Shown here: positions 1 to 64,000 of the stretch, one piece after another
How positions within the stretch are numbered: position 1 is the first letter of the stretch
Layout of the letters: the number at the start of each line of letters is the position of its first letter
Assembly: GCA_022605955.1 (NCBI GenBank)
Contig: JAKCOZ010000265.1
Location: 124,001 to 188,000, forward strand
Direction of reading: 5' to 3'
Origin: Rallus limicola
Taxonomy: Eukaryota; Chordata; Aves; Gruiformes; Rallidae
DNA length: 64,000 nt
Made by a program: the position numbers and the translations under genes
The notes under the pieces: generated by a model
Told to the model about the DNA's origin: nothing
What the model saw: the letters and a program-made list of their open reading frames with translations, nothing else
Database searches by the model: none

Positions 1-142
1 GCCCCTGTCACTTTGGCTCTCAGCCTTTTCCTTTGCCTGGAAAGAGGGAACATGCCTGGAACCTCCTACAGTGCTTTTCTCGGCCCTAGCAGACTGCAGT
101 TCAAAACATGCTAAACGTCCAGCAATAACTCCCAAAGTAAAG

Positions 143-167
143 AAGCTAGGCCTGAAAGGCATAGCTT
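143..167. repeat. Monomer hairpin, 25-nt dyad (present in nearly every monomer)
   Basis: AAGCTA pairs with TAGCTT (6 bp). A G-A mismatch follows, then GCCT pairs with AGGC (4 bp) around a GAA loop. The dyad recurs in each monomer 198 bp apart. It is the exact symmetry centre of the 71-nt palindromes at the 25 insert sites, so it probably seeded them. A C-to-A variant (AGGCATG instead of AGGCCTG) breaks one inner pair and marks the left flank of nearly all inserts. Confidence 0.85.
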
Positions 168-184
168 GTCTGAAACCTCCTAAC
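150..184. repeat. Internal diverged subrepeat, copy 1
   Basis: This stretch runs from GCCTGAAAGG to CTGAAACCTCCTAAC. It aligns with 233-268 in the same monomer at 25 of 35 positions plus one gap. The shared core is CTGRAACCTCCTA. This suggests the 198-bp unit grew from an older, shorter unit. Confidence 0.6.
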
Positions 185-232
185 AGGACACACGAGCAGC
201 CCCTGTCACTTTGGCTCTCAGCCTTTTCCTTT

Positions 233-268
233 GCCTGGAAAGAGGGAACATGCCTGGAACCTCCTACG
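233..268. repeat. Internal diverged subrepeat, copy 2
   Basis: This stretch runs from GCCTGGAAAG to CTGGAACCTCCTACG and is the partner of 150-184, offset about 84 bp. It is the purine-rich part of the monomer. Confidence 0.6.
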
Positions 269-1410
269 GTGCTTTTCTCGGCCCTAGCAGACTGCAGTTC
301 AAAACATGCTAAACGTCCAGCAATAACTCCCAAAGTAAAGAAGCTAGGCCTGAAAGGCATAGCTTGTCTGAAACCTCCTAACAGGACACACGAGCAGCCC
401 CTGTCACTTTGGCTCTCAGCCTTTTCCTTTGCCTGGAAAGAGGGAACATGCCTGGAACCTCCTACGGTGCTTTTCTCGGCCCTAGCAGACTGCAGTTCAA
501 AACATGCCAAACGTCCAGCAATATCTCCCAAAGTAAAGAAGCTAGGCCTGAAAGGCATAGCTTGTCTGAAACCTCCTAACAGGACACCCGAGCAGACCCT
601 GTCACTTTGGCTCTCAGCCTTTTCCTGTGCCTGGAAAGAGGGAACATGCCTGGAACCTCCTACGGTGCTTTTCTCGGCCCTAGCAGACTGCAGTTCAAAA
701 CATGCTAAACGTCCAGCAATAACTCCCAAAGTAAAGAAGCTAGGCCTGAAAGGCATAGCTTGTCTGAAACCTCCTAACAGGACACATGAGCAGCACCTGT
801 CACTTTGGCTCTCATCCTTTTCCTTTGCCTGGAAAGAGGGAACATGCCTGGAACCTCCTACGGTGCTTTTCTCGGCCCTAGCAGACTGCAGTTCAAAACA
901 TGCTAAACGTCCAGCAATAACTCCCAAAGTAAAGAAGCTAGGCCTGAAAGGCATAGCTTGTCTGAAACCTCCTAACAGGACACACGAGCAGACCCTGTCA
1001 CTTTGGCTCTCAGCCTTTTCCTTTGCCTGGAAAGAGGGAACATGCCTGGAACCTCCTACGGTGCTTTTCTGGGCCCTAGCAGACTGCAGTTCAAAACATG
1101 CTAAACGTCCAGCAATAACTCCCAAAGTAAAGAAGCTAGGCCTGAAAGTCATAGCTTGTCTGAAACCTCCTAACAGGACACACGAGCAGACCCTGTCACT
1201 TTGGCTCTCAGCCTTTTCCTTTGCCTGGAAAGAGGGAACATGCCTGGAACCTCCTACGGTGCTTTTCTCGGCCCTAGCAGACTGCTATTCAAAACATGCT
1301 AAACGTCCAGCAATAACTCCCAAAGTAAAGAAGCTAGGCCTGAAAGGCATAGCTTGTCTGAAACCTCCTAACAGGACACACGAGCAGACCCTGTCACTTT
1401 GGCTCTCAGC

Positions 1411-1424
1411 CTTTTCATTGCCTG
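1411..1424. other. Single-base deletion in a monomer
   Basis: CTTTTCATTGCC replaces the usual CTTTTCCTTTGCC, so the monomer is 197 bp. It is one of only three length changes in the window that are not the 47-bp insert, and it lies next to a T/C homopolymer-like tract. Sequencing error is possible. Confidence 0.8.
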
Positions 1425-2145
1425 GAAAGAGGGAACATGCCTGGAACCTCCTACGGTGCTTTTCTCGGCCCTAGCAGACTGCAGTTCAAAACATGCTAAA
1501 CGTCCAGCAATAACTCCCAAAGTAAAGAAGCTAGGCCTGAAAGGCATAGCTTGTCTGAAACCTCCTAAAAGGACAAACGAGCAGACCCTGTCGCTTTGGC
1601 ACTCAGCCTTTTCCTTTGCCTGGAAAGAGGTAACATGCCTGGAACCTCCTACGGTGCTTTTCTCGGCCCTAGCAGACTGCAGTTCAAAACATGCTAAACG
1701 TCCAGCAATAACTCCCAAAGTAAAGAAGCTAGGCCTGAAAGGCATAGCTTGTCTGAAACCTCCTAAAAGGACACACGAGCAAACCCTTTCACTTTGGCTC
1801 TCAGCTTCTTCCTTTGCTTGGAAAGAGGGAACATGCCTGGAACCTCCTACGGTGCTTTTCTCGGCCCTAGCAGACTGCAGCTCAAAACATGCTAAACGTA
1901 TAGCAATAACTCCCAAAGTAAAGAAGCTAGGCCTGAAAGGCATAGCTTGTCTGAAACCTCCTAACAGGAAACACGAGCAGACCCTGTCACTTTGGCTCTC
2001 AGCCTTTTCCTGTGCCTGGAAAGAGGGAACATGCCTGGAACCTCCTACGGTGCTTTTCTCGGCCCTAGCAGACTGCAGTTCAAAACATGCTAAACGTCCA
2101 GCAATAACTCCCAAAGTAAAGAAGCTAGGCATGAAAGGCATAGCT

Positions 2146-2216
2146 TGTCCTGTTAGGAGGTTTCAGACAAGCTAGGCCTGAAAGGCATAGCTTGTCTGAA
2201 ACCTCCTAACAGGACA
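2146..2216. repeat. Palindromic insert 1 (71-nt hairpin, reference copy)
   Basis: The left arm 2146-2174 is the exact reverse complement of the right arm 2188-2216 (29 bp). Inside are a G2175-A2187 mismatch, GCCT/AGGC (2176-2179 with 2183-2186) and the loop GAA (2180-2182). Compared with a normal monomer, 47 bp are added (about 2124-2170). These are a second copy of 25 bp around the monomer hairpin plus 22 bp in inverted orientation. The left copy carries AGGCATG and the right copy AGGCCTG. Confidence 0.95.
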
Positions 2217-5200
2217 CACGAGCAGACCCTGTCACTTTGGCTCTCAGCCTTTTCCTTTGCCTGGAAAGAGGGAACATGCCTGGAACCTCCTACGGTGCTT
2301 TTCTCGGCCCTAGCAGACTGCAGTTCAAAACATGCTAAACGTCCAGCAATAACTCCCAAAGTAAAGAAGCGAGGCCTGAAAGGCATAGCTTGTCTGAAAC
2401 CTCCTAACAGGACACACGAGCAGCCCCTGTCACTTTGGCTCTCAGCCTTTTCCTTTGCCTGGAAAGAGGGAACATGCCTGGAACCTCCTACAGTGCTTTT
2501 CTCGGCCCTAGCAGACTGCAGTTCAAAACATGCTAAACGTCCAGCAATAACTCCCAAAGTAAAGAAGCTAGGCCTGAAAGGCATAGCTTGTCTGAAACCT
2601 CCTAACAGGACACACGAGCAGCCCCTGTCACTTTGGCTCTCAGCCTTTTCCTTTGCCTGGAAAGAGGGAACATGCCTGGAACCTCCTACGGTGCTTTTCT
2701 CGGCCCTAGCAGACTGCAGTTCAAAACATGCTAAACGTCCAGCAATAACTCCCAAAGTAAAGAAGCTAGGCCTGAAAGGCATAGCTTGTCTGAAACCTCC
2801 TAACAGGACACACGAGCAGCCCCTGTCACTTTGGCTCTCAGCCTTTTCCTTTGCCTGGAAAGAGGGAACATGCCTGGAACCTCCTACGGTGCTTTTCTCG
2901 GCCCTAGCAGACTGCAGTTCAAAACATGCCAAACGTCCAGCAATATCTCCCAAAGTAAAGAAGCTAGGCCTGAAAGGCATAGCTTGTCTGAAACCTCCTA
3001 ACAGGACACACGAGCAGACCCTGTCACTTTGGCTCTCAGCCTTTTCCTTTGCCTGGAAAGAGGGAACATGCCTGGAACCTCCTACGGTGCTTTTCTCGGC
3101 CCTAGCAGACTGCAGTTCAAAACATGCTAAACGTCCAGCAATAACTCCCAAAGTAAAGAAGCGAGGCCTGAAAGGCATAGCTTGTCTGAAACCTCCTAAC
3201 AGGACACACGAGCAGCCCCTGTCACTTTGGCTCTCAGCCTTTTCCTTTGCCTGGAAAGAGGGAACATGCCTGGAACCTCCTACAGTGCTTTTCTCGGCCC
3301 TAGCAGACTGCAGTTCAAAACATGCTAAACGTCCAGCAATAACTCCCAAAGTAAAGAAGCTAGGCCTGAAAGGCATAGCTTGTCTGAAACCTCCTAACAG
3401 GACACACGAGCAGCCCCTGTCACTTTGGCTCTCAGCCTTTTCCTTTGCCTGGAAAGAGGGAACATGCCTGGAACCTCCTACGGTGCTTTTCTCGGCCCTA
3501 GCAGACTGCAGTTCAAAACATGCTAAACGTCCAGCAATAACTCCCAAAGTAAAGAAGCTAGGCCTGAAAGGCATAGCTTGTCTGAAACCTCCTAACAGGA
3601 CACACGAGCAGCCCCTGTCACTTTGGCTCTCAGCCTTTTCCTTTGCCTGGAAAGAGGGAACATGCCTGGAACCTCCTACGGTGCTTTTCTCGGCCCTAGC
3701 AGACTGCAGTTCAAAACATGCCAAACGTCCAGCAATATCTCCCAAAGTAAAGAAGCTAGGCCTGAAAGGCATAGCTTGTCTGAAACCTCCTAAGAGGACA
3801 CCCGAGCAGACCCTGTCACTTTGGCTCTCAGCCTTTTCCTGTGCCTGGAAAGAGGGAACATGCCTGGAACCTCCTACGGTGCTTTTCTCGGCCCTAGCAG
3901 ACTGCAGTTCAAAACATGCTAAACGTCCAGCAATAACTCCCAAAGTAAAGAAGCTAGGCCTGAAAGGCATAGCTTGTCTGAAACCTCCTAACAGGACACA
4001 TGAGCAGCACCTGTCACTTTGGCTCTCATCCTTTTCCTTTGCCTGGAAAGAGGGAACATGCCTGGAACCTCCTACGGTGCTTTTCTCGGCCCTAGCAGAC
4101 TGCAGTTCAAAACATGCTAAACGTCCAGCAATAACTCCCAAAGTAAAGAAGCTAGGCCTGAAAGGCATAGCTTGTCTGAAACCTCCTAACAGGACACACG
4201 AGCAGACCCTGTCACTTTGGCTCTCAGCCTTTTCCTTTGCCTGGAAAGAGGGAACATGCCTGGAACCTCCTACGGTGCTTTTCTGGGCCCTAGCAGACTG
4301 CAGTTCAAAACATGCTAAACGTCCAGCAATAACTCCCAAAGTAAAGAAGCTAGGCCTGAAAGTCATAGCTTGTCTGAAACCTCCTAACAGGACACACGAG
4401 CAGACCCTGTCACTTTGGCTCTCAGCCTTTTCCTTTGCCTGGAAAGAGGGAACATGCCTGGAACCTCCTACGGTGCTTTTCTCGGCCCTAGCAGACTGCT
4501 ATTCAAAACATGCTAAACGTCCAGCAATAACTCCCAAAGTAAAGAAGCTAGGCCTGAAAGGCATAGCTTGTCTGAAACCTCCTAACAGGACACACGAGCA
4601 GACCCTGTCACTTTGGCTCTCAGCCTTTTCCTTTGCCTGGAAAGAGGGAACATGCCTGGAACCTCCTACGGTGCTTTTCTCGGCCCTAGCAGACTGCAGT
4701 TCAAAACATGCTAAACGTCCAGCAATAACTCCCAAAGTAAAGAAGCTAGGCCTGAAAGGCATAGCTTGTCTGAAACCTCCTAACAGGACACACGAGCAGA
4801 CCCTGTCACTTTGGCTCTCAGCCTTTTCCTTTGCCTGGAAAGAGGGAACATGCCTGGAACCTCCTACAGTGCTTTTCTCGGCCCTAGCAGACTGCAGTTC
4901 AAAACATGCTAAACGTCCAGCAATAACTCCCAAAGTAAAGAAGCTAGGCCTGAAAGGCATAGCTTGTCTGAAACCTCCTAAAAGGACAAACGAGCAGACC
5001 CTGTCGCTTTGGCACTCAGCCTTTTCCTTTGCCTAGAAAGAGGTAACATGCCTGGAACCTCCTACGGTGCTTTTCTCGGCCCTAGCAGACTGCAGTTCAA
5101 AACATGCTAAACGTCCAGCAATAACTCCCAAAGTAAAGAAGCTAGGCCTGAAAGGCATAGCTTGTCTGAAACCTCCTAACAGGACACACGAGCAAACCCT

Positions 5201-5587
5201 TTCACTTTGGCTCTCAGCTTCTTCCTTTGCTTGGAAAGAGGGAACATGCCTGGAACCTCCTACGGTGCTTTTCTCGGCCCTAGCAGACTGCAGCTCAAAA
5301 CATGCTAAACGTATAGCAATAACTCCCAAAGTAAAGAAGCTAGGCCTGAAAGGCATAGCTTGTCTGAAACCTCCTAACAGGAAACACGAGCAGACCCTGT
5401 CACTTTGGCTCTCAGCCTTTTCCTGTGCCTGGAAAGAGGGAACATGCCTGGAACCTCCTACGGTGCTTTTCTCGGCCCTAGCAGACTGCAGTTCAAAACA
5501 TGCTAAACGTCCAGCAATAACTCCCAAAGTAAAGAAGCTAGGCATGAAAGGCATAGCTTGTCCTGTTAGGAGGTTTCAGACAAGCTA
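2175..5587. repeat. Higher-order repeat, 3,413 bp, copy 1
   Basis: The unit is 17 monomers plus the 47-bp insert. Marker monomers in order are GAAGCGAGG (2368), CTACAGTG (2489), AATATCTCCC (2945), GAAGCGAGG (3160), AATATCTCCC (3735), CTCATCC (4026), TTCTGGGCC (4282), GCTATTC (4498), AAAAGGACAAACG (4979), GCCTAGAAAG (5032), and CGTATAGC (5311). All recur 3,413 bp later. AAGAGGACACCC near 3791 distinguishes this copy. Confidence 0.9.
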
Positions 5588-5629
5588 GGCCTGAAAGGCA
5601 TAGCTTGTCTGAAACCTCCTAACAGGACA
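5559..5629. repeat. Palindromic insert 2
   Basis: Same 29-bp perfect arms and centre as insert 1, with the AGGCATG marker to the left. It lies 3,413 bp after insert 1. Confidence 0.95.
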
Positions 5630-8600
5630 CACGAGCAGACCCTGTCACTTTGGCTCTCAGCCTTTTCCTTTGCCTGGAAAGAGGGAACATGCCTGGAACC
5701 TCCTACGGTGCTTTTCTCGGCCCTAGCAGACTGCAGTTCAAAACATGCTAAACGTCCAGCAATAACTCCCAAAGTAAAGAAGCGAGGCCTGAAAGGCATA
5801 GCTTGTCTGAAACCTCCTAACTGGACACACGAGCAGCCCCTGTCACTTTGGCTCTCAGCCTTTTCCTTTGCCTGGAAAGAGGGAACATGCCTGGAACCTC
5901 CTACAGTGCTTTTCTCGGCCCTAGCAGACTGCAGTTCAAAACATGCTAAACGTCCAGCAATAACTCCCAAAGTAAAGAAGCTAGGCCTGAAAGGCATAGC
6001 TTGTCTGAAACCTCCTAACAGGACACACGAGCAGCCCCTGTCACTTTGGCTCTCAGCCTTTTCCTTTGCCTGGAAAGAGGGAACATGCCTGGAACCTCCT
6101 ACGGTGCTTTTCTCGGCCCTAGCAGACTGCAGTTCAAAACATGCTAAACGTCCAGCAATAACTCCCAAAGTAAAGAAGCTAGGCCTGAAAGGCATAGCTT
6201 GTCTGAAACCTCCTAACAGGACACACGAGCAGCCCCTGTCACTTTGGCTCTCAGCCTTTTCCTTTGCCTGGAAAGAGGGAACATGCCTGGAACCTCCTAC
6301 GGTGCTTTTCTCGGCCCTAGCAGACTGCAGTTCAAAACATGCCAAACGTCCAGCAATATCTCCCAAAGTAAAGAAGCTAGGCCTGAAAGGCATAGCTTGT
6401 CTGAAACCTCCTAACAGGACACACGAGCAGACCCTGTCACTTTGGCTCTCAGCCTTTTCCTTTGCCTGGAAAGAGGGAACATGCCTGGAACCTCCTACGG
6501 TGCTTTTCTCGGCCCTAGCAGACTGCAGTTCAAAACATGCTAAACGTCCAGCAATAACTCCCAAAGTAAAGAAGCGAGGCCTGAAAGGCATAGCTTGTCT
6601 GAAACCTCCTAACAGGACACACGAGCAGCCCCTGTCACTTTGGCTCTCAGCCTTTTCCTTTGCCTGGAAAGAGGGAACATGCCTGGAACCTCCTACAGTG
6701 CTTTTCTCGGCCCTAGCAGACTGCAGTTCAAAACATGCTAAACGTCCAGCAATAACTCCCAAAGTAAAGAAGCTAGGCCTGAAAGGCATAGCTTGTCTGA
6801 AACCTCCTAACAGGACACACGAGCAGCCCCTGTCACTTTGGCTCTCAGCCTTTTCCTTTGCCTGGAAAGAGGGAACATGCCTGGAACCTCCTACGGTGCT
6901 TTTCTCGGCCCTAGCAGACTGCAGTTCAAAACATGCTAAACGTCCAGCAATAACTCCCAAAGTAAAGAAGCTAGGCCTGAAAGGCATAGCTTGTCTGAAA
7001 CCTCCTAACAGGACACACGAGCAGCCCCTGTCACTTTGGCTCTCAGCCTTTTCCTTTGCCTGGAAAGAGGGAACATGCCTGGAACCTCCTACGGTGCTTT
7101 TCTCGGCCCTAGCAGACTGCAGTTCAAAACATGCCAAACGTCCAGCAATATCTCCCAAAGTAAAGAAGCTAGGCCTGAAAGGCATAGCTTGTCTGAAACC
7201 TCCTAACAGGACACCCGAGCAGACCCTGTCACTTTGGCTCTCAGCCTTTTCCTGTGCCTGGAAAGAGGGAACATGCCTGGAACCTCCTACGGTGCTTTTC
7301 TCGGCCCTAGCAGACTGCAGTTCAAAACATGCTAAACGTCCAGCAATAACTCCCAAAGTAAAGAAGCTAGGCCTGAAAGGCATAGCTTGTCTGAAACCTC
7401 CTAACAGGACACATGAGCAGCACCTGTCACTTTGGCTCTCATCCTTTTCCTTTGCCTGGAAAGAGGGAACATGCCTGGAACCTCCTACGGTGCTTTTCTC
7501 GGCCCTAGCAGACTGCAGTTCAAAACATGCTAAACGTCCAGCAATAACTCCCAAAGTAAAGAAGCTAGGCCTGAAAGGCATAGCTTGTCTGAAACCTCCT
7601 AACAGGACACACGAGCAGACCCTGTCACTTTGGCTCTCAGCCTTTTCCTTTGCCTGGAAAGAGGGAACATGCCTGGAACCTCCTACGGTGCTTTTCTGGG
7701 CCCTAGCAGACTGCAGTTCAAAACATGCTAAACGTCCAGCAATAACTCCCAAAGTAAAGAAGCTAGGCCTGAAAGTCATAGCTTGTCTGAAACCTCCTAA
7801 CAGGACACACGAGCAGACCCTGTCACTTTGGCTCTCAGCCTTTTCCTTTGCCTGGAAAGAGGGAACATGCCTGGAACCTCCTACGGTGCTTTTCTCGGCC
7901 CTAGCAGACTGCTATTCAAAACATGCTAAACGTCCAGCAATAACTCCCAAAGTAAAGAAGCTAGGCCTGAAAGGCATAGCTTGTCTGAAACCTCCTAACA
8001 GGACACACGAGCAGACCCTGTCACTTTGGCTCTCAGCCTTTTCCTTTGCCTGGAAAGAGGGAACATGCCTGGAACCTCCTACGGTGCTTTTCTCGGCCCT
8101 AGCAGACTGCAGTTCAAAACATGCTAAACGTCCAGCAATAACTCCCAAAGTAAAGAAGCTAGGCCTGAAAGGCATAGCTTGTCTGAAACCTCCTAACAGG
8201 ACACACGAGCAGACCCTGTCACTTTGGCTCTCAGCCTTTTCCTTTGCCTGGAAAGAGGGAACATGCCTGGAACCTCCTACAGTGCTTTTCTCGGCCCTAG
8301 CAGACTGCAGTTCAAAACATGCTAAACGTCCAGCAATAACTCCCAAAGTAAAGAAGCTAGGCCTGAAAGGCATAGCTTGTCTGAAACCTCCTAAAAGGAC
8401 AAACGAGCAGACCCTGTCGCTTTGGCACTCAGCCTTTTCCTTTGCCTAGAAAGAGGTAACATGCCTGGAACCTCCTATGGTGCTTTTCTCGGCCCTAGCA
8501 GACTGCAGTTCAAAACATGCTAAACGTCCAGCAATAACTCCCAAAGTAAAGAAGCTAGGCCTGAAAGGCATAGCTTGTCTGAAACCTCCTAACAGGACAC

Positions 8601-9000
8601 ACGAGCAAACCCTTTCACTTTGGCTCTCAGCTTCTTCCTTTGCTTGGAAAGAGGGAACATGCCTGGAACCTCCTACGGTGCTTTTCTCGGCCCTAGCAGA
8701 CTGCAGCTCAAAACATGCTAAACGTATAGCAATAACTCCCAAAGTAAAGAAGGTAGGCCTGAAAGGCATAGCTTGTCTGAAACCTCCTAACAGGAAACAC
8801 GAGCAGACCCTGTCACTTTGGCTCTCAGCCTTTTCCTGTGCCTGGAAAGAGGGAACATGCCTGGAACCTCCTACGGTGCTTTTCTCGGCCCTAGCAGACT
8901 GCAGTTCAAAACATGCTAAACGTCCAGCAATAACTCCCAAAGTAAAGAAGCTAGGCATGAAAGGCATAGCTTGTCCTGTTAGGAGGTTTCAGACAAGCTA
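5588..9000. repeat. Higher-order repeat, 3,413 bp, copy 2
   Basis: Nearly identical to 2175-5587. The few differences I see are AACTGGACAC near 5821 (AACAGGACAC in copy 1), AACAGGACACCC near 7205 (AAGAGGACACCC), CTATGGTG near 8478 (CTACGGTG), and AAGGTAGG near 8753 (AAGCTAGG). A handful of changes over 3.4 kb implies a recent duplication. Confidence 0.92.
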
Positions 9001-9042
9001 GGCCTGAAAGGCATAGCTTGTCTGAAACCTCCTAACAGGACA
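8972..9042. repeat. Palindromic insert 3
   Basis: Perfect arms. The right flank reads ACACCCGAG rather than ACACACGAG, as also at insert 5. Confidence 0.95.
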
Positions 9043-11423
9043 CCCGAGCAGACCCTGTCACTTTGGCTCTCAGCCTTTTCCTTTGCCTGGAAAGAGGGAA
9101 CATGCCTGGAACCTCCTACGGTGCTTTTCTCGGCCCTAGCAGACTGCAGTTCAAAACATGCTAAACGTCCAGCAATAACTCCCAAAGTAAAGAAGCGAGG
9201 CCTGAAAGGCATAGCTTGTCTGAAACCTCCTAACAGGACACACGAGCAGCCCCTGTCACTTTGGCTCTCAGCCTTTTCCTTTGCCTGGAAAGAGGGAACA
9301 TGCCTGGAACCTCCTACGGTGCTTTTCTCGGCCCTAGCAGACTGCAGTTCAAAACATGCTAAACGTCCAGCAATAACTCCCAAAGTAAAGAAGCTAGGCC
9401 TGAAAGGCATAGCTTGTCTGAAACCTCCTAACAGGACACACGAGCAGCCCCTGTCACTTTGGCTCTCAGCCTTTTCCTTTGCCTGGAAAGAGGGAACATG
9501 CCTGGAACCTCCTACGGTGCTTTTCTCGGCCCTAGCAGACTGCAGTTCAAAACATGCTAAACGTCCAGCAATAACTCCCAAAGTAAAGAAGCTAGGCCTG
9601 AAAGGCATAGCTTGTCTGAAACCTCCTAACAGGACACACGAGCAGCCCCTGTCACTTTGGCTCTCAGCCTTTTCCTTTGCCTGGAAAGAGGGAACATGCC
9701 TGGAACCTCCTACGGTGCTTTTCTCGGCCCTAGCAGACTGCAGTTCAAAACATGCTAAACGTCCAGCAATAACTCCCAAAGTAAAGAAGCTAGGCCTGAA
9801 AGGCATAGCTTGTCTGAAACCTCTTAACAGGACACACGAGCAGACCCTGTCACTTTGGCTCTCAGCCTTTTCCTTTGCCTGGAAAGAGGGAACATGCCTG
9901 GAACCTCCTACGGTGCTTTTCTCGGCCCTAGCAGACTGCAGTTCAAAACATGCTAAACGTCCAGCAATAACTCCCAAAGTAAAGAAGCTAGGCATGAAAG
10001 GCATAGCTTGTCTGAAACCTCCTAACATGACACACGAGCAGCCCCTGTCACTTTGGTTCTCAGCCTTTTCCTTTGCCTGGAAAGAGGGAACATGCCTGGA
10101 ACCTCCTACGGTGCTTTTCTCGGCCCTAGCAGACTGCAGTTCAAAACATGCTAAACGTCCAGCAATAACTCCCAAAGTAAAGAAGCTAGGCCTGAAAGGC
10201 ATAGCTTGTCTGAAACCTCCTAACAGGACACACGAGCAGACCCTGTCACTTTGGCTCTCAGCCTTTTCCTTTGCCTGGAAAGAGGGAACATGCCTGGAAC
10301 CTCCTACGGTGCTTTTCTCGGCCCTAGCAGACTGCAGTTCAAAACATGCTAAACGTCCAGCAATAACTCCCAAAGTAAAGAAGCTAGGCCTGAAAGGCAT
10401 AGCTTGTCTGAAACCTCCTAACAGGACACACAAGCAGACCCTGTCACTTTGGCTCTCAGCCTTTTCCTTTGCCTGGAAAGAGGGAACATGCCTGGAACCT
10501 CCTACGGTGCTTTTCTCGGCCCTAGCAGACTGCAATTCAAAACATGCTAAACGTCCAGCAATAACTCCCAAAGTAAAGAAGCTAGGCCTGAAAGGCATAG
10601 CTTGTCTGAAACCTCCTAACAGGACACACGAGCAAACCCTTTAACTTTGGCTCTCAGCTTTTTCCTTTGCTTGGAAAGAGGGAACATGCCTGGAACCTCC
10701 TACGGTGCTTTTCTCGGCCCTAGCAGACTGCAGCTCAAAACATGCTAAACGTATAGCAATAACTCCCAAAGTAAAGAAGCTAGGCCTGAAAGGCATAGCT
10801 TGTCTGAAACCTCCTAACAGGACACACGAGCAGACCCTGTCACTTTGGCTCTCAGCCTTTTCCTTTGCCTGGAAAGAGGGAACATGCCTGGAACCTCCTA
10901 CGGTGCTTTTCTCGGCCCTAGCAGACTGCAGTTCAAAACATGCTAAACGTCCAGCAATATCTCCCAAAGTAAAGAAGCTAGGCCTGAAAGGCATAGCTTG
11001 TCTGAAACCTCCTAACAGGACACACGAGCAGACCCTGTCACTTTGCCTCTCAGCCTTTTCCTGTGCCTGGAAAGAGGGAACATGCCTGGAACCTCCTACG
11101 GTGCTTTTCTCGGCCCTAGCAGACTGCAGTTCAAAACATGCTAAACGTCCAGCAATAACTCCCAAAGTAAAGAAGCTAGGACTGAAAGGCATAGCTTGTC
11201 TGAAACCTCCTAACAGGACACATGAGCAGCCCCTGTCACTTTGGCTCTCAGCCTTTTCCTTTGCCTGGAAAGAGGGAACATGCCTGGAACCTCCTACGGT
11301 GCTTTTCTCGGACCTAGCAGACTGCAGTTCAAAACATGCTAAACGTCCAGCAATAACTCCCAAAGTAAAGAAGCTAGGCATGAAAGGCATAGCTTGTCCT
11401 GTTAAGAGGTTTCAGACAAGCTA
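9001..11423. repeat. Block of 12 monomers plus insert (2,423 bp), parent of 12461-14289
   Basis: Markers in order are GAAGCGAGG (9195), CCTCTTAAC (9831), AGGCATG without an insert (9991), ACATGACAC (10026), CACAAGCAG (10429), CTGCAATTC (10533), CCTTTAAC (10639), CGTATAGC (10749), AATATCTCCC (10957), TTTGCCTCTCAG (11043), TAGGACTG (11179), and CGGACCTAG (11309). The same order recurs at 12461-14289 with three fewer monomers. Confidence 0.85.
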
Positions 11424-11465
11424 GGCCTGAAAGGCTTAGCTTGTCTGAAACCTCCTAACAGGACA
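11395..11465. repeat. Palindromic insert 4 (one arm mismatch)
   Basis: The left arm reads GTTAAGAGG instead of GTTAGGAGG, giving one mismatch. The centre reads AAAGGCTTAGC instead of AAAGGCATAGC. Both changes are shared with insert 6. Confidence 0.93.
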
Positions 11466-12460
11466 CACGAGCAGACCCTGTCACTTTGGCTCTCAGCCTT
11501 TTCCTTTGCCTGGAAAGAGGGAACATGCCTGGAACCTCCTACGGTGCTTTTCTCGGCCCTAGCAGACTGCAGTTCAAAACATGCTAAACGTCCAGCAATA
11601 ACTCCCAAAGTAAAGAAGCGAGGCCTGAAAGGCATAGCTTGTCTGAAACCTCCTAACAGGACACACGAGCAGACCCTGTCACTTTGGCTCTCAGCCTTTT
11701 CCTTTGCCTGGAAAGAGGGAACATGCCTGGAACCTCCTACAGTGCTTTTCTCGGCCCTAGCAGACTGCAGTTCAAAACATGCTAAACGTCCAGCAATAAC
11801 TCCCAAAGTAAAGAAGCTAGGCCTGAAAGGCATAGCTTGTCTGAAACCTCCTAAAAGGACAAACGAGCAGACCCTGTCGCTTTGGCACTCAGCCTTTTCC
11901 TTTGCCTAGAAAGAGGTAACATGCCTGGAACCTCCTACGGTGCTTTTCTCGGCCCTAGCAGACTGCAGTTCAAAACATGCTAAACGTCCAGCAATAACTC
12001 CCAAAGTAAAGAAGCTAGGCCTGAAAGGCATAGCTTGTCTGAAACCTCCTAACAGGACACACGAGCAAACCCTTTCACTTTGGCTCTCAGCTTCTTCCTT
12101 TGCTTGGAAAGAGGGAACATGCCTGGAACCTCCTACGGTGCTTTTCTCGGCCCTAGCAGACTGCAGCTCAAAACATGCTAAACGTATAGCAATAACTCCC
12201 AAAGTAAAGAAGCTAGGCCTGAAAGGCATAGCTTGTCTGAAACCTCCTAACAGGAAACACGAGCAGACCCTGTCACTTTGGCTCTCAGCCTTTTCCTGTG
12301 CCTGGAAAGAGGGAACATGCCTGGAACCTCCTACGGTGCTTTTCTCGGCCCTAGCAGACTGCAGTTCAAAACATGCTAAACGTCCAGCAATAACTCCCAA
12401 AGTAAAGAAGCTAGGCATGAAAGGCATAGCTTGTCCTGTTAGGAGGTTTCAGACAAGCTA
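11424..12460. repeat. Truncated copy of the 3,413-bp unit (1,037 bp)
   Basis: It begins with the GAAGCGAGG monomer (11618). It then jumps to the end of the unit: CTACAGTG (11738), AAAAGGACAAACG (11852), GCCTAGAAAG (11905), CTTCTTCC (12089), and CGTATAGC (12184). The length difference from 3,413 is exactly 12 monomers, as expected for an unequal exchange or deletion in register. Confidence 0.88.
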
Positions 12461-12502
12461 GGCCTGAAAGGCATAGCTTGTCTGAAACCTCCTAACAGGA
12501 CA
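12432..12502. repeat. Palindromic insert 5
   Basis: Perfect arms. It is followed by ACACCCGAG, like insert 3. Confidence 0.95.
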
Positions 12503-14289
12503 CCCGAGCAGACCCTGTCACTTTGGCTCTCAGCCTTTTCCTTTGCCTGGAAAGAGGGAACATGCCTGGAACCTCCTACGGTGCTTTTCTCGGCCCTAGC
12601 AGACTGCAGTTCAAAACATGCTAAACGTCCAGCAATAACTCCCAAAGTAAAGAAGCGAGGCCTGAAAGGCATAGCTTGTCTGAAACCTCCTAACAGGACA
12701 CACGAGCAGCCCCTGTCACTTTGGCTCTCAGCCTTTTCCTTTGCCTGGAAAGAGGGAACATGCCTGGAACCTCCTACGGTGCTTTTCTCGGCCCTAGCAG
12801 ACTGCAGTTCAAAACATGCTAAACGTCCAGCAATAACTCCCAAAGTAAAGAAGCTAGGCCTGAAAGGCATAGCTTGTCTGAAACCTCCTAACAGGACACA
12901 CGAGCAGCCCCTGTCACTTTGGCTCTCAGCCTTTTCCTTTGCCTGGAAAGAGGGAACATGCCTGGAACCTCCTACGGTGCTTTTCTCGGCCCTAGCAGAC
13001 TGCAGTTCAAAACATGCTAAACGTCCAGCAATAACTCCCAAAGTAAAGAAGCTAGGCCTGAAAGGCATAGCTTGTCTGAAACCTCCTAACAGGACACACG
13101 AGCAGACCCTGTCACTTTGGCTCTCAGCCTTTTCCTTTGCCTGGAAAGAGGGAACATGCCTGGAACCTCCTACGGTGCTTTTCTCGGCCCTAGCAGACTG
13201 CAGTTCAAAACATGCTAAACGTCCAGCAATAACTCCCAAAGTAAAGAAGCTAGGCCTGAAAGGCATAGCTTGTCTGAAACCTCCTAACAGGACACACAAG
13301 CAGACCCTGTCACTTTGGCTCTCAGCCTTTTCCTTTGCCTGGAAAGAGGGAACATGCCTGGAACCTCCTACGGTGCTTTTCTCGGCCCTAGCAGACTGCA
13401 ATTCAAAACATGCTAAACGTCCAGCAATAACTCCCAAAGTAAAGAAGCTAGGCCTGAAAGGCATAGCTTGTCTGAAACCTCCTAACAGGACACACGAGCA
13501 AACCCTTTAACTTTGGCTCTCAGCTTTTTCCTTTGCTTGGAAAGAGGGAACATGCCTGGAACCTCCTACGGTGCTTTTCTCGGCCCTAGCAGACTGCAGC
13601 TCAAAACATGCTAAACGTATAGCAATAACTCCCAAAGTAAAGAAGCTAGGCCTGAAAGGCATAGCTTGTCTGAAACCTCCTAACAGGACACACGAGCAGA
13701 CCCTGTCACTTTGGCTCTCAGCCTTTTCCTTTGCCTGGAAAGAGGGAACATGCCTGGAACCTCCTACGGTGCTTTTCTCGGCCCTAGCAGACTGCAGTTC
13801 AAAACATGCTAAACGTCCAGCAATATCTCCCAAAGTAAAGAAGCTAGGCCTGAAAGGCATAGCTTGTCTGAAACCTCCTAACAGGACACACGAGCAGACC
13901 CTGTCACTTTGCCTCTCAGCCTTTTCCTGTGCCTGGAAAGAGGGAACATGCCTGGAACCTCCTACGGTGCTTTTCTCGGCCCTAGCAGACTGCAGTTCAA
14001 AACATGCTAAACGTCCAGCAATAACTCCCAAAGTAAAGAAGCTAGGACTGAAAGGCATAGCTTGTCTGAAACCTCCTAACAGGACACATGAGCAGCCCCT
14101 GTCACTTTGGCTCTCAGCCTTTTCCTTTGCCTGGAAAGAGGGAACATGCCTGGAACCTCCTACGGTGCTTTTCTCGGACCTAGCAGACTGCAGTTCAAAA
14201 CATGCTAAACGTCCAGCAATAACTCCCAAAGTAAAGAAGCTAGGCATGAAAGGCATAGCTTGTCCTGTTAAGAGGTTTCAGACAAGCTA
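12461..14289. repeat. Block of 9 monomers plus insert (1,829 bp), deletion derivative of 9001-11423
   Basis: It shares the ACACCCGAG start, GAAGCGAGG (12655), CACAAGCAG (13296), CTGCAATTC (13398), CCTTTAAC (13505), CGTATAGC (13616), AATATCTCCC (13823), TTTGCCTCTCAG (13909), TAGGACTG (14044), and CGGACCTAG (14175). The right part aligns at an offset of 2,866. Three adjacent monomers of the parent are missing, including the CCTCTTAAC and ACATGACAC types. Confidence 0.87.
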
Positions 14290-14331
14290 GGCCTGAAAGG
14301 CTTAGCTTGTCTGAAACCTCCTAACAGGACA
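14261..14331. repeat. Palindromic insert 6 (one arm mismatch)
   Basis: GTTAAGAGG in the left arm and AAAGGCTTAGC at the centre are the same two changes as insert 4. The pair was therefore copied with its surrounding block. Confidence 0.93.
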
Positions 14332-14930
14332 CACGAGCAGACCCTGTCACTTTGGCTCTCAGCCTTTTCCTTTGCCTGGAAAGAGGGAACATGCCTGGAA
14401 CCTCCTACGGTGCTTTTCTCGGCCCTAGCAGACTGCAGTTCAAAACATGCTAAACGTCCAGCAATAACTCCCAAAGTAAAGAAGCGAGGCCTGAAAGGCA
14501 TAGCTTGTCTGAAACCTCCTAACAGGACACACGAGCAGCCCCTGTCACTTTGGCTCTCAGCCTTTTCCTTTGCCTGGAAAGAGGGAACATGCCTGGAACC
14601 TCCTACGGTGCTTTTCTCGGCCCTAGCAGACTGCAGTTCAAAACATGCTAAACGTCCAGCAATAACTCCCAAAGTAAAGAAGCTAGGCCTGAAAGGCATA
14701 GCTTGTCTGAAACCTCCTAACAGGACACACGAGCAGACCCTGTCACTTTGGTTCTCAGCCTTTTCCTTTGCCTGGAAAGAGGGAACATGCCTGGAACCTC
14801 CTACGGTGCTTTTCTCGGCCCTAGCAGACTGCAGTTCAAAACATGCTAAACGTCCAGCAATAACTCCCAAAGTAAAGAAGCTAGGCATGAAAGGCATAGC
14901 TTGTCCTGTTAGGAGGTTTCAGACAAGCTA
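14290..14930. repeat. Block of 3 monomers plus insert (641 bp)
   Basis: It contains one GAAGCGAGG monomer (14484) and one TTTGGTTCTC monomer (14748). It is a minimal block of the same length as those at 57422, 60533 and 61174, but with different markers. Confidence 0.85.
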
Positions 14931-14972
14931 GGCCTGAAAGGCATAGCTTGTCTGAAACCTCCTAACAGGACA
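14902..14972. repeat. Palindromic insert 7
   Basis: Perfect arms and standard centre, with the AGGCATG marker to the left. Confidence 0.95.
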
Positions 14973-16561
14973 CACGAGCAGACCCTGTCACTTTGGCTCT
15001 CAGCCTTTTCCTTTGCCTGGAAAGAGGGAACATGCCTGGAACCTCCTACGGTGCTTTTCTCGGCCCTAGCAGACTGCAATTCAAAACATGCTAAACGTCC
15101 AGCAATAACTCCCAAAGTAAAGAAGCTAGGCCTGAAAGGCATAGCTTGTCTGAAACCTCCTAACATGACACACGAGCAGCCCCTGTCACTTTGGTTCTCA
15201 GCCTTTTCCTTTGCCTGGAAAGAGGGAACATGCCTGGAACCTCCTACGGTGCTTTTCTCGGCCCTAGCAGACTGCAGTTCAAAACATGCTAAACGTCCAG
15301 CAATAACTCCCAAAGTAAAGAAGCTAGGCCTGAAAGGCATAGCTTGTCTGAAACCTCCTAACAGGACACACGAGCAGCCCCTGTCACTTTGGCTCTCAGC
15401 CTTTTCCTTTGCCTGGAAAGAGGGAACATGCCTGGAACCTCCTACGGTGCTTTTCTCGGCCCTAGCAGACTGCAGTTCAAAACATGCTAAACGTCCAGCA
15501 ATAACTCCCAAAGTAAAGAAGCTAGGCCTGAAAGGCATAGCTTGTCTGAAACCTCCTAACATGACACACGAGCAGCCCCTGTGACTTTGGTTCTCAGCCT
15601 TTTCCTTTGCCTGGAAAGAGGGAACATGCCTGGAACCTCCTACGGTGCTTTTCTCGGCCCTAGCAGACTGCAGTTCAAAACATGCTAAACGTCCAGCAAT
15701 AACTCCCAAAGTAAAGAAGCTAGGCCTGAAAGGCATAGCTTGTCTGAAACCTCCTAACAGGACACACGAGCAGACCCTGTCACTTTGGCTCTCAGCCTTT
15801 TCCTTTGCCTGGAAAGAGGGAACATGCCTGGAACCTCCTACGGTGCTTTTCTCGGCCCTAGCAGACTGCAATTCAAAACATGCTAAACGTCCAGCAATAA
15901 CTCCCAAAGTAAAGAAGCTAGGCCTGAAAGGCATAGCTTGTCTGAAACCTCCTAACATGACACACGAGCAGCCCCTGTCACTTTGGTTCTCAGCCTTTTC
16001 CTTTGCCTGGAAAGAGGGAACATGCCTGGAACCTCCTACGGTGCTTTTCTCGGCCCTAGCATACTGCAGTTCAAAACATGCTAAACGTCCAGCAATAACT
16101 CCCAAAGTAAAGAAGCTAGGCATGAAAGGCATAGCTTGTCTGAAACCTCCTAACATGACACACGAGCAGCCCCTGCGACTTTGGTTCTCAGCCTTTTCCT
16201 TTGCCTGGAAAGAGGGAACATGCCTGGAACCTCCTACGGTGCTTTTCTCGGCCCTAGCAGACTGCAGCTCAAAACATGCTAAACGTATAGCAATAACTCC
16301 CAAAGTAAAGAAGCTAGGCCTGAAAGGCATAGCTTGTCTGAAACCTCCTAACAGGACACACGAGCAGACCCTGTCACTTTGGCTCTCAGCCTTTTCCTGT
16401 GCCTGGAAAGAGGGAACATGCCTGGAACCTCCTACGGTGCTTTTCTCGGCCCTAGCAGACTGCAGTTCAAAACATGCTAAACGTCCAGCAATAACTCCCA
16501 AAGTAAAGAAGCTAGGCATGAAAGGCATAGCTTGTCCTGTTAGGAGGTTTCAGACAAGCTA
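14931..16561. repeat. Block of 8 monomers plus insert (1,631 bp), rich in ACATGACAC monomers
   Basis: The ACATGACAC type recurs at about 15172, 15559, 15955 and 16153, each followed by TTTGGTTCTC. One copy has GTGACTTTGG (15581) and another GCGACTTTGG (16174) in place of GTCACTTTGG. CTAGCATACTG near 16057 is private. A CGTATAGC monomer lies at 16284. Confidence 0.85.
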
Positions 16562-16603
16562 GGCCTGAAAGGCATAGCTTGTCTGAAACCTCCTAACAGG
16601 ACA
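16533..16603. repeat. Palindromic insert 8
   Basis: Perfect arms and standard centre. Confidence 0.95.
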
Positions 16604-18786
16604 CACGAGCAGACCCTGTCACTTTGGCTCTCAGCCTTTTCCTTTGCCTGGAAAGAGGGAACATGCCTGGAACCTCCTACGGTGCTTTTCTCGGCCCTAG
16701 CAGACTGCAGTTCAAAACATGCTAAACGTCCAGCAATAACTCCCAAAGTAAAGAAGCGAGGCCTGAAAGGCATAGCTTGTCTGAAACCTCCTAACAGGAC
16801 AAACGAGCAGCCCCTGTCACTTTGGCTCTCAGCCTTTTCCTTTGCCTGGAAAGAGGGAACATGCCTGGAACCTCCTACGGTGCTTTTCTCGGCCCTAGCA
16901 GACTGCAGTTCAAAACATGCTAAACGTCCAGCAATAACTCCCAAAGTAAAGAAGCTAGGCCTGAAAGGCATAGCTTGTCTGAAACCTCCTAACAGGACAC
17001 ACGAGCAGCCCCTGTCACTTTGGCTCTCAGCCTTTTCCTTTGCCTGGAAAGAGGGAACATGCCTGGAACCTCCTACGGTGCTTTTCTCGGCCCTAGCAGA
17101 CTGCAGTTCAAAACATGCTAAACGTCCAGCAATAACTCCCAAAGTAAAGAAGCTAGGCCTGAAAGGCATAGCTTGTCTGAAACCTCCTAACAGGACACAC
17201 GAGCAGCCCCTGTCACTTTGGCTCTCAGCCTTTTCCTTTGCCTGGAAAGAGGGAACATGCCTGGAACCTCCTACGGTGCTTTTCTCGGCCCTAGCAGACT
17301 GCAGTTCAAAACATGCTAAACGTCCAGCAATAACTCCCAAAGTAAAGAAGCTAGGCCTGAAAGGCATAGCTTGTCTGAAACCTCTTAACAGGACACACGA
17401 GCAGACCCTGTCACTTTGGCTCTCAGCCTTTTCCTTTGCCTGGAAAGAGGGAACATGCCTGGAACCTCATACGGTGCTTTTCTCGGCCCTAGCAGACTGC
17501 AGTTCAAAACATGCTAAACGTCCAGCAATAACTCCCAAAGTAAAGAAGCTAGGCATGAAAGGCATAGCTTGTCTGAACCCTCCTAACATGACACACGAGC
17601 AGCCCCTGTCACTTTGGTTCTCAGCCTTTTCCTTTGCCTGGAAAGAGGGAACATGCCTGGAACCTCCTACGGTGCTTTTCTCGGCCCTAGCAGACTGCAG
17701 TTCAAAACATGCTAAACGTCCAGCAATAACTCCCAAAGTAAAGAAGCTAGGCCTGAAAGGCATAGCTTGTCTGAAACCTCCTAACAGGACACACGAGCAG
17801 ACCCTGTCACTTTGGCTCTCAGCCTTTTCCTTTGCCTGGAAAGAGGGAACATGCCTGGAACCTCCTACGGTGCTTTTCTCGGCCCTAGCAGACTGCAGTT
17901 CAAAACATGCTAAACGTCCAGCAATAACTCCCAAAGTAAAGAAGCTAGGCCTGAAAGGCATAGCTTGTCTGAAACCTCCTAACAGGACACACGAGCAGAC
18001 CCTTTAACTTTGGCTCTCAGCTTTTTCCTTTGCTTGGAAAGAGGGAACATGCCTGGAACCTCCTACGGTGCTTTTCTCGGCCCTAGCAGACTGCAGCTCA
18101 AAACATGCTAAACGTATAGCAATAACTCCCAAAGTAAAGAAGCTAGGCCTGAAAGGCATAGCTTGTCTGAAACCTCCTAACAGGACACACGAGCAGACCC
18201 TGTCACTTTGGCTCTCAGCCTTTTCCTTTGCCTGGAAAGAGGGAACATGCCTGGAACCTCCTACGGTGCTTTTCTCGGCCCTAGCAGACTGCAGTTCAAA
18301 ACATGCTAAACGTCCAGCAATATCTCCCAAAGTAAAGAAGCTAGGCCTGAAAGGCATAGCTTGTCTGAAACCTCCTAACAGGACACACGAGCAGACCCTG
18401 TCACTTTGGCTCTCAGCCTTTTCCTGTGCCTGGAAAGAGGGAACATGCCTGGAACCTCCTACGGTGCTTTTCTCGGCCCTAGCAGACTGCAGTTCAAAAC
18501 ATGCTAAACGTCCAGCAATAACTCCCAAAGTAAAGAAGCTAGGCCTGAAAGGCATAGCTTGTCTGAAACCTCCTAACAGGACACATGAGCAGCACCTGTC
18601 ACTTTGGCTCTCAGCCTTTTCCTTTGCCTGGAAAGAGGGAACATGCCTGGAACCTCCTACGGTGCTTTTCTCGGCCCTAGCAGACTGCAGTTCAAAACAT
18701 GCTAAACGTCCAGCAATAACTCCCAAAGTAAAGAAGCTAGGCATGAAAGGCATAGCTTGTCCTGTTAGGAGGTTTCAGACAAGCTA
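16562..18786. repeat. Block of 11 monomers plus insert (2,225 bp)
   Basis: Markers are GAAGCGAGG (16755), GGACAAACG (16797), CCTCTTAAC (17381), CCTCATACGG (17465), AGGCATG without an insert and CTGAACCCTCC (17551-17582), ACATGACAC (17586), CCTTTAAC (18001), CGTATAGC (18113), AATATCTCCC (18320), and GAGCAGCACC (18587). Confidence 0.85.
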
Positions 18787-18828
18787 GGCCTGAAAGGCTT
18801 AGCTTGTCTGAAACCTCCTAACAGGACA
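18758..18828. repeat. Palindromic insert 9
   Basis: Perfect outer arms. The centre reads AAAGGCTTAGC, so the innermost A-T pair of the stem is lost. The same centre is seen at inserts 4, 6 and 10. Confidence 0.94.
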
Positions 18829-20813
18829 CACGAGCAGACCCTGTCACTTTGGCTCTCAGCCTTTTCCTTTGCCTGGAAAGAGGGAACATGCCTGGAACCT
18901 CCTACGGTGCTTTTCTCGGCCCTAGCAGACTGCAGTTCAAAACATGCTAAACGTCCAGCAATAACTCCCAAAGTAAAGAAGCTAGGCCTGAAAGGCATAG
19001 CTTGTCTGAAACCTCCTAACAGGACACACGAGCAGACCCTGTCACTTTGGTTCTCAGCCTTTTCCTTTGCCTGGAAAGAGGGAACATGCCTGGAACCTCC
19101 TACGGTGCTTTTCTCGGCCCTAGCAGACTGCAGTTCAAAACATGCTAAACGTCCAGCAATAACTCCCAAAGTAAAGAAGCTAGGCATGAAAGGCATAGCT
19201 TGTCTGAAACCTCCTAACAGGACACACGAGCAGACCCTGTCACTTTGGCTCTCAGCCTTTTCCTTTGCCTGGAAAGAGGGAACATGCCTGGAACCTCCTA
19301 CGGTGCTTTTCTCGGCCCTAGCAGACTGCAGTTCAAAACATGCTAAACGTCCAGCAATAACTCCCAAAGTAAAGAAGCTAGGCCTGAAAGGCATAGCTTG
19401 TCTGAAACCTCCTAACAGGACACACGAGCAGACCCTGTCACTTTGGTTCTCAGCCTTTTCCTTTGCCTGGAAAGAGGGAACATGCCTGGAACCTCCTACG
19501 GTGCTTTTCTCGGCCCTAGCAGACTGCAGTTCAAAACATGCTAAACGTCCAGCAATAACTCCCAAAGTAAAGAAGCTAGGCATGAAAGGCATAGCTTGTC
19601 TGAAACCTCCTAACAGGACACACGAGCAGCCCCTGTCACTTTGGCTCTCAGCCTTTTCCTTTGCCTGGAAAGAGGGAACATGCCTGGAACCTCCTACGGT
19701 GCTTTTCTCGGCCCTAGCAGACTGCAGTTCAAAACATGCTAAACGTCCAGCAATAACTCCCAAAGTAAAGAAGCTAGGCCTGAAAGGCATAGCTTGTCTG
19801 AAACCTCCTAACATGACACACGAGCAGCCCCTGTCACTTTGGTTCTCAGCCTTTTCCTTTGCCTGGAAAGAGGGAACATGCCTGGAACCTCCTACGGTGC
19901 TTTTCTCGGCCCTAGCAGACTGCAGTTCAAAACATGCTAAACGTCCAGCAATAACTCCCAAAGTAAAGAAGCTAGGCCTGAAAGGCATAGCTTGTCTGAA
20001 ACCTCCTAACAGGACACACGAGCAGCCCCTGTCACTTTGGCTCTCAGCCTTTTCCTTTGCCTGGAAAGAGGGAACATGCCTGGAACCTCCTACGGTGCTT
20101 TTCTCGGCCCTAGCAGACTGCAGCTAAAAACATGCTAAACGTATAGCAATAACTCCCAAAGTAAAGAAGCTAGGCCTGAAAGGCATAGCTTGTCTGAAAC
20201 CTCCTAACAGGACACACGAGCAGACCCTGTCACTTTGGCTCTCAGCCTTTTCCTTTGCCTGGAAAGAGGGAACATGCCTGGAACCTCCTACGGTGCTTTT
20301 CTCGGCCCTAGCAGACTGCAGTTCAAAACATGCTAAACGTCCAGCAATATCTCCCAAAGTAAAGAAGCTAGGCCTGAAAGGCATAGCTTGTCTGAAACCT
20401 CCTAACAGGACACACGAGCAGACCCTGTCACTTTGGCTCTCAGCCTTTTCCTGTGCCTGGAAAGAGGGAACATGCCTGGAACCTCCTACGGTGCTTTTCT
20501 CGGCCCTAGCAGACTGCAGTTCAAAACATGCTAAACGTCCAGCAATAACTCCCAAAGTAAAGAAGCTAGGCCTGAAAGGCATAGCTTGTCTGAAACCTCC
20601 TAACAGGACACATGAGCAGCACCTGTCACTTTGGCTCTCAGCCTTTTCCTTTGCCTGGAAAGAGGGAACATGCCTGGAACCTCCTACGGTGCTTTTCTCG
20701 GACCTAGCAGACTGCAGTTCAAAACATGCTAAACGTCCAGCAATAACTCCCAAAGTAAAGAAGCTAGGCATGAAAGGCATAGCTTGTCCTGTTAGGAGGT
20801 TTCAGACAAGCTA
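18787..20813. repeat. Block of 10 monomers plus insert (2,027 bp)
   Basis: It includes two alternating pairs of TTTGGTTCTC and AGGCATG-type monomers (about 19048/19189 and 19444/19579), an ACATGACAC monomer (19811), and CAGCTAAAAACATG near 20122. The 3' part (CGTATAGC at 20148, AATATCTCCC at 20346, GAGCAGCACC at 20614) matches the end of the previous block. Confidence 0.85.
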
Positions 20814-20855
20814 GGCCTGAAAGGCTTAGCTTGTCTGAAACCTCCTAACAGGACA
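20785..20855. repeat. Palindromic insert 10
   Basis: Perfect outer arms with the AAAGGCTTAGC centre. Confidence 0.94.
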
Positions 20856-23632
20856 CACGAGCAGACCCTGTCACTTTGGCTCTCAGCCTTTTCCTTTGCC
20901 TGGAAAGAGGGAACATGCCTGGAACCTCCTACGGTGCTTTTCTCGGCCCTAGCAGACTGCAGTTCAAAACATGCTAAACGTCCAGCAATAACTCCCAAAG
21001 TAAAGAAGCGAGGCCTGAAAGGCATAGCTTGTCTGAAACCTCCTAACAGGACACACGAGCAGCCCCTGTCACTTTGGCTCTCAGCCTTTTCCTTTGCCTG
21101 GAAAGAGGGAACATGCCTGGAACCTCCTACGGTGCTTTTCTCGGCCCTAGCAGACTGCAGTTCAAAACATGCTAAACGTCCAGCAATAACTCCCAAAGTA
21201 AAGAAGCTAGGCCTGAAAGGCATAGCTTGTCTGAAACCTCCTAACAGGACACACGAGCAGACCCTGTCACTTTGGCTCTCAGCCTTTTCCTTTGCCTGGA
21301 AAGAGGGAACATGCCTGGAACCTCCTACGGTGCTTTTCTCGGCCCTAGCAGACTGCAGTTCAAAACATGCTAAACGTCCAGCAATAACTCCCAAAGTAAA
21401 GAAGCTAGGCCTGAAAGGCATAGCTTGTCTGAAACCTCCTAACAGGACACACGAGCAGACCCTGTCACTTTGGCTCTCAGCCTTTTCCTTTGCCTGGAAA
21501 GAGGGAACATGCCTGGAACCTCCTACGGTGCTTTTCTCGGCCCTAGCAGACTGCAGTTCAAAACATGCTAAACGTCCAGCAATAACTCCCAAAGTAAAGA
21601 AGCTAGGCCTGAAAGGCATAGCTTGTCTGAAACCTCCTAACAGGACACACGAGCAGACCCTGTCACTTTGGCTCTCAGCCTTTTCCTTTGCCTGGAAAGA
21701 GGGAACATGCCTGGAACCTCCTACGGTGCTTTTCTCGGCCCTAGCAGACTGCAATTCAAAACATGCTAAACGTCCAGCAATAACTCCCAAAGTAAAGAAG
21801 CTAGGCCTGAAAGGCATAGCTTGTCTGAAACCTCTTAACAGGACACACGAGCAGACCCTGTCACTTTGGCTCTCAGCCTTTTCCTTTGCCTGGAAAGAGG
21901 GAACATGCCTGGAACCTCCTACGGTGCTTTTCTCGGCCCTAGCAGACTGCAGTTCAAAACATGCTAAACGTCCAGCAATAACTCCCAAAGTAAAGAAGCT
22001 AGGCATGAAAGGCATAGCTTGTCTGAAACCTCCTAACATGACACACGAGCAGCCCCTGTCACTTTGGTTCTCAGCCTTTTCCTTTGCCTGGAAAGAGGGA
22101 ACATGCCTGGAACCTCCTACGGTGCTTTTCTCGGCCCTAGCAGACTGCAGTTCAAAACATGCTAAACGTCCAGCAATAACTCCCAAAGTAAAGAAGCTAG
22201 GCCTGAAAGGCATAGCTTGTCTGAAACCTCCTAACAGGACACACGAGCAGACCCTGTCACTTTGGCTCTCAGCCTTTTCCTTTGCCTGGAAAGAGGGAAC
22301 ATGCCTGGAACCTCCTACGGTGCTTTTCTCGGCCCTAGCAGACTGCAGTTCAAAACATGCTAAACGTCCAGCAATAACTCCCAAAGTAAAGAAGCTAGGC
22401 CTGAAAGGCATAGCTTGTCTGAAACCTCCTAACAGGACACACAAGCAGACCCTGTCACTTTGGCTCTCAGCCTTTTCCTTTGCCTGGAAAGAGGGAACAT
22501 GCCTGGAACCTCCTACGGTGCTTTTCTCGGCCCTAGCAGACTGCAATTCAAAACATGCTAAACGTCCAGCAATAACTCCCAAAGTAAAGAAGCTAGGCCT
22601 GAAAGGCATAGCTTGTCTGAAACCTCCTAACAGGACACACGAGCAAACCCTTTAACTTTGGCTCTCAGCTTTTTCCTTTGCTTGGAAAGAGGGAACATGC
22701 CTGGAACCTCCTACGGTGCTTTTCTCGGCCCTAGCAGACTGCAGCTCAAAACATGCTAAACGTATAGCAATAACTCCCAAAGTAAAGAAGCTAGGCCTGA
22801 AAGGCATAGCTTGTCTGAAACCTCCTAACAGGACACACGAGCAGACCCTGTCACTTTGGCTCTCAGCCTTTTCCTTTGCCTGGAAAGAGGGAACATGCCT
22901 GGAACCTCCTACGGTGCTTTTCTCGGCCCTAGCAGACTGCAGTTCAAAACATGCTAAACGTCCAGCAATATCTCCCAAAGTAAAGAAGCTAGGCCTGAAA
23001 GGCATAGCTTGTCTGAAAGCTCCTAACAGGACACACGAGCAGACCCTGTCACTTTGGCTCTCAGCCTTTTCCTTTGCCTGGAAAGAGGGAACATGCCTGG
23101 AACCTCCTACGGTGCTTTTCTCGGCCCTAGCAGACTGCAGTTCAAAACATGCTAAACGTCCAGCAATAACTCCCAAAGTAAAGAAGCTAGGCCTGAAAGG
23201 CATAGCTTGTCTGAAACCTCCTAACAGGACACATGAGCAGCACCTGTCACTTTGGCTCTCAGCCTTTTCCTTTGCCTGGAAAGAGGGAACATGCCTGGAA
23301 CCTCCTACGGTGCTTTTCTCGGCCCTAGCAGACTGCAGTTCAAAACATGCTAAACGTCCAGCAATAACTCTCAAAGTAAAGAAGCTAGGCCTGAAAGGCA
23401 TAGCTTGTCTGAAACCTCCTAACAGGACACACGAGCAGACCCTGTCACTTTGGTTCTCAGCCTTTTCCTTTGCCTGGAAAGAGGGAACATGCCTGGAACC
23501 TCCTACGGTGCTTTTCTCGGCCCTAGCAGACTGCAGTTCAAAACATGCTAAACGTCCAGCAATAACTCCCAAAGTAAAGAAGCTAGGCATGAAAGGCATA
23601 GCTTGTCCTGTTAGGAGGTTTCAGACAAGCTA
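20814..23632. repeat. Block of 14 monomers plus insert (2,819 bp)
   Basis: Markers are GAAGCGAGG (21006), CTGCAATTC (21750), CCTCTTAAC (21831), AGGCATG without an insert (22004), ACATGACAC (22036), CACAAGCAG (22442), CTGCAATTC (22542), CCTTTAAC (22648), CGTATAGC (22761), AATATCTCCC (22969), GAAAGCTCC (23015), GAGCAGCACC (23235), and ACTCTCAAAG (23367). Its second half recurs at offset 5,392 (about 26.6-28.8 kb). Confidence 0.85.
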
Positions 23633-23674
23633 GGCCTGAAAGGCATAGCTTGTCTGAAACCTCCTAACAGGACA
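23604..23674. repeat. Palindromic insert 11
   Basis: Perfect arms. The right flank is CACAAGCAG, a CpG-decay variant of CACGAGCAG. Confidence 0.95.
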
Positions 23675-26600
23675 CACAAGCAGACCCTGTCACTTTGGCT
23701 CTCAGCCTTTTCCTTTGCCTGGAACAGGGAACATGCCTGGAACCTCCTACGGTGCTTTTCTCGGCTCTAGCAGACTGCAATTCAAAACATGCTAAACGTC
23801 CAGCAATAACTCCCAAAGTAAAGAAGCTAGGCCTGAAAGGCATAGCTTGTCTGAAACCTCCTAACAGGACACACAAGCAGCCCCTGTCACTTTGGTTCTC
23901 AGCCTTTTCCTTTGCCTGGAAAGAGGGAACATGCCTGGAACCTCCTACGGTGCTTTTCTCGGCCCTAGCAGACTGCAGTTCAAAACATGCTAAACGTCCA
24001 GCAATAACACCCAAAGTTAAGAAGCTAGGCCTGAAAGGCATAGCTTGTCTGAAACCTCTTAACAGGACACACGAGCAGACCCTGTCACTTTGGCTCTCAG
24101 CCTTTTCCTTTGCCTGGAAAGAGGGAACATGCCTGGAACCTCCTACGGTGCTTTTCTCGGCCCTAGCAGACTGCAGTTCAAAACATGCTAAACGTCCAGC
24201 AATAACTCCCAAAGTAAAGAAGCTAGGCCTGAAAGGCATAGCTTGTCTGAAACCTCCTAACATGACACACGAGCAGCCCCTGTCACTTTGGTTCTCAGCC
24301 TTTTCCTTTGCCTGGAAAGAGGGAACATGCCTGGAACCTCCTACGGTGCTTTTCTCGGCCCTAGCAGACTGCAGTTCAAAACATGCTAAACGTCCAGCAA
24401 TAACTCCCAAAGTAAAGAAGCTAGGCCTGAAAGGCATAGCTTGTCTGAAACCTCCTAACAGGACACACGAGCAGACCCTGTCACTTTGGCTCTCAGCCTT
24501 TTCCTTTGCCTGGAAAGAGGGAACATGCCTGGAACCTCCTACGGTGCTTTTCTCGGCCCTAGCAGACTGCAGTTCAAAACATGCTAAACGTCCAGCAATA
24601 ACTCCCAAAGTAAAGAAGCTAGGCCTGAAAGGCATAGCTTGTCTGAAACCTCCTAACAGGACACACAAGCAGACCCTGTCACTTTGGCTCTCAGCCTTTT
24701 CCTTTGCCTGGAAAGAGGGAACATGCCTGGAACCTCCTACGGTGCTTTTCTCGGCCCTAGCAGACTGCAATTCAAAACATGCTAAACGTCCAGCAATAAC
24801 TCCCAAAGTAAAGAAGCTAGGCCTGAAAGGCATAGCTTGTCTGAAACCTCCTAACAGGACACACGAGCAAACCCTTTAACTTTGGCTCTCAGCTTTTTCC
24901 TTTGCTTGGAAAGAGGGAACATGCCTGGAACCTCCTACGGTGCTTTTCTCGGCCCTAGCAGACTGCAGCTCAAAACATGCTAAACGTATAGCAATAACTC
25001 CCAAAGTAAAGAAGCTAGGCCTGAAAGGCATAGCTTGTCTGAAACCTCCTAACAGGACACACGAGCAGACCCTGTCACTTTGGCTCTCAGCCTTTTCCTT
25101 TGCCTGGAAAGAGGGAACATGCCTGGAACCTCCTACGGTGCTTTTCTCGGCCCTAGCAGACTGCAGTTCAAAACATGCTAAACGTCCAGCAATATCTCCC
25201 AAAGTAAAGAAGCTAGGCCTGAAAGGCATAGCTTGTCTGAAAGCTCCTAACAGGACACACGAGCAGACCCTGTCACTTTGGCTCTCAGCCTTTTCCTTTG
25301 CCTGGAAAGAGGGAACATGCCTGGAACCTCCTACGGTGCTTTTCTCGGCCCTAGCAGACTGCAGTTCAAAACATGCTAAACGTCCAGCAATAACTCCCAA
25401 AGTAAAGAAGCTAGGCCTGAAAGGCATAGCTTGTCTGAAACCTCCTAACAGGACACATGAGCAGCACCTGTCACTTTGGCTCTCAGCCTTTTCCTTTGCC
25501 TGGAAAGAGGGAACATGCCTGGAACCTCCTACGGTGCTTTTCTCGGCCCTAGCAGACTGCAGTTCAAAACATGCTAAACGTCCAGCAATAACTCCCAAAG
25601 TAAAGAAGCGAGGCCTGAAAGGCATAGCTTGTCTGAAACCTCCTAACAGGACACACGAGCAGCCCCTGTCACTTTGGCTCTCAGCCTTTTCCTTTGCCTG
25701 GAAAGAGGGAACATGCCTGGAACCTCCTACGGTGCTTTTCTCGGCCCTAGCAGACTGCAGTTCAAAACATGCTAAACGTCCAGCAATAACTCCCAAAGTA
25801 AAGAAGCTAGGCCTGAAAGGCATAGCTTGTCTGAAACCTCCTAACAGGACACACGAGCAGACCCTGTCACTTTGGCTCTCAGCCTTTTCCTTTGCCTGGA
25901 AAGAGGGAACATGCCTGGAACCTCCTACGGTGCTTTTCTCGGCCCTAGCAGACTGCAGTTCAAAACATGCTAAACGTCCAGCAATAACTCCCAAAGTAAA
26001 GAAGCTAGGCCTGAAAGGCATAGCTTGTCTGAAACCTCCTAACAGGACACACGAGCAGACCCTGTCACTTTGGTTCTCAGCCTTTTCCTTTGCCTGGAAA
26101 GAGGGAACATGCCTGGAACCTCCTACGGTGCTTTTCTCGGCCCTAGCAGACTGCAGTTCAAAACATGCTAAACGTCCAGCAATAACTCCCAAAGTAAAGA
26201 AGCTAGGCATGAAAGGCATAGCTTGTCTGAAACCTCCTAACAGGACACACGAGCAGACCCTGTCACTTTGGCTCTCAGCCTTTTCCTTTGCCTGGAAAGA
26301 GGGAACATGCCTGGAACCTCCTACGGTGCTTTTCTCGGCCCTAGCAGACTGCAGTTCAAAACATGCTAAACGTCCAGCAATAACTCCCAAAGTAAAGAAG
26401 CTAGGCCTGAAAGGCATAGCTTGTCTGAAACCTCCTAACATGACACACGAGCAGCCCCTGTCACTTTGGTTCTCAGCCTTTTCCTTTGCCTGGAAAGAGG
26501 GAACATGCCTGGAACCTCCTACGGTGCTTTTCTCGGCCCTAGCAGACTGCAGCTCAAAACATGCTAAACGTCCAGCAATAACTCCCAAAGTAAAGAAGCT

Positions 26601-29600
26601 AGGCCTGAAAGGCATAGCTTGTCTGAAACCTCCTAACAGGACACACGAGCAGCCCCTGTCACTTTGGCTCTCAGCCTTTTCCTTTGCCTGGAAAGAGGGA
26701 ACATGCCTGGAACCTCCTACGGTGCTTTTCTCGGCCCTAGCAGACTGCAGTTCAAAACATGCTAAACGTCCAGCAATAACTCCCAAAGTAAAGAAGCTAG
26801 GCCTGAAAGGCATAGCTTGTCTGAAACCTCCTAACAGGACACACGAGCAGACCCTGTCACTTTGGCTCTCAGCCTTTTCCTTTGCCTGGAAAGAGGGAAC
26901 ATGCCTGGAACCTCCTACGGTGCTTTTCTCGGCCCTAGCAGACTGCAGTTCAAAACATGCTAAACGTCCAGCAATAACTCCCAAAGTAAAGAAGCTAGGC
27001 CTGAAAGGCATAGCTTGTCTGAAACCTCCTAACAGGACACACGAGCAGACCCTGTCACTTTGGCTCTCAGCCTTTTCCTTTGCCTGGAAAGAGGGAACAT
27101 GCCTGGAACCTCCTACGGTGCTTTTCTCGGCCCTAGCAGACTGCAATTCAAAACATGCTAAACGTCCAGCAATAACTCCCAAAGTAAAGAAGCTAGGCCT
27201 GAAAGGCATAGCTTGTCTGAAACCTCTTAACAGGACACACGAGCAGACCCTGTCACTTTGGCTCTCAGCCTTTTCCTTTGCCTGGAAAGAGGGAACATGC
27301 CTGGAACCTCCTACGGTGCTTTTCTCGGCCCTAGCAGACTGCAGTTCAAAACATGCTAAACGTCCAGCAATAACTCCCAAAGTAAAGAAGCTAGGCATGA
27401 AAGGCATAGCTTGTCTGAAACCTCCTAACATGACACACGAGCAGCCCCTGTCACTTTGGTTCTCAGCCTTTTCCTTTGCCTGGAAAGAGGGAACATGCCT
27501 GGAACCTCCTACGGTGCTTTTCTCGGCCCTAGCAGACTGCAGTTCAAAACATGCTAAACGTCCAGCAATAACTCCCAAAGTAAAGAAGCTAGGCCTGAAA
27601 GGCATAGCTTGTCTGAAACCTCCTAACAGGACACACGAGCAGACCCTGTCACTTTGGCTCTCAGCCTTTTCCTTTGCCTGGAAAGAGGGAACATGCCTGG
27701 AACCTCCTACGGTGCTTTTCTCGGCCCTAGCAGACTGCAGTTCAAAACATGCTAAACGTCCAGCAATAACTCCCAAAGTAAAGAAGCTAGGCCTGAAAGG
27801 CATAGCTTGTCTGAAACCTCCTAACAGGACACACAAGCAGACCCTGTCACTTTGGCTCTCAGCCTTTTCCTTTGCCTGGAAAGAGGGAACATGCCTGGAA
27901 CCTCCTACGGTGCTTTTCTCGGCCCTAGCAGACTGCAATTCAAAACATGCTAAACGTCCAGCAATAACTCCCAAAGTAAAGAAGCTAGGCCTGAAAGGCA
28001 TAGCTTGTCTGAAACCTCCTAACAGGACACACGAGCAAACCCTTTAACTTTGGCTCTCAGCTTTTTCCTTTGCTTGGAAAGAGGGAACATGCCTGGAACC
28101 TCCTACGGTGCTTTTCTCGGCCCTAGCAGACTGCAGCTCAAAACATGCTAAACGTATAGCAATAACTCCCAAAGTAAAGAAGCTAGGCCTGAAAGGCATA
28201 GCTTGTCTGAAACCTCCTAACAGGACACACGAGCAGACCCTGTCACTTTGGCTCTCAGCCTTTTCCTTTGCCTGGAAAGAGGGAACATGCCTGGAACCTC
28301 CTACGGTGCTTTTCTCGGCCCTAGCAGACTGCAGTTCAAAACATGCTAAACGTCCAGCAATATCTCCCAAAGTAAAGAAGCTAGGCCTGAAAGGCATAGC
28401 TTGTCTGAAAGCTCCTAACAGGACACACGAGCAGACCCTGTCACTTTGGCTCTCAGCCTTTTCCTTTGCCTGGAAAGAGGGAACATGCCTGGAACCTCCT
28501 ACGGTGCTTTTCTCGGCCCTAGCAGACTGCAGTTCAAAACATGCTAAACGTCCAGCAATAACTCCCAAAGTAAAGAAGCTAGGCCTGAAAGGCATAGCTT
28601 GTCTGAAACCTCCTAACAGGACACATGAGCAGCACCTGTCACTTTGGCTCTCAGCCTTTTCCTTTGCCTGGAAAGAGGGAACATGCCTGGAACCTCCTAC
28701 GGTGCTTTTCTCGGCCCTAGCAGACTGCAGTTCAAAACATGCTAAACGTCCAGCAATAACTCCCAAAGTAAAGAAGCTAGGCCTGAAAGGCATAGCTTGT
28801 CTGAAACCTCCTAACAGGACACACGAGCAGACCCTGTCACTTTGGTTCTCAGCCTTTTCCTTTGCCTGGAAAGAGGGAACATGCCTGGAACCTCCTACGG
28901 TGCTTTTCTCGGCCCTAGCAGACTGCAGTTCAAAACATGCTAAACGTCCAGCAATAACTCCCAAAGTAAAGAAGCTAGGCCTGAAAGGCATAGCTTGTCT
29001 GAAACCTCCTAACATGACACACGAGCAGCCCCTGTCACTTTGGTTCTCAGCCTTTTCCTTTGCCTGGAAAGAGGGAACATGCCTGGAACCTCCTACGGTG
29101 CTTTTCTCGGCCCTAGCAGACTGCAGTTCAAAACATGCTAAACGTATAGCAATAACTCCCAAAGTAAAGAAGCTAGGCCTGAAAGGCATAGCTTGTCTGA
29201 AACCTCCTAACAGGACACACGAGCAGACCCTGTCACTTTGGCTCTCAGCCTTTTCCTTTGCCTGGAAAGAGGGAACATGCCTGGAACCTCCTACGGTGCT
29301 TTTCTCGGCCCTAGCAGACTGCAGTTCAAAACATGCTAAACGTCCAGCAATATCTCCCAAAGTAAAGAAGCTAGGCCTGAAAGGCATAGCTTGTCTGAAA
29401 CCTCCTAACAGGACACACGAGCAAACCCTTTAACTTTGGCTCTCAGCTTTTTCCTTTGCTTGGAAAGAGGGAACATGCCTGGAACCTCCTACGGTGCTTT
29501 TCTCGGCCCTAGCAGACTGCAGCTCAAAACATGCTAAACGTATAGCAATAACTCCCAAAGTAAAGAAGCTAGGCCTGAAAGGCATAGCTTGTCTGAAACC

Positions 29601-30212
29601 TCCTAACAGGACACACGAGCAGACCCTGTCACTTTGGCTCTCAGCCTTTTCCTTTGCCTGGAAAGAGGGAACATGCCTGGAACCTCCTACGGTGCTTTTC
29701 TCGGCCCTAGCAGACTGCAGTTCAAAACATGCTAAACGTCCAGCAATATCTCCCAAAGTAAAGAAGCTAGGCCTGAAAGGCATAGCTTGTCTGAAAGCTC
29801 CTAACAGGACACACGAGCAGACCCTGTCACTTTGGCTCTCAGCCTTTTCCTTTGCCTGGAAAGAGGGAACATGCCTGGAACCTCCTACGGTGCTTTTCTC
29901 GGCCCTAGCAGACTGCAGTTCAAAACATGCTAAACGTCCAGCAATAACTCCCAAAGTAAAGAAGCTAGGCCTGAAAGGCATAGCTTGTCTGAAACCTCCT
30001 AACAGGACACACGAGCAGACCCTGTCACTTTGGTTCTCAGCCTTTTCCTTTGCCTGGAAAGAGGGAACATGCCTGGAACCTCCTACGGTGCTTTTCTCGG
30101 CCCTAGCAGACTGCAGTTCAAAACATGCTAAACGTCCAGCAATAACTCCCAAAGTAAAGAAGCTAGGCATGAAAGGCATAGCTTGTCCTGTTAGGAGGTT
30201 TCAGACAAGCTA
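23633..30212. repeat. Run of 33 monomers plus insert (6,580 bp, one base short)
   Basis: A long stretch without a palindrome. A cassette of CCTTTAAC, CGTATAGC, AATATCTCCC and GAAAGCTCC monomers occurs at about 24876 and 28043, and again at 29429. The first two cassettes are 3,168 bp (16 monomers) apart. Private changes include GGCTCTAGC near 23764 and ACACCCAAAGTTAAG near 24006. One base is missing near 23724. Confidence 0.85.
23719..23731. other. Single-base deletion in a monomer
   Basis: CTGGAACAGGGAAC replaces CTGGAAAGAGGGAAC, leaving a 197-bp monomer. It falls in the same purine tract as the deletion near 40496. Confidence 0.8.
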
Positions 30213-31118
30213 GGCCTGAAAGGCATAGCTTGTCTGAAACCTCCTAACAGGACACACGAGCAGACCCTGTCACTTTGGCTCTCAGCCTTTTCCTTTGCCT
30301 GGAAAGAGGGAACATGCCTGGAACCTCCTACGGTGCTTTTCTCGGCCCTAGCAGACTGCAATTCAAAACATGCTAAACGTCCAGCAATAACTCCCAAAGT
30401 AAAGAAGCTAGGCCTGAAAGGCATAGCTTGTCTGAAACCTCCTAACAGGACACACGAGCAGCCCCTGTCACTTTGGCTCTCAGCCTTTTCCTTTGCCTGG
30501 AAAGAGGGAACATGCCTGGAACCTCCTACGGTGCTTTTCTCGGCCCTAGCAGACTGCAGTTCAAAACATGCTAAACGTCCAGCAATAACTCCCAAAGTAA
30601 AGAAGCTAGGCCTGAAAGGCATAGCTTGTCTGAAACCTCCTAACAGGACACACGAGCAGCCCCTGTCACTTTGGCTCTCAGCCTTTTCCTTTGCCTGGAA
30701 AGAGGGAACATGCCTGGAACCTCCTACGGTGCTTTTCTCGGCCCTAGCACACTGCAGTTCAAAACATGCTAAACGTCCAGCAATAACTCCCAAAGTAAAG
30801 AAGCTAGGCCTGAAAGGCATAGCTTGTCTGAAACCTCCTAACAGAACACCCGAGCAGACCCTATCACTTTGGCTCTCAGCCTTTTCCTTTGCCTGGAAAG
30901 AGGGAACATGCCTGGAACCTCCTACGGTGCTTTTCTCGGCCCTAGCAGACTGCAGTTCAAAACATGCTAAACGTCCAGCAATAACTCCCAAAGTAAAGAA
31001 GCTAGGCCTGAAAGGCATAGCTTGTCTGAAACCTCCTAACAGGACACACGAGCAGACCCTGTCACTTTGGCTCTCAGCCTTTTCCTTTGCCTGGAAAGAG
31101 GGAACATGCCTGGAACCT
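28300..31118. repeat. Higher-order repeat, 2,819 bp, copy 1 (boundaries approximate)
   Basis: Markers that recur exactly 2,819 bp later are AATATCTCCC (28360 and 31179), a CGTATAGC monomer with GCAGTTC (29144 and 31963), CCTTTAAC (29428 and 32247), CGTATAGC (29538 and 32357), the palindromic insert (30184 and 33003), CTAGCACACTG (30746 and 33565), and ACAGAACACCC (30842 and 33661). The CGTATAGC monomer at 28155 is not matched at 30974, so the left limit lies between 28155 and 28360. Confidence 0.87.
30184..30254. repeat. Palindromic insert 12
   Basis: Perfect arms and standard centre. It is part of the 2,819-bp higher-order unit. Confidence 0.95.
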
Positions 31119-33937
31119 CCTACGGTGCTTTTCTCGGCCCTAGCAGACTGCAGTTCAAAACATGCTAAACGTCCAGCAATATCTCCCAAAGTAAAGAAGC
31201 TAGGCCTGAAAGGCATAGCTTGTCTGAAAGCTCCTAACAGGACACACGAGCAGACCCTGTCACTTTGGCTCTCAGCCTTTTCCTTTGCCTGGAAAGAGGG
31301 AACATGCCTGGAACCTCCTACGGTGCTTTTCTCGGCCCTAGCAGACTGCAGTTCAAAACATGCTAAACGTCCAGCAATAACTCCCAAAGTAAAGAAGCTA
31401 GGCCTGAAAGGCATAGCTTGTCTGAAACCTCCTAACAGGACACATGAGCAGCACCTGTCACTTTGGCTCTCAGCCTTTTCCTTTGCCTGGAAAGAGGGAA
31501 CATGCCTGGAACCTCCTACGGTGCTTTTCTCGGCCCTAGCAGACTGCAGTTCAAAACATGCTAAACGTCCAGCAATAACTCCCAAAGTAAAGAAGCTAGG
31601 CCTGAAAGGCATAGCTTGTCTGAAACCTCCTAACAGGACACACGAGCAGACCCTGTCACTTTGGTTCTCAGCCTTTTCCTTTGCCTGGAAAGAGGGAACA
31701 TGCCTGGAACCTCCTACGGTGCTTTTCTCGGCCCTAGCAGACTGCAGTTCAAAACATGCTAAACGTCCAGCAATAACTCCCAAAGTAAAGAAGCTAGGCC
31801 TGAAAGGCATAGCTTGTCTGAAACCTCCTAACATGACACACGAGCAGCCCCTGTCACTTTGGTTCTCAGCCTTTTCCTTTGCCTGGAAAGAGGGAACATG
31901 CCTGGAACCTCCTACGGTGCTTTTCTCGGCCCTAGCAGACTGCAGTTCAAAACATGCTAAACGTATAGCAATAACTCCCAAAGTAAAGAAGCTAGGCCTG
32001 AAAGGCATAGCTTGTCTGAAACCTCCTAACAGGACACACGAGCAGACCCTGTCACTTTGGCTCTCAGCCTTTTCCTTTGCCTGGAAAGAGGGAACATGCC
32101 TGGAACCTCCTACGGTGCTTTTCTCGGCCCTAGCAGACTGCAGTTCAAAACATGCTAAACGTCCAGCAATATCTCCCAAAGTAAAGAAGCTAGGCCTGAA
32201 AGGCATAGCTTGTCTGAAACCTCCTAACAGGACACACGAGCAAACCCTTTAACTTTGGCTCTCAGCTTTTTCCTTTGCTTGGAAAGAGGGAACATGCCTG
32301 GAACCTCCTACGGTGCTTTTCTCGGCCCTAGCAGACTGCAGCTCAAAACATGCTAAACGTATAGCAATAACTCCCAAAGTAAAGAAGCTAGGCCTGAAAG
32401 GCATAGCTTGTCTGAAACCTCCTAACAGGACACACGAGCAGACCCTGTCACTTTGGCTCTCAGCCTTTTCCTTTGCCTGGAAAGAGGGAACATGCCTGGA
32501 ACCTCCTACGGTGCTTTTCTCGGCCCTAGCAGACTGCAGTTCAAAACATGCTAAACGTCCAGCAATATCTCCCAAAGTAAAGAAGCTAGGCCTGAAAGGC
32601 ATAGCTTGTCTGAAAGCTCCTAACAGGACACACGAGCAGACCCTGTCACTTTGGCTCTCAGCCTTTTCCTTTGCCTGGAAAGAGGGAACATGCCTGGAAC
32701 CTCCTACGGTGCTTTTCTCGGCCCTAGCAGACTGCAGTTCAAAACATGCTAAACGTCCAGCAATAACTCCCAAAGTAAAGAAGCTAGGCCTGAAAGGCAT
32801 AGCTTGTCTGAAACCTCCTAACAGGACACACGAGCAGACCCTGTCACTTTGGTTCTCAGCCTTTTCCTTTGCCTGGAAAGAGGGAACATGCCTGGAACCT
32901 CCTACGGTGCTTTTCTCGGCCCTAGCAGACTGCAGTTCAAAACATGCTAAACGTCCAGCAATAACTCCCAAAGTAAAGAAGCTAGGCATGAAAGGCATAG
33001 CTTGTCCTGTTAGGAGGTTTCAGACAAGCTAGGCCTGAAAGGCATAGCTTGTCTGAAACCTCCTAACAGGACACACGAGCAGACCCTGTCACTTTGGCTC
33101 TCAGCCTTTTCCTTTGCCTGGAAAGAGGGAACATGCCTGGAACCTCCTACGGTGCTTTTCTCGGCCCTAGCAGACTGCAATTCAAAACATGCTAAACGTC
33201 CAGCAATAACTCCCAAAGTAAAGAAGCTAGGCCTGAAAGGCATAGCTTGTCTGAAACCTCCTAACAGGACACACGAGCAGCCCCTGTCACTTTGGCTCTC
33301 AGCCTTTTCCTTTGCCTGGAAAGAGGGAACATGCCTGGAACCTCCTACGGTGCTTTTCTCGGCCCTAGCAGACTGCAGTTCAAAACATGCTAAACGTCCA
33401 GCAATAACTCCCAAAGTAAAGAAGCTAGGCCTGAAAGGCATAGCTTGTCTGAAACCTCCTAACAGGACACACGAGCAGCCCCTGTCACTTTGGCTCTCAG
33501 CCTTTTCCTTTGCCTGGAAAGAGGGAACATGCCTGGAACCTCCTACGGTGCTTTTCTCGGCCCTAGCACACTGCAGTTCAAAACATGCTAAACGTCCAGC
33601 AATAACTCCCAAAGTAAAGAAGCTAGGCCTGAAAGGCATAGCTTGTCTGAAACCTCCTAACAGAACACCCGAGCAGACCCTATCACTTTGGCTCTCAGCC
33701 TTTTCCTTTGCCTGGAAAGAGGGAACATGCCTGGAACCTCCTACGGTGCTTTTCTCGGCCCTAGCAGACTGCAGTTCAAAACATGCTAAACGTCCAGCAA
33801 TAACTCCCAAAGTAAAGAAGCTAGGCCTGAAAGGCATAGCTTGTCTGAAACCTCCTAACAGGACACACGAGCAGACCCTGTCACTTTGGCTCTCAGCCTT
33901 TTCCTTTGCCTGGAAAGAGGGAACATGCCTGGAACCT
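31119..33937. repeat. Higher-order repeat, 2,819 bp, copy 2 (boundaries approximate)
   Basis: Matches 28300-31118 marker for marker. The similarity ends before 33999, where a normal CAATAACTCCC stands in place of AATATCTCCC. Confidence 0.87.
33003..33073. repeat. Palindromic insert 13
   Basis: Perfect arms and standard centre. It lies 2,819 bp after insert 12. Confidence 0.95.
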
Positions 33938-36840
33938 CCTACGGTGCTTTTCTCGGCCCTAGCAGACTGCAGTTCAAAACATGCTAAACGTCCAGCAATA
34001 ACTCCCAAAGTAAAGAAGCTAGGCCTGAAAGGCATAGCTTGTCTGAAACCTCCTAACAGGACACACGAGCAGACCCTGTCACTTTGGCTCTCAGCCTTTT
34101 CCTTTGCCTGGAAAGAGGGAACATGCCTGGAACCTCCTACGGTGCTTTTCTCGGCCCTAGCAGACTGCAGTTCAAAACATGCTAAACGTCCAGCAATAAC
34201 TCCCAAAGTAAAGAAGCTAGGCCTGAAAGGCATAGCTTGTCTGAAACCTCCTAACAGGACACACGAGCAGACCCTGTCACTTTGGCTCTCAGCCTTTTCC
34301 TTTGCCTGGAAAGAGGGAACATGCCTGGAACCTCCTACGGTGCTTTTCTCGGCCCTAGCAGACTGCAGTTCAAAACATGCTAAACGTCCAGCAATAACTC
34401 CCAAAGTAAAGAAGCTAGGACTGAAAGGCATAGCTTGTCTGAAACCTCCTAACATGACACACGAGCAGCCCCTGTCACTTTGGTTCTCAGCCTTTTCCTT
34501 TGCCTGGAAAGAGGGAACATGCCTGGAACCTCCTACGGTGCTTTTCTCGGCCCTAGCAGACTGCAGTTCAAAACATGCTAAACGTCCAGCAATAACTCCC
34601 AAAGTAAAGAAGCTAGGCCTGAAAGGCATAGCTTGTCTGAAACCTCCTAACAGGACACACGAGCAGCCCCTGTCACTTTGGCTCTCAGCCTTTTCCTTTG
34701 CCTGGAAAGAGGGAACATGCCTGGAACCTCCTACGGTGCTTTTCTCGGCCCTAGCAGACTGCAGTTCAAAACATGCTAAACGTCCAGCAATAACTCCCAA
34801 AGTAAAGAAGCTAGGCCTGAAAGGCATAGCTTGTCTGAAACCTCCTAACAGGACACCCGAGCAGACCCTATCACTTTGGCTCTCAGCCTTTTCCTTTGCC
34901 TGGAAAGAGGGAACATGCCTGGAACCTCCTACGGTGCTTTTCTCGGCCCTAGCAGACTGCAGTTCAAAACATGCTAAACGTCCAGCAATAACTCCCAAAG
35001 TAAAGAAGCTAGGCCTGAAAGGCATAGCTTGTCTGAAACCTCCTAACAGGACACCCGAGCAGACCCTGTCACTTTGGCTCTCAGCCTTTTCCTTTGCCTG
35101 GAAAGAGGGAACATGCCTGGAACCTCCTACGGTGCTTTTCTCGGCCCTAGCAGACTGCAGCTCAAAACATGCTAAACGTATAGCAATAACTCCCAAAGTA
35201 AAGAAGCTAGGCCTGAAAGGCATAGCTTGTCTGAAACCTCCTAACAGGACACACGAGCAGACCCTGTCACTTTGGCTCTCAGCCTTTTCCTTTGCCTGGA
35301 AAGAGGGAACATGCCTGGAACCTCCTACGGTGCTTTTCTCGGCCCTAGCAGACTGCAGTTCAAAACATGCTAAACGTCCAGCAATATCTCCCAAAGTAAA
35401 GAAGCTAGGCCTGAAAGGCATAGCTTGTCTGAAACCTCCTAACAGGACACACGAGCAGACCCTGTCACTTTGGCTCTCAGCCTTTTCCTGTGCCTGGAAA
35501 GAGGGAACATGCCTGGAACCTCCTACGGTGCTTTTCTCGGCCCTAGCAGACTGCAGTTCAAAACATGCTAAACGTCCAGCAATAACTCCCAAAGTAAAGA
35601 AGCTAGGCCTGAAAGGCATAGCTTGTCTGAAAACTCCTAACAGGACACATGAGCAGCACCTGTCACTTTGGCTCTCAGCCTTTTCCTTTGCCTGGAAAGA
35701 GGGAACATGCCTGGAACCTCCTACGGTGCTTTTCTCGGCCCTAGCAGACTGCAGTTCAAAACATGCTAAACGTCCAGCAATAACTCCCAAAGTAAAGAAG
35801 CTAGGCATGAAAGGCCTAGCTTGTCTGAAACCTCCTAACAGGACACACGAGCAGACCCTGTCACTTTGGCTCTCAGCCTTTTCCTTTGCCTGGAAAGAGG
35901 GAACATGCCTGGAACCTCCTACGGTGCTTTTCTCGGCCCTAGCAGACTGCAGTTCAAAACATGCTAAACGTCCAGCAATAACTCCCAAAGTAAAGAAGAG
36001 AGGCCTGAAAGGCATAGCTTGTCTGAAACCTCCTAACAGGACACACGAGCAGCCCCTATCACTTTGGCTCTCAGCCTTTTCCTTTGCCTGGAAAGAGGGA
36101 ACATGCCTGGAACCTCCTACGGTGCTTTTCTCGGCCCTAGCAGACTGCAGTTCAAAACATGCTAAACGTCCAGCAATAACTCCCAAAGTAAAGAAGCGAG
36201 GCCTGAAAGGCATAGCTTGTCTGAAACCTCCTAACAGGACACACGAGCAGCCCCTGTCACTTTGGCTCTCAGCCTTTTCCTTTGCCTGGAAAGAGGGAAC
36301 ATGCCTGGAACCTCCTACGGTGCTTTTCTCGGCCCTAGCAGACTGCAGTTCAAAACATGCTAAACGTCCAGCAATAACTCCCAAAGTAAAGAAGCTAGGC
36401 CTGAAAGGCATAGCTTGTCTGAAACCTCCTAACAGGACACACGAGCAGACCCTGTCGCTTTGGCTCTCAGCCTTTTCCTTTGCCTGGAAAGAGGGAACAT
36501 GCCTGGAACCTCCTACGGTGCTTTTCTCGGCCCTAGCAGACTGCAGTTCAAAACATGCTAAACGTCCAGCAATAACTCCCAAAGTAAAGAAGCTAGGCCT
36601 GAAAGGCATAGCTTGTCTGAAACCTCCTAACAGGACACACGAGCAGACCCTGTCACTTTGGTTCTCAGCCTTTTCCTTTGCCTGGAAAGAGGGAACATGC
36701 CTGGAACCTCCTACGGTGCTTTTCTCGGCCCTAGCAGACTGCAGTTCAAAACATGCTAAACGTCCAGCAATAACTGCCAAAGTAAAGAAGCTAGGCATGA
36801 AAGGCATAGCTTGTCCTGTTAGGAGGTTTCAGACAAGCTA
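33032..36840. repeat. Block of 19 monomers plus insert (3,809 bp)
   Basis: The first 0.8-0.9 kb belongs to the 2,819-bp unit. Later markers are TAGGACTG (34417), CGTATAGC (35177), the rightmost AATATCTCCC (35387), GAAAACTCC (35630), GCATGAAAGGCCTAGC (35806), GAAGAGAGG (35995), GAAGCGAGG (36193), and AACTGCCAAAG (36773). Confidence 0.85.
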
Positions 36841-36882
36841 GGCCTGAAAGGCATAGCTTGTCTGAAACCTCCTAACAGGACA
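36812..36882. repeat. Palindromic insert 14
   Basis: Perfect arms and standard centre. Confidence 0.95.
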
Positions 36883-39800
36883 CACGAGCAGACCCTGTCA
36901 CTTTGGCTCTCAGCCTTTTCCTTTGCCTGGAAAGAGGGAACATGCCTGGAACCTCCTACGGTGCTTTTCTCGGCCCTAGCAGACTGCAATTCAAAACATG
37001 CTAAACGTCCAGCAATAACTCCCAAAGTAAAGAAGCTAGGCCTGAAAGGCATAGCTTGTCTGAAACCTCCTAACATGACACACGAGCAGCCCCTGTCACT
37101 TTGGTTCTCAGCCTTTTCCTTTGCCTGGAAAGAGGGAACATGCCTGGAACCTCCTATGGTGCTTTTCTCGGCCCTAGCAGACTGCAGTTCAAAACATGCT
37201 AAACGTCCAGCAATAACTCCCAAAGTAAAGAAGCTAGGCCTGAAAGGCATAGCTTGTCTGAAACCTCCTAACAGGACACACGAGCAGCCCCTGTCACTTT
37301 GGCTCTCAGCCTTTTCCTTTGCCTGGAAAGAGGGAACATGCCTGGAACCTCCTACGGTGCTTTTCTCGGCCCTAGCAGACTGCAGTTCAAAACATGCTAA
37401 ACGTCCAGCAATAACTCCCAAAGTAAAGAAGCTAGGCCTGAAAGGCATAGCTTGTCTGAAACCTCCTAACAGGACACCCGAGCAGACCCTATCACTTTGG
37501 CTCTCAGCCTTTTCCTTTGCCTGGAAAGAGGGAACATGCCTGGAACCTCCTACGGTGCTTTTCTCGGCCCTAGCAGACTGCAGTTCAAAACATGCTAAAC
37601 GTCCAGCAATAACTCCCAAAGTAAAGAAGCTAGGCCTGAAAGGCATAGCTTGTCTGAAACCTCCAAACAGGACACATGAGCAGCACCTGTCACTTTGGCT
37701 CTCAGCATTTTCCTTTGCCTGGAAAGAGGGAACATGCCTGGAACCTCCTACGGTGCTTTTCTCGGCCCTAGCAGACTGCAGTTCAAAACATGCTAAACGT
37801 CCAGCAATAACTCCCAAAGTAAAGAAGCTAGGCCTGAAAGGCATAGCTTGTCTGAAACCTCCTAACAGGACACACGAGCAGACCCTGTCACTTTGGCTCT
37901 CAGCCTTTTCCTTTGCCTGGAAAGAGGGAACATGCCTGGAACCTCCTACGGTGCTTTTCTCGGCCCTAGCAGACTGCAGTTCAAAACATGCTAAACGTCC
38001 AGCAATAACTCCCAAAGTAAAGAAGCTAGGCCTGAAAGGCATAGCTTGTCTGAAACCTCCTAACAGGACACACGAGCAGCCCCTGTCACTTTGGCTCTCA
38101 GCCTTTTCCTTTGCCTGGAAAGAGGGAACATGCCTGGAACCTCCTACGGTGCTTTTCTCGGCCCTAGCAGACTGCAGTTCAAAACATGCTAAACGTCCAG
38201 CAATAACTCCCAAAGTAAAGAAGCTAGGCCTGAAAGGCATAGCTTGTCTGAAACCTCCTAACAGGACACCCGAGCAGACCCTATCACTTTGGCTCTCAGC
38301 CTTTTCCTTTGCCTGGAAAGAGGTAACATGCCTGGAACCTCCTACGGTGCTTTTCTCGGCCCTAGCAGACTGCAGTTCAAAACATGCTAAACGTCCAGCA
38401 ATAACTCCCAAAGTAAAGAAGCTAGGCCTGAAAGGCATAGCTTGTCTGAAACCTCCTAACAGGACACACGAGCAGACCCTGTCACTTTGGCTCTCAGCCT
38501 TTTCCTTTGCCTGGAAAGAGGGAACATGCCTGGAACCTCCTACGGTGCTTTTCTCGGCCCTAGCAGACTGCAGTTCAAAACATGCTAAACGTCCAGCAAT
38601 AACTCCCAAAGTAAAGAAGCTAGGCCTGAAAGGCATAGCTTGTCTGAAACCTCCTAACAGGACACATGAGCAGCACCTGTCACTTTGGCTCTCAGCCTTT
38701 TCCTTTGCCTGGAAAGAGGGAACATGCCTGGAACCTCCTACGGTGCTTTTCTCGGCCCTAGCAGACTGCAGTTCAAAACATGCTAAACGTCCAGCAATAA
38801 CTCCCAAAGTAAAGAAGCTAGGCCTGAAAGGCATAGCTTGTCTGAAACCTCCTAACAGGACACACGAGCAGCCCCTGTCACTTTGGCTCTCAGCCTTTTC
38901 CTTTGCCTGGAAAGAGGGAACATGCCTGGAACCTCCTACGGTGCTTTTCTCGGCCCTAGCAGACTGCAGCTCAAAACATGCTAAACGTATAGCAATAACT
39001 CCCAAAGTAAAGAAGCTAGGCCTGAAAGGCATAGCTTGTCTGAAACCTCCTAACAGGACACACGAGCAGACCCTGTCACTTTGGCTCTCAGCCTTTTCCT
39101 TTGCCTGGAAAGAGGGAACATGCCTGGAACCTCCTACGGTGCTTTTCTCGGCCCTAGCAGACTGCAGTTCAAAACATGCTAAACGTCCAGCAATAACTCC
39201 CAAAGTAAAGAAGCTAGGCCTGAAAGGCATAGCTTGTCTGAAACCTCCTAACAGGACACACGAGCAGCCCCTGTCACTTTGGCTCTCAGCCTTTTCCTTT
39301 GCCTGGAAAGAGGGAACATGCCTGGAACCTCCTACGGTGCTTTTCTCAGCCCTAGCAGACTGCAGTTCAAAACATGCTAAACGTCCAGCAATAACTCCCA
39401 AAGTAAAGAAGCTAGGCCTGAAAGGCATAGCTTGTCTGAAACCTCCTAACAGGACACACGAGCAGACCCTGTCACTTTGGCTCTCAGCCTTTTCTTTTGC
39501 CTGGAAAGAGGGAACATGCCTGGAACCTCCTACGGTGCTTTTCTCGGCCCTAGCAGACTGCAGTTCAAAACATGCTAAACGTCCAGCAATAACTCCCAAA
39601 GTAAAGAAGCTAGGCCTGAAAGGCATAGCTTGTCTGAAACCTCCTAACAGGACACACAAGCAGACCCTGTCACTTTGGCTCTCAGTCTTTTCCTTTGCCT
39701 GGAAAGAGGGAACATGCCTGGAACCTCCTACGGTGCTTTTCTCGGCCCTAGCAGACTGCAATTCAAAACATGCTAAACGTCCAGCAATAACTCCCAAAGT

Positions 39801-40648
39801 AAAGAAGCTAGGCCTGAAAGGCATAGCTTGTCTGAAACCTCCTAACAGGACACACGAGCAAACCCTTTCACTTTGGCTCTCAGCTTTTTCCTTTGCTTGG
39901 AAAGAGGGAACATGCCTGGAACCTCCTACGGTGCTTTTCTCGGCCCTAGCAGACTGCAGCTCAAAACATGCTAAACGTCCAGCAATAACTCCCAAAGTAA
40001 AGAAGCTAGGCCTGAAAGGCATAGCTTGTCTGAAACCTCCTAACAGGACACACGAGCAGACCCTGTCACTTTGGCTCTCAGCTTTTTCCTTTGCTTGGAA
40101 AGAGGGAACATGCCTGGAACCTCCTACGGTGCTTTTCTCGGCCCTAGCAGACTGCAGTTCAAAACATGCTAAACGTCCAGCAATAACTCCCAAAGTAAAG
40201 AAGCTAGGCCTGAAAGGCATAGCTTGTCTGAAACCTCCTAACAGGACACCCGAGCAGACCCTGTCACTTTGGCTCTCAGCCTTTTCCTTTGCCTGGAAAG
40301 AGGGAACATGCCTGGAACCTCCTACGGTGCTTTTCTCGGCCCTAGCAGACTGCAGTTCAAAACATGCTAAACGTCCAGCAATAACTCCCAAAGTAAAGAA
40401 GCTAGGCCTGAAAGGCATAGCTTGTGTGAAAACTCCTAACAGGACACAAGAGCAGACCCTGTCACTTTGGCTCTCAGCCTTTTCTTTTGCCTGGAAAAGG
40501 GAACATGCCTGGAACCTCCTACGGTGCTTTTCTCGGCCCTAGCAGACTGCAGTTCAAAACATGCTAAACGTCCAGCAATAACTCCCAAAGTAAAGAAGCT
40601 AGGCATGAAAGGCATAGCTTGTCCTGTTAGGAGGTTTCAGACAAGCTA
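36841..40648. repeat. Block of 19 monomers plus insert (3,808 bp, one base short)
   Basis: It contains the rightmost CGTATAGC monomer of the window (38987). Other markers are CTATGGTG (37155), CTCCAAACAG (37663), CAGCATTTTCC (37703), GAGGTAACA (38321), TTCTCAGCCC (39346), CAGTCTTTTCC (39684), and GTGTGAAAACTCC (40424). One base is missing near 40496. This block is the transition between the left and right monomer populations. Confidence 0.85.
40490..40503. other. Single-base deletion in a monomer
   Basis: CTGGAAAAGGGAAC replaces CTGGAAAGAGGGAAC. It lies in the purine tract, like the event near 23724. Confidence 0.8.
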
Positions 40649-40690
40649 GGCCTGAAAGGCATAGCTTGTCTGAAACCTCCTAACAGGACA
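40620..40690. repeat. Palindromic insert 15
   Basis: Perfect arms and standard centre. Confidence 0.95.
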
Positions 40691-42873
40691 CACGAGCAGA
40701 CCCTGTCACTTTGGCTCTCAGCCTTTTCCTTTGCCTGGAAAGAGGGAACATGCCTGGAACCTCCTACGGTGCTTTTCTCGGCCCTAGCAGACTGCAGTTC
40801 AAAACATACTAAACGTCCAGCAATAACTCCCAAAGTAAAGAAGCTAGGCCTGAAAGGCATAGCTTGTCTGAAACCTCCTAACAGGACACACGAGCAGACC
40901 CTGTCACTTTGGCTCTCAGCCTTTTCCTTTGCCTGGAAAGAGGGAACATGCCTGGAACCTCCTACGGTGCTTTTCTCGGCCCTAGCAGACTGCAATTCAA
41001 AACATGCTAAACGTCCAGCAATAACTCCCAAAGTAAAGAAGCTAGGCCTGAAAGGCATAGCTTGTCTGAAACCTCCTAACATGGCACACGAGCAGCCCCT
41101 GTCACTTTGGTTCTCAGCCTTTTCCTTTGCCTGGAAAGAGGGAACATGCCTGGAACCTCCTACGGTGCTTTTCTCGGCCCTAGCAGACTGCAGTTCAAAA
41201 CATGCTAAACGTCCAGCAATAACTCCCAAAGTAAAGAAGCTAGGCCTGAAAGGCATAGCTTGTCTGAAACCTCCTAACAGGACACACGAGCAGCCCCTGT
41301 CACTTTGGCTCTCAGCCTTTTCCTTTGCCTGGAAAGAGGGAACATGCCTGGAACCTCCTACGGTGCTTTTCTCGGCCCTAGCAGACTGCAGTTCAAAACA
41401 TGCTAAACGTCCAGCAATAACTCCCAAAGTAAAGAAGCTAGGCCTGAAAGGCATAGCTTGTCTGAAACCTCCTAACATGACACACGAGCAGCCCCTGTCA
41501 CTTTGGCTCTCAGCCTTTTCCTTTGCCTGGAAAGAGGGAACATGCCTGGAACCTCCTACGGTGCTTTTCTCGGCCCTAGCAGACTGCAGTTCAAAACATG
41601 CTAAACGTCCAGCAATAACTCCCAAAGTAAAGAAGCTAGGCCTGAAAGGCATAGCTTGTCTGAAACCTCCTAACAGGACACATGAGCAACACCTGTCACT
41701 TTGGCTCTCAGCTTTTTCCTTTGCTTGGAAAGAGGGAACATGCCTGGAACCTCCTACGGTGCTTTTCTCGGCCCTAGCAGACTGCAGCTCAAAACATGCT
41801 AAACGTCCAGCAATAACTCCCAAAGTAAAGAAGCTAGGCCTGAAAGGCATAGCTTGTCTGAAACCTCCTAACAGGACACACGAGCAGACCCTGTCACTTT
41901 GGCTCTCAGCCTTTTCCTTTGCCTGGAAAGAGGGAACATGCCTGGAACCTCCTACGGTGCTTTTCTCGGCCCTAGCAGACTGCAATTCAAAACATGCTAA
42001 ACGTCCAGCAATAACTCCCAAAGTAAAGAAGCTAGGCCTGAAAGGCATAGCTTGTCTGAAACCTCCTAACATGGCACACGAGCAGCCCCTGTCACTTTGG
42101 TTCTCAGCCTTTTCCTTTGCCTGGAAAGAGGGAACATGCCTGGAACCTCCTACGGTGCTTTTCTCGGCCCTAGCAGACTGCAGTTCAAAACATGCTAAAC
42201 GTCCAGCAATAACTCCCAAAGTAAAGAAGCTAGGCCTGAAAGGCATAGCTTGTCTGAAACCTCCTAACAGGACACATGAGCAACACCTGTCACTTTGGCT
42301 CTCAGCTTTTTCCTTTGCTTGGAAAGAGGGAACATGCCTGGAACCTCCTACGGTGCTTTTCTCGGCCCTAGCAGACTGCAGCTCAAAACATGCTAAACGT
42401 CCAGCAATAACTCCCAAAGTAAAGAAGCTAGGCCTGAAAGGCATAGCTTGTCTGAAACCTCCTAACAGGACACACGAGCAGACCCTGTCACTTTGGCTCT
42501 CAGCCTTTTCCTTTGCCTGGAAAGAGGGAACATGCCTGGAACCTCCTACGGTGCTTTTCTCGGCCCTAGCAGACTGCAGTTCAAAACATACTAAACGTCC
42601 AGCAATAACTCCCAAAGTAAAGAAGCTAGGCCTGAAAGGCATAGCTTGTCTGAAACCTCCTAACAGGACACACGAGCAGACCCTGTCACTTTGGCTCTCA
42701 GCCTTTTCCTTTGCCTGGAAAGAGGGAACATGCCTGGAACCTCCTACGGTGCTTTTCTCGGCCCTAGCAGACTGCAGTTCCAAACATGCTAAACGTCCAG
42801 CAATAACTCCCAAAGTAAAGAAGCTAGGCATGAAAGGCATAGCTTGTCCTCTTAGGAGGTTTCAGACAAGCTA
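40649..42873. repeat. Block of 11 monomers plus insert (2,225 bp)
   Basis: ACATACTAAAC occurs at 40805 and 42587, exactly nine monomers apart. The pair CTGCAATTC and ACATGGCAC occurs near 40992/41079 and 41982/42069, five monomers apart. GAGCAACACC with GCTTTTTCC occurs near 41684 and 42280. The block is therefore built from overlapping internal duplications. Confidence 0.85.
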
Positions 42874-42915
42874 GGCCTGAAAGGCATAGCTTGTCTGAAA
42901 CCTCCTAACAGGACA
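42845..42915. repeat. Palindromic insert 16 (one arm mismatch)
   Basis: The left arm reads TCCTCTTAGG instead of TCCTGTTAGG, a private change. The centre is standard. Confidence 0.93.
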
Positions 42916-45900
42916 CACGAGCAGACCCTGTCACTTTGGCTCTCAGCCTTTTCCTTTGCCTGGAAAGAGGGAACATGCCTGGAACCTCCTACGGTGCTTT
43001 TCTCGGCCCTAGCAGACTGCAATTCAAAACATGCTAAACGTCCAGCAATAACTCCCAAAGTAAAGAAGCTAGGCCTGAAAGGCATAGCTTGTCTGAAACC
43101 TCCTAATATGGCACACGAGCAGCCCCTGTCACTTTGGTTCTCAGCCTTTTCCTTTGCCTGGAAAGAGGGAACATGCCTGGAACCTCCTACGGTGCTTTTC
43201 TCGGCCCTAGCAGACTGCAGTTCAAAACATGCTAAACGTCCAGCAATAACTCCCAAAGTAAAGAAGCTAGGCCTGAAAGGCATAGCTTGTCTGAAACCTC
43301 CTAACAGGACACACGAGCAGCCCCTGTCACTTTGGCTCTCAGCCTTTTCCTTTGCCTGGAAAGAGGGAACATGCCTGGAACCTCCTACGGTGCTTTTCTC
43401 GGCCCTAGCAGACTGCAGTTCAAAACATGCTAAACGTCCAGCAACAACTCCCAAAGTAAAGAAGCTAGGCCTGAAAGGCATAGCTTGTCTGAAACCTCCT
43501 AACAGGACACATGAGCAGCCCCTGTCACTTTGGCTCTCAGCTTTTTCCTTTGCCTGGAAAGAGGGAACATGCCTGGAACCTCCTACGGTGCTTTTCTCGG
43601 CCCTAGCAGACTGCAGTTCAAAACATGCTAAACGTCCAGCAATAACTCCCAAAGTAAAGAAGCTAGGCCTGAAAGGCATAGCTTGTCTGAAACCTCCTAA
43701 CAGGACATACGAGCAGACCCTGTCACTTTGGCTCTCAGCCTTTTCCTTTGCCTGGAAAGAGGGAACATGCCTGGAACCTCCTACGGTGCTTTTCTCGGCC
43801 CTAGCAGACTGCAGTTCAAAACATGCTAAACGTCCAGCAATAACTCCCAAAGTAAAGAAGCTAGGCCTGAAAGGCATAGCTTGTCTGAAACCTCCTAACA
43901 GGACACACGAGCAGCCCCTGTCACTTTGGCTCTCAGCCTTTTCCTTTGCCTGGAAAGAGGGAACATGCCTGGAACCTCCTACGGTGCTTTTCTCGGGCCT
44001 AGCAGACTGCAGTTCAAAACATGCTAAATGTCCAGCAATAACTCCCAAAGTAAAGAAGCTAGGCCTGAAAGGCATAGCTTGTCTGAAACCTCCTAACAGG
44101 ACACCCGAGCAGACCCTGTCACTTTGGCTCTCAGCCTTTTCCTTTGCCTGGAAAGAGGGAACATGCCTGGAACCTCCTACGGTGCTTTTCTCGGCCCTAG
44201 CAGACTGCAGTTCAAAACATGCTAAACGTCCAGCAATAACTCCCAAAGTAAAGAAGCTAGGCCTGAAAGGCATAGCTTGTCTGAAACCTCCTAACAGGAC
44301 ACACGAGCAGACCCTGTCACTTTGGCTCTCAGCCTTTTCCTTTGCCTGGAAAGAGGGAACATGCCTGGAACCTCCTACGGTGCTTTTCTCGGCCCTAGCA
44401 GACTGCAGTTCAAAACATGCTAAACGTCCAGCAATAACTCCCAAAGTAAAGAAGCTAGGCCTGAAAGGCATAGCTTGTCTGAAACCTCCTAACAGGACAC
44501 ACGAGCAGACCCTGTCACTTTGGCTCTCAGCCTTTTCCTTTGCCTGGAAAGAGGGAACATGCCTGGAACCTCCTACGGTGCTTTTTTTGGCCCTAGCAGA
44601 CTGCAGTTCAAAACATGCTAAACGTCCAGCAATAACTCCCAAAATAAAGAAGCTAGGCCTGAAAGGCATAGCTTGTCTGAAACCTCCTAACAGGACACAC
44701 GAGCAGACCCTGTCACTTTGGCTCTCAGCCTTTTCCTTTGCCTGGAAAGAGGGAACATGCCTGGAACCTCCTAGGGTGCTTTTCTCGGCCCTAGCAGACT
44801 GCAGTTCAAAACATGCTAAACGTCCAGCAATAACTCCCAAAGTAAAGAAGCTAGGCCTGAAAGGCATAGCTTGTCTGAAACCTCCTAACAGGACACACGA
44901 GCAGCCCCTGTCATCTTGGCTCTCAGCCTTTTCCTTTGCCTGGAAAGAGGGAACATGCCTGGAACCTCCTACGGTGCTTTTCTCGGCCCTAGCAGACTGC
45001 AGTTCAAAACATGCTAAACGTCCAGCAATAACTCCCAAAGTAAAGAAGCTAGGCCTGAAAGGCATAGCTTGTCTGAAACCTCCTAACAGGACACACGAGC
45101 AGACCCTGTCACTTTGGCTCTCAGCCTTTTCCTTTGCCTGGAAAGAGGGAACATGCCTGGAACCTCCTACGGTGCTTTTCTCGGCCCTAGCAGACTGCAG
45201 TTCAAAACATGCTAAACGTCCAGCAATAACTCCCAAAGTAAAGAAGCTAGGCCTGAAAGGCATAGCTTGTCTGAAACCTCCTAACAGGACACATGAGCAG
45301 CACCTGTCACTTTGGCTCTCAGCCTTTTCCTTTGCCTGGAAAGAGGGAACATGCCTGGAACCTCCTACGGTGCTTTTCTCGGCCCTAGCAGACTGCAGTT
45401 CAAAACATGCTAAACGTCCAGCAATAACTCCCAAAGTAAAGAAGCTAGGCCTGAAAGGCATAGCTTGTCTGAAACCTCCTAACAGGACACACGAGCAGAC
45501 CCTGTCACTTTGGCTCTCAGCCTTTTCCTTTGCCTGGAAAGAGGGAACATGTTTGGAACCTCCTACGGTGCTTTTCTCGGCCCTAGCAGACTGCAGTTCA
45601 AAACATGCTAAACGTCCAGCAATAACTCCCAAAGTAAAGAAGCTAGGCCTGAAAGGCATAGCTTGTCTGAAACCTCCTAACAGGACACACGAGCAGACCC
45701 TGTCACTTTGGCTCTCAGCCTTTTCCTTTGCCTGGAAAGAGGGAACATGCCTGGAACCTCCTACGGTGCTTTTCTCGGCCCTAGCAGACTGCAGTTCAAA
45801 ACATGCTAAACGTCCAGCAATAACTCCCAAAGTAAAGAAGCTAGGCCTGAAAGGCATAGCTTGTCTGAAACCTCCTAACAGGACACACGAGCAGACCCTA

Positions 45901-47762
45901 TCACTTTGGCTCTCAGCCTTTTCCTTTGCCTGGAAAGAGGGAACATGCCTGGAACCTCCTACGGTGCTTTTCTCGGCCCTAGCAGACTGCAGTTCAAAAC
46001 ATGCTAAACGTCCAGCAATAACTCCCAAAGTAAAGAAGCTAGGCCTGAAAGGCATAGCTTGTCTGAAACCTCCTAACAGGACACACGAGCAGACCCTGTC
46101 ACTTTGGCTCTCAGCCTTTTCCTTTGCCTGGAAAGAGGGAACATGCCTGGAACCTCCTACGGTGCTTTTCTCGGCCCTAGCAGACTGCAGTTCAAAACAT
46201 GCTAAACGTCCAGCAATAACTCCCAAAGTAAAGAAGCTAGGCCTGAAAGGCATAGCTTGTCTGAAACCTCCTAACAGGACACACGAGCAGCCCCTGTCAC
46301 TTTGGCTCTCAGCCTTTTCCTTTGCCTGGAAAGAGGGAACATGCCTGGAACCTCCTACGGTGCTTTTCTCGGCCCTAGCAGACTTCAGTTCAAAACATGC
46401 TAAACGTCCAGCAATAACTCCCAAAGTAAAGAAGCTAGGCCTGAAAGGCATAGCTTGTCTGAAACCTCCTAACATGACACACGAGCAGACCCTGTCACTT
46501 TGGTTCGCAGCCTTTTCCTTTGCCTGGAAAGAGGGAACATGCCTGGAACCTCCTACGGTGCTTTTCTCGGCCCTAGCAGACTGCAGTTCAAAACATGCTA
46601 AACGTCCAGCAATAACTCCCAAAGTAAAGAAGCTAGGCCTGAAAGGCATAGCTTGTCTGAAACCTCCTAACAGGACACACGAGCAGCCCCTGTCACTTTG
46701 GCTCTCAGCCTTTTCCTTTGCCTGGAAAGAGGGAACATGCCTGGAACCTCCTACGGTGCTTTTCTCGGCCCTAGCAGACTGCAGTTCAAAACATGCTAAA
46801 CGTCCAGCAATAACTCCCAAAGTAAAGAAGCTAGGCCTGAAAGGCATAGCTTGTCTGAAACCTCCTAACATGACACACGAGCAGCCCCTGTCACTTTGGT
46901 TCTCAGCCTTTTCCTTTGCCTGGAAAGAGGGAACATGCCTGGAACCTCCTACGGTGCTTTTCTCAGCCCTAGCAGACTGCAGTTCAAAACATGCTAAACG
47001 TCCAGCAATAACTCCCAAAGTAAAGAAGCTAGGCCTGAAAGGCATAGCTTGTCTGAAACCTCCTAACAGGACACACGAGCAGACCCTGTCACTTTGGCTC
47101 TCAGCCTTTTCCTTTGCCTGGAAAGAGGGAACATGCCTGGAACCTCCTACGGTGCTTTTCTCGGCCCTAGCAGACTGCAGTTCAAAACATGCTAAACGTC
47201 CAGCAATAACTCCCAAAGTAAAGAAGCTAGGCCTGAAAGGCATAGCTTGTCTGAAACCTCCTAACAGGACACACAAGCAGACCCTGTCACTTTGGCTCTC
47301 AGCTTTTTCCTTTGCCTGGAAAGAGGGAACATGCCTGGAACCTCCTACGGTGCTTTTCTCGGCCCTAGCAGACTGCAATTCAAAACATGCTAAACGTCCA
47401 GCAATAACTCCCAAAGTAAAGAAGCTAGGCCTGAAAGGCATAGCTTGTCTGAAACCTCCTAACAGGACACACGAGCAAACCCTTTCACTTTGGCTCTCAG
47501 CTTTTTCCTTTGCTTGGAAAGAGGGAACATGCCTGGAACCTCCTACGGTGCTTTTCTCGGCCCTAGCAGACTGCAGCTCAAAACATGCTAAACGTCCAGC
47601 AATAACTCCCAAAGTAAAGAAGCTAGGCCTGAAAGGCATAGCTTGTCTGAAACCTCCTAACAGGACACCCGAGCAGACCCTGTCACTTTGGCTCTCAGCT
47701 TTTTCCTTTGCTTGGAAAGAGGGAACATGCCTGGAACCTCCTACGGAGCTTTTCTCGGCCCT

Positions 47763-49940
47763 AGCAGACTGCAGTTCAAAACATGCTAAACGTCCAGCAA
47801 TAACTCCCAAAGTAAAGAAGCTAGGCCTGAAAGGCATAGCTTGTCTGAAACCTCCTAACAGGACACACGAGCAGACCCTGTCACTTTGGCTCTCAGCCTT
47901 TTCCTTTGCCTGGAAAGAGGGAACATGCCTGGAACCTCCTACGGTGCTTTTCTCGGCCCTAGCAGACTGCAGTTCAAAACATGCTAAACGTCCAGCAATA
48001 ACTCCCAAAGTAAAGAAGCTAGGCCTGAAAGGCATAGCTTGTCTGAAACCTCCTAACAGGACACACGAGCAGACCCTGTCACTTTGGCTCTCAGCCTTTT
48101 CCTTTGCCTGGAAAGAGGGAACATGCCTGGAACCTCCTACGGTGCTTTTCTCGGCCCTAGCAGACTGCAGTTCAAAACATACTAAACGTCCAGCAATAAC
48201 TCCCAAAGTAAAGAAGCTAGGCCTGAAAGGCATAGCTTGTCTGAAACCTCCTAACAGGACACACGAGCAGCCCCTGTCACTTTGGCTCTCAGCCTTTTCC
48301 TTTGCCTGGAAAGAGGGAACATGCCTGGAACCTCCTACGGTGCTTTTCTCAGCCCTAGCAGACTGCAGTTCAAAACATGCTAAACGTCCAGCAATAACTC
48401 CCAAAGTAAAGAAGCTAGGCCTGAAAGGCATAGCTTGTCTGAAACCTCCTAACATGACACACGAGCAGCCCCTGTCACTTTGGCTCTCAGCCTTTTCCTT
48501 TGCCTGGAAAGAGGGAACATGCCTGGAACCTCCTACGGTGCTTTTCTCGGCCCTAGCAGACTGCAGTTCAAAACATGCTAAACGTCCAGCAATAACTCCC
48601 AAAGTAAAGAAGCTAGGCCTGAAAGGCATAGCTTGTCTGAAACCTCCTAACAGGACACATGAGCAGCACCTGTCACTTTGGCTCTCAGCCTTTTCCTTTG
48701 CCTGGAAAGAGGGAACATGCCTGGAACCTCCTACGGTGCTTTTCTCGGCCCTAGCAGACTGCAGTTCAAAACATGCTAAACGTCCAGCAATAACTCCCAA
48801 AGTAAAGAAGCTAGGCCTGAAAGGCATAGCTTGTCTGAAACCTCCTAACAGGACACATGAGCAACACCTGTCACTTTGGCTCTCAGCTTTTTCCTTTGCT
48901 TGGAAAGAGGGAACATGCCTGGAACATCCTACGGTGCTTTTCTCGGCCCTAGCAGACTGCAGCTCAAAACATGCTAAACGTCCAGCAATAACTCCCAAAG
49001 TAAAGAAGCTAGGCCTGAAAGGCATAGCTTGTCTGAAACCTCCTAACAGGACACACGAGCAGACCCTGTCACTTTGGCTCTCAGCCTTTTCCTTTGCCTG
49101 GAAAGAGGGAACATGCCTGGAACCTCCTACGGTGCTTTTCTCGGCCCTAGCAGACTGCAGTTCAAAACATGCTAAACGTCCAGCAATAACTCCCAAAGTA
49201 AAGAAGCTAGGCCTGAAAGGCATAGCTTGTCTGAAACCTCCTAACAGGACACCCGAGCAGACCCTGTCACTTTGGCTCTCAGCCTTTTCCTTTGCCTGGA
49301 AAGAGGGAACATGCCTGGAACCTCCTACGGTGCTTTTCTCGGCCCTAGCAGACTGCAGTTCAAAACATGCTAAACGTCCAGCAACAACTCCCAAAGTAAA
49401 GAAGCTAGGCCTGAAAGGCATAGCTTGTCTGAAACCTCCTAACAGGACACATGAGCAGCCCCTGTCACTTTGGCTCTCAGCCTTTTCCTTTGCCTGGAAA
49501 GAGGGAACATGCCTGGAACCTCCTACGGTGCTTTTCTCGGCCCTAGCAGACTGCAGTTCAAAACATGCTAAACGTCCAGCAATAACTCCCAAAGTAAAGA
49601 AGCTAGGCCTGAAAGGCATAGCTTGTCTGAAAGCTCCTAACAGGACACACGAGCAGACCCTGTCACTTTGGCTCTCAGCCTTTTCCTTTGCCTGGAAAGA
49701 GGGAACATGCCTGGAACCTCCTACGGTGCTTTTCTCGGCCCTAGCAGACTGCAGTTCAAAACATGCTAAATGTCCAGCAATAACTCCCAAAGTAAAGAAG
49801 CTAGGCATGAAAGGCATAGCTTGTCTGAAACCTCCTAACAGGACACACGAGCAGACCCTGTCACTTTGGCTCTCAGCCTTTTCCTTTGCCTGGAAAGAGG
49901 GAACATGCCTGGAACCTCCTACGGTGCTTTTCTCGGCCCT
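47763..49940. repeat. Higher-order repeat, 2,178 bp, copy 1 (boundaries approximate)
   Basis: Eleven monomers without an insert. Markers recurring exactly 2,178 bp later are ACATACTAAAC (48178 and 50356), TTCTCAGCCC (48347 and 50525), GGAACATCC (48921 and 51099), GCAACAACTC (49381 and 51559), and AAATGTCC (about 49768 and 51946). CTACGGAGC near 47741 is not repeated at the equivalent site, which limits the left end. Confidence 0.88.
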
Positions 49941-52118
49941 AGCAGACTGCAGTTCAAAACATGCTAAACGTCCAGCAATAACTCCCAAAGTAAAGAAGCT
50001 AGGCCTGAAAGGCATAGCTTGTCTGAAACCTCCTAACAGGACACACGAGCAGACCCTGTCACTTTGGCTCTCAGCCTTTTCCTTTGCCTGGAAAGAGGGA
50101 ACATGCCTGGAACCTCCTACGGTGCTTTTCTCGGCCCTAGCAGACTGCAGTTCAAAACATGCTAAACGTCCAGCAATAACTCCCAAAGTAAAGAAGCTAG
50201 GCCTGAAAGGCATAGCTTGTCTGAAACCTCCTAACAGGACACACGAGCAGACCCTGTCACTTTGGCTCTCAGCCTTTTCCTTTGCCTGGAAAGAGGGAAC
50301 ATGCCTGGAACCTCCTACGGTGCTTTTCTCGGCCCTAGCAGACTGCAGTTCAAAACATACTAAACGTCCAGCAATAACTCCCAAAGTAAAGAAGCTAGGC
50401 CTGAAAGGCATAGCTTGTCTGAAACCTCCTAACAGGACACACGAGCAGCCCCTGTCACTTTGGCTCTCAGCCTTTTCCTTTGCCTGGAAAGAGGGAACAT
50501 GCCTGGAACCTCCTACGGTGCTTTTCTCAGCCCTAGCAGACTGCAGTTCAAAACATGCTAAACGTCCAGCAATAACTCCCAAAGTAAAGAAGCTAGGCCT
50601 GAAAGGCATAGCTTGTCTGAAACCTCCTAACATGACACACGAGCAGCCCCTGTCACTTTGGCTCTCAGCCTTTTCCTTTGCCTGGAAAGAGGGAACATGC
50701 CTGGAACCTCCTACGGTGCTTTTCTCGGCCCTAGCAGACTGCAGTTCAAAACATGCTAAACGTCCAGCAATAACTCCCAAAGTAAAGAAGCTAGGCCTGA
50801 AAGGCATAGCTTGTCTGAAACCTCCTAACAGGACACATGAGCAGCACCTGTCACTTTGGCTCTCAGCCTTTTCCTTTGCCTGGAAAGAGGGAACATGCCT
50901 GGAACCTCCTACGGTGCTTTTCTCGGCCCTAGCAGACTGCAGTTCAAAACATGCTAAACGTCCAGCAATAACTCCCAAAGTAAAGAAGCTAGGCCTGAAA
51001 GGCATAGCTTGTCTGAAACCTCCTAACAGGACACATGAGCAACACCTGTCACTTTGGCTCTCAGCTTTTTCCTTTGCTTGGAAAGAGGGAACATGCCTGG
51101 AACATCCTACGGTGCTTTTCTCGGCCCTAGCAGACTGCAGCTCAAAACATGCTAAACGTCCAGCAATAACTCCCAAAGTAAAGAAGCTAGGCCTGAAAGG
51201 CATAGCTTGTCTGAAACCTCCTAACAGGACACACGAGCAGACCCTGTCACTTTGGCTCTCAGCCTTTTCCTTTGCCTGGAAAGAGGGAACATGCCTGGAA
51301 CCTCCTACGGTGCTTTTCTCGGCCCTAGCAGACTGCAGTTCAAAACATGCTAAACGTCCAGCAATAACTCCCAAAGTAAAGAAGCTAGGCCTGAAAGGCA
51401 TAGCTTGTCTGAAACCTCCTAACAGGACACCCGAGCAGACCCTGTCACTTTGGCTCTCAGCCTTTTCCTTTGCCTGGAAAGAGGGAACATGCCTGGAACC
51501 TCCTACGGTGCTTTTCTCGGCCCTAGCAGACTGCAGTTCAAAACATGCTAAACGTCCAGCAACAACTCCCAAAGTAAAGAAGCTAGGCATGAAAGGCATA
51601 GCTTGTCTGAAACCTCCTAACAGGACACATGAGCAGCCCCTGTCACTTTGGCTCTCAGCCTTTTCCTTTGCCTGGAAAGAGGGAACATGCCTGGAACCTC
51701 CTACGGTGCTTTTCTCGGCCCTAGCAGACTGCAGTTCAAAACATGCTAAACGTCCAGCAATAACTCCCAAAGTAAAGAAGCTAGGCCTGAAAGGCATAGC
51801 TTGTCTGAAAGCTCCTAACAGGACACACGAGCAGACCCTGTCACTTTGGCTCTCAGCCTTTTCCTTTGCCTGGAAAGAGGGAACATGCCTGGAACCTCCT
51901 ACGGTGCTTTTCTCGGGCCTAGCAGACTGCAGTTCAAAACATGCTAAATGTCCAGCAATAACTCCCAAAGTAAAGAAGCTAGGCCTGAAAGGCATAGCTT
52001 GTCTGAAACCTCCTAACAGGACACACGAGCAGCCCCTGTCACTTTGGCTCTCAGCCTTTTCCTTTGCCTGGAAAGAGGGAACATGCCTGGAACCTCCTAC
52101 GGTGCTTTTCTCGGCCCT
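49941..52118. repeat. Higher-order repeat, 2,178 bp, copy 2 (boundaries approximate)
   Basis: Matches 47763-49940. Differences include AGGCATG near 51587 (AGGCCTG in copy 1), the reverse change near 51982, and TTCTCGGGCC near 51911 (TTCTCGGCCC in copy 1). Confidence 0.88.
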
Positions 52119-52197
52119 AGCAGACTGCAGTTCAAAACATGCTAAACGTCCAGCAATAACTCCCAAAGTAAAGAAGCTAGGCATGAAAGGCATAGCT

Positions 52198-52268
52198 TGT
52201 CCTGTTAGGAGGTTTCAGACAAGCTAGGCCTGAAAGGCATAGCTTGTCTGAAACCTCCTAACAGGACA
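52198..52268. repeat. Palindromic insert 17
   Basis: Perfect arms and standard centre. It is the only insert between 42.9 and 57.4 kb. The right flank has CATGAGCAG, a CpG-decay form. Confidence 0.95.
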
Positions 52269-55200
52269 CATGAGCAGCACCTGTCACTTTGGCTCTCAGC
52301 CTTTTCCTTTGCCTGGAAAGAGGGAACATGCCTGGAACCTCCTACGGTGCTTTTCTCGGCCCTAGCAGACTGCAGTTCAAAACATGCTAAACGTCCAGCA
52401 ATAACTCCCAAAGTAAAGAAGCTAGGCCTGAAAGGCATAGCTTGTCTGAAACCTCCTAACAGGACACACGAGCAACACCTGTCACTTTGGCTCTCAGCTT
52501 TTTCCTTTGCTTGGAAAGAGGGAACATGCCTGGAACATCCTACGGTGCTTTTCTCGGCCCTAGCAGACTGCAGCTCAAAACATGCTAAACGTCCAGCAAT
52601 AACTCCCAAAGTAAAGAAGCTAGGCCTGAAAGGCATAGCTTGTCTGAAACCTCCTAACAGGACACACGAGCAGACCCTGTCACTTTGGCTCTCAGCCTTT
52701 TCCTTTGCCTGGAAAGAGGGAACATGCCTGGAACCTCCTACGGTGCTTTTCTCGGCCCTAGCAGACTGCAGTTCAAAACATGCTAAACGTCCAGCAATAA
52801 CTCCCAAAGTAAAGAAGCTAGGCCTGAAAGGCATAGCTTGTCTGAAACCTCCTAACAGGACACATGAGCAGCCCCTGTCACTTTGGCTCTCAGCCTTTTC
52901 CTTTGCCTGGAAAGAGGGAACATGCCTGGAACCTCCTACGGTGCTTTTCTCGGCCCTAGCAGACTGCAGTTCAAAACATGCTAAACGTCCAGCAATAACT
53001 CCCAAAGTAAAGAAGCTAGGCCTGAAAGGCATAGCTTGTCTGAAACCTCCTAACAGGACACACGAGCAGACCCTGTCACTTTGGCTCTCAGCCTTTTCCT
53101 TTGCCTGGAAAGAGGGAACATGCCTGGAACCTCCTACGGTGCTTTTCTCGGCCCTAGCAGACTGCAGTTCAAAACATGCTAAACGTCCAGCAATAACTCC
53201 CAAAGTAAAGAAGCTAGGCCTGAAAGGCATAGCTTGTCTGAAACCTCCTAACAGGACACACGAGCAGCCCCTGTCACTTTGGCTCTCAGCCTTTTCCTTT
53301 GCCTGGAAAGAGGGAACATGCCTGGAACCTCCTACGGTGCTTTTCTCGGCCCTAGCAGACTGCAGTTCAAAACATGCTAAACGTCCAGCAATAACTCCCA
53401 AAGTAAAGAAGCTAGGCCTGAAAGGCATAGCTTGTCTGAAACCTCCTAACAGGACACACGAGCAGACCCTGTCACTTTGGCTCTCAGCCTTTTCCTTTGC
53501 CTGGAAAGAGGGAACATGCCTGGAACCTCCTACGGTGCTTTTCTCGGCCCTAGCAGACTGCAGTTCAAAACATGCTAAACGTCCAGCAATAACTCCCAAA
53601 GTAAAGAAGCTAGGCCTGAAAGGCATAGCTTGTCTGAAACCTCCTAACAGGACACACGAGCAGACCCTGTCACTTTGGCTCTCAGCCTTTTCCTTTGCCT
53701 GGAAAGAGGGAACATGCCTGGAACCTCCTACGGTGCTTTTCTCGGCCCTAGCAGACTGCAATTCAAAACATGCTAAACGTCCAGCAATAACTCCCAAAGT
53801 AAAGAAGCTAGGCCTGAAAGGCATAGCTTGTCTGAAACCTCCTAACAGGACACACGAGCAGACCCTGTCACTTTGGCTCTCAGCCTTTTCCTTTGCCTGG
53901 AAAGAGGGAACATGCCTGGAACCTCCTACGGTGCTTTTCTCGGCCCTAGCAGACTGCAGTTCAAAACATGCTAAACGTCCAGCAATAACTCCCAAAGTAA
54001 AGAAGCTAGGCCTGAAAGGCATAGCTTGTCTGAAACCTCCTAACAGGACACACGAGCAGACCCTGTCACTTTGGCTCTCAGCCTTTTCCTTTGCCTGGAA
54101 AGAGGGAACATGCCTGGAACCTCCTATGGTGCTTTTCTCGGCCCTAGCAGACTGCAGTTCAAAACATGCTAAACGTCCAGCAATAACTCCCAAAGTAAAG
54201 AAGCTAGGCCTGAAAGGCATAGCTTGTCTGAAACCTCCTAACAGGACACCCGAGCAGACCCTGTCACTTTGGCTCTCAGCCTTTTCCTTTGCCTGGAAAG
54301 AGGGAACATGCCTGGAACCTCCTACGGTGCTTTTCTCGGCCCTAGCAGACTGCAGTTCAAAACATGCTAAACGTCCAGCAACAACTCCCAAAGTAAAGAA
54401 GCTAGGCCTGAAAGGCATAGCTTGTCTGAAACCTCCTAACAGGACACATGAGCAGCCCCTGTCACTTTGGCTCTCAGCCTTTTCCTTTCCCTGGAAAGAG
54501 GCAACATGCCTGGAACCTCCTACGGTGCTTTTCTCGGCCCTAGCAGACTGCAGTTCAAAACATGCTAAACGTCCAGCAATAACTCCCAAAGTAAAGAAGC
54601 TAGGCCTGAAAGGCATAGCTTGTCTGAAACCTCCTAACAGGACACACGAGCAGCCCCTGTCACTTTGGCTCTCAGCCTTTTCCTTTGCCTGGAAAGAGGG
54701 AACATGCCTGGAACCTCCTACGGTGCTTTTCTCGGCCCTAGCAGACTGCAGTTCAAAACATGCTAAACGTCCAGCAATAACTCCCAAAGTAAAGAAGCTA
54801 GGCCTGAAAGGCATAGCTTGTCTGAAACCTCCTAACAGGACACACGAGCAGCCCCTGTCACTTTGGCTCTCAGCCTTTTCCTTTGCCTGGAAAGAGGGAA
54901 CATGCCTGGAACCTCCTACGGTGCTTTTCTCGGGCCTAGCAGACTGCAGTTCAAAACATGCTAAATGTCCAGCAATAACTCCCAAAGTAAAGAAGCTAGG
55001 CCTGAAAGGCATAGCTTGTCTGAAACCTCCTAACAGGACACACGAGCAGCCCCTGTCACTTTGGCTCTCAGCCTTTTCCTTTGCCTGGAAAGAGGGAACA
55101 TGCCTGGAACCTCCTACGGTGCTTTTCTCGGCCCTAGCAGACTGCAGTTCAAAACATGCTAAATGTCCAGCAATAACTCCCAAAGTAAAGAAGCTAGGCC

Positions 55201-57421
55201 TGAAAGGCATAGCTTGTCTGAAACCTCCTAACAGGACACACGAGCAGCCCCTGTCACTTTGGCTCTCAGCCTTTTCCTTTGCCTGGAAAGAGGGAACATG
55301 CCTGGAACCTCCTACGGTGCTTTTCTCGGCCCTAGCAGACTGCAGTTCAAAACATGCTAAACGTCCAGCAATAACTCCCAAAGTAAAGAAGCTAGGCCTG
55401 AAAGGCATAGCTTGTCTGAAACCTCCTAACATGACACACGAGCAGACCCTGTCACTTTGGCTCTCAGCCTTTTCCTTTGCCTGGAAAGAGGGAACATGCC
55501 TGGAACCTCCTACGGTGCTTTTCTCGGCCCTAGCAGACTGCAGTTCAAAACATGCTAAACGTCCAGCAATAACTCCCAAAGTAAAGAAGCTAGGCCTGAA
55601 AGGCATAGCTTGTCTGAAACCTCCTAACAGGACACACGAGCAGACCCTGTCACTTTGGCTCTCAGCCTTTTCCTTTGCCTGGAAAGAGGGAACATGCCTG
55701 GAACCTCCTACGGTGCTTTTCTCGGCCCTAGCAGACTGCAGTTCAAAACATGCTAAACGTCCAGCAATAACTCCCAAAGTAAAGAAGCTAGGCCTGAAAG
55801 GCATAGCTTGTCTGAAAGCTCCTAACAGGACACACGAGCAGCCCCTGTCACTTTGGCTCTCAGCCTTTTCCTTTGCCTGGAAAGAGGGAACATGCCTGGA
55901 ACCTCCTACGGTGCTTTTCTCGGCCCTAGCAGACTGCAGTTCAAAACATGCTAAACGTCCAGCAATAACTCCCAAAGTAAAGAAGCTAGGCCTGAAAGGC
56001 ATAGCTTGTCTGAAACCTCCTAACAGGACACACGAGCAGACCCTGTCACTTTGGCTCTCAGCCTTTTCCTTTGCCTGGAAAGAGGGAACATGCCTGGAAC
56101 CTCCTACGGTGCTTTTCTCGGCCCTAGCAGACTGCAGTTCAAAACATGCTAAACGTCCAGCAATAACTCCCAAAGTAAAGAAGCTAGGCCTGAAAGGCAT
56201 AGCTTGTCTGAAACCTCCTAACATGACACACGAGCAGCCCCTGTCACTTTGGTTCTCAGCCTTTTCCTTTGCCTGGAAAGAGGGAACATGCCTGGAACCT
56301 CCTACGGTGCTTTTCTCGGCCCTAGCAGACTGCAGTTCAAAACATGCTAAACGTCCAGCAATAACTCCCAAAGTAAAGAATCTAGGCCTGAAAGGCATAG
56401 CTTGTCTGAAACCTCCTAACATGACACACGAGCAGCCCCTGTCACTTTGGTTCTCAGCCTTTTCCTTTGCCTGGAAAGAGGGAACATGCCTGGAACCTCC
56501 TACGGTGCTTTTCTCGGCCCTAGCAGACTGCAGTTCAAAACATGCTAAACGTCCAGCAATAACTCCCAAAGTAAAGAAGCTAGGCCTGAAAGGCATAGCT
56601 TGTCTGAAACCTCCTAACAGGACACACGAGCAGCCCCTGTCACTTTGGCTCTCAGCCTTTTCCTTTGCCTGGAAAGAGGGAACATGCCTGGAACCTCCTA
56701 CGGTGCTTTTCTCGGCCCTAGCAGACTGCAGTTCAAAACATGCTAAACGTCCAGCAATAACTCCCAAAGTAAAGAAGCTAGGCCTGAAAGGCATAGCTTG
56801 TCTGAAACCTCCTAACAGGACACACGAGCAGCCCCTGTCACTTTGGCTCTCAGCCTTTTCCTTTGCCTGGAAAGAGGGAACATGCCTGGAACCTCCTACG
56901 GTGCTTTTCTCGGCCCTAGCAGACTGCAGTTCAAAACATGCTAAACGTCCAGCAATAACTCCCAAAGTAAAGAAGCTAGGCCTGAAAGGCATAGCTTGTC
57001 TGAAACCTCCTAACAGGACACACGAGCAGACCCTGTCACTTTGGCTCTCAGCCTTTTCCTTTGCCTGGAAAGAGGGAACATGCCTGGAACCTCCTACGGT
57101 GCTTTTCTCGGCCCTAGCAGACTGCAGTTCAAAACATGCTAAACGTCCAGCAATAACTCCCAAAGTAAAGAAGCTAGGACTGAAAGGCATAGCTTGTCTG
57201 AAACCTCCTAACAGGACACACGAGCAGACCCTGTCACTTTGGCTCTCAGCCTTTTCCTTTGCCTGGAAAGAGGGAACATGCCTGGAACCTCCTACGATGC
57301 TTTTCTCGGCCCTAGCAGACTGCAGTTCAAAACATGCTAAACGTCCAGCAATAACTCCCAAAGTAAAGAAGCTAGGCATGAAAGGCATAGCTTGTCCTGT
57401 TAGGAGGTTTCAGACAAGCTA
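52227..57421. repeat. Run of 26 monomers plus insert (5,195 bp)
   Basis: It opens with GAGCAGCACC and GGAACATCC monomers like those of the 2,178-bp unit. Later markers are CTATGGTG (54124), GCAACAACTC (54378), TTCCCTGGAAAGAGGC (54486), TTCTCGGGCC with AAATGTCC (54927-54970), a second AAATGTCC (55163), GAAAGCTCC (55815), GAATCTAGG (56378), TAGGACTG (57175), and CTACGATG (57292). Confidence 0.87.
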
Positions 57422-57463
57422 GGCCTGAATGACATAGCTTGTCTGAAACCTCCTAACAGGACA
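57393..57463. repeat. Palindromic insert 18 (centre variant GAATGACAT)
   Basis: The outer arms are perfect. The centre reads CTGAATGACATAGC, which weakens the inner 4-bp stem. The same centre is found at inserts 19 and 21. Confidence 0.94.
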
Positions 57464-58062
57464 CACGAGCAGACCCTGTCACTTTGGCTCTCAGCCTTTT
57501 CCTTTGCCTGGAAAGAGGGAACATGCCTGGAACCTCCTACGGTGCTTTTCTCGGCCCTAGCAGACTGCAGTTCAAAACATGCTAAACGTCCAGCAATAAC
57601 TCCCAAAGTAAAGAAGCTAGGCCTGAAAGGCATAGCTTGTCTGAAACCTCCTAACAGGACACACGAGCAGACCCTGTCACTTTGGCTCTCAGCCTTTTCC
57701 TTTGCCTGGAAAGAGGGAACATGCCTGGAACCTCCTACGGTGCTTTTCTCGGCCCTAGCAGACTGCAGTTCAAAACATGCTAAACGTCCAGCAATAACTC
57801 CCAAAGTAAAGAAGCTAGGACTGAAAGGCATAGCTTGTCTGAAACCTCCTAACAGGACACACGAGCAGACCCTGTCACTTTGGCTCTCAGCCTTTTCCTT
57901 TGCCTGGAAAGAGGGAACATGCCTGGAACCTCCTACGATGCTTTTCTCGGCCCTAGCAGACTGCAGTTCAAAACATGCTAAACGTCCAGCAATAACTCCC
58001 AAAGTAAAGAAGCTAGGCCTGAAAGGCATAGCTTGTCCTGTTAAAAGGTTTCAGACAAGCTA
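57422..58062. repeat. Block of 3 monomers plus insert (641 bp)
   Basis: It carries TAGGACTG (57816) and CTACGATG (57935). This repeats the last two monomer types of the preceding run, so it looks like a local duplication across insert 18. Confidence 0.87.
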
Positions 58063-58104
58063 GGCCTGAATGACATAGCTTGTCTGAAACCTCCTAACAG
58101 GACA
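58034..58104. repeat. Palindromic insert 19 (two arm mismatches)
   Basis: The left arm reads GTTAAAAGG instead of GTTAGGAGG. The centre is GAATGACAT. This is the only insert whose left flank has AGGCCTG rather than AGGCATG. Confidence 0.93.
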
Positions 58105-59099
58105 CACGAGCAGACCCTGTCACTTTGGCTCTCAGCCTTTTCCTTTGCCTGGAAAGAGGGAACATGCCTGGAACCTCCTACGGTACTTTTCTCGGCCCTA
58201 GCAGACTGCAGTTCAAAACATGCTAAACGTCCAGCAATAACTCCCAAAGTAAAGAAGCTAGGCCTGAAAGGCATAGCTTGTCTGAAACCTCCTAACATGA
58301 CACACGAGCAGCCCCTGTCACTTTGGTTCTCAGCCTTTTCCTTTGCCTGGAAAGAGGGAACATGCCTGGAACCTCCTACGGTGCTTTTCTCGGCCCTAGC
58401 AGACTGCAGTTCAAAACATGCTAAACGTCCAGCAATAACTCCCAAAGTAAAGAAGCTAGGCCTGAAAGGCATAGCTTGTCTGAAACCTCCTAACAGGACA
58501 CACAAGCAGACCCTGTCACTTTGGCTCTCAGCCTTTTCCTTTGCCTGGAAAGAGGGAACATGCCTGGAACCTCCTACGGTGCTTTTCTCGGCCCTAGCAG
58601 ACTGCAGTTCAAAACATGCTAAACGTCCAGCAATAACTCCCAAAGTAAAGAAGCTAGGCCTGAAAGGCATAGCTTGTCTGAAACCTCCTAACAGGACACC
58701 CGAGCAGACCCTGTCACTTTGGCTCTCAGCCTTTTCCTTTGCCTGGAAAGAGGGAACATGCCTGGAACCTCCTACGGTGCTTTTCTCGGCCCTAGCAGAC
58801 TGCAGTTCAAAACATGCTAAACGTCCATCAATAACTCCCAAAGTAAAGAAGCTAGGCCTGAAAGGCATAGCTTGTCTGAAACCTCCTAACATGACACACG
58901 AGCAGCCCCTGTCATTTTGGTTCTCAGCCTTTTCCTTTGCCTGGAAAGAGGGAACATGCCTGGAACCTCCTACGGTGCTTTTCTCGGCCCTAGCAGACTG
59001 CAGTTCAAAACATGCTAAACGTCCAGCAATAACTCCCAAAGTAAAGAAGCTAGGCATGAAAGGCATAGCTTGTCCTGTTAGGAGGTTTCAGACAAGCTA
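58063..59099. repeat. Block of 5 monomers plus insert (1,037 bp)
   Basis: Markers are CTACGGTACT (58178), ACATGACAC (58295), CACAAGCAG (58501), ACACCCGAG (58696), GTCCATCAAT (58824), and GTCATTTTGG (58911). The last two recur in the 641-bp block at 60533. Confidence 0.87.
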
Positions 59100-59141
59100 G
59101 GCCTGAAAGGCATTGCTTGTCTGAAAGCTCCTAACAGGACA
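59071..59141. repeat. Palindromic insert 20 (right-arm variant)
   Basis: The right side reads GCATTGCTTG and GAAAGCTCC instead of GCATAGCTTG and GAAACCTCC, giving two mismatches against the left arm. Insert 22 has the same changes. Confidence 0.93.
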
Positions 59142-60532
59142 CACGAGCAGACCCTGTCACTTTGGCTCTCAGCCTTTTCCTTTGCCTGGAAAGAGGGAAC
59201 ATGCCTGGAACCTCCTACGGTGCTTTTCTCGGCCCTAGCAGACTGCAATTCAAAACATGCTAAACGTCCAGCAATAACTCCCAAAGTAAAGAAGCTAGGC
59301 CTGAAAGGCATAGCTTGTCTGAAACCTCCTAACATGACACACGAGCAGCCCCTGTCACTTTGGTTCTCAGCCTTTTCCTTTGCCTGGAAAGAGGGAACAT
59401 GCCTGGAACCTCCTACGGTGCTTTTCTCGGCCCTAGCAGACTGCAGTTCAAAACATGCTAAACGTCCAGCAATAACTCCCAAAGTAAAGAAGCTAGGCCT
59501 GAAAGGCATAGCTTGTCTGAAACCTCCTAACATGACACACGAGCAGCCCCTGTCACTTTGGTTCTCAGCCTTTTCCTTTGCCTGGAAAGAGGGAACATGC
59601 CTGGAACCTCCTACGGTGCTTTTCTCGGCCCTAGCAGACTGCAGTTCAAAACATGCTAAACGTCCAGCAATAACTCCCAAAGTAAAGAAGCTAGGCCTGA
59701 AAGGCATAGCTTGTCTGAAACCTCCTAACAGGACACACGAGCAGCCCCTGTCACTTTGGCTCTCAGCCTTTTCCTTTGCCTGGAAAGAGGGAACATGCCT
59801 GGAACCTCCTACGGTGCTTTTCTCGGCCCTAGCAGACTGCAGTTCAAAACATGCTAAACGTCCAGCAATAACTCCCAAAGTAAAGAAGCTAGGCCTGAAA
59901 GGCATAGCTTGTCTGAAACCTCCTAACAGGACACACGAGCAGCCCCTGTCACTTTGGCTCTCAGCCTTTTCCTTTGCCTGGAAAGAGGGAACATGCCTGG
60001 AACCTCCTACGGTGCTTTTCTCGGCCCTAGCAGACTGCAGTTCAAAACATGCTAAACGTCCAGCAATAACTCCCAAAGTAAAGAAGCTAGGCCTGAAAGG
60101 CATAGCTTGTCTGAAACCTCCTAACAGGACACACGAGCAGACCCTGTCACTTTGGCTCTCAGCCTTTTCCTTTGCCTGGAAAGAGGGAACATGCCTGGAA
60201 CCTCCTACGGTGCTTTTCTCGGCCCTAGCAGACTGCAGTTCAAAACATGCTAAACGTCCAGCAATAACTCCCAAAGTAAAGAAGCTAGGACTGAAAGGCA
60301 TAGCTTGTCTGAAACCTCCTAACAGGACACACGAGCAGACCCTGTCACTTTGGCTCTCAGCCTTTTCCTTTGCCTGGAAAGAGGGAACATGCCTGGAACC
60401 TCCTACGATGCTTTTCTCGGCCCTAGCAGACTGCAGTTCAAAACATGCTAAACGTCCAGCAATAACTCCCAAAGTAAAGAAGCTAGGCATGAAAGGCATA
60501 GCTTGTCCTGTTAGGAGGTTTCAGACAAGCTA
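59100..60532. repeat. Block of 7 monomers plus insert (1,433 bp)
   Basis: It has CTGCAATTC (59244), ACATGACAC twice (59333 and 59531), then TAGGACTG (60287) and CTACGATG (60404). It begins at the GCATTGCTTG junction and ends at the GAATGACAT junction. Confidence 0.87.
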
Positions 60533-60574
60533 GGCCTGAATGACATAGCTTGTCTGAAACCTCCTAACAGGACA
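60504..60574. repeat. Palindromic insert 21 (centre variant GAATGACAT)
   Basis: Perfect outer arms. The centre matches inserts 18 and 19. Confidence 0.94.
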
Positions 60575-61173
60575 CACGAGCAGACCCTGTCACTTTGGCT
60601 CTCAGCCTTTTCCTTTGCCTGGAAAGAGGGAACATGCCTGGAACCTCCTACGGTGCTTTTCTCGGCCCTAGCAGACTGCAGTTCAAAACATGCTAAACGT
60701 CCAGCAATAACTCCCAAAGTAAAGAAGCTAGGCCTGAAAGGCATAGCTTGTCTGAAACCTCCTAACAGGACACACGAGCAGACCCTGTCACTTTGGCTCT
60801 CAGCCTTTTCCTTTGCCTGGAAAGAGGGAACATGCCTGGAACCTCCTACGATGCTTTTCTCGGCCCTAGCAGACTGCAGTTCAAAACATGCTAAACGTCC
60901 ATCAATAACTCCCAAAGTAAAGAAGCTAGGCCTGAAAGGCATAGCTTGTCTGAAACCTCCTAACATGACACACGAGCAGCCCCTGTCATTTTGGTTCTCA
61001 GCCTTTTCCTTTGCCTGGAAAGAGGGAACATGCCTGGAACCTCCTACGGTGCTTTTCTCGGACCGAGCAGACTGCAGTTCAAAACATGCTAAACGTCCAG
61101 CAATAACTCCCAAAGTAAAGAAGCTAGGCATGAAAGGCATAGCTTGTCCTGTTAGGAGGTTTCAGACAAGCTA
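60533..61173. repeat. Block of 3 monomers plus insert (641 bp), composite
   Basis: The left part (GAATGACAT centre, CTACGATG at 60846) resembles 57422-58062. The right part (GTCCATCAAT at 60897, GTCATTTTGG at 60985) resembles the end of 58063-59099. It therefore looks like an in-register recombinant. CGGACCGAGC near 61059 is private. Confidence 0.85.
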
Positions 61174-61215
61174 GGCCTGAAAGGCATTGCTTGTCTGAAA
61201 GCTCCTAACAGGACA
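61145..61215. repeat. Palindromic insert 22 (right-arm variant)
   Basis: GCATTGCTTG and GAAAGCTCC on the right side, as at insert 20. Confidence 0.93.
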
Positions 61216-61814
61216 CACGAGCAGACCCTGTCACTTTGGCTCTCAGCCTTTTCCTTTGCCTGGAAAGAGGGAACATGCCTGGAACCTCCTACGGTGCTTT
61301 TCTCGGCCCTAGCAGACTGCAATTCAAAACATGCTAAACGTCCAGCAATAACTCCCAAAGTAAAGAAGCTAGGCCTGAAAGGCATAGCTTGTCTGAAACC
61401 TCCTAACATGACACACGAGCAGCCCCTGTCACTTTGGTCCTCAGCCTTTTCCTTTGCCTGGAAAGAGGGAACATGCCTGGAACCTCCTACGGTGCTTTTC
61501 TCGGCCCTAGCAGACTGCAGTTCAAAACATGCTAAACGTCCAGCAATAACTCCCAAAGTAAAGAAGCTAGGCCTGAAAGGCATAGCTTGTCTGAAACCTC
61601 CTAACAGGACACACGAGCAGCCCCTGTCACTTTGGCTCTCAGCCTTTTCCTTTGCCTGGAAAGAGGGAACATGCCTGGAACCTCCTACGGTGCTTTTCTC
61701 GGCCCTAGCAGACTGCAGTTCAAAACATGCTAAACGTCCAGCAATAACTCCCAAAGTGAAGAAGCTAGGCATGAAAGGCATAGCTTGTCCTGTTAGGAGG
61801 TTTCAGACAAGCTA
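61174..61814. repeat. Block of 3 monomers plus insert (641 bp), shortened form of 59100-60532
   Basis: It begins with the same GCATTGCTTG junction, CTGCAATTC (61318) and ACATGACAC (61405) as the 1,433-bp block but lacks four monomers. TTTGGTCCTC (61434) and AAAGTGAAG (61752) are private. Confidence 0.86.
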
Positions 61815-61856
61815 GGCCTGAAATGCATAGCTTGTCTGAAACCTCCTAACAGGACA
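61786..61856. repeat. Palindromic insert 23
   Basis: Perfect outer arms. The centre reads GAAATGCATAGC, so one inner pair is lost. Confidence 0.94.
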
Positions 61857-62851
61857 CACGAGTAGACCCTGTCACTTTGGTTCTCAGCCTTTTCCTTTGC
61901 CTGGAAAGAGGGAACATGCCTGGAACCTCCTACGGTGCTTTTCTCGGCCCTAGCAGACTGCAGTTCAAAACATGCTAAACATCCAGCAATAACTCCCAAA
62001 GTAAAGAAGCTAGGCCTGAAAGGCATAGCTTGTCTGAAACCTCCTAACAGGACACACGAGCAGACCCTGTCACTTTGGCTCTCAGCCTTTTCCTTTGCCT
62101 GGAAAGAGGGAACATGCCTGGAACCTCCTACGGTGCTTTTCTCGGCCCTAGCAGACTGCAGTTCAAAACATGCTAAACGTCCAGCAATAACTCCCAAAGT
62201 AAAGAAGCTAGGCCTGAAAGGCATAGCTTGTCTGAAACCTCCTAACAGGACACACGAGCAGACCCTGTCACTTTGGCTCTCAGCCTTTTCCTTTGCCTGG
62301 AAAGAGGGAACATGCCTGGAACCTCCTACGGTGCTTTTCTCGGCCCTAGCAGACTGCAGTTCAAAACATGCTAAACGTCCAGCAATAACTCCCAAAGTAA
62401 AGAAGCTAGGCCTGAAAGGCATAGCTTGTCTGAAACCTCCTAACAGGACACACGAGCAGACCCTGTCACTTTGGCTCTCAGCCTTTTCCTTTGCCTGGAA
62501 AGAGGGAACATGCCTGGAACCTCCTACGGTGCTTTTCTCGGCCCTAGCAGACTGCAGTTCAAAACATGCTAAACGTCCAGCAATAACTCCCAAAGTAAAG
62601 AAGCTAGGCCTGAAAGGCATAGCTTGTCTGAAACCTCCTAACAGGACACACGAGCAGACCCTGTCACTTTGGCTCTCAGCCTTTTCCTTTGCCTGGAAAG
62701 AGGGAACATGCCTGGAACCTCCTACGGTGCTTTTCTCGGCCCTAGCAGACTGCAGTTCAAAACATGCTAAACGTCCAGCAATAACTCCCAAAGTAAAGAA
62801 GCTAGGCATGAAAGGCATAGCTTGTCCTGTTAGGAGGTTTCAGACAAGCTA
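61815..62851. repeat. Block of 5 monomers plus insert (1,037 bp), close to consensus
   Basis: Apart from GAGTAGACC (61860), TTTGGTTCTC (61878) and AAACATCC (61977), the monomers are close to consensus. The last is a CpG-decay form of AAACGTCC. Confidence 0.87.
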
Positions 62852-62893
62852 GGCCTGAAAGGCATAGCTTGTCTGAAACCTCCTAACAGGACA
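62823..62893. repeat. Palindromic insert 24
   Basis: Perfect arms and standard centre. Confidence 0.95.
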
Positions 62894-63096
62894 CACGAGC
62901 AGACCCTGTCACTTTGGCTCTCAGCCTTTTCCTTTGCCTGGAAAGAGGGAACATGCCTGGAACCTCCTACGGTGCTTTTCTCGGCCCTAGCAGACTGCAG
63001 TTCAAAACATGCTAAACGTCCAGCAATAACTCCCAAAGTAAAGAAGCTAGGCATGAAAGGCATAGCTTGTCCTGTTAGGAGGTTTCAGACAAGCTA
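62852..63096. repeat. Single isolated 245-bp variant monomer
   Basis: Inserts 24 and 25 are exactly 245 bp apart, so here the insert-bearing monomer stands alone as a unit of 198 + 47 bp. This defines the variant monomer directly. Confidence 0.93.
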
Positions 63097-63138
63097 GGCC
63101 TGAAAGACATAGCTTGTCTGAAACCTCCTAACAGGACA
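63068..63138. repeat. Palindromic insert 25
   Basis: Perfect outer arms. The centre reads GAAAGACATAGC. Confidence 0.94.
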
Positions 63139-64000
63139 CACGAGCAGACCCTGTCACTTTGGCTCTCAGCCTTTTCCTTTGCCTGGAAAGAGGGAACATG
63201 CCTGGAACCTCCTACGGTGCTTTTCTCGGCCCTAGCAGACTGCAGTTCAAAACATGCTAAACGTCCAGCAATAACTCCCAAAGTAAAGAAGCTAGGCCTG
63301 AAAGGCATAGCTTGTCTGAAACCTCCTAACAGGACACACGAGCAGCCCCTGTCACTTTGGCTCTCAGCCTTTTCCTTTGCCTGGAAAGAGGGAACATGCC
63401 TGGAACCTCCTACGGTGCTTTTCTCGGCCCTAGCAGACTGCAATTCAAAACATGCTAAACGTCCAGCAATAACTCCCAAAGTAAAGAAGCTAGGCCTGAA
63501 AGGCATAGCTTGTCTGAAACCTCCTAACAGGACACCCGAGCAGACCCTGTCACTTTGGCTCTCAGCCTTTTCCTTTGCCTGGAAAGAGGGAACATGCCTG
63601 GAACCTCCTACGGTGCTTTTCTCGGCCCTAGCAGACTGCAGTTCAAAACATGCTAAACGTCCAGCAATAACTCCCAAAGTAAAGAAGCTAGGCCTGAAAG
63701 GCATAGCTTGTCTGAAACCTCCTAACAGGACACACGAGCAGACCCTGTCACTTTGGCTCTCAGCCTTTTCCTTTGCCTGGAAAGAGGGAACATGCCTGGA
63801 ACCTCCTACGGTGCTTTTCTCGGCCCTAGCAGACTGCAGTTCAAAACATGCTAAACGTCCAGCAATAACTCCCAAAGTAAAGAAGCGAGGCCTGAAAGGC
63901 ATAGCTTGTCTGAAACCTCCTAACAGGACACACGAGCAGACACTGTCACTTTGGCTCTCAGCCTTTTCCTTTGCCTGGAAAGAGGGAACATGCCTGGAAC
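63097..64000. repeat. Right-edge run of about 4.5 monomers
   Basis: It holds CTGCAATTC (63440), ACACCCGAG (63533) and one GAAGCGAGG monomer (63883), a type otherwise seen only left of 36.3 kb. AGACACTGTC near 63938 is private. The array continues past the window edge. Confidence 0.88.

Follow-up and report, generated by a model that had tools for sequence, protein, structure and literature searches.

How does a satellite monomer acquire a near-perfect palindrome, and how does the altered monomer come to occupy 25 places in one array? The window analysed here, 64,000 nucleotides of a Rallus limicola contig (JAKCOZ010000265.1, positions 124,001 to 188,000), presents a satellite length variant whose birth and spread both appear legible in one contiguous array. 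The birth was probably a templated inverted copy made at a resident hairpin, and the spread seems to have combined block duplication with recombination between units.

The array and its palindromic units

A 198-bp satellite, repeated head to tail, fills the whole window (1..64000, + strand) as one array. Cut with a fuzzy anchor, the array gives 317 whole units, and these are 198 bp (289 units), 245 bp (24), 197 bp (3) or 244 bp (1) long. Mean divergence from the consensus is 1.1% among the 289 units of 198 bp. The array is satellite DNA in the usual meaning of the term, a long head-to-tail run of homogeneous non-coding units. Positions 140-164 of the ordinary monomer form a 25-bp quasi-palindrome (H), built of 6 bp, a G-A mismatch, 4 bp and a GAA loop. 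It is followed directly by a 22-bp segment (R) at positions 165-186. Among 198 windows, that of H ranks 71st in mean divergence and 39th in allele number, and strong purifying constraint on H as a whole is not supported by these ranks.

The sole net length change of more than 1 bp in the array is a 47-bp insert, carried by 25 of the 317 units at one shared place. An earlier sequence-only reading had reported 25 copies with the same breakpoints and the same centre, each adding 25 bp of direct and 22 bp of inverted sequence, and the unit-by-unit comparison agrees with this description. Point changes aside, all 25 units have the layout H1-R'-H2-R, in which R' is the reverse complement of R. The same reading had assigned all 25 to a 245-bp variant. 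The number stands, but only 24 have that length, the remaining one (unit 40458, 244 bp) having also lost 1 bp near monomer position 41 in a deletion unrelated to the insert. In the first insert unit, H1, the additional direct copy of H with the AGGCATG allele, lies at 2122..2146 (+); R', the inverted 22-bp copy of R, at 2147..2168 (-); H2, the resident H, at 2169..2193 (+); and R, the resident right arm, at 2194..2215 (+). R' and R flank H2 to form a 71-nt palindrome, and its centre is the centre of the quasi-palindrome already present in the ordinary monomer. The claim that AGGCATG accompanies the insert in 24 of 25 copies was also confirmed; unit 57871 has AGGCCTG in H1. As evidence of a shared origin, the linked substitution is weaker than claimed. 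It is not insert-specific, and 11 of the 289 ordinary 198-bp units carry it as well.

The structure first described for the palindrome, a 29-bp stem, a G-A mismatch, 4 bp and a GAA loop, holds for the consensus. Individual copies vary: the 29-bp arms are perfect in 19 of 25, and 13 of 25 combine perfect arms with a canonical tip. All copies lie on the + strand. The thirteen are copies 1 (2146..2216), 2 (5559..5629), 3 (8972..9042), 5 (12432..12502), 7 (14902..14972), 8 (16533..16603), 11 (23604..23674), 12 (30184..30254), 13 (33003..33073), 14 (36812..36882), 15 (40620..40690, in the 244-bp unit), 17 (52198..52268) and 24 (62823..62893). A tip variant between perfect arms is found in copies 9 (18758..18828), 10 (20785..20855), 18 (57393..57463), 21 (60504..60574), 23 (61786..61856) and 25 (63068..63138), the last in the unit immediately after that of copy 24. 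One arm mismatch occurs in copy 16 (42845..42915), and together with a tip variant in copies 4 (11395..11465) and 6 (14261..14331). Two arm mismatches occur in copies 20 (59071..59141) and 22 (61145..61215), and with a tip variant in copy 19 (58034..58104), the one whose H1 reads AGGCCTG.

Folded as single-stranded DNA, copy 1 reaches -39.5 kcal/mol on the + strand and -38.4 kcal/mol on the other strand (z -15 and -13). Shuffles of the + strand average -8.4 kcal/mol and none of 200 folds as well, so the palindrome is not a product of chance. An 83-nt control stretch from an ordinary unit gives z -1.6 and -1.1.

The satellite patterns have no match in collections of bacterial and archaeal, viral and plasmid sequences, which tell little about a satellite of this kind. 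No paper could be tied to a 198/245-bp satellite by repeat length (in titles and abstract openings) or by fragments of the window (in paper texts, few of them from subscription journals).

Probable origin at a resident hairpin

The origin of the insert, for which the sequence-only reading had offered no mechanism, was examined by asking which single switch, consisting of a copy, a jump, a reverse copy and a jump back, converts the consensus unit to the insert unit. If H1 carries C at monomer position 149, a single switch reproduces the layout without mismatch. There are 70 solutions, which we read as 35 equivalent breakpoint choices in each of the two monomer copies of the test sequence. The solutions exit after 163-167 (4-nt microhomology), return at 140-146 (6-nt microhomology) and reverse-copy a stretch of 19-29 nt within monomer 187-159. 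In 24 of 25 insert copies, position 149 is A in H1 and C in H2, and for this observed version there are no single-switch solutions from a C ancestor. One further step is needed, since copying one template twice should yield the same letter. That step would be either a later C>A substitution or a return to a different monomer.

The exact fit points to polymerase fold-back as the physical event. A nascent strand in which R and H had already been copied, this being the presumed direction of synthesis, would fold back at H, primed by H', and copy R in reverse. It would then go back to a template and copy H again, converting H-R to H-R'-H-R in a single step. Priming at a hairpin loop by the nascent strand is described for template-switch mutations in passages of PMC8794818. 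Such mutations are recognised when the new sequence repeats, exactly and in reverse complement, a stretch lying no more than tens of bases away, when a parental sequence without the event is known, and when one event with two switch points accounts for the whole change. The insert contains such a copy, and the array preserves the parental form in its 289 units of 198 bp. A single event covers the whole change with H1=C, but not the observed H1=A from a C ancestor. The palindrome is centred on the best hairpin that the monomer can form. Among 2000 mononucleotide shuffles 42 match or beat this hairpin, as do 77 among 2000 dinucleotide shuffles, and thus it exceeds shuffled sequence only modestly (about 2-4% do as well). 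In our judgement the insert is probably the product of one short template-switch mutation in the monomer, followed by block duplication and recombination, with no function needed. It looks like a neat case of known processes and not like a novel kind of element.

Other origins were weighed against the same evidence. The insertion has an inverted-repeat form, as would be expected of a foldback or MITE-like mobile element, but the foreign sequence with target-site duplication by which such an element is known is lacking. With H1=C, all 47 bp derive from the same monomer in exact order with nothing foreign; as observed, the inserted bases are local satellite save for one letter of AGGCATG. Exact 18-mers matching only the inverted consensus form 24 runs, every one within insert units, in a scan for exact matches of that length. 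Unit 57871, whose R' has two changes, is the only insert unit without such a run. This confinement also speaks against a mobile element, and we find that origin hardly credible. It is very improbable that the units are an assembly or sequencing artefact. Palindromes can be mis-sequenced, and these units were read from the assembly, but insert-specific variants are common to copies with similar flanks (158T in four, 154T.156A in three and 160T in two), and insert units occur in many flank haplotypes. Repeated, independent formation of the palindrome at the resident hairpin is conceivable because the hairpin-forming H belongs to the consensus monomer and could have been used more than once. Against recurrence, both breakpoints and the length of R' are common to all 25 copies, and H1=A and 197A are each found in 24 of the 25 insert units. 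We disfavour this origin as quite improbable.

Within the template-switch reading, the 149A allele may have preceded or followed the insertion. The switch may have returned to another monomer, either a neighbour or a sister; a 149A monomer would then have supplied the left part and a 149C monomer the right part. This presumed source of the AGGCATG allele accounts for H1=A with H2=C in one event, and we give it close to an even chance. To the same near-even degree, the 198-bp units with 149A would be relics of the pre-insertion haplotype. The 183T allele is present in 5 of 11 149A units without the insert, compared with 27 of 281 other insert-lacking units (p 0.003), although one flank pattern (177T left, 14T right) recurs in four of the five 149A.183T units, which may be block copies that inflate the association. 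No insert unit of the 25 carries 183T. The 149A units therefore do not resemble simple excision scars in appearance, because they often have an allele that insert units never have. Some '14T.149A' units also lie in neighbourhoods resembling those of 'INS:14T' units. On the other side, 6 of the 11 149A units lack 183T, and one insert unit (57871) has H1=C.

Alternatively, 149A may have appeared in H1 only once the insert was in place, which would make the 198-bp units with 149A scars of exact loss through H1-H2 recombination. As 25-bp direct repeats 47 bp apart, H1 and H2 would be a natural substrate for deletion, and a loss would leave A or C according to the crossover point. Scars should, however, retain the downstream 183 and 197 alleles of insert units. 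Instead, 197C and 183T are found in 7 and 5 of the 11 149A units, respectively, against 1 and 0 of the 25 insert units, and we regard this order as doubtful. The evidence leans towards a return to a different monomer, with counts inflated by block copying. Since 149A units without the insert exist (11 of 289), either order of events may apply. One 198-bp unit (35659-35856) carries 149A together with 158C, a change that makes the G-A mismatch of H a G-C pair.

Spread through the array

One origin followed by spread, as proposed in the earlier reading, is supported and is the explanation we favour; the shared breakpoints, the H1 allele (24 of 25), 197A (24 of 25) and the shared flanking blocks all argue for it. 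The allele 197C is absent from 24 of the 25 insert units, which carry 197A, compared with 173 of the 292 others (Fisher p 0.0001); this bias is best read as a trace of common origin, the 25 units being non-independent owing to shared blocks.

Pairs of insert units share a mean of 0.70 collinear flanking units, compared with 0.29 for random pairs. A 17-unit, 3413-bp block containing the insert recurs, at 2228-5640 and at 5641-9053, the two copies agreeing at 3408 of 3413 bases. Other collinear runs extend over 7-14 units with at most one difference per unit. The repeated blocks and collinear runs show that the array has a young higher-order structure. Insert units were also clustered by shared derived alleles, weighted by rarity, across the unit and four units on each side. 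With thresholds taken from random insert-lacking pairs, they fall into 6 clusters at the 95% threshold and 11 at the 98% threshold. As a result, block duplication alone fails to place all 25 insert units.

For 11 of the 12 variants tested, all four combinations of insert and allele occur (14T, 30G, 68A, 8T, 28T, 173G, 189C, 190T, 191A, 197C and 198A). The twelfth, 81A, lacks them, being present in no insert-lacking unit. These combinations make it likely that recombination between units was part of the spread, with recurrent mutation as an alternative for the rarest alleles. Copy 17 has a differing downstream haplotype and is a probable recombinant. The 245-bp unit would have been multiplied by block duplication, while recombination between units would have carried the insert onto other backbones. 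Five of 105 point variants are as common as the insert (count 25) or commoner, and its gap variation of 0.84 is inside the range of the 14 commonest variants (0.46-1.26). The frequency of the insert is ordinary, and there is no sign of its being favoured.

Evolution of the Tribolium madens satellite has reportedly also proceeded through inversion and insertion. The statement in the sequence-only reading that no described satellite is built in this way was too strong, as satellites with longer inverted repeats within the monomer have been described. In passages of PMC13081366, these include TmSat2 of T. madens, a 1061-bp satellite of T. brevicornis and a 385-bp satellite of Trichogramma brassicae, with inverted segments of 80, about 300 and about 470 bp, respectively, those of TmSat2 being imperfect. 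Like the present variant, they have inverted segments inside the repeat unit and could in principle form a hairpin. As far as those passages describe them, their inverted segments are longer and belong to the repeat of the satellite itself, whereas the 71-nt near-perfect palindrome marks a minority variant of 25 in 317 units (PMC13081366). A palindromic satellite variant of the same make was not found in the literature, judged mostly on titles and abstract openings. A mechanistic parallel is an insect rRNA insertion made by template switching, the pattern of which indicates recombination among rRNA copies (PMC8794818). In both settings one event reverse-copies a nearby stretch and creates a new stem. 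Unlike the cases described there, the insert here is hosted by a satellite array, retains an additional direct copy (H1) and is found in 25 of 317 units within 64 kb.

Tip changes, function and the monomer

Insert units carry 22 distinct variants in single-copy coordinates, and 11 of these are absent from every insert-lacking unit. Five of the 11 insert-specific substitutions (154, 155, 156, 158 and 160) fall within 7 bp on the 3' side of the palindrome tip, and the binomial p for insert-specific substitutions in H2 overall is 0.008. When 25 insert-lacking units were drawn at random 5000 times, no draw reached five distinct variants in 151-164 (mean 0.33, maximum 2). A scan of any 7-bp window reaches five in 14 of 20000 permutations and, with the linked 154/156 change counted once, reaches four in 227 of 20000. 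Compared with variants at positions 1-139, Fisher tests give 0.002 for five changes and 0.008 with 154/156 counted once, for a region that was picked after the data had been seen, though a tip is where one would naturally expect changes to be sought, and from tiny counts (155 comes from a single copy, and 156 without 154 from one copy). The changes at 154, 155, 156 and 160 break pairs, and 158 A>T falls on the G-A mismatch and stays non-Watson-Crick. None of the five improves the palindrome.

The cluster counts against plain neutral drift, which does not predict it; hairpin processing, relaxed constraint on a spare H and chance are possible readings. Relaxed constraint on the duplicated H2 is a rival because the 3' half of H (151-164) has few variants, only 2 distinct ones across its 14 sites in the 292 insert-lacking units, compared with 63 at 139 sites. 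Tentatively, and as a possibility to which we give limited weight, the palindrome may form an extruded hairpin or cruciform in germ-line cells and undergo processing at the tip, in which case the array would keep a record of heritable mutagenesis there. A natural satellite would then document, in many replicates, how hairpins extrude in heterochromatin. Should the tip hot spot also be present in the rest of the genome, sequence data would suffice to measure hairpin formation in heterochromatin, and the hundreds of insert-lacking units would provide a built-in control. Short inverted repeats with mutable loops are reported from human breast cancers in passages of PMC5737083, with a mean somatic excess of about 1.35-fold. 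There the excess concerns 4-8-bp spacers and is confined to 7-15-bp arms more than to those of at least 16 bp (PMC5737083). Both systems have excess substitutions around the loop of a hairpin-forming sequence, but the palindrome has a 3-nt loop, 29-bp arms, changes beside the loop and tiny counts, unlike the repeats described there (PMC5737083).

The palindrome could instead have been retained and spread for a function, as a centromeric cruciform or as a hairpin RNA giving small RNAs against the satellite. The strong fold on both strands fits such a role, as do matches to three microRNA precursor models (E 2e-8 to 2e-5, 1201 bases searched), all of them far below the cut-offs at about half the required scores. 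A bare long hairpin would presumably give the same matches; the frequency and spacing of the insert resemble those of ordinary point variants; and arm pairing is disrupted by five different substitutions, spread over 6 of the 25 copies and none of them compensated (the one at 160 counts also in the tip cluster). Function is therefore improbable as the cause of retention and is not supported by these sequence patterns, and the insert is presumably neutral. A centromeric satellite with functional dyads would be marked by CENP-A association or a CENP-B box, and the site most like such a box departs from it at 5 of 17 positions. An RNA gene was rejected, since the best Rfam match scores 45.2 bits (E 2.3e-8), the family cut-off being 98, and the best matches fall on the hairpin. 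Earlier work reportedly describes microRNAs born by template switching.

The consensus unit, with a length divisible by 3, has two stop-free frames, one per strand. The longest stop-to-stop frames span 3123 codons (42856-52227, +) and 3120 codons (42852-52214, -), apparently an accident of this divisibility. Synonymous variants make up 27 of 105, compared with neutral expectations of 25.1% and 22.9% for the two open frames. A search with a translated three-unit stretch from each frame scored 7989 and 7997 candidates, none of them a relative at E 0.001. A coding reading was rejected on the near-neutral synonymous share and the lack of relatives of either translated stretch.

The observed/expected ratio of CpG in the satellite is 0.33. 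All 8 CpG bases (CpGs at monomer 66-67, 78-79, 113-114 and 190-191) have transition alleles, compared with 26 of 91 other C/G bases. This decay suggests a host that methylates CpG, as vertebrates do. At monomer 116-117, 18 units carry a linked CC>AT double change, and other adjacent double changes, at 52-53 and 8-9, occur in single units each; these are perhaps small multi-base mutations. A weak internal similarity between monomer positions 32-65 and 147-179 (p 0.024, 500 shuffles) weakly suggests an older internal duplication inside the monomer.
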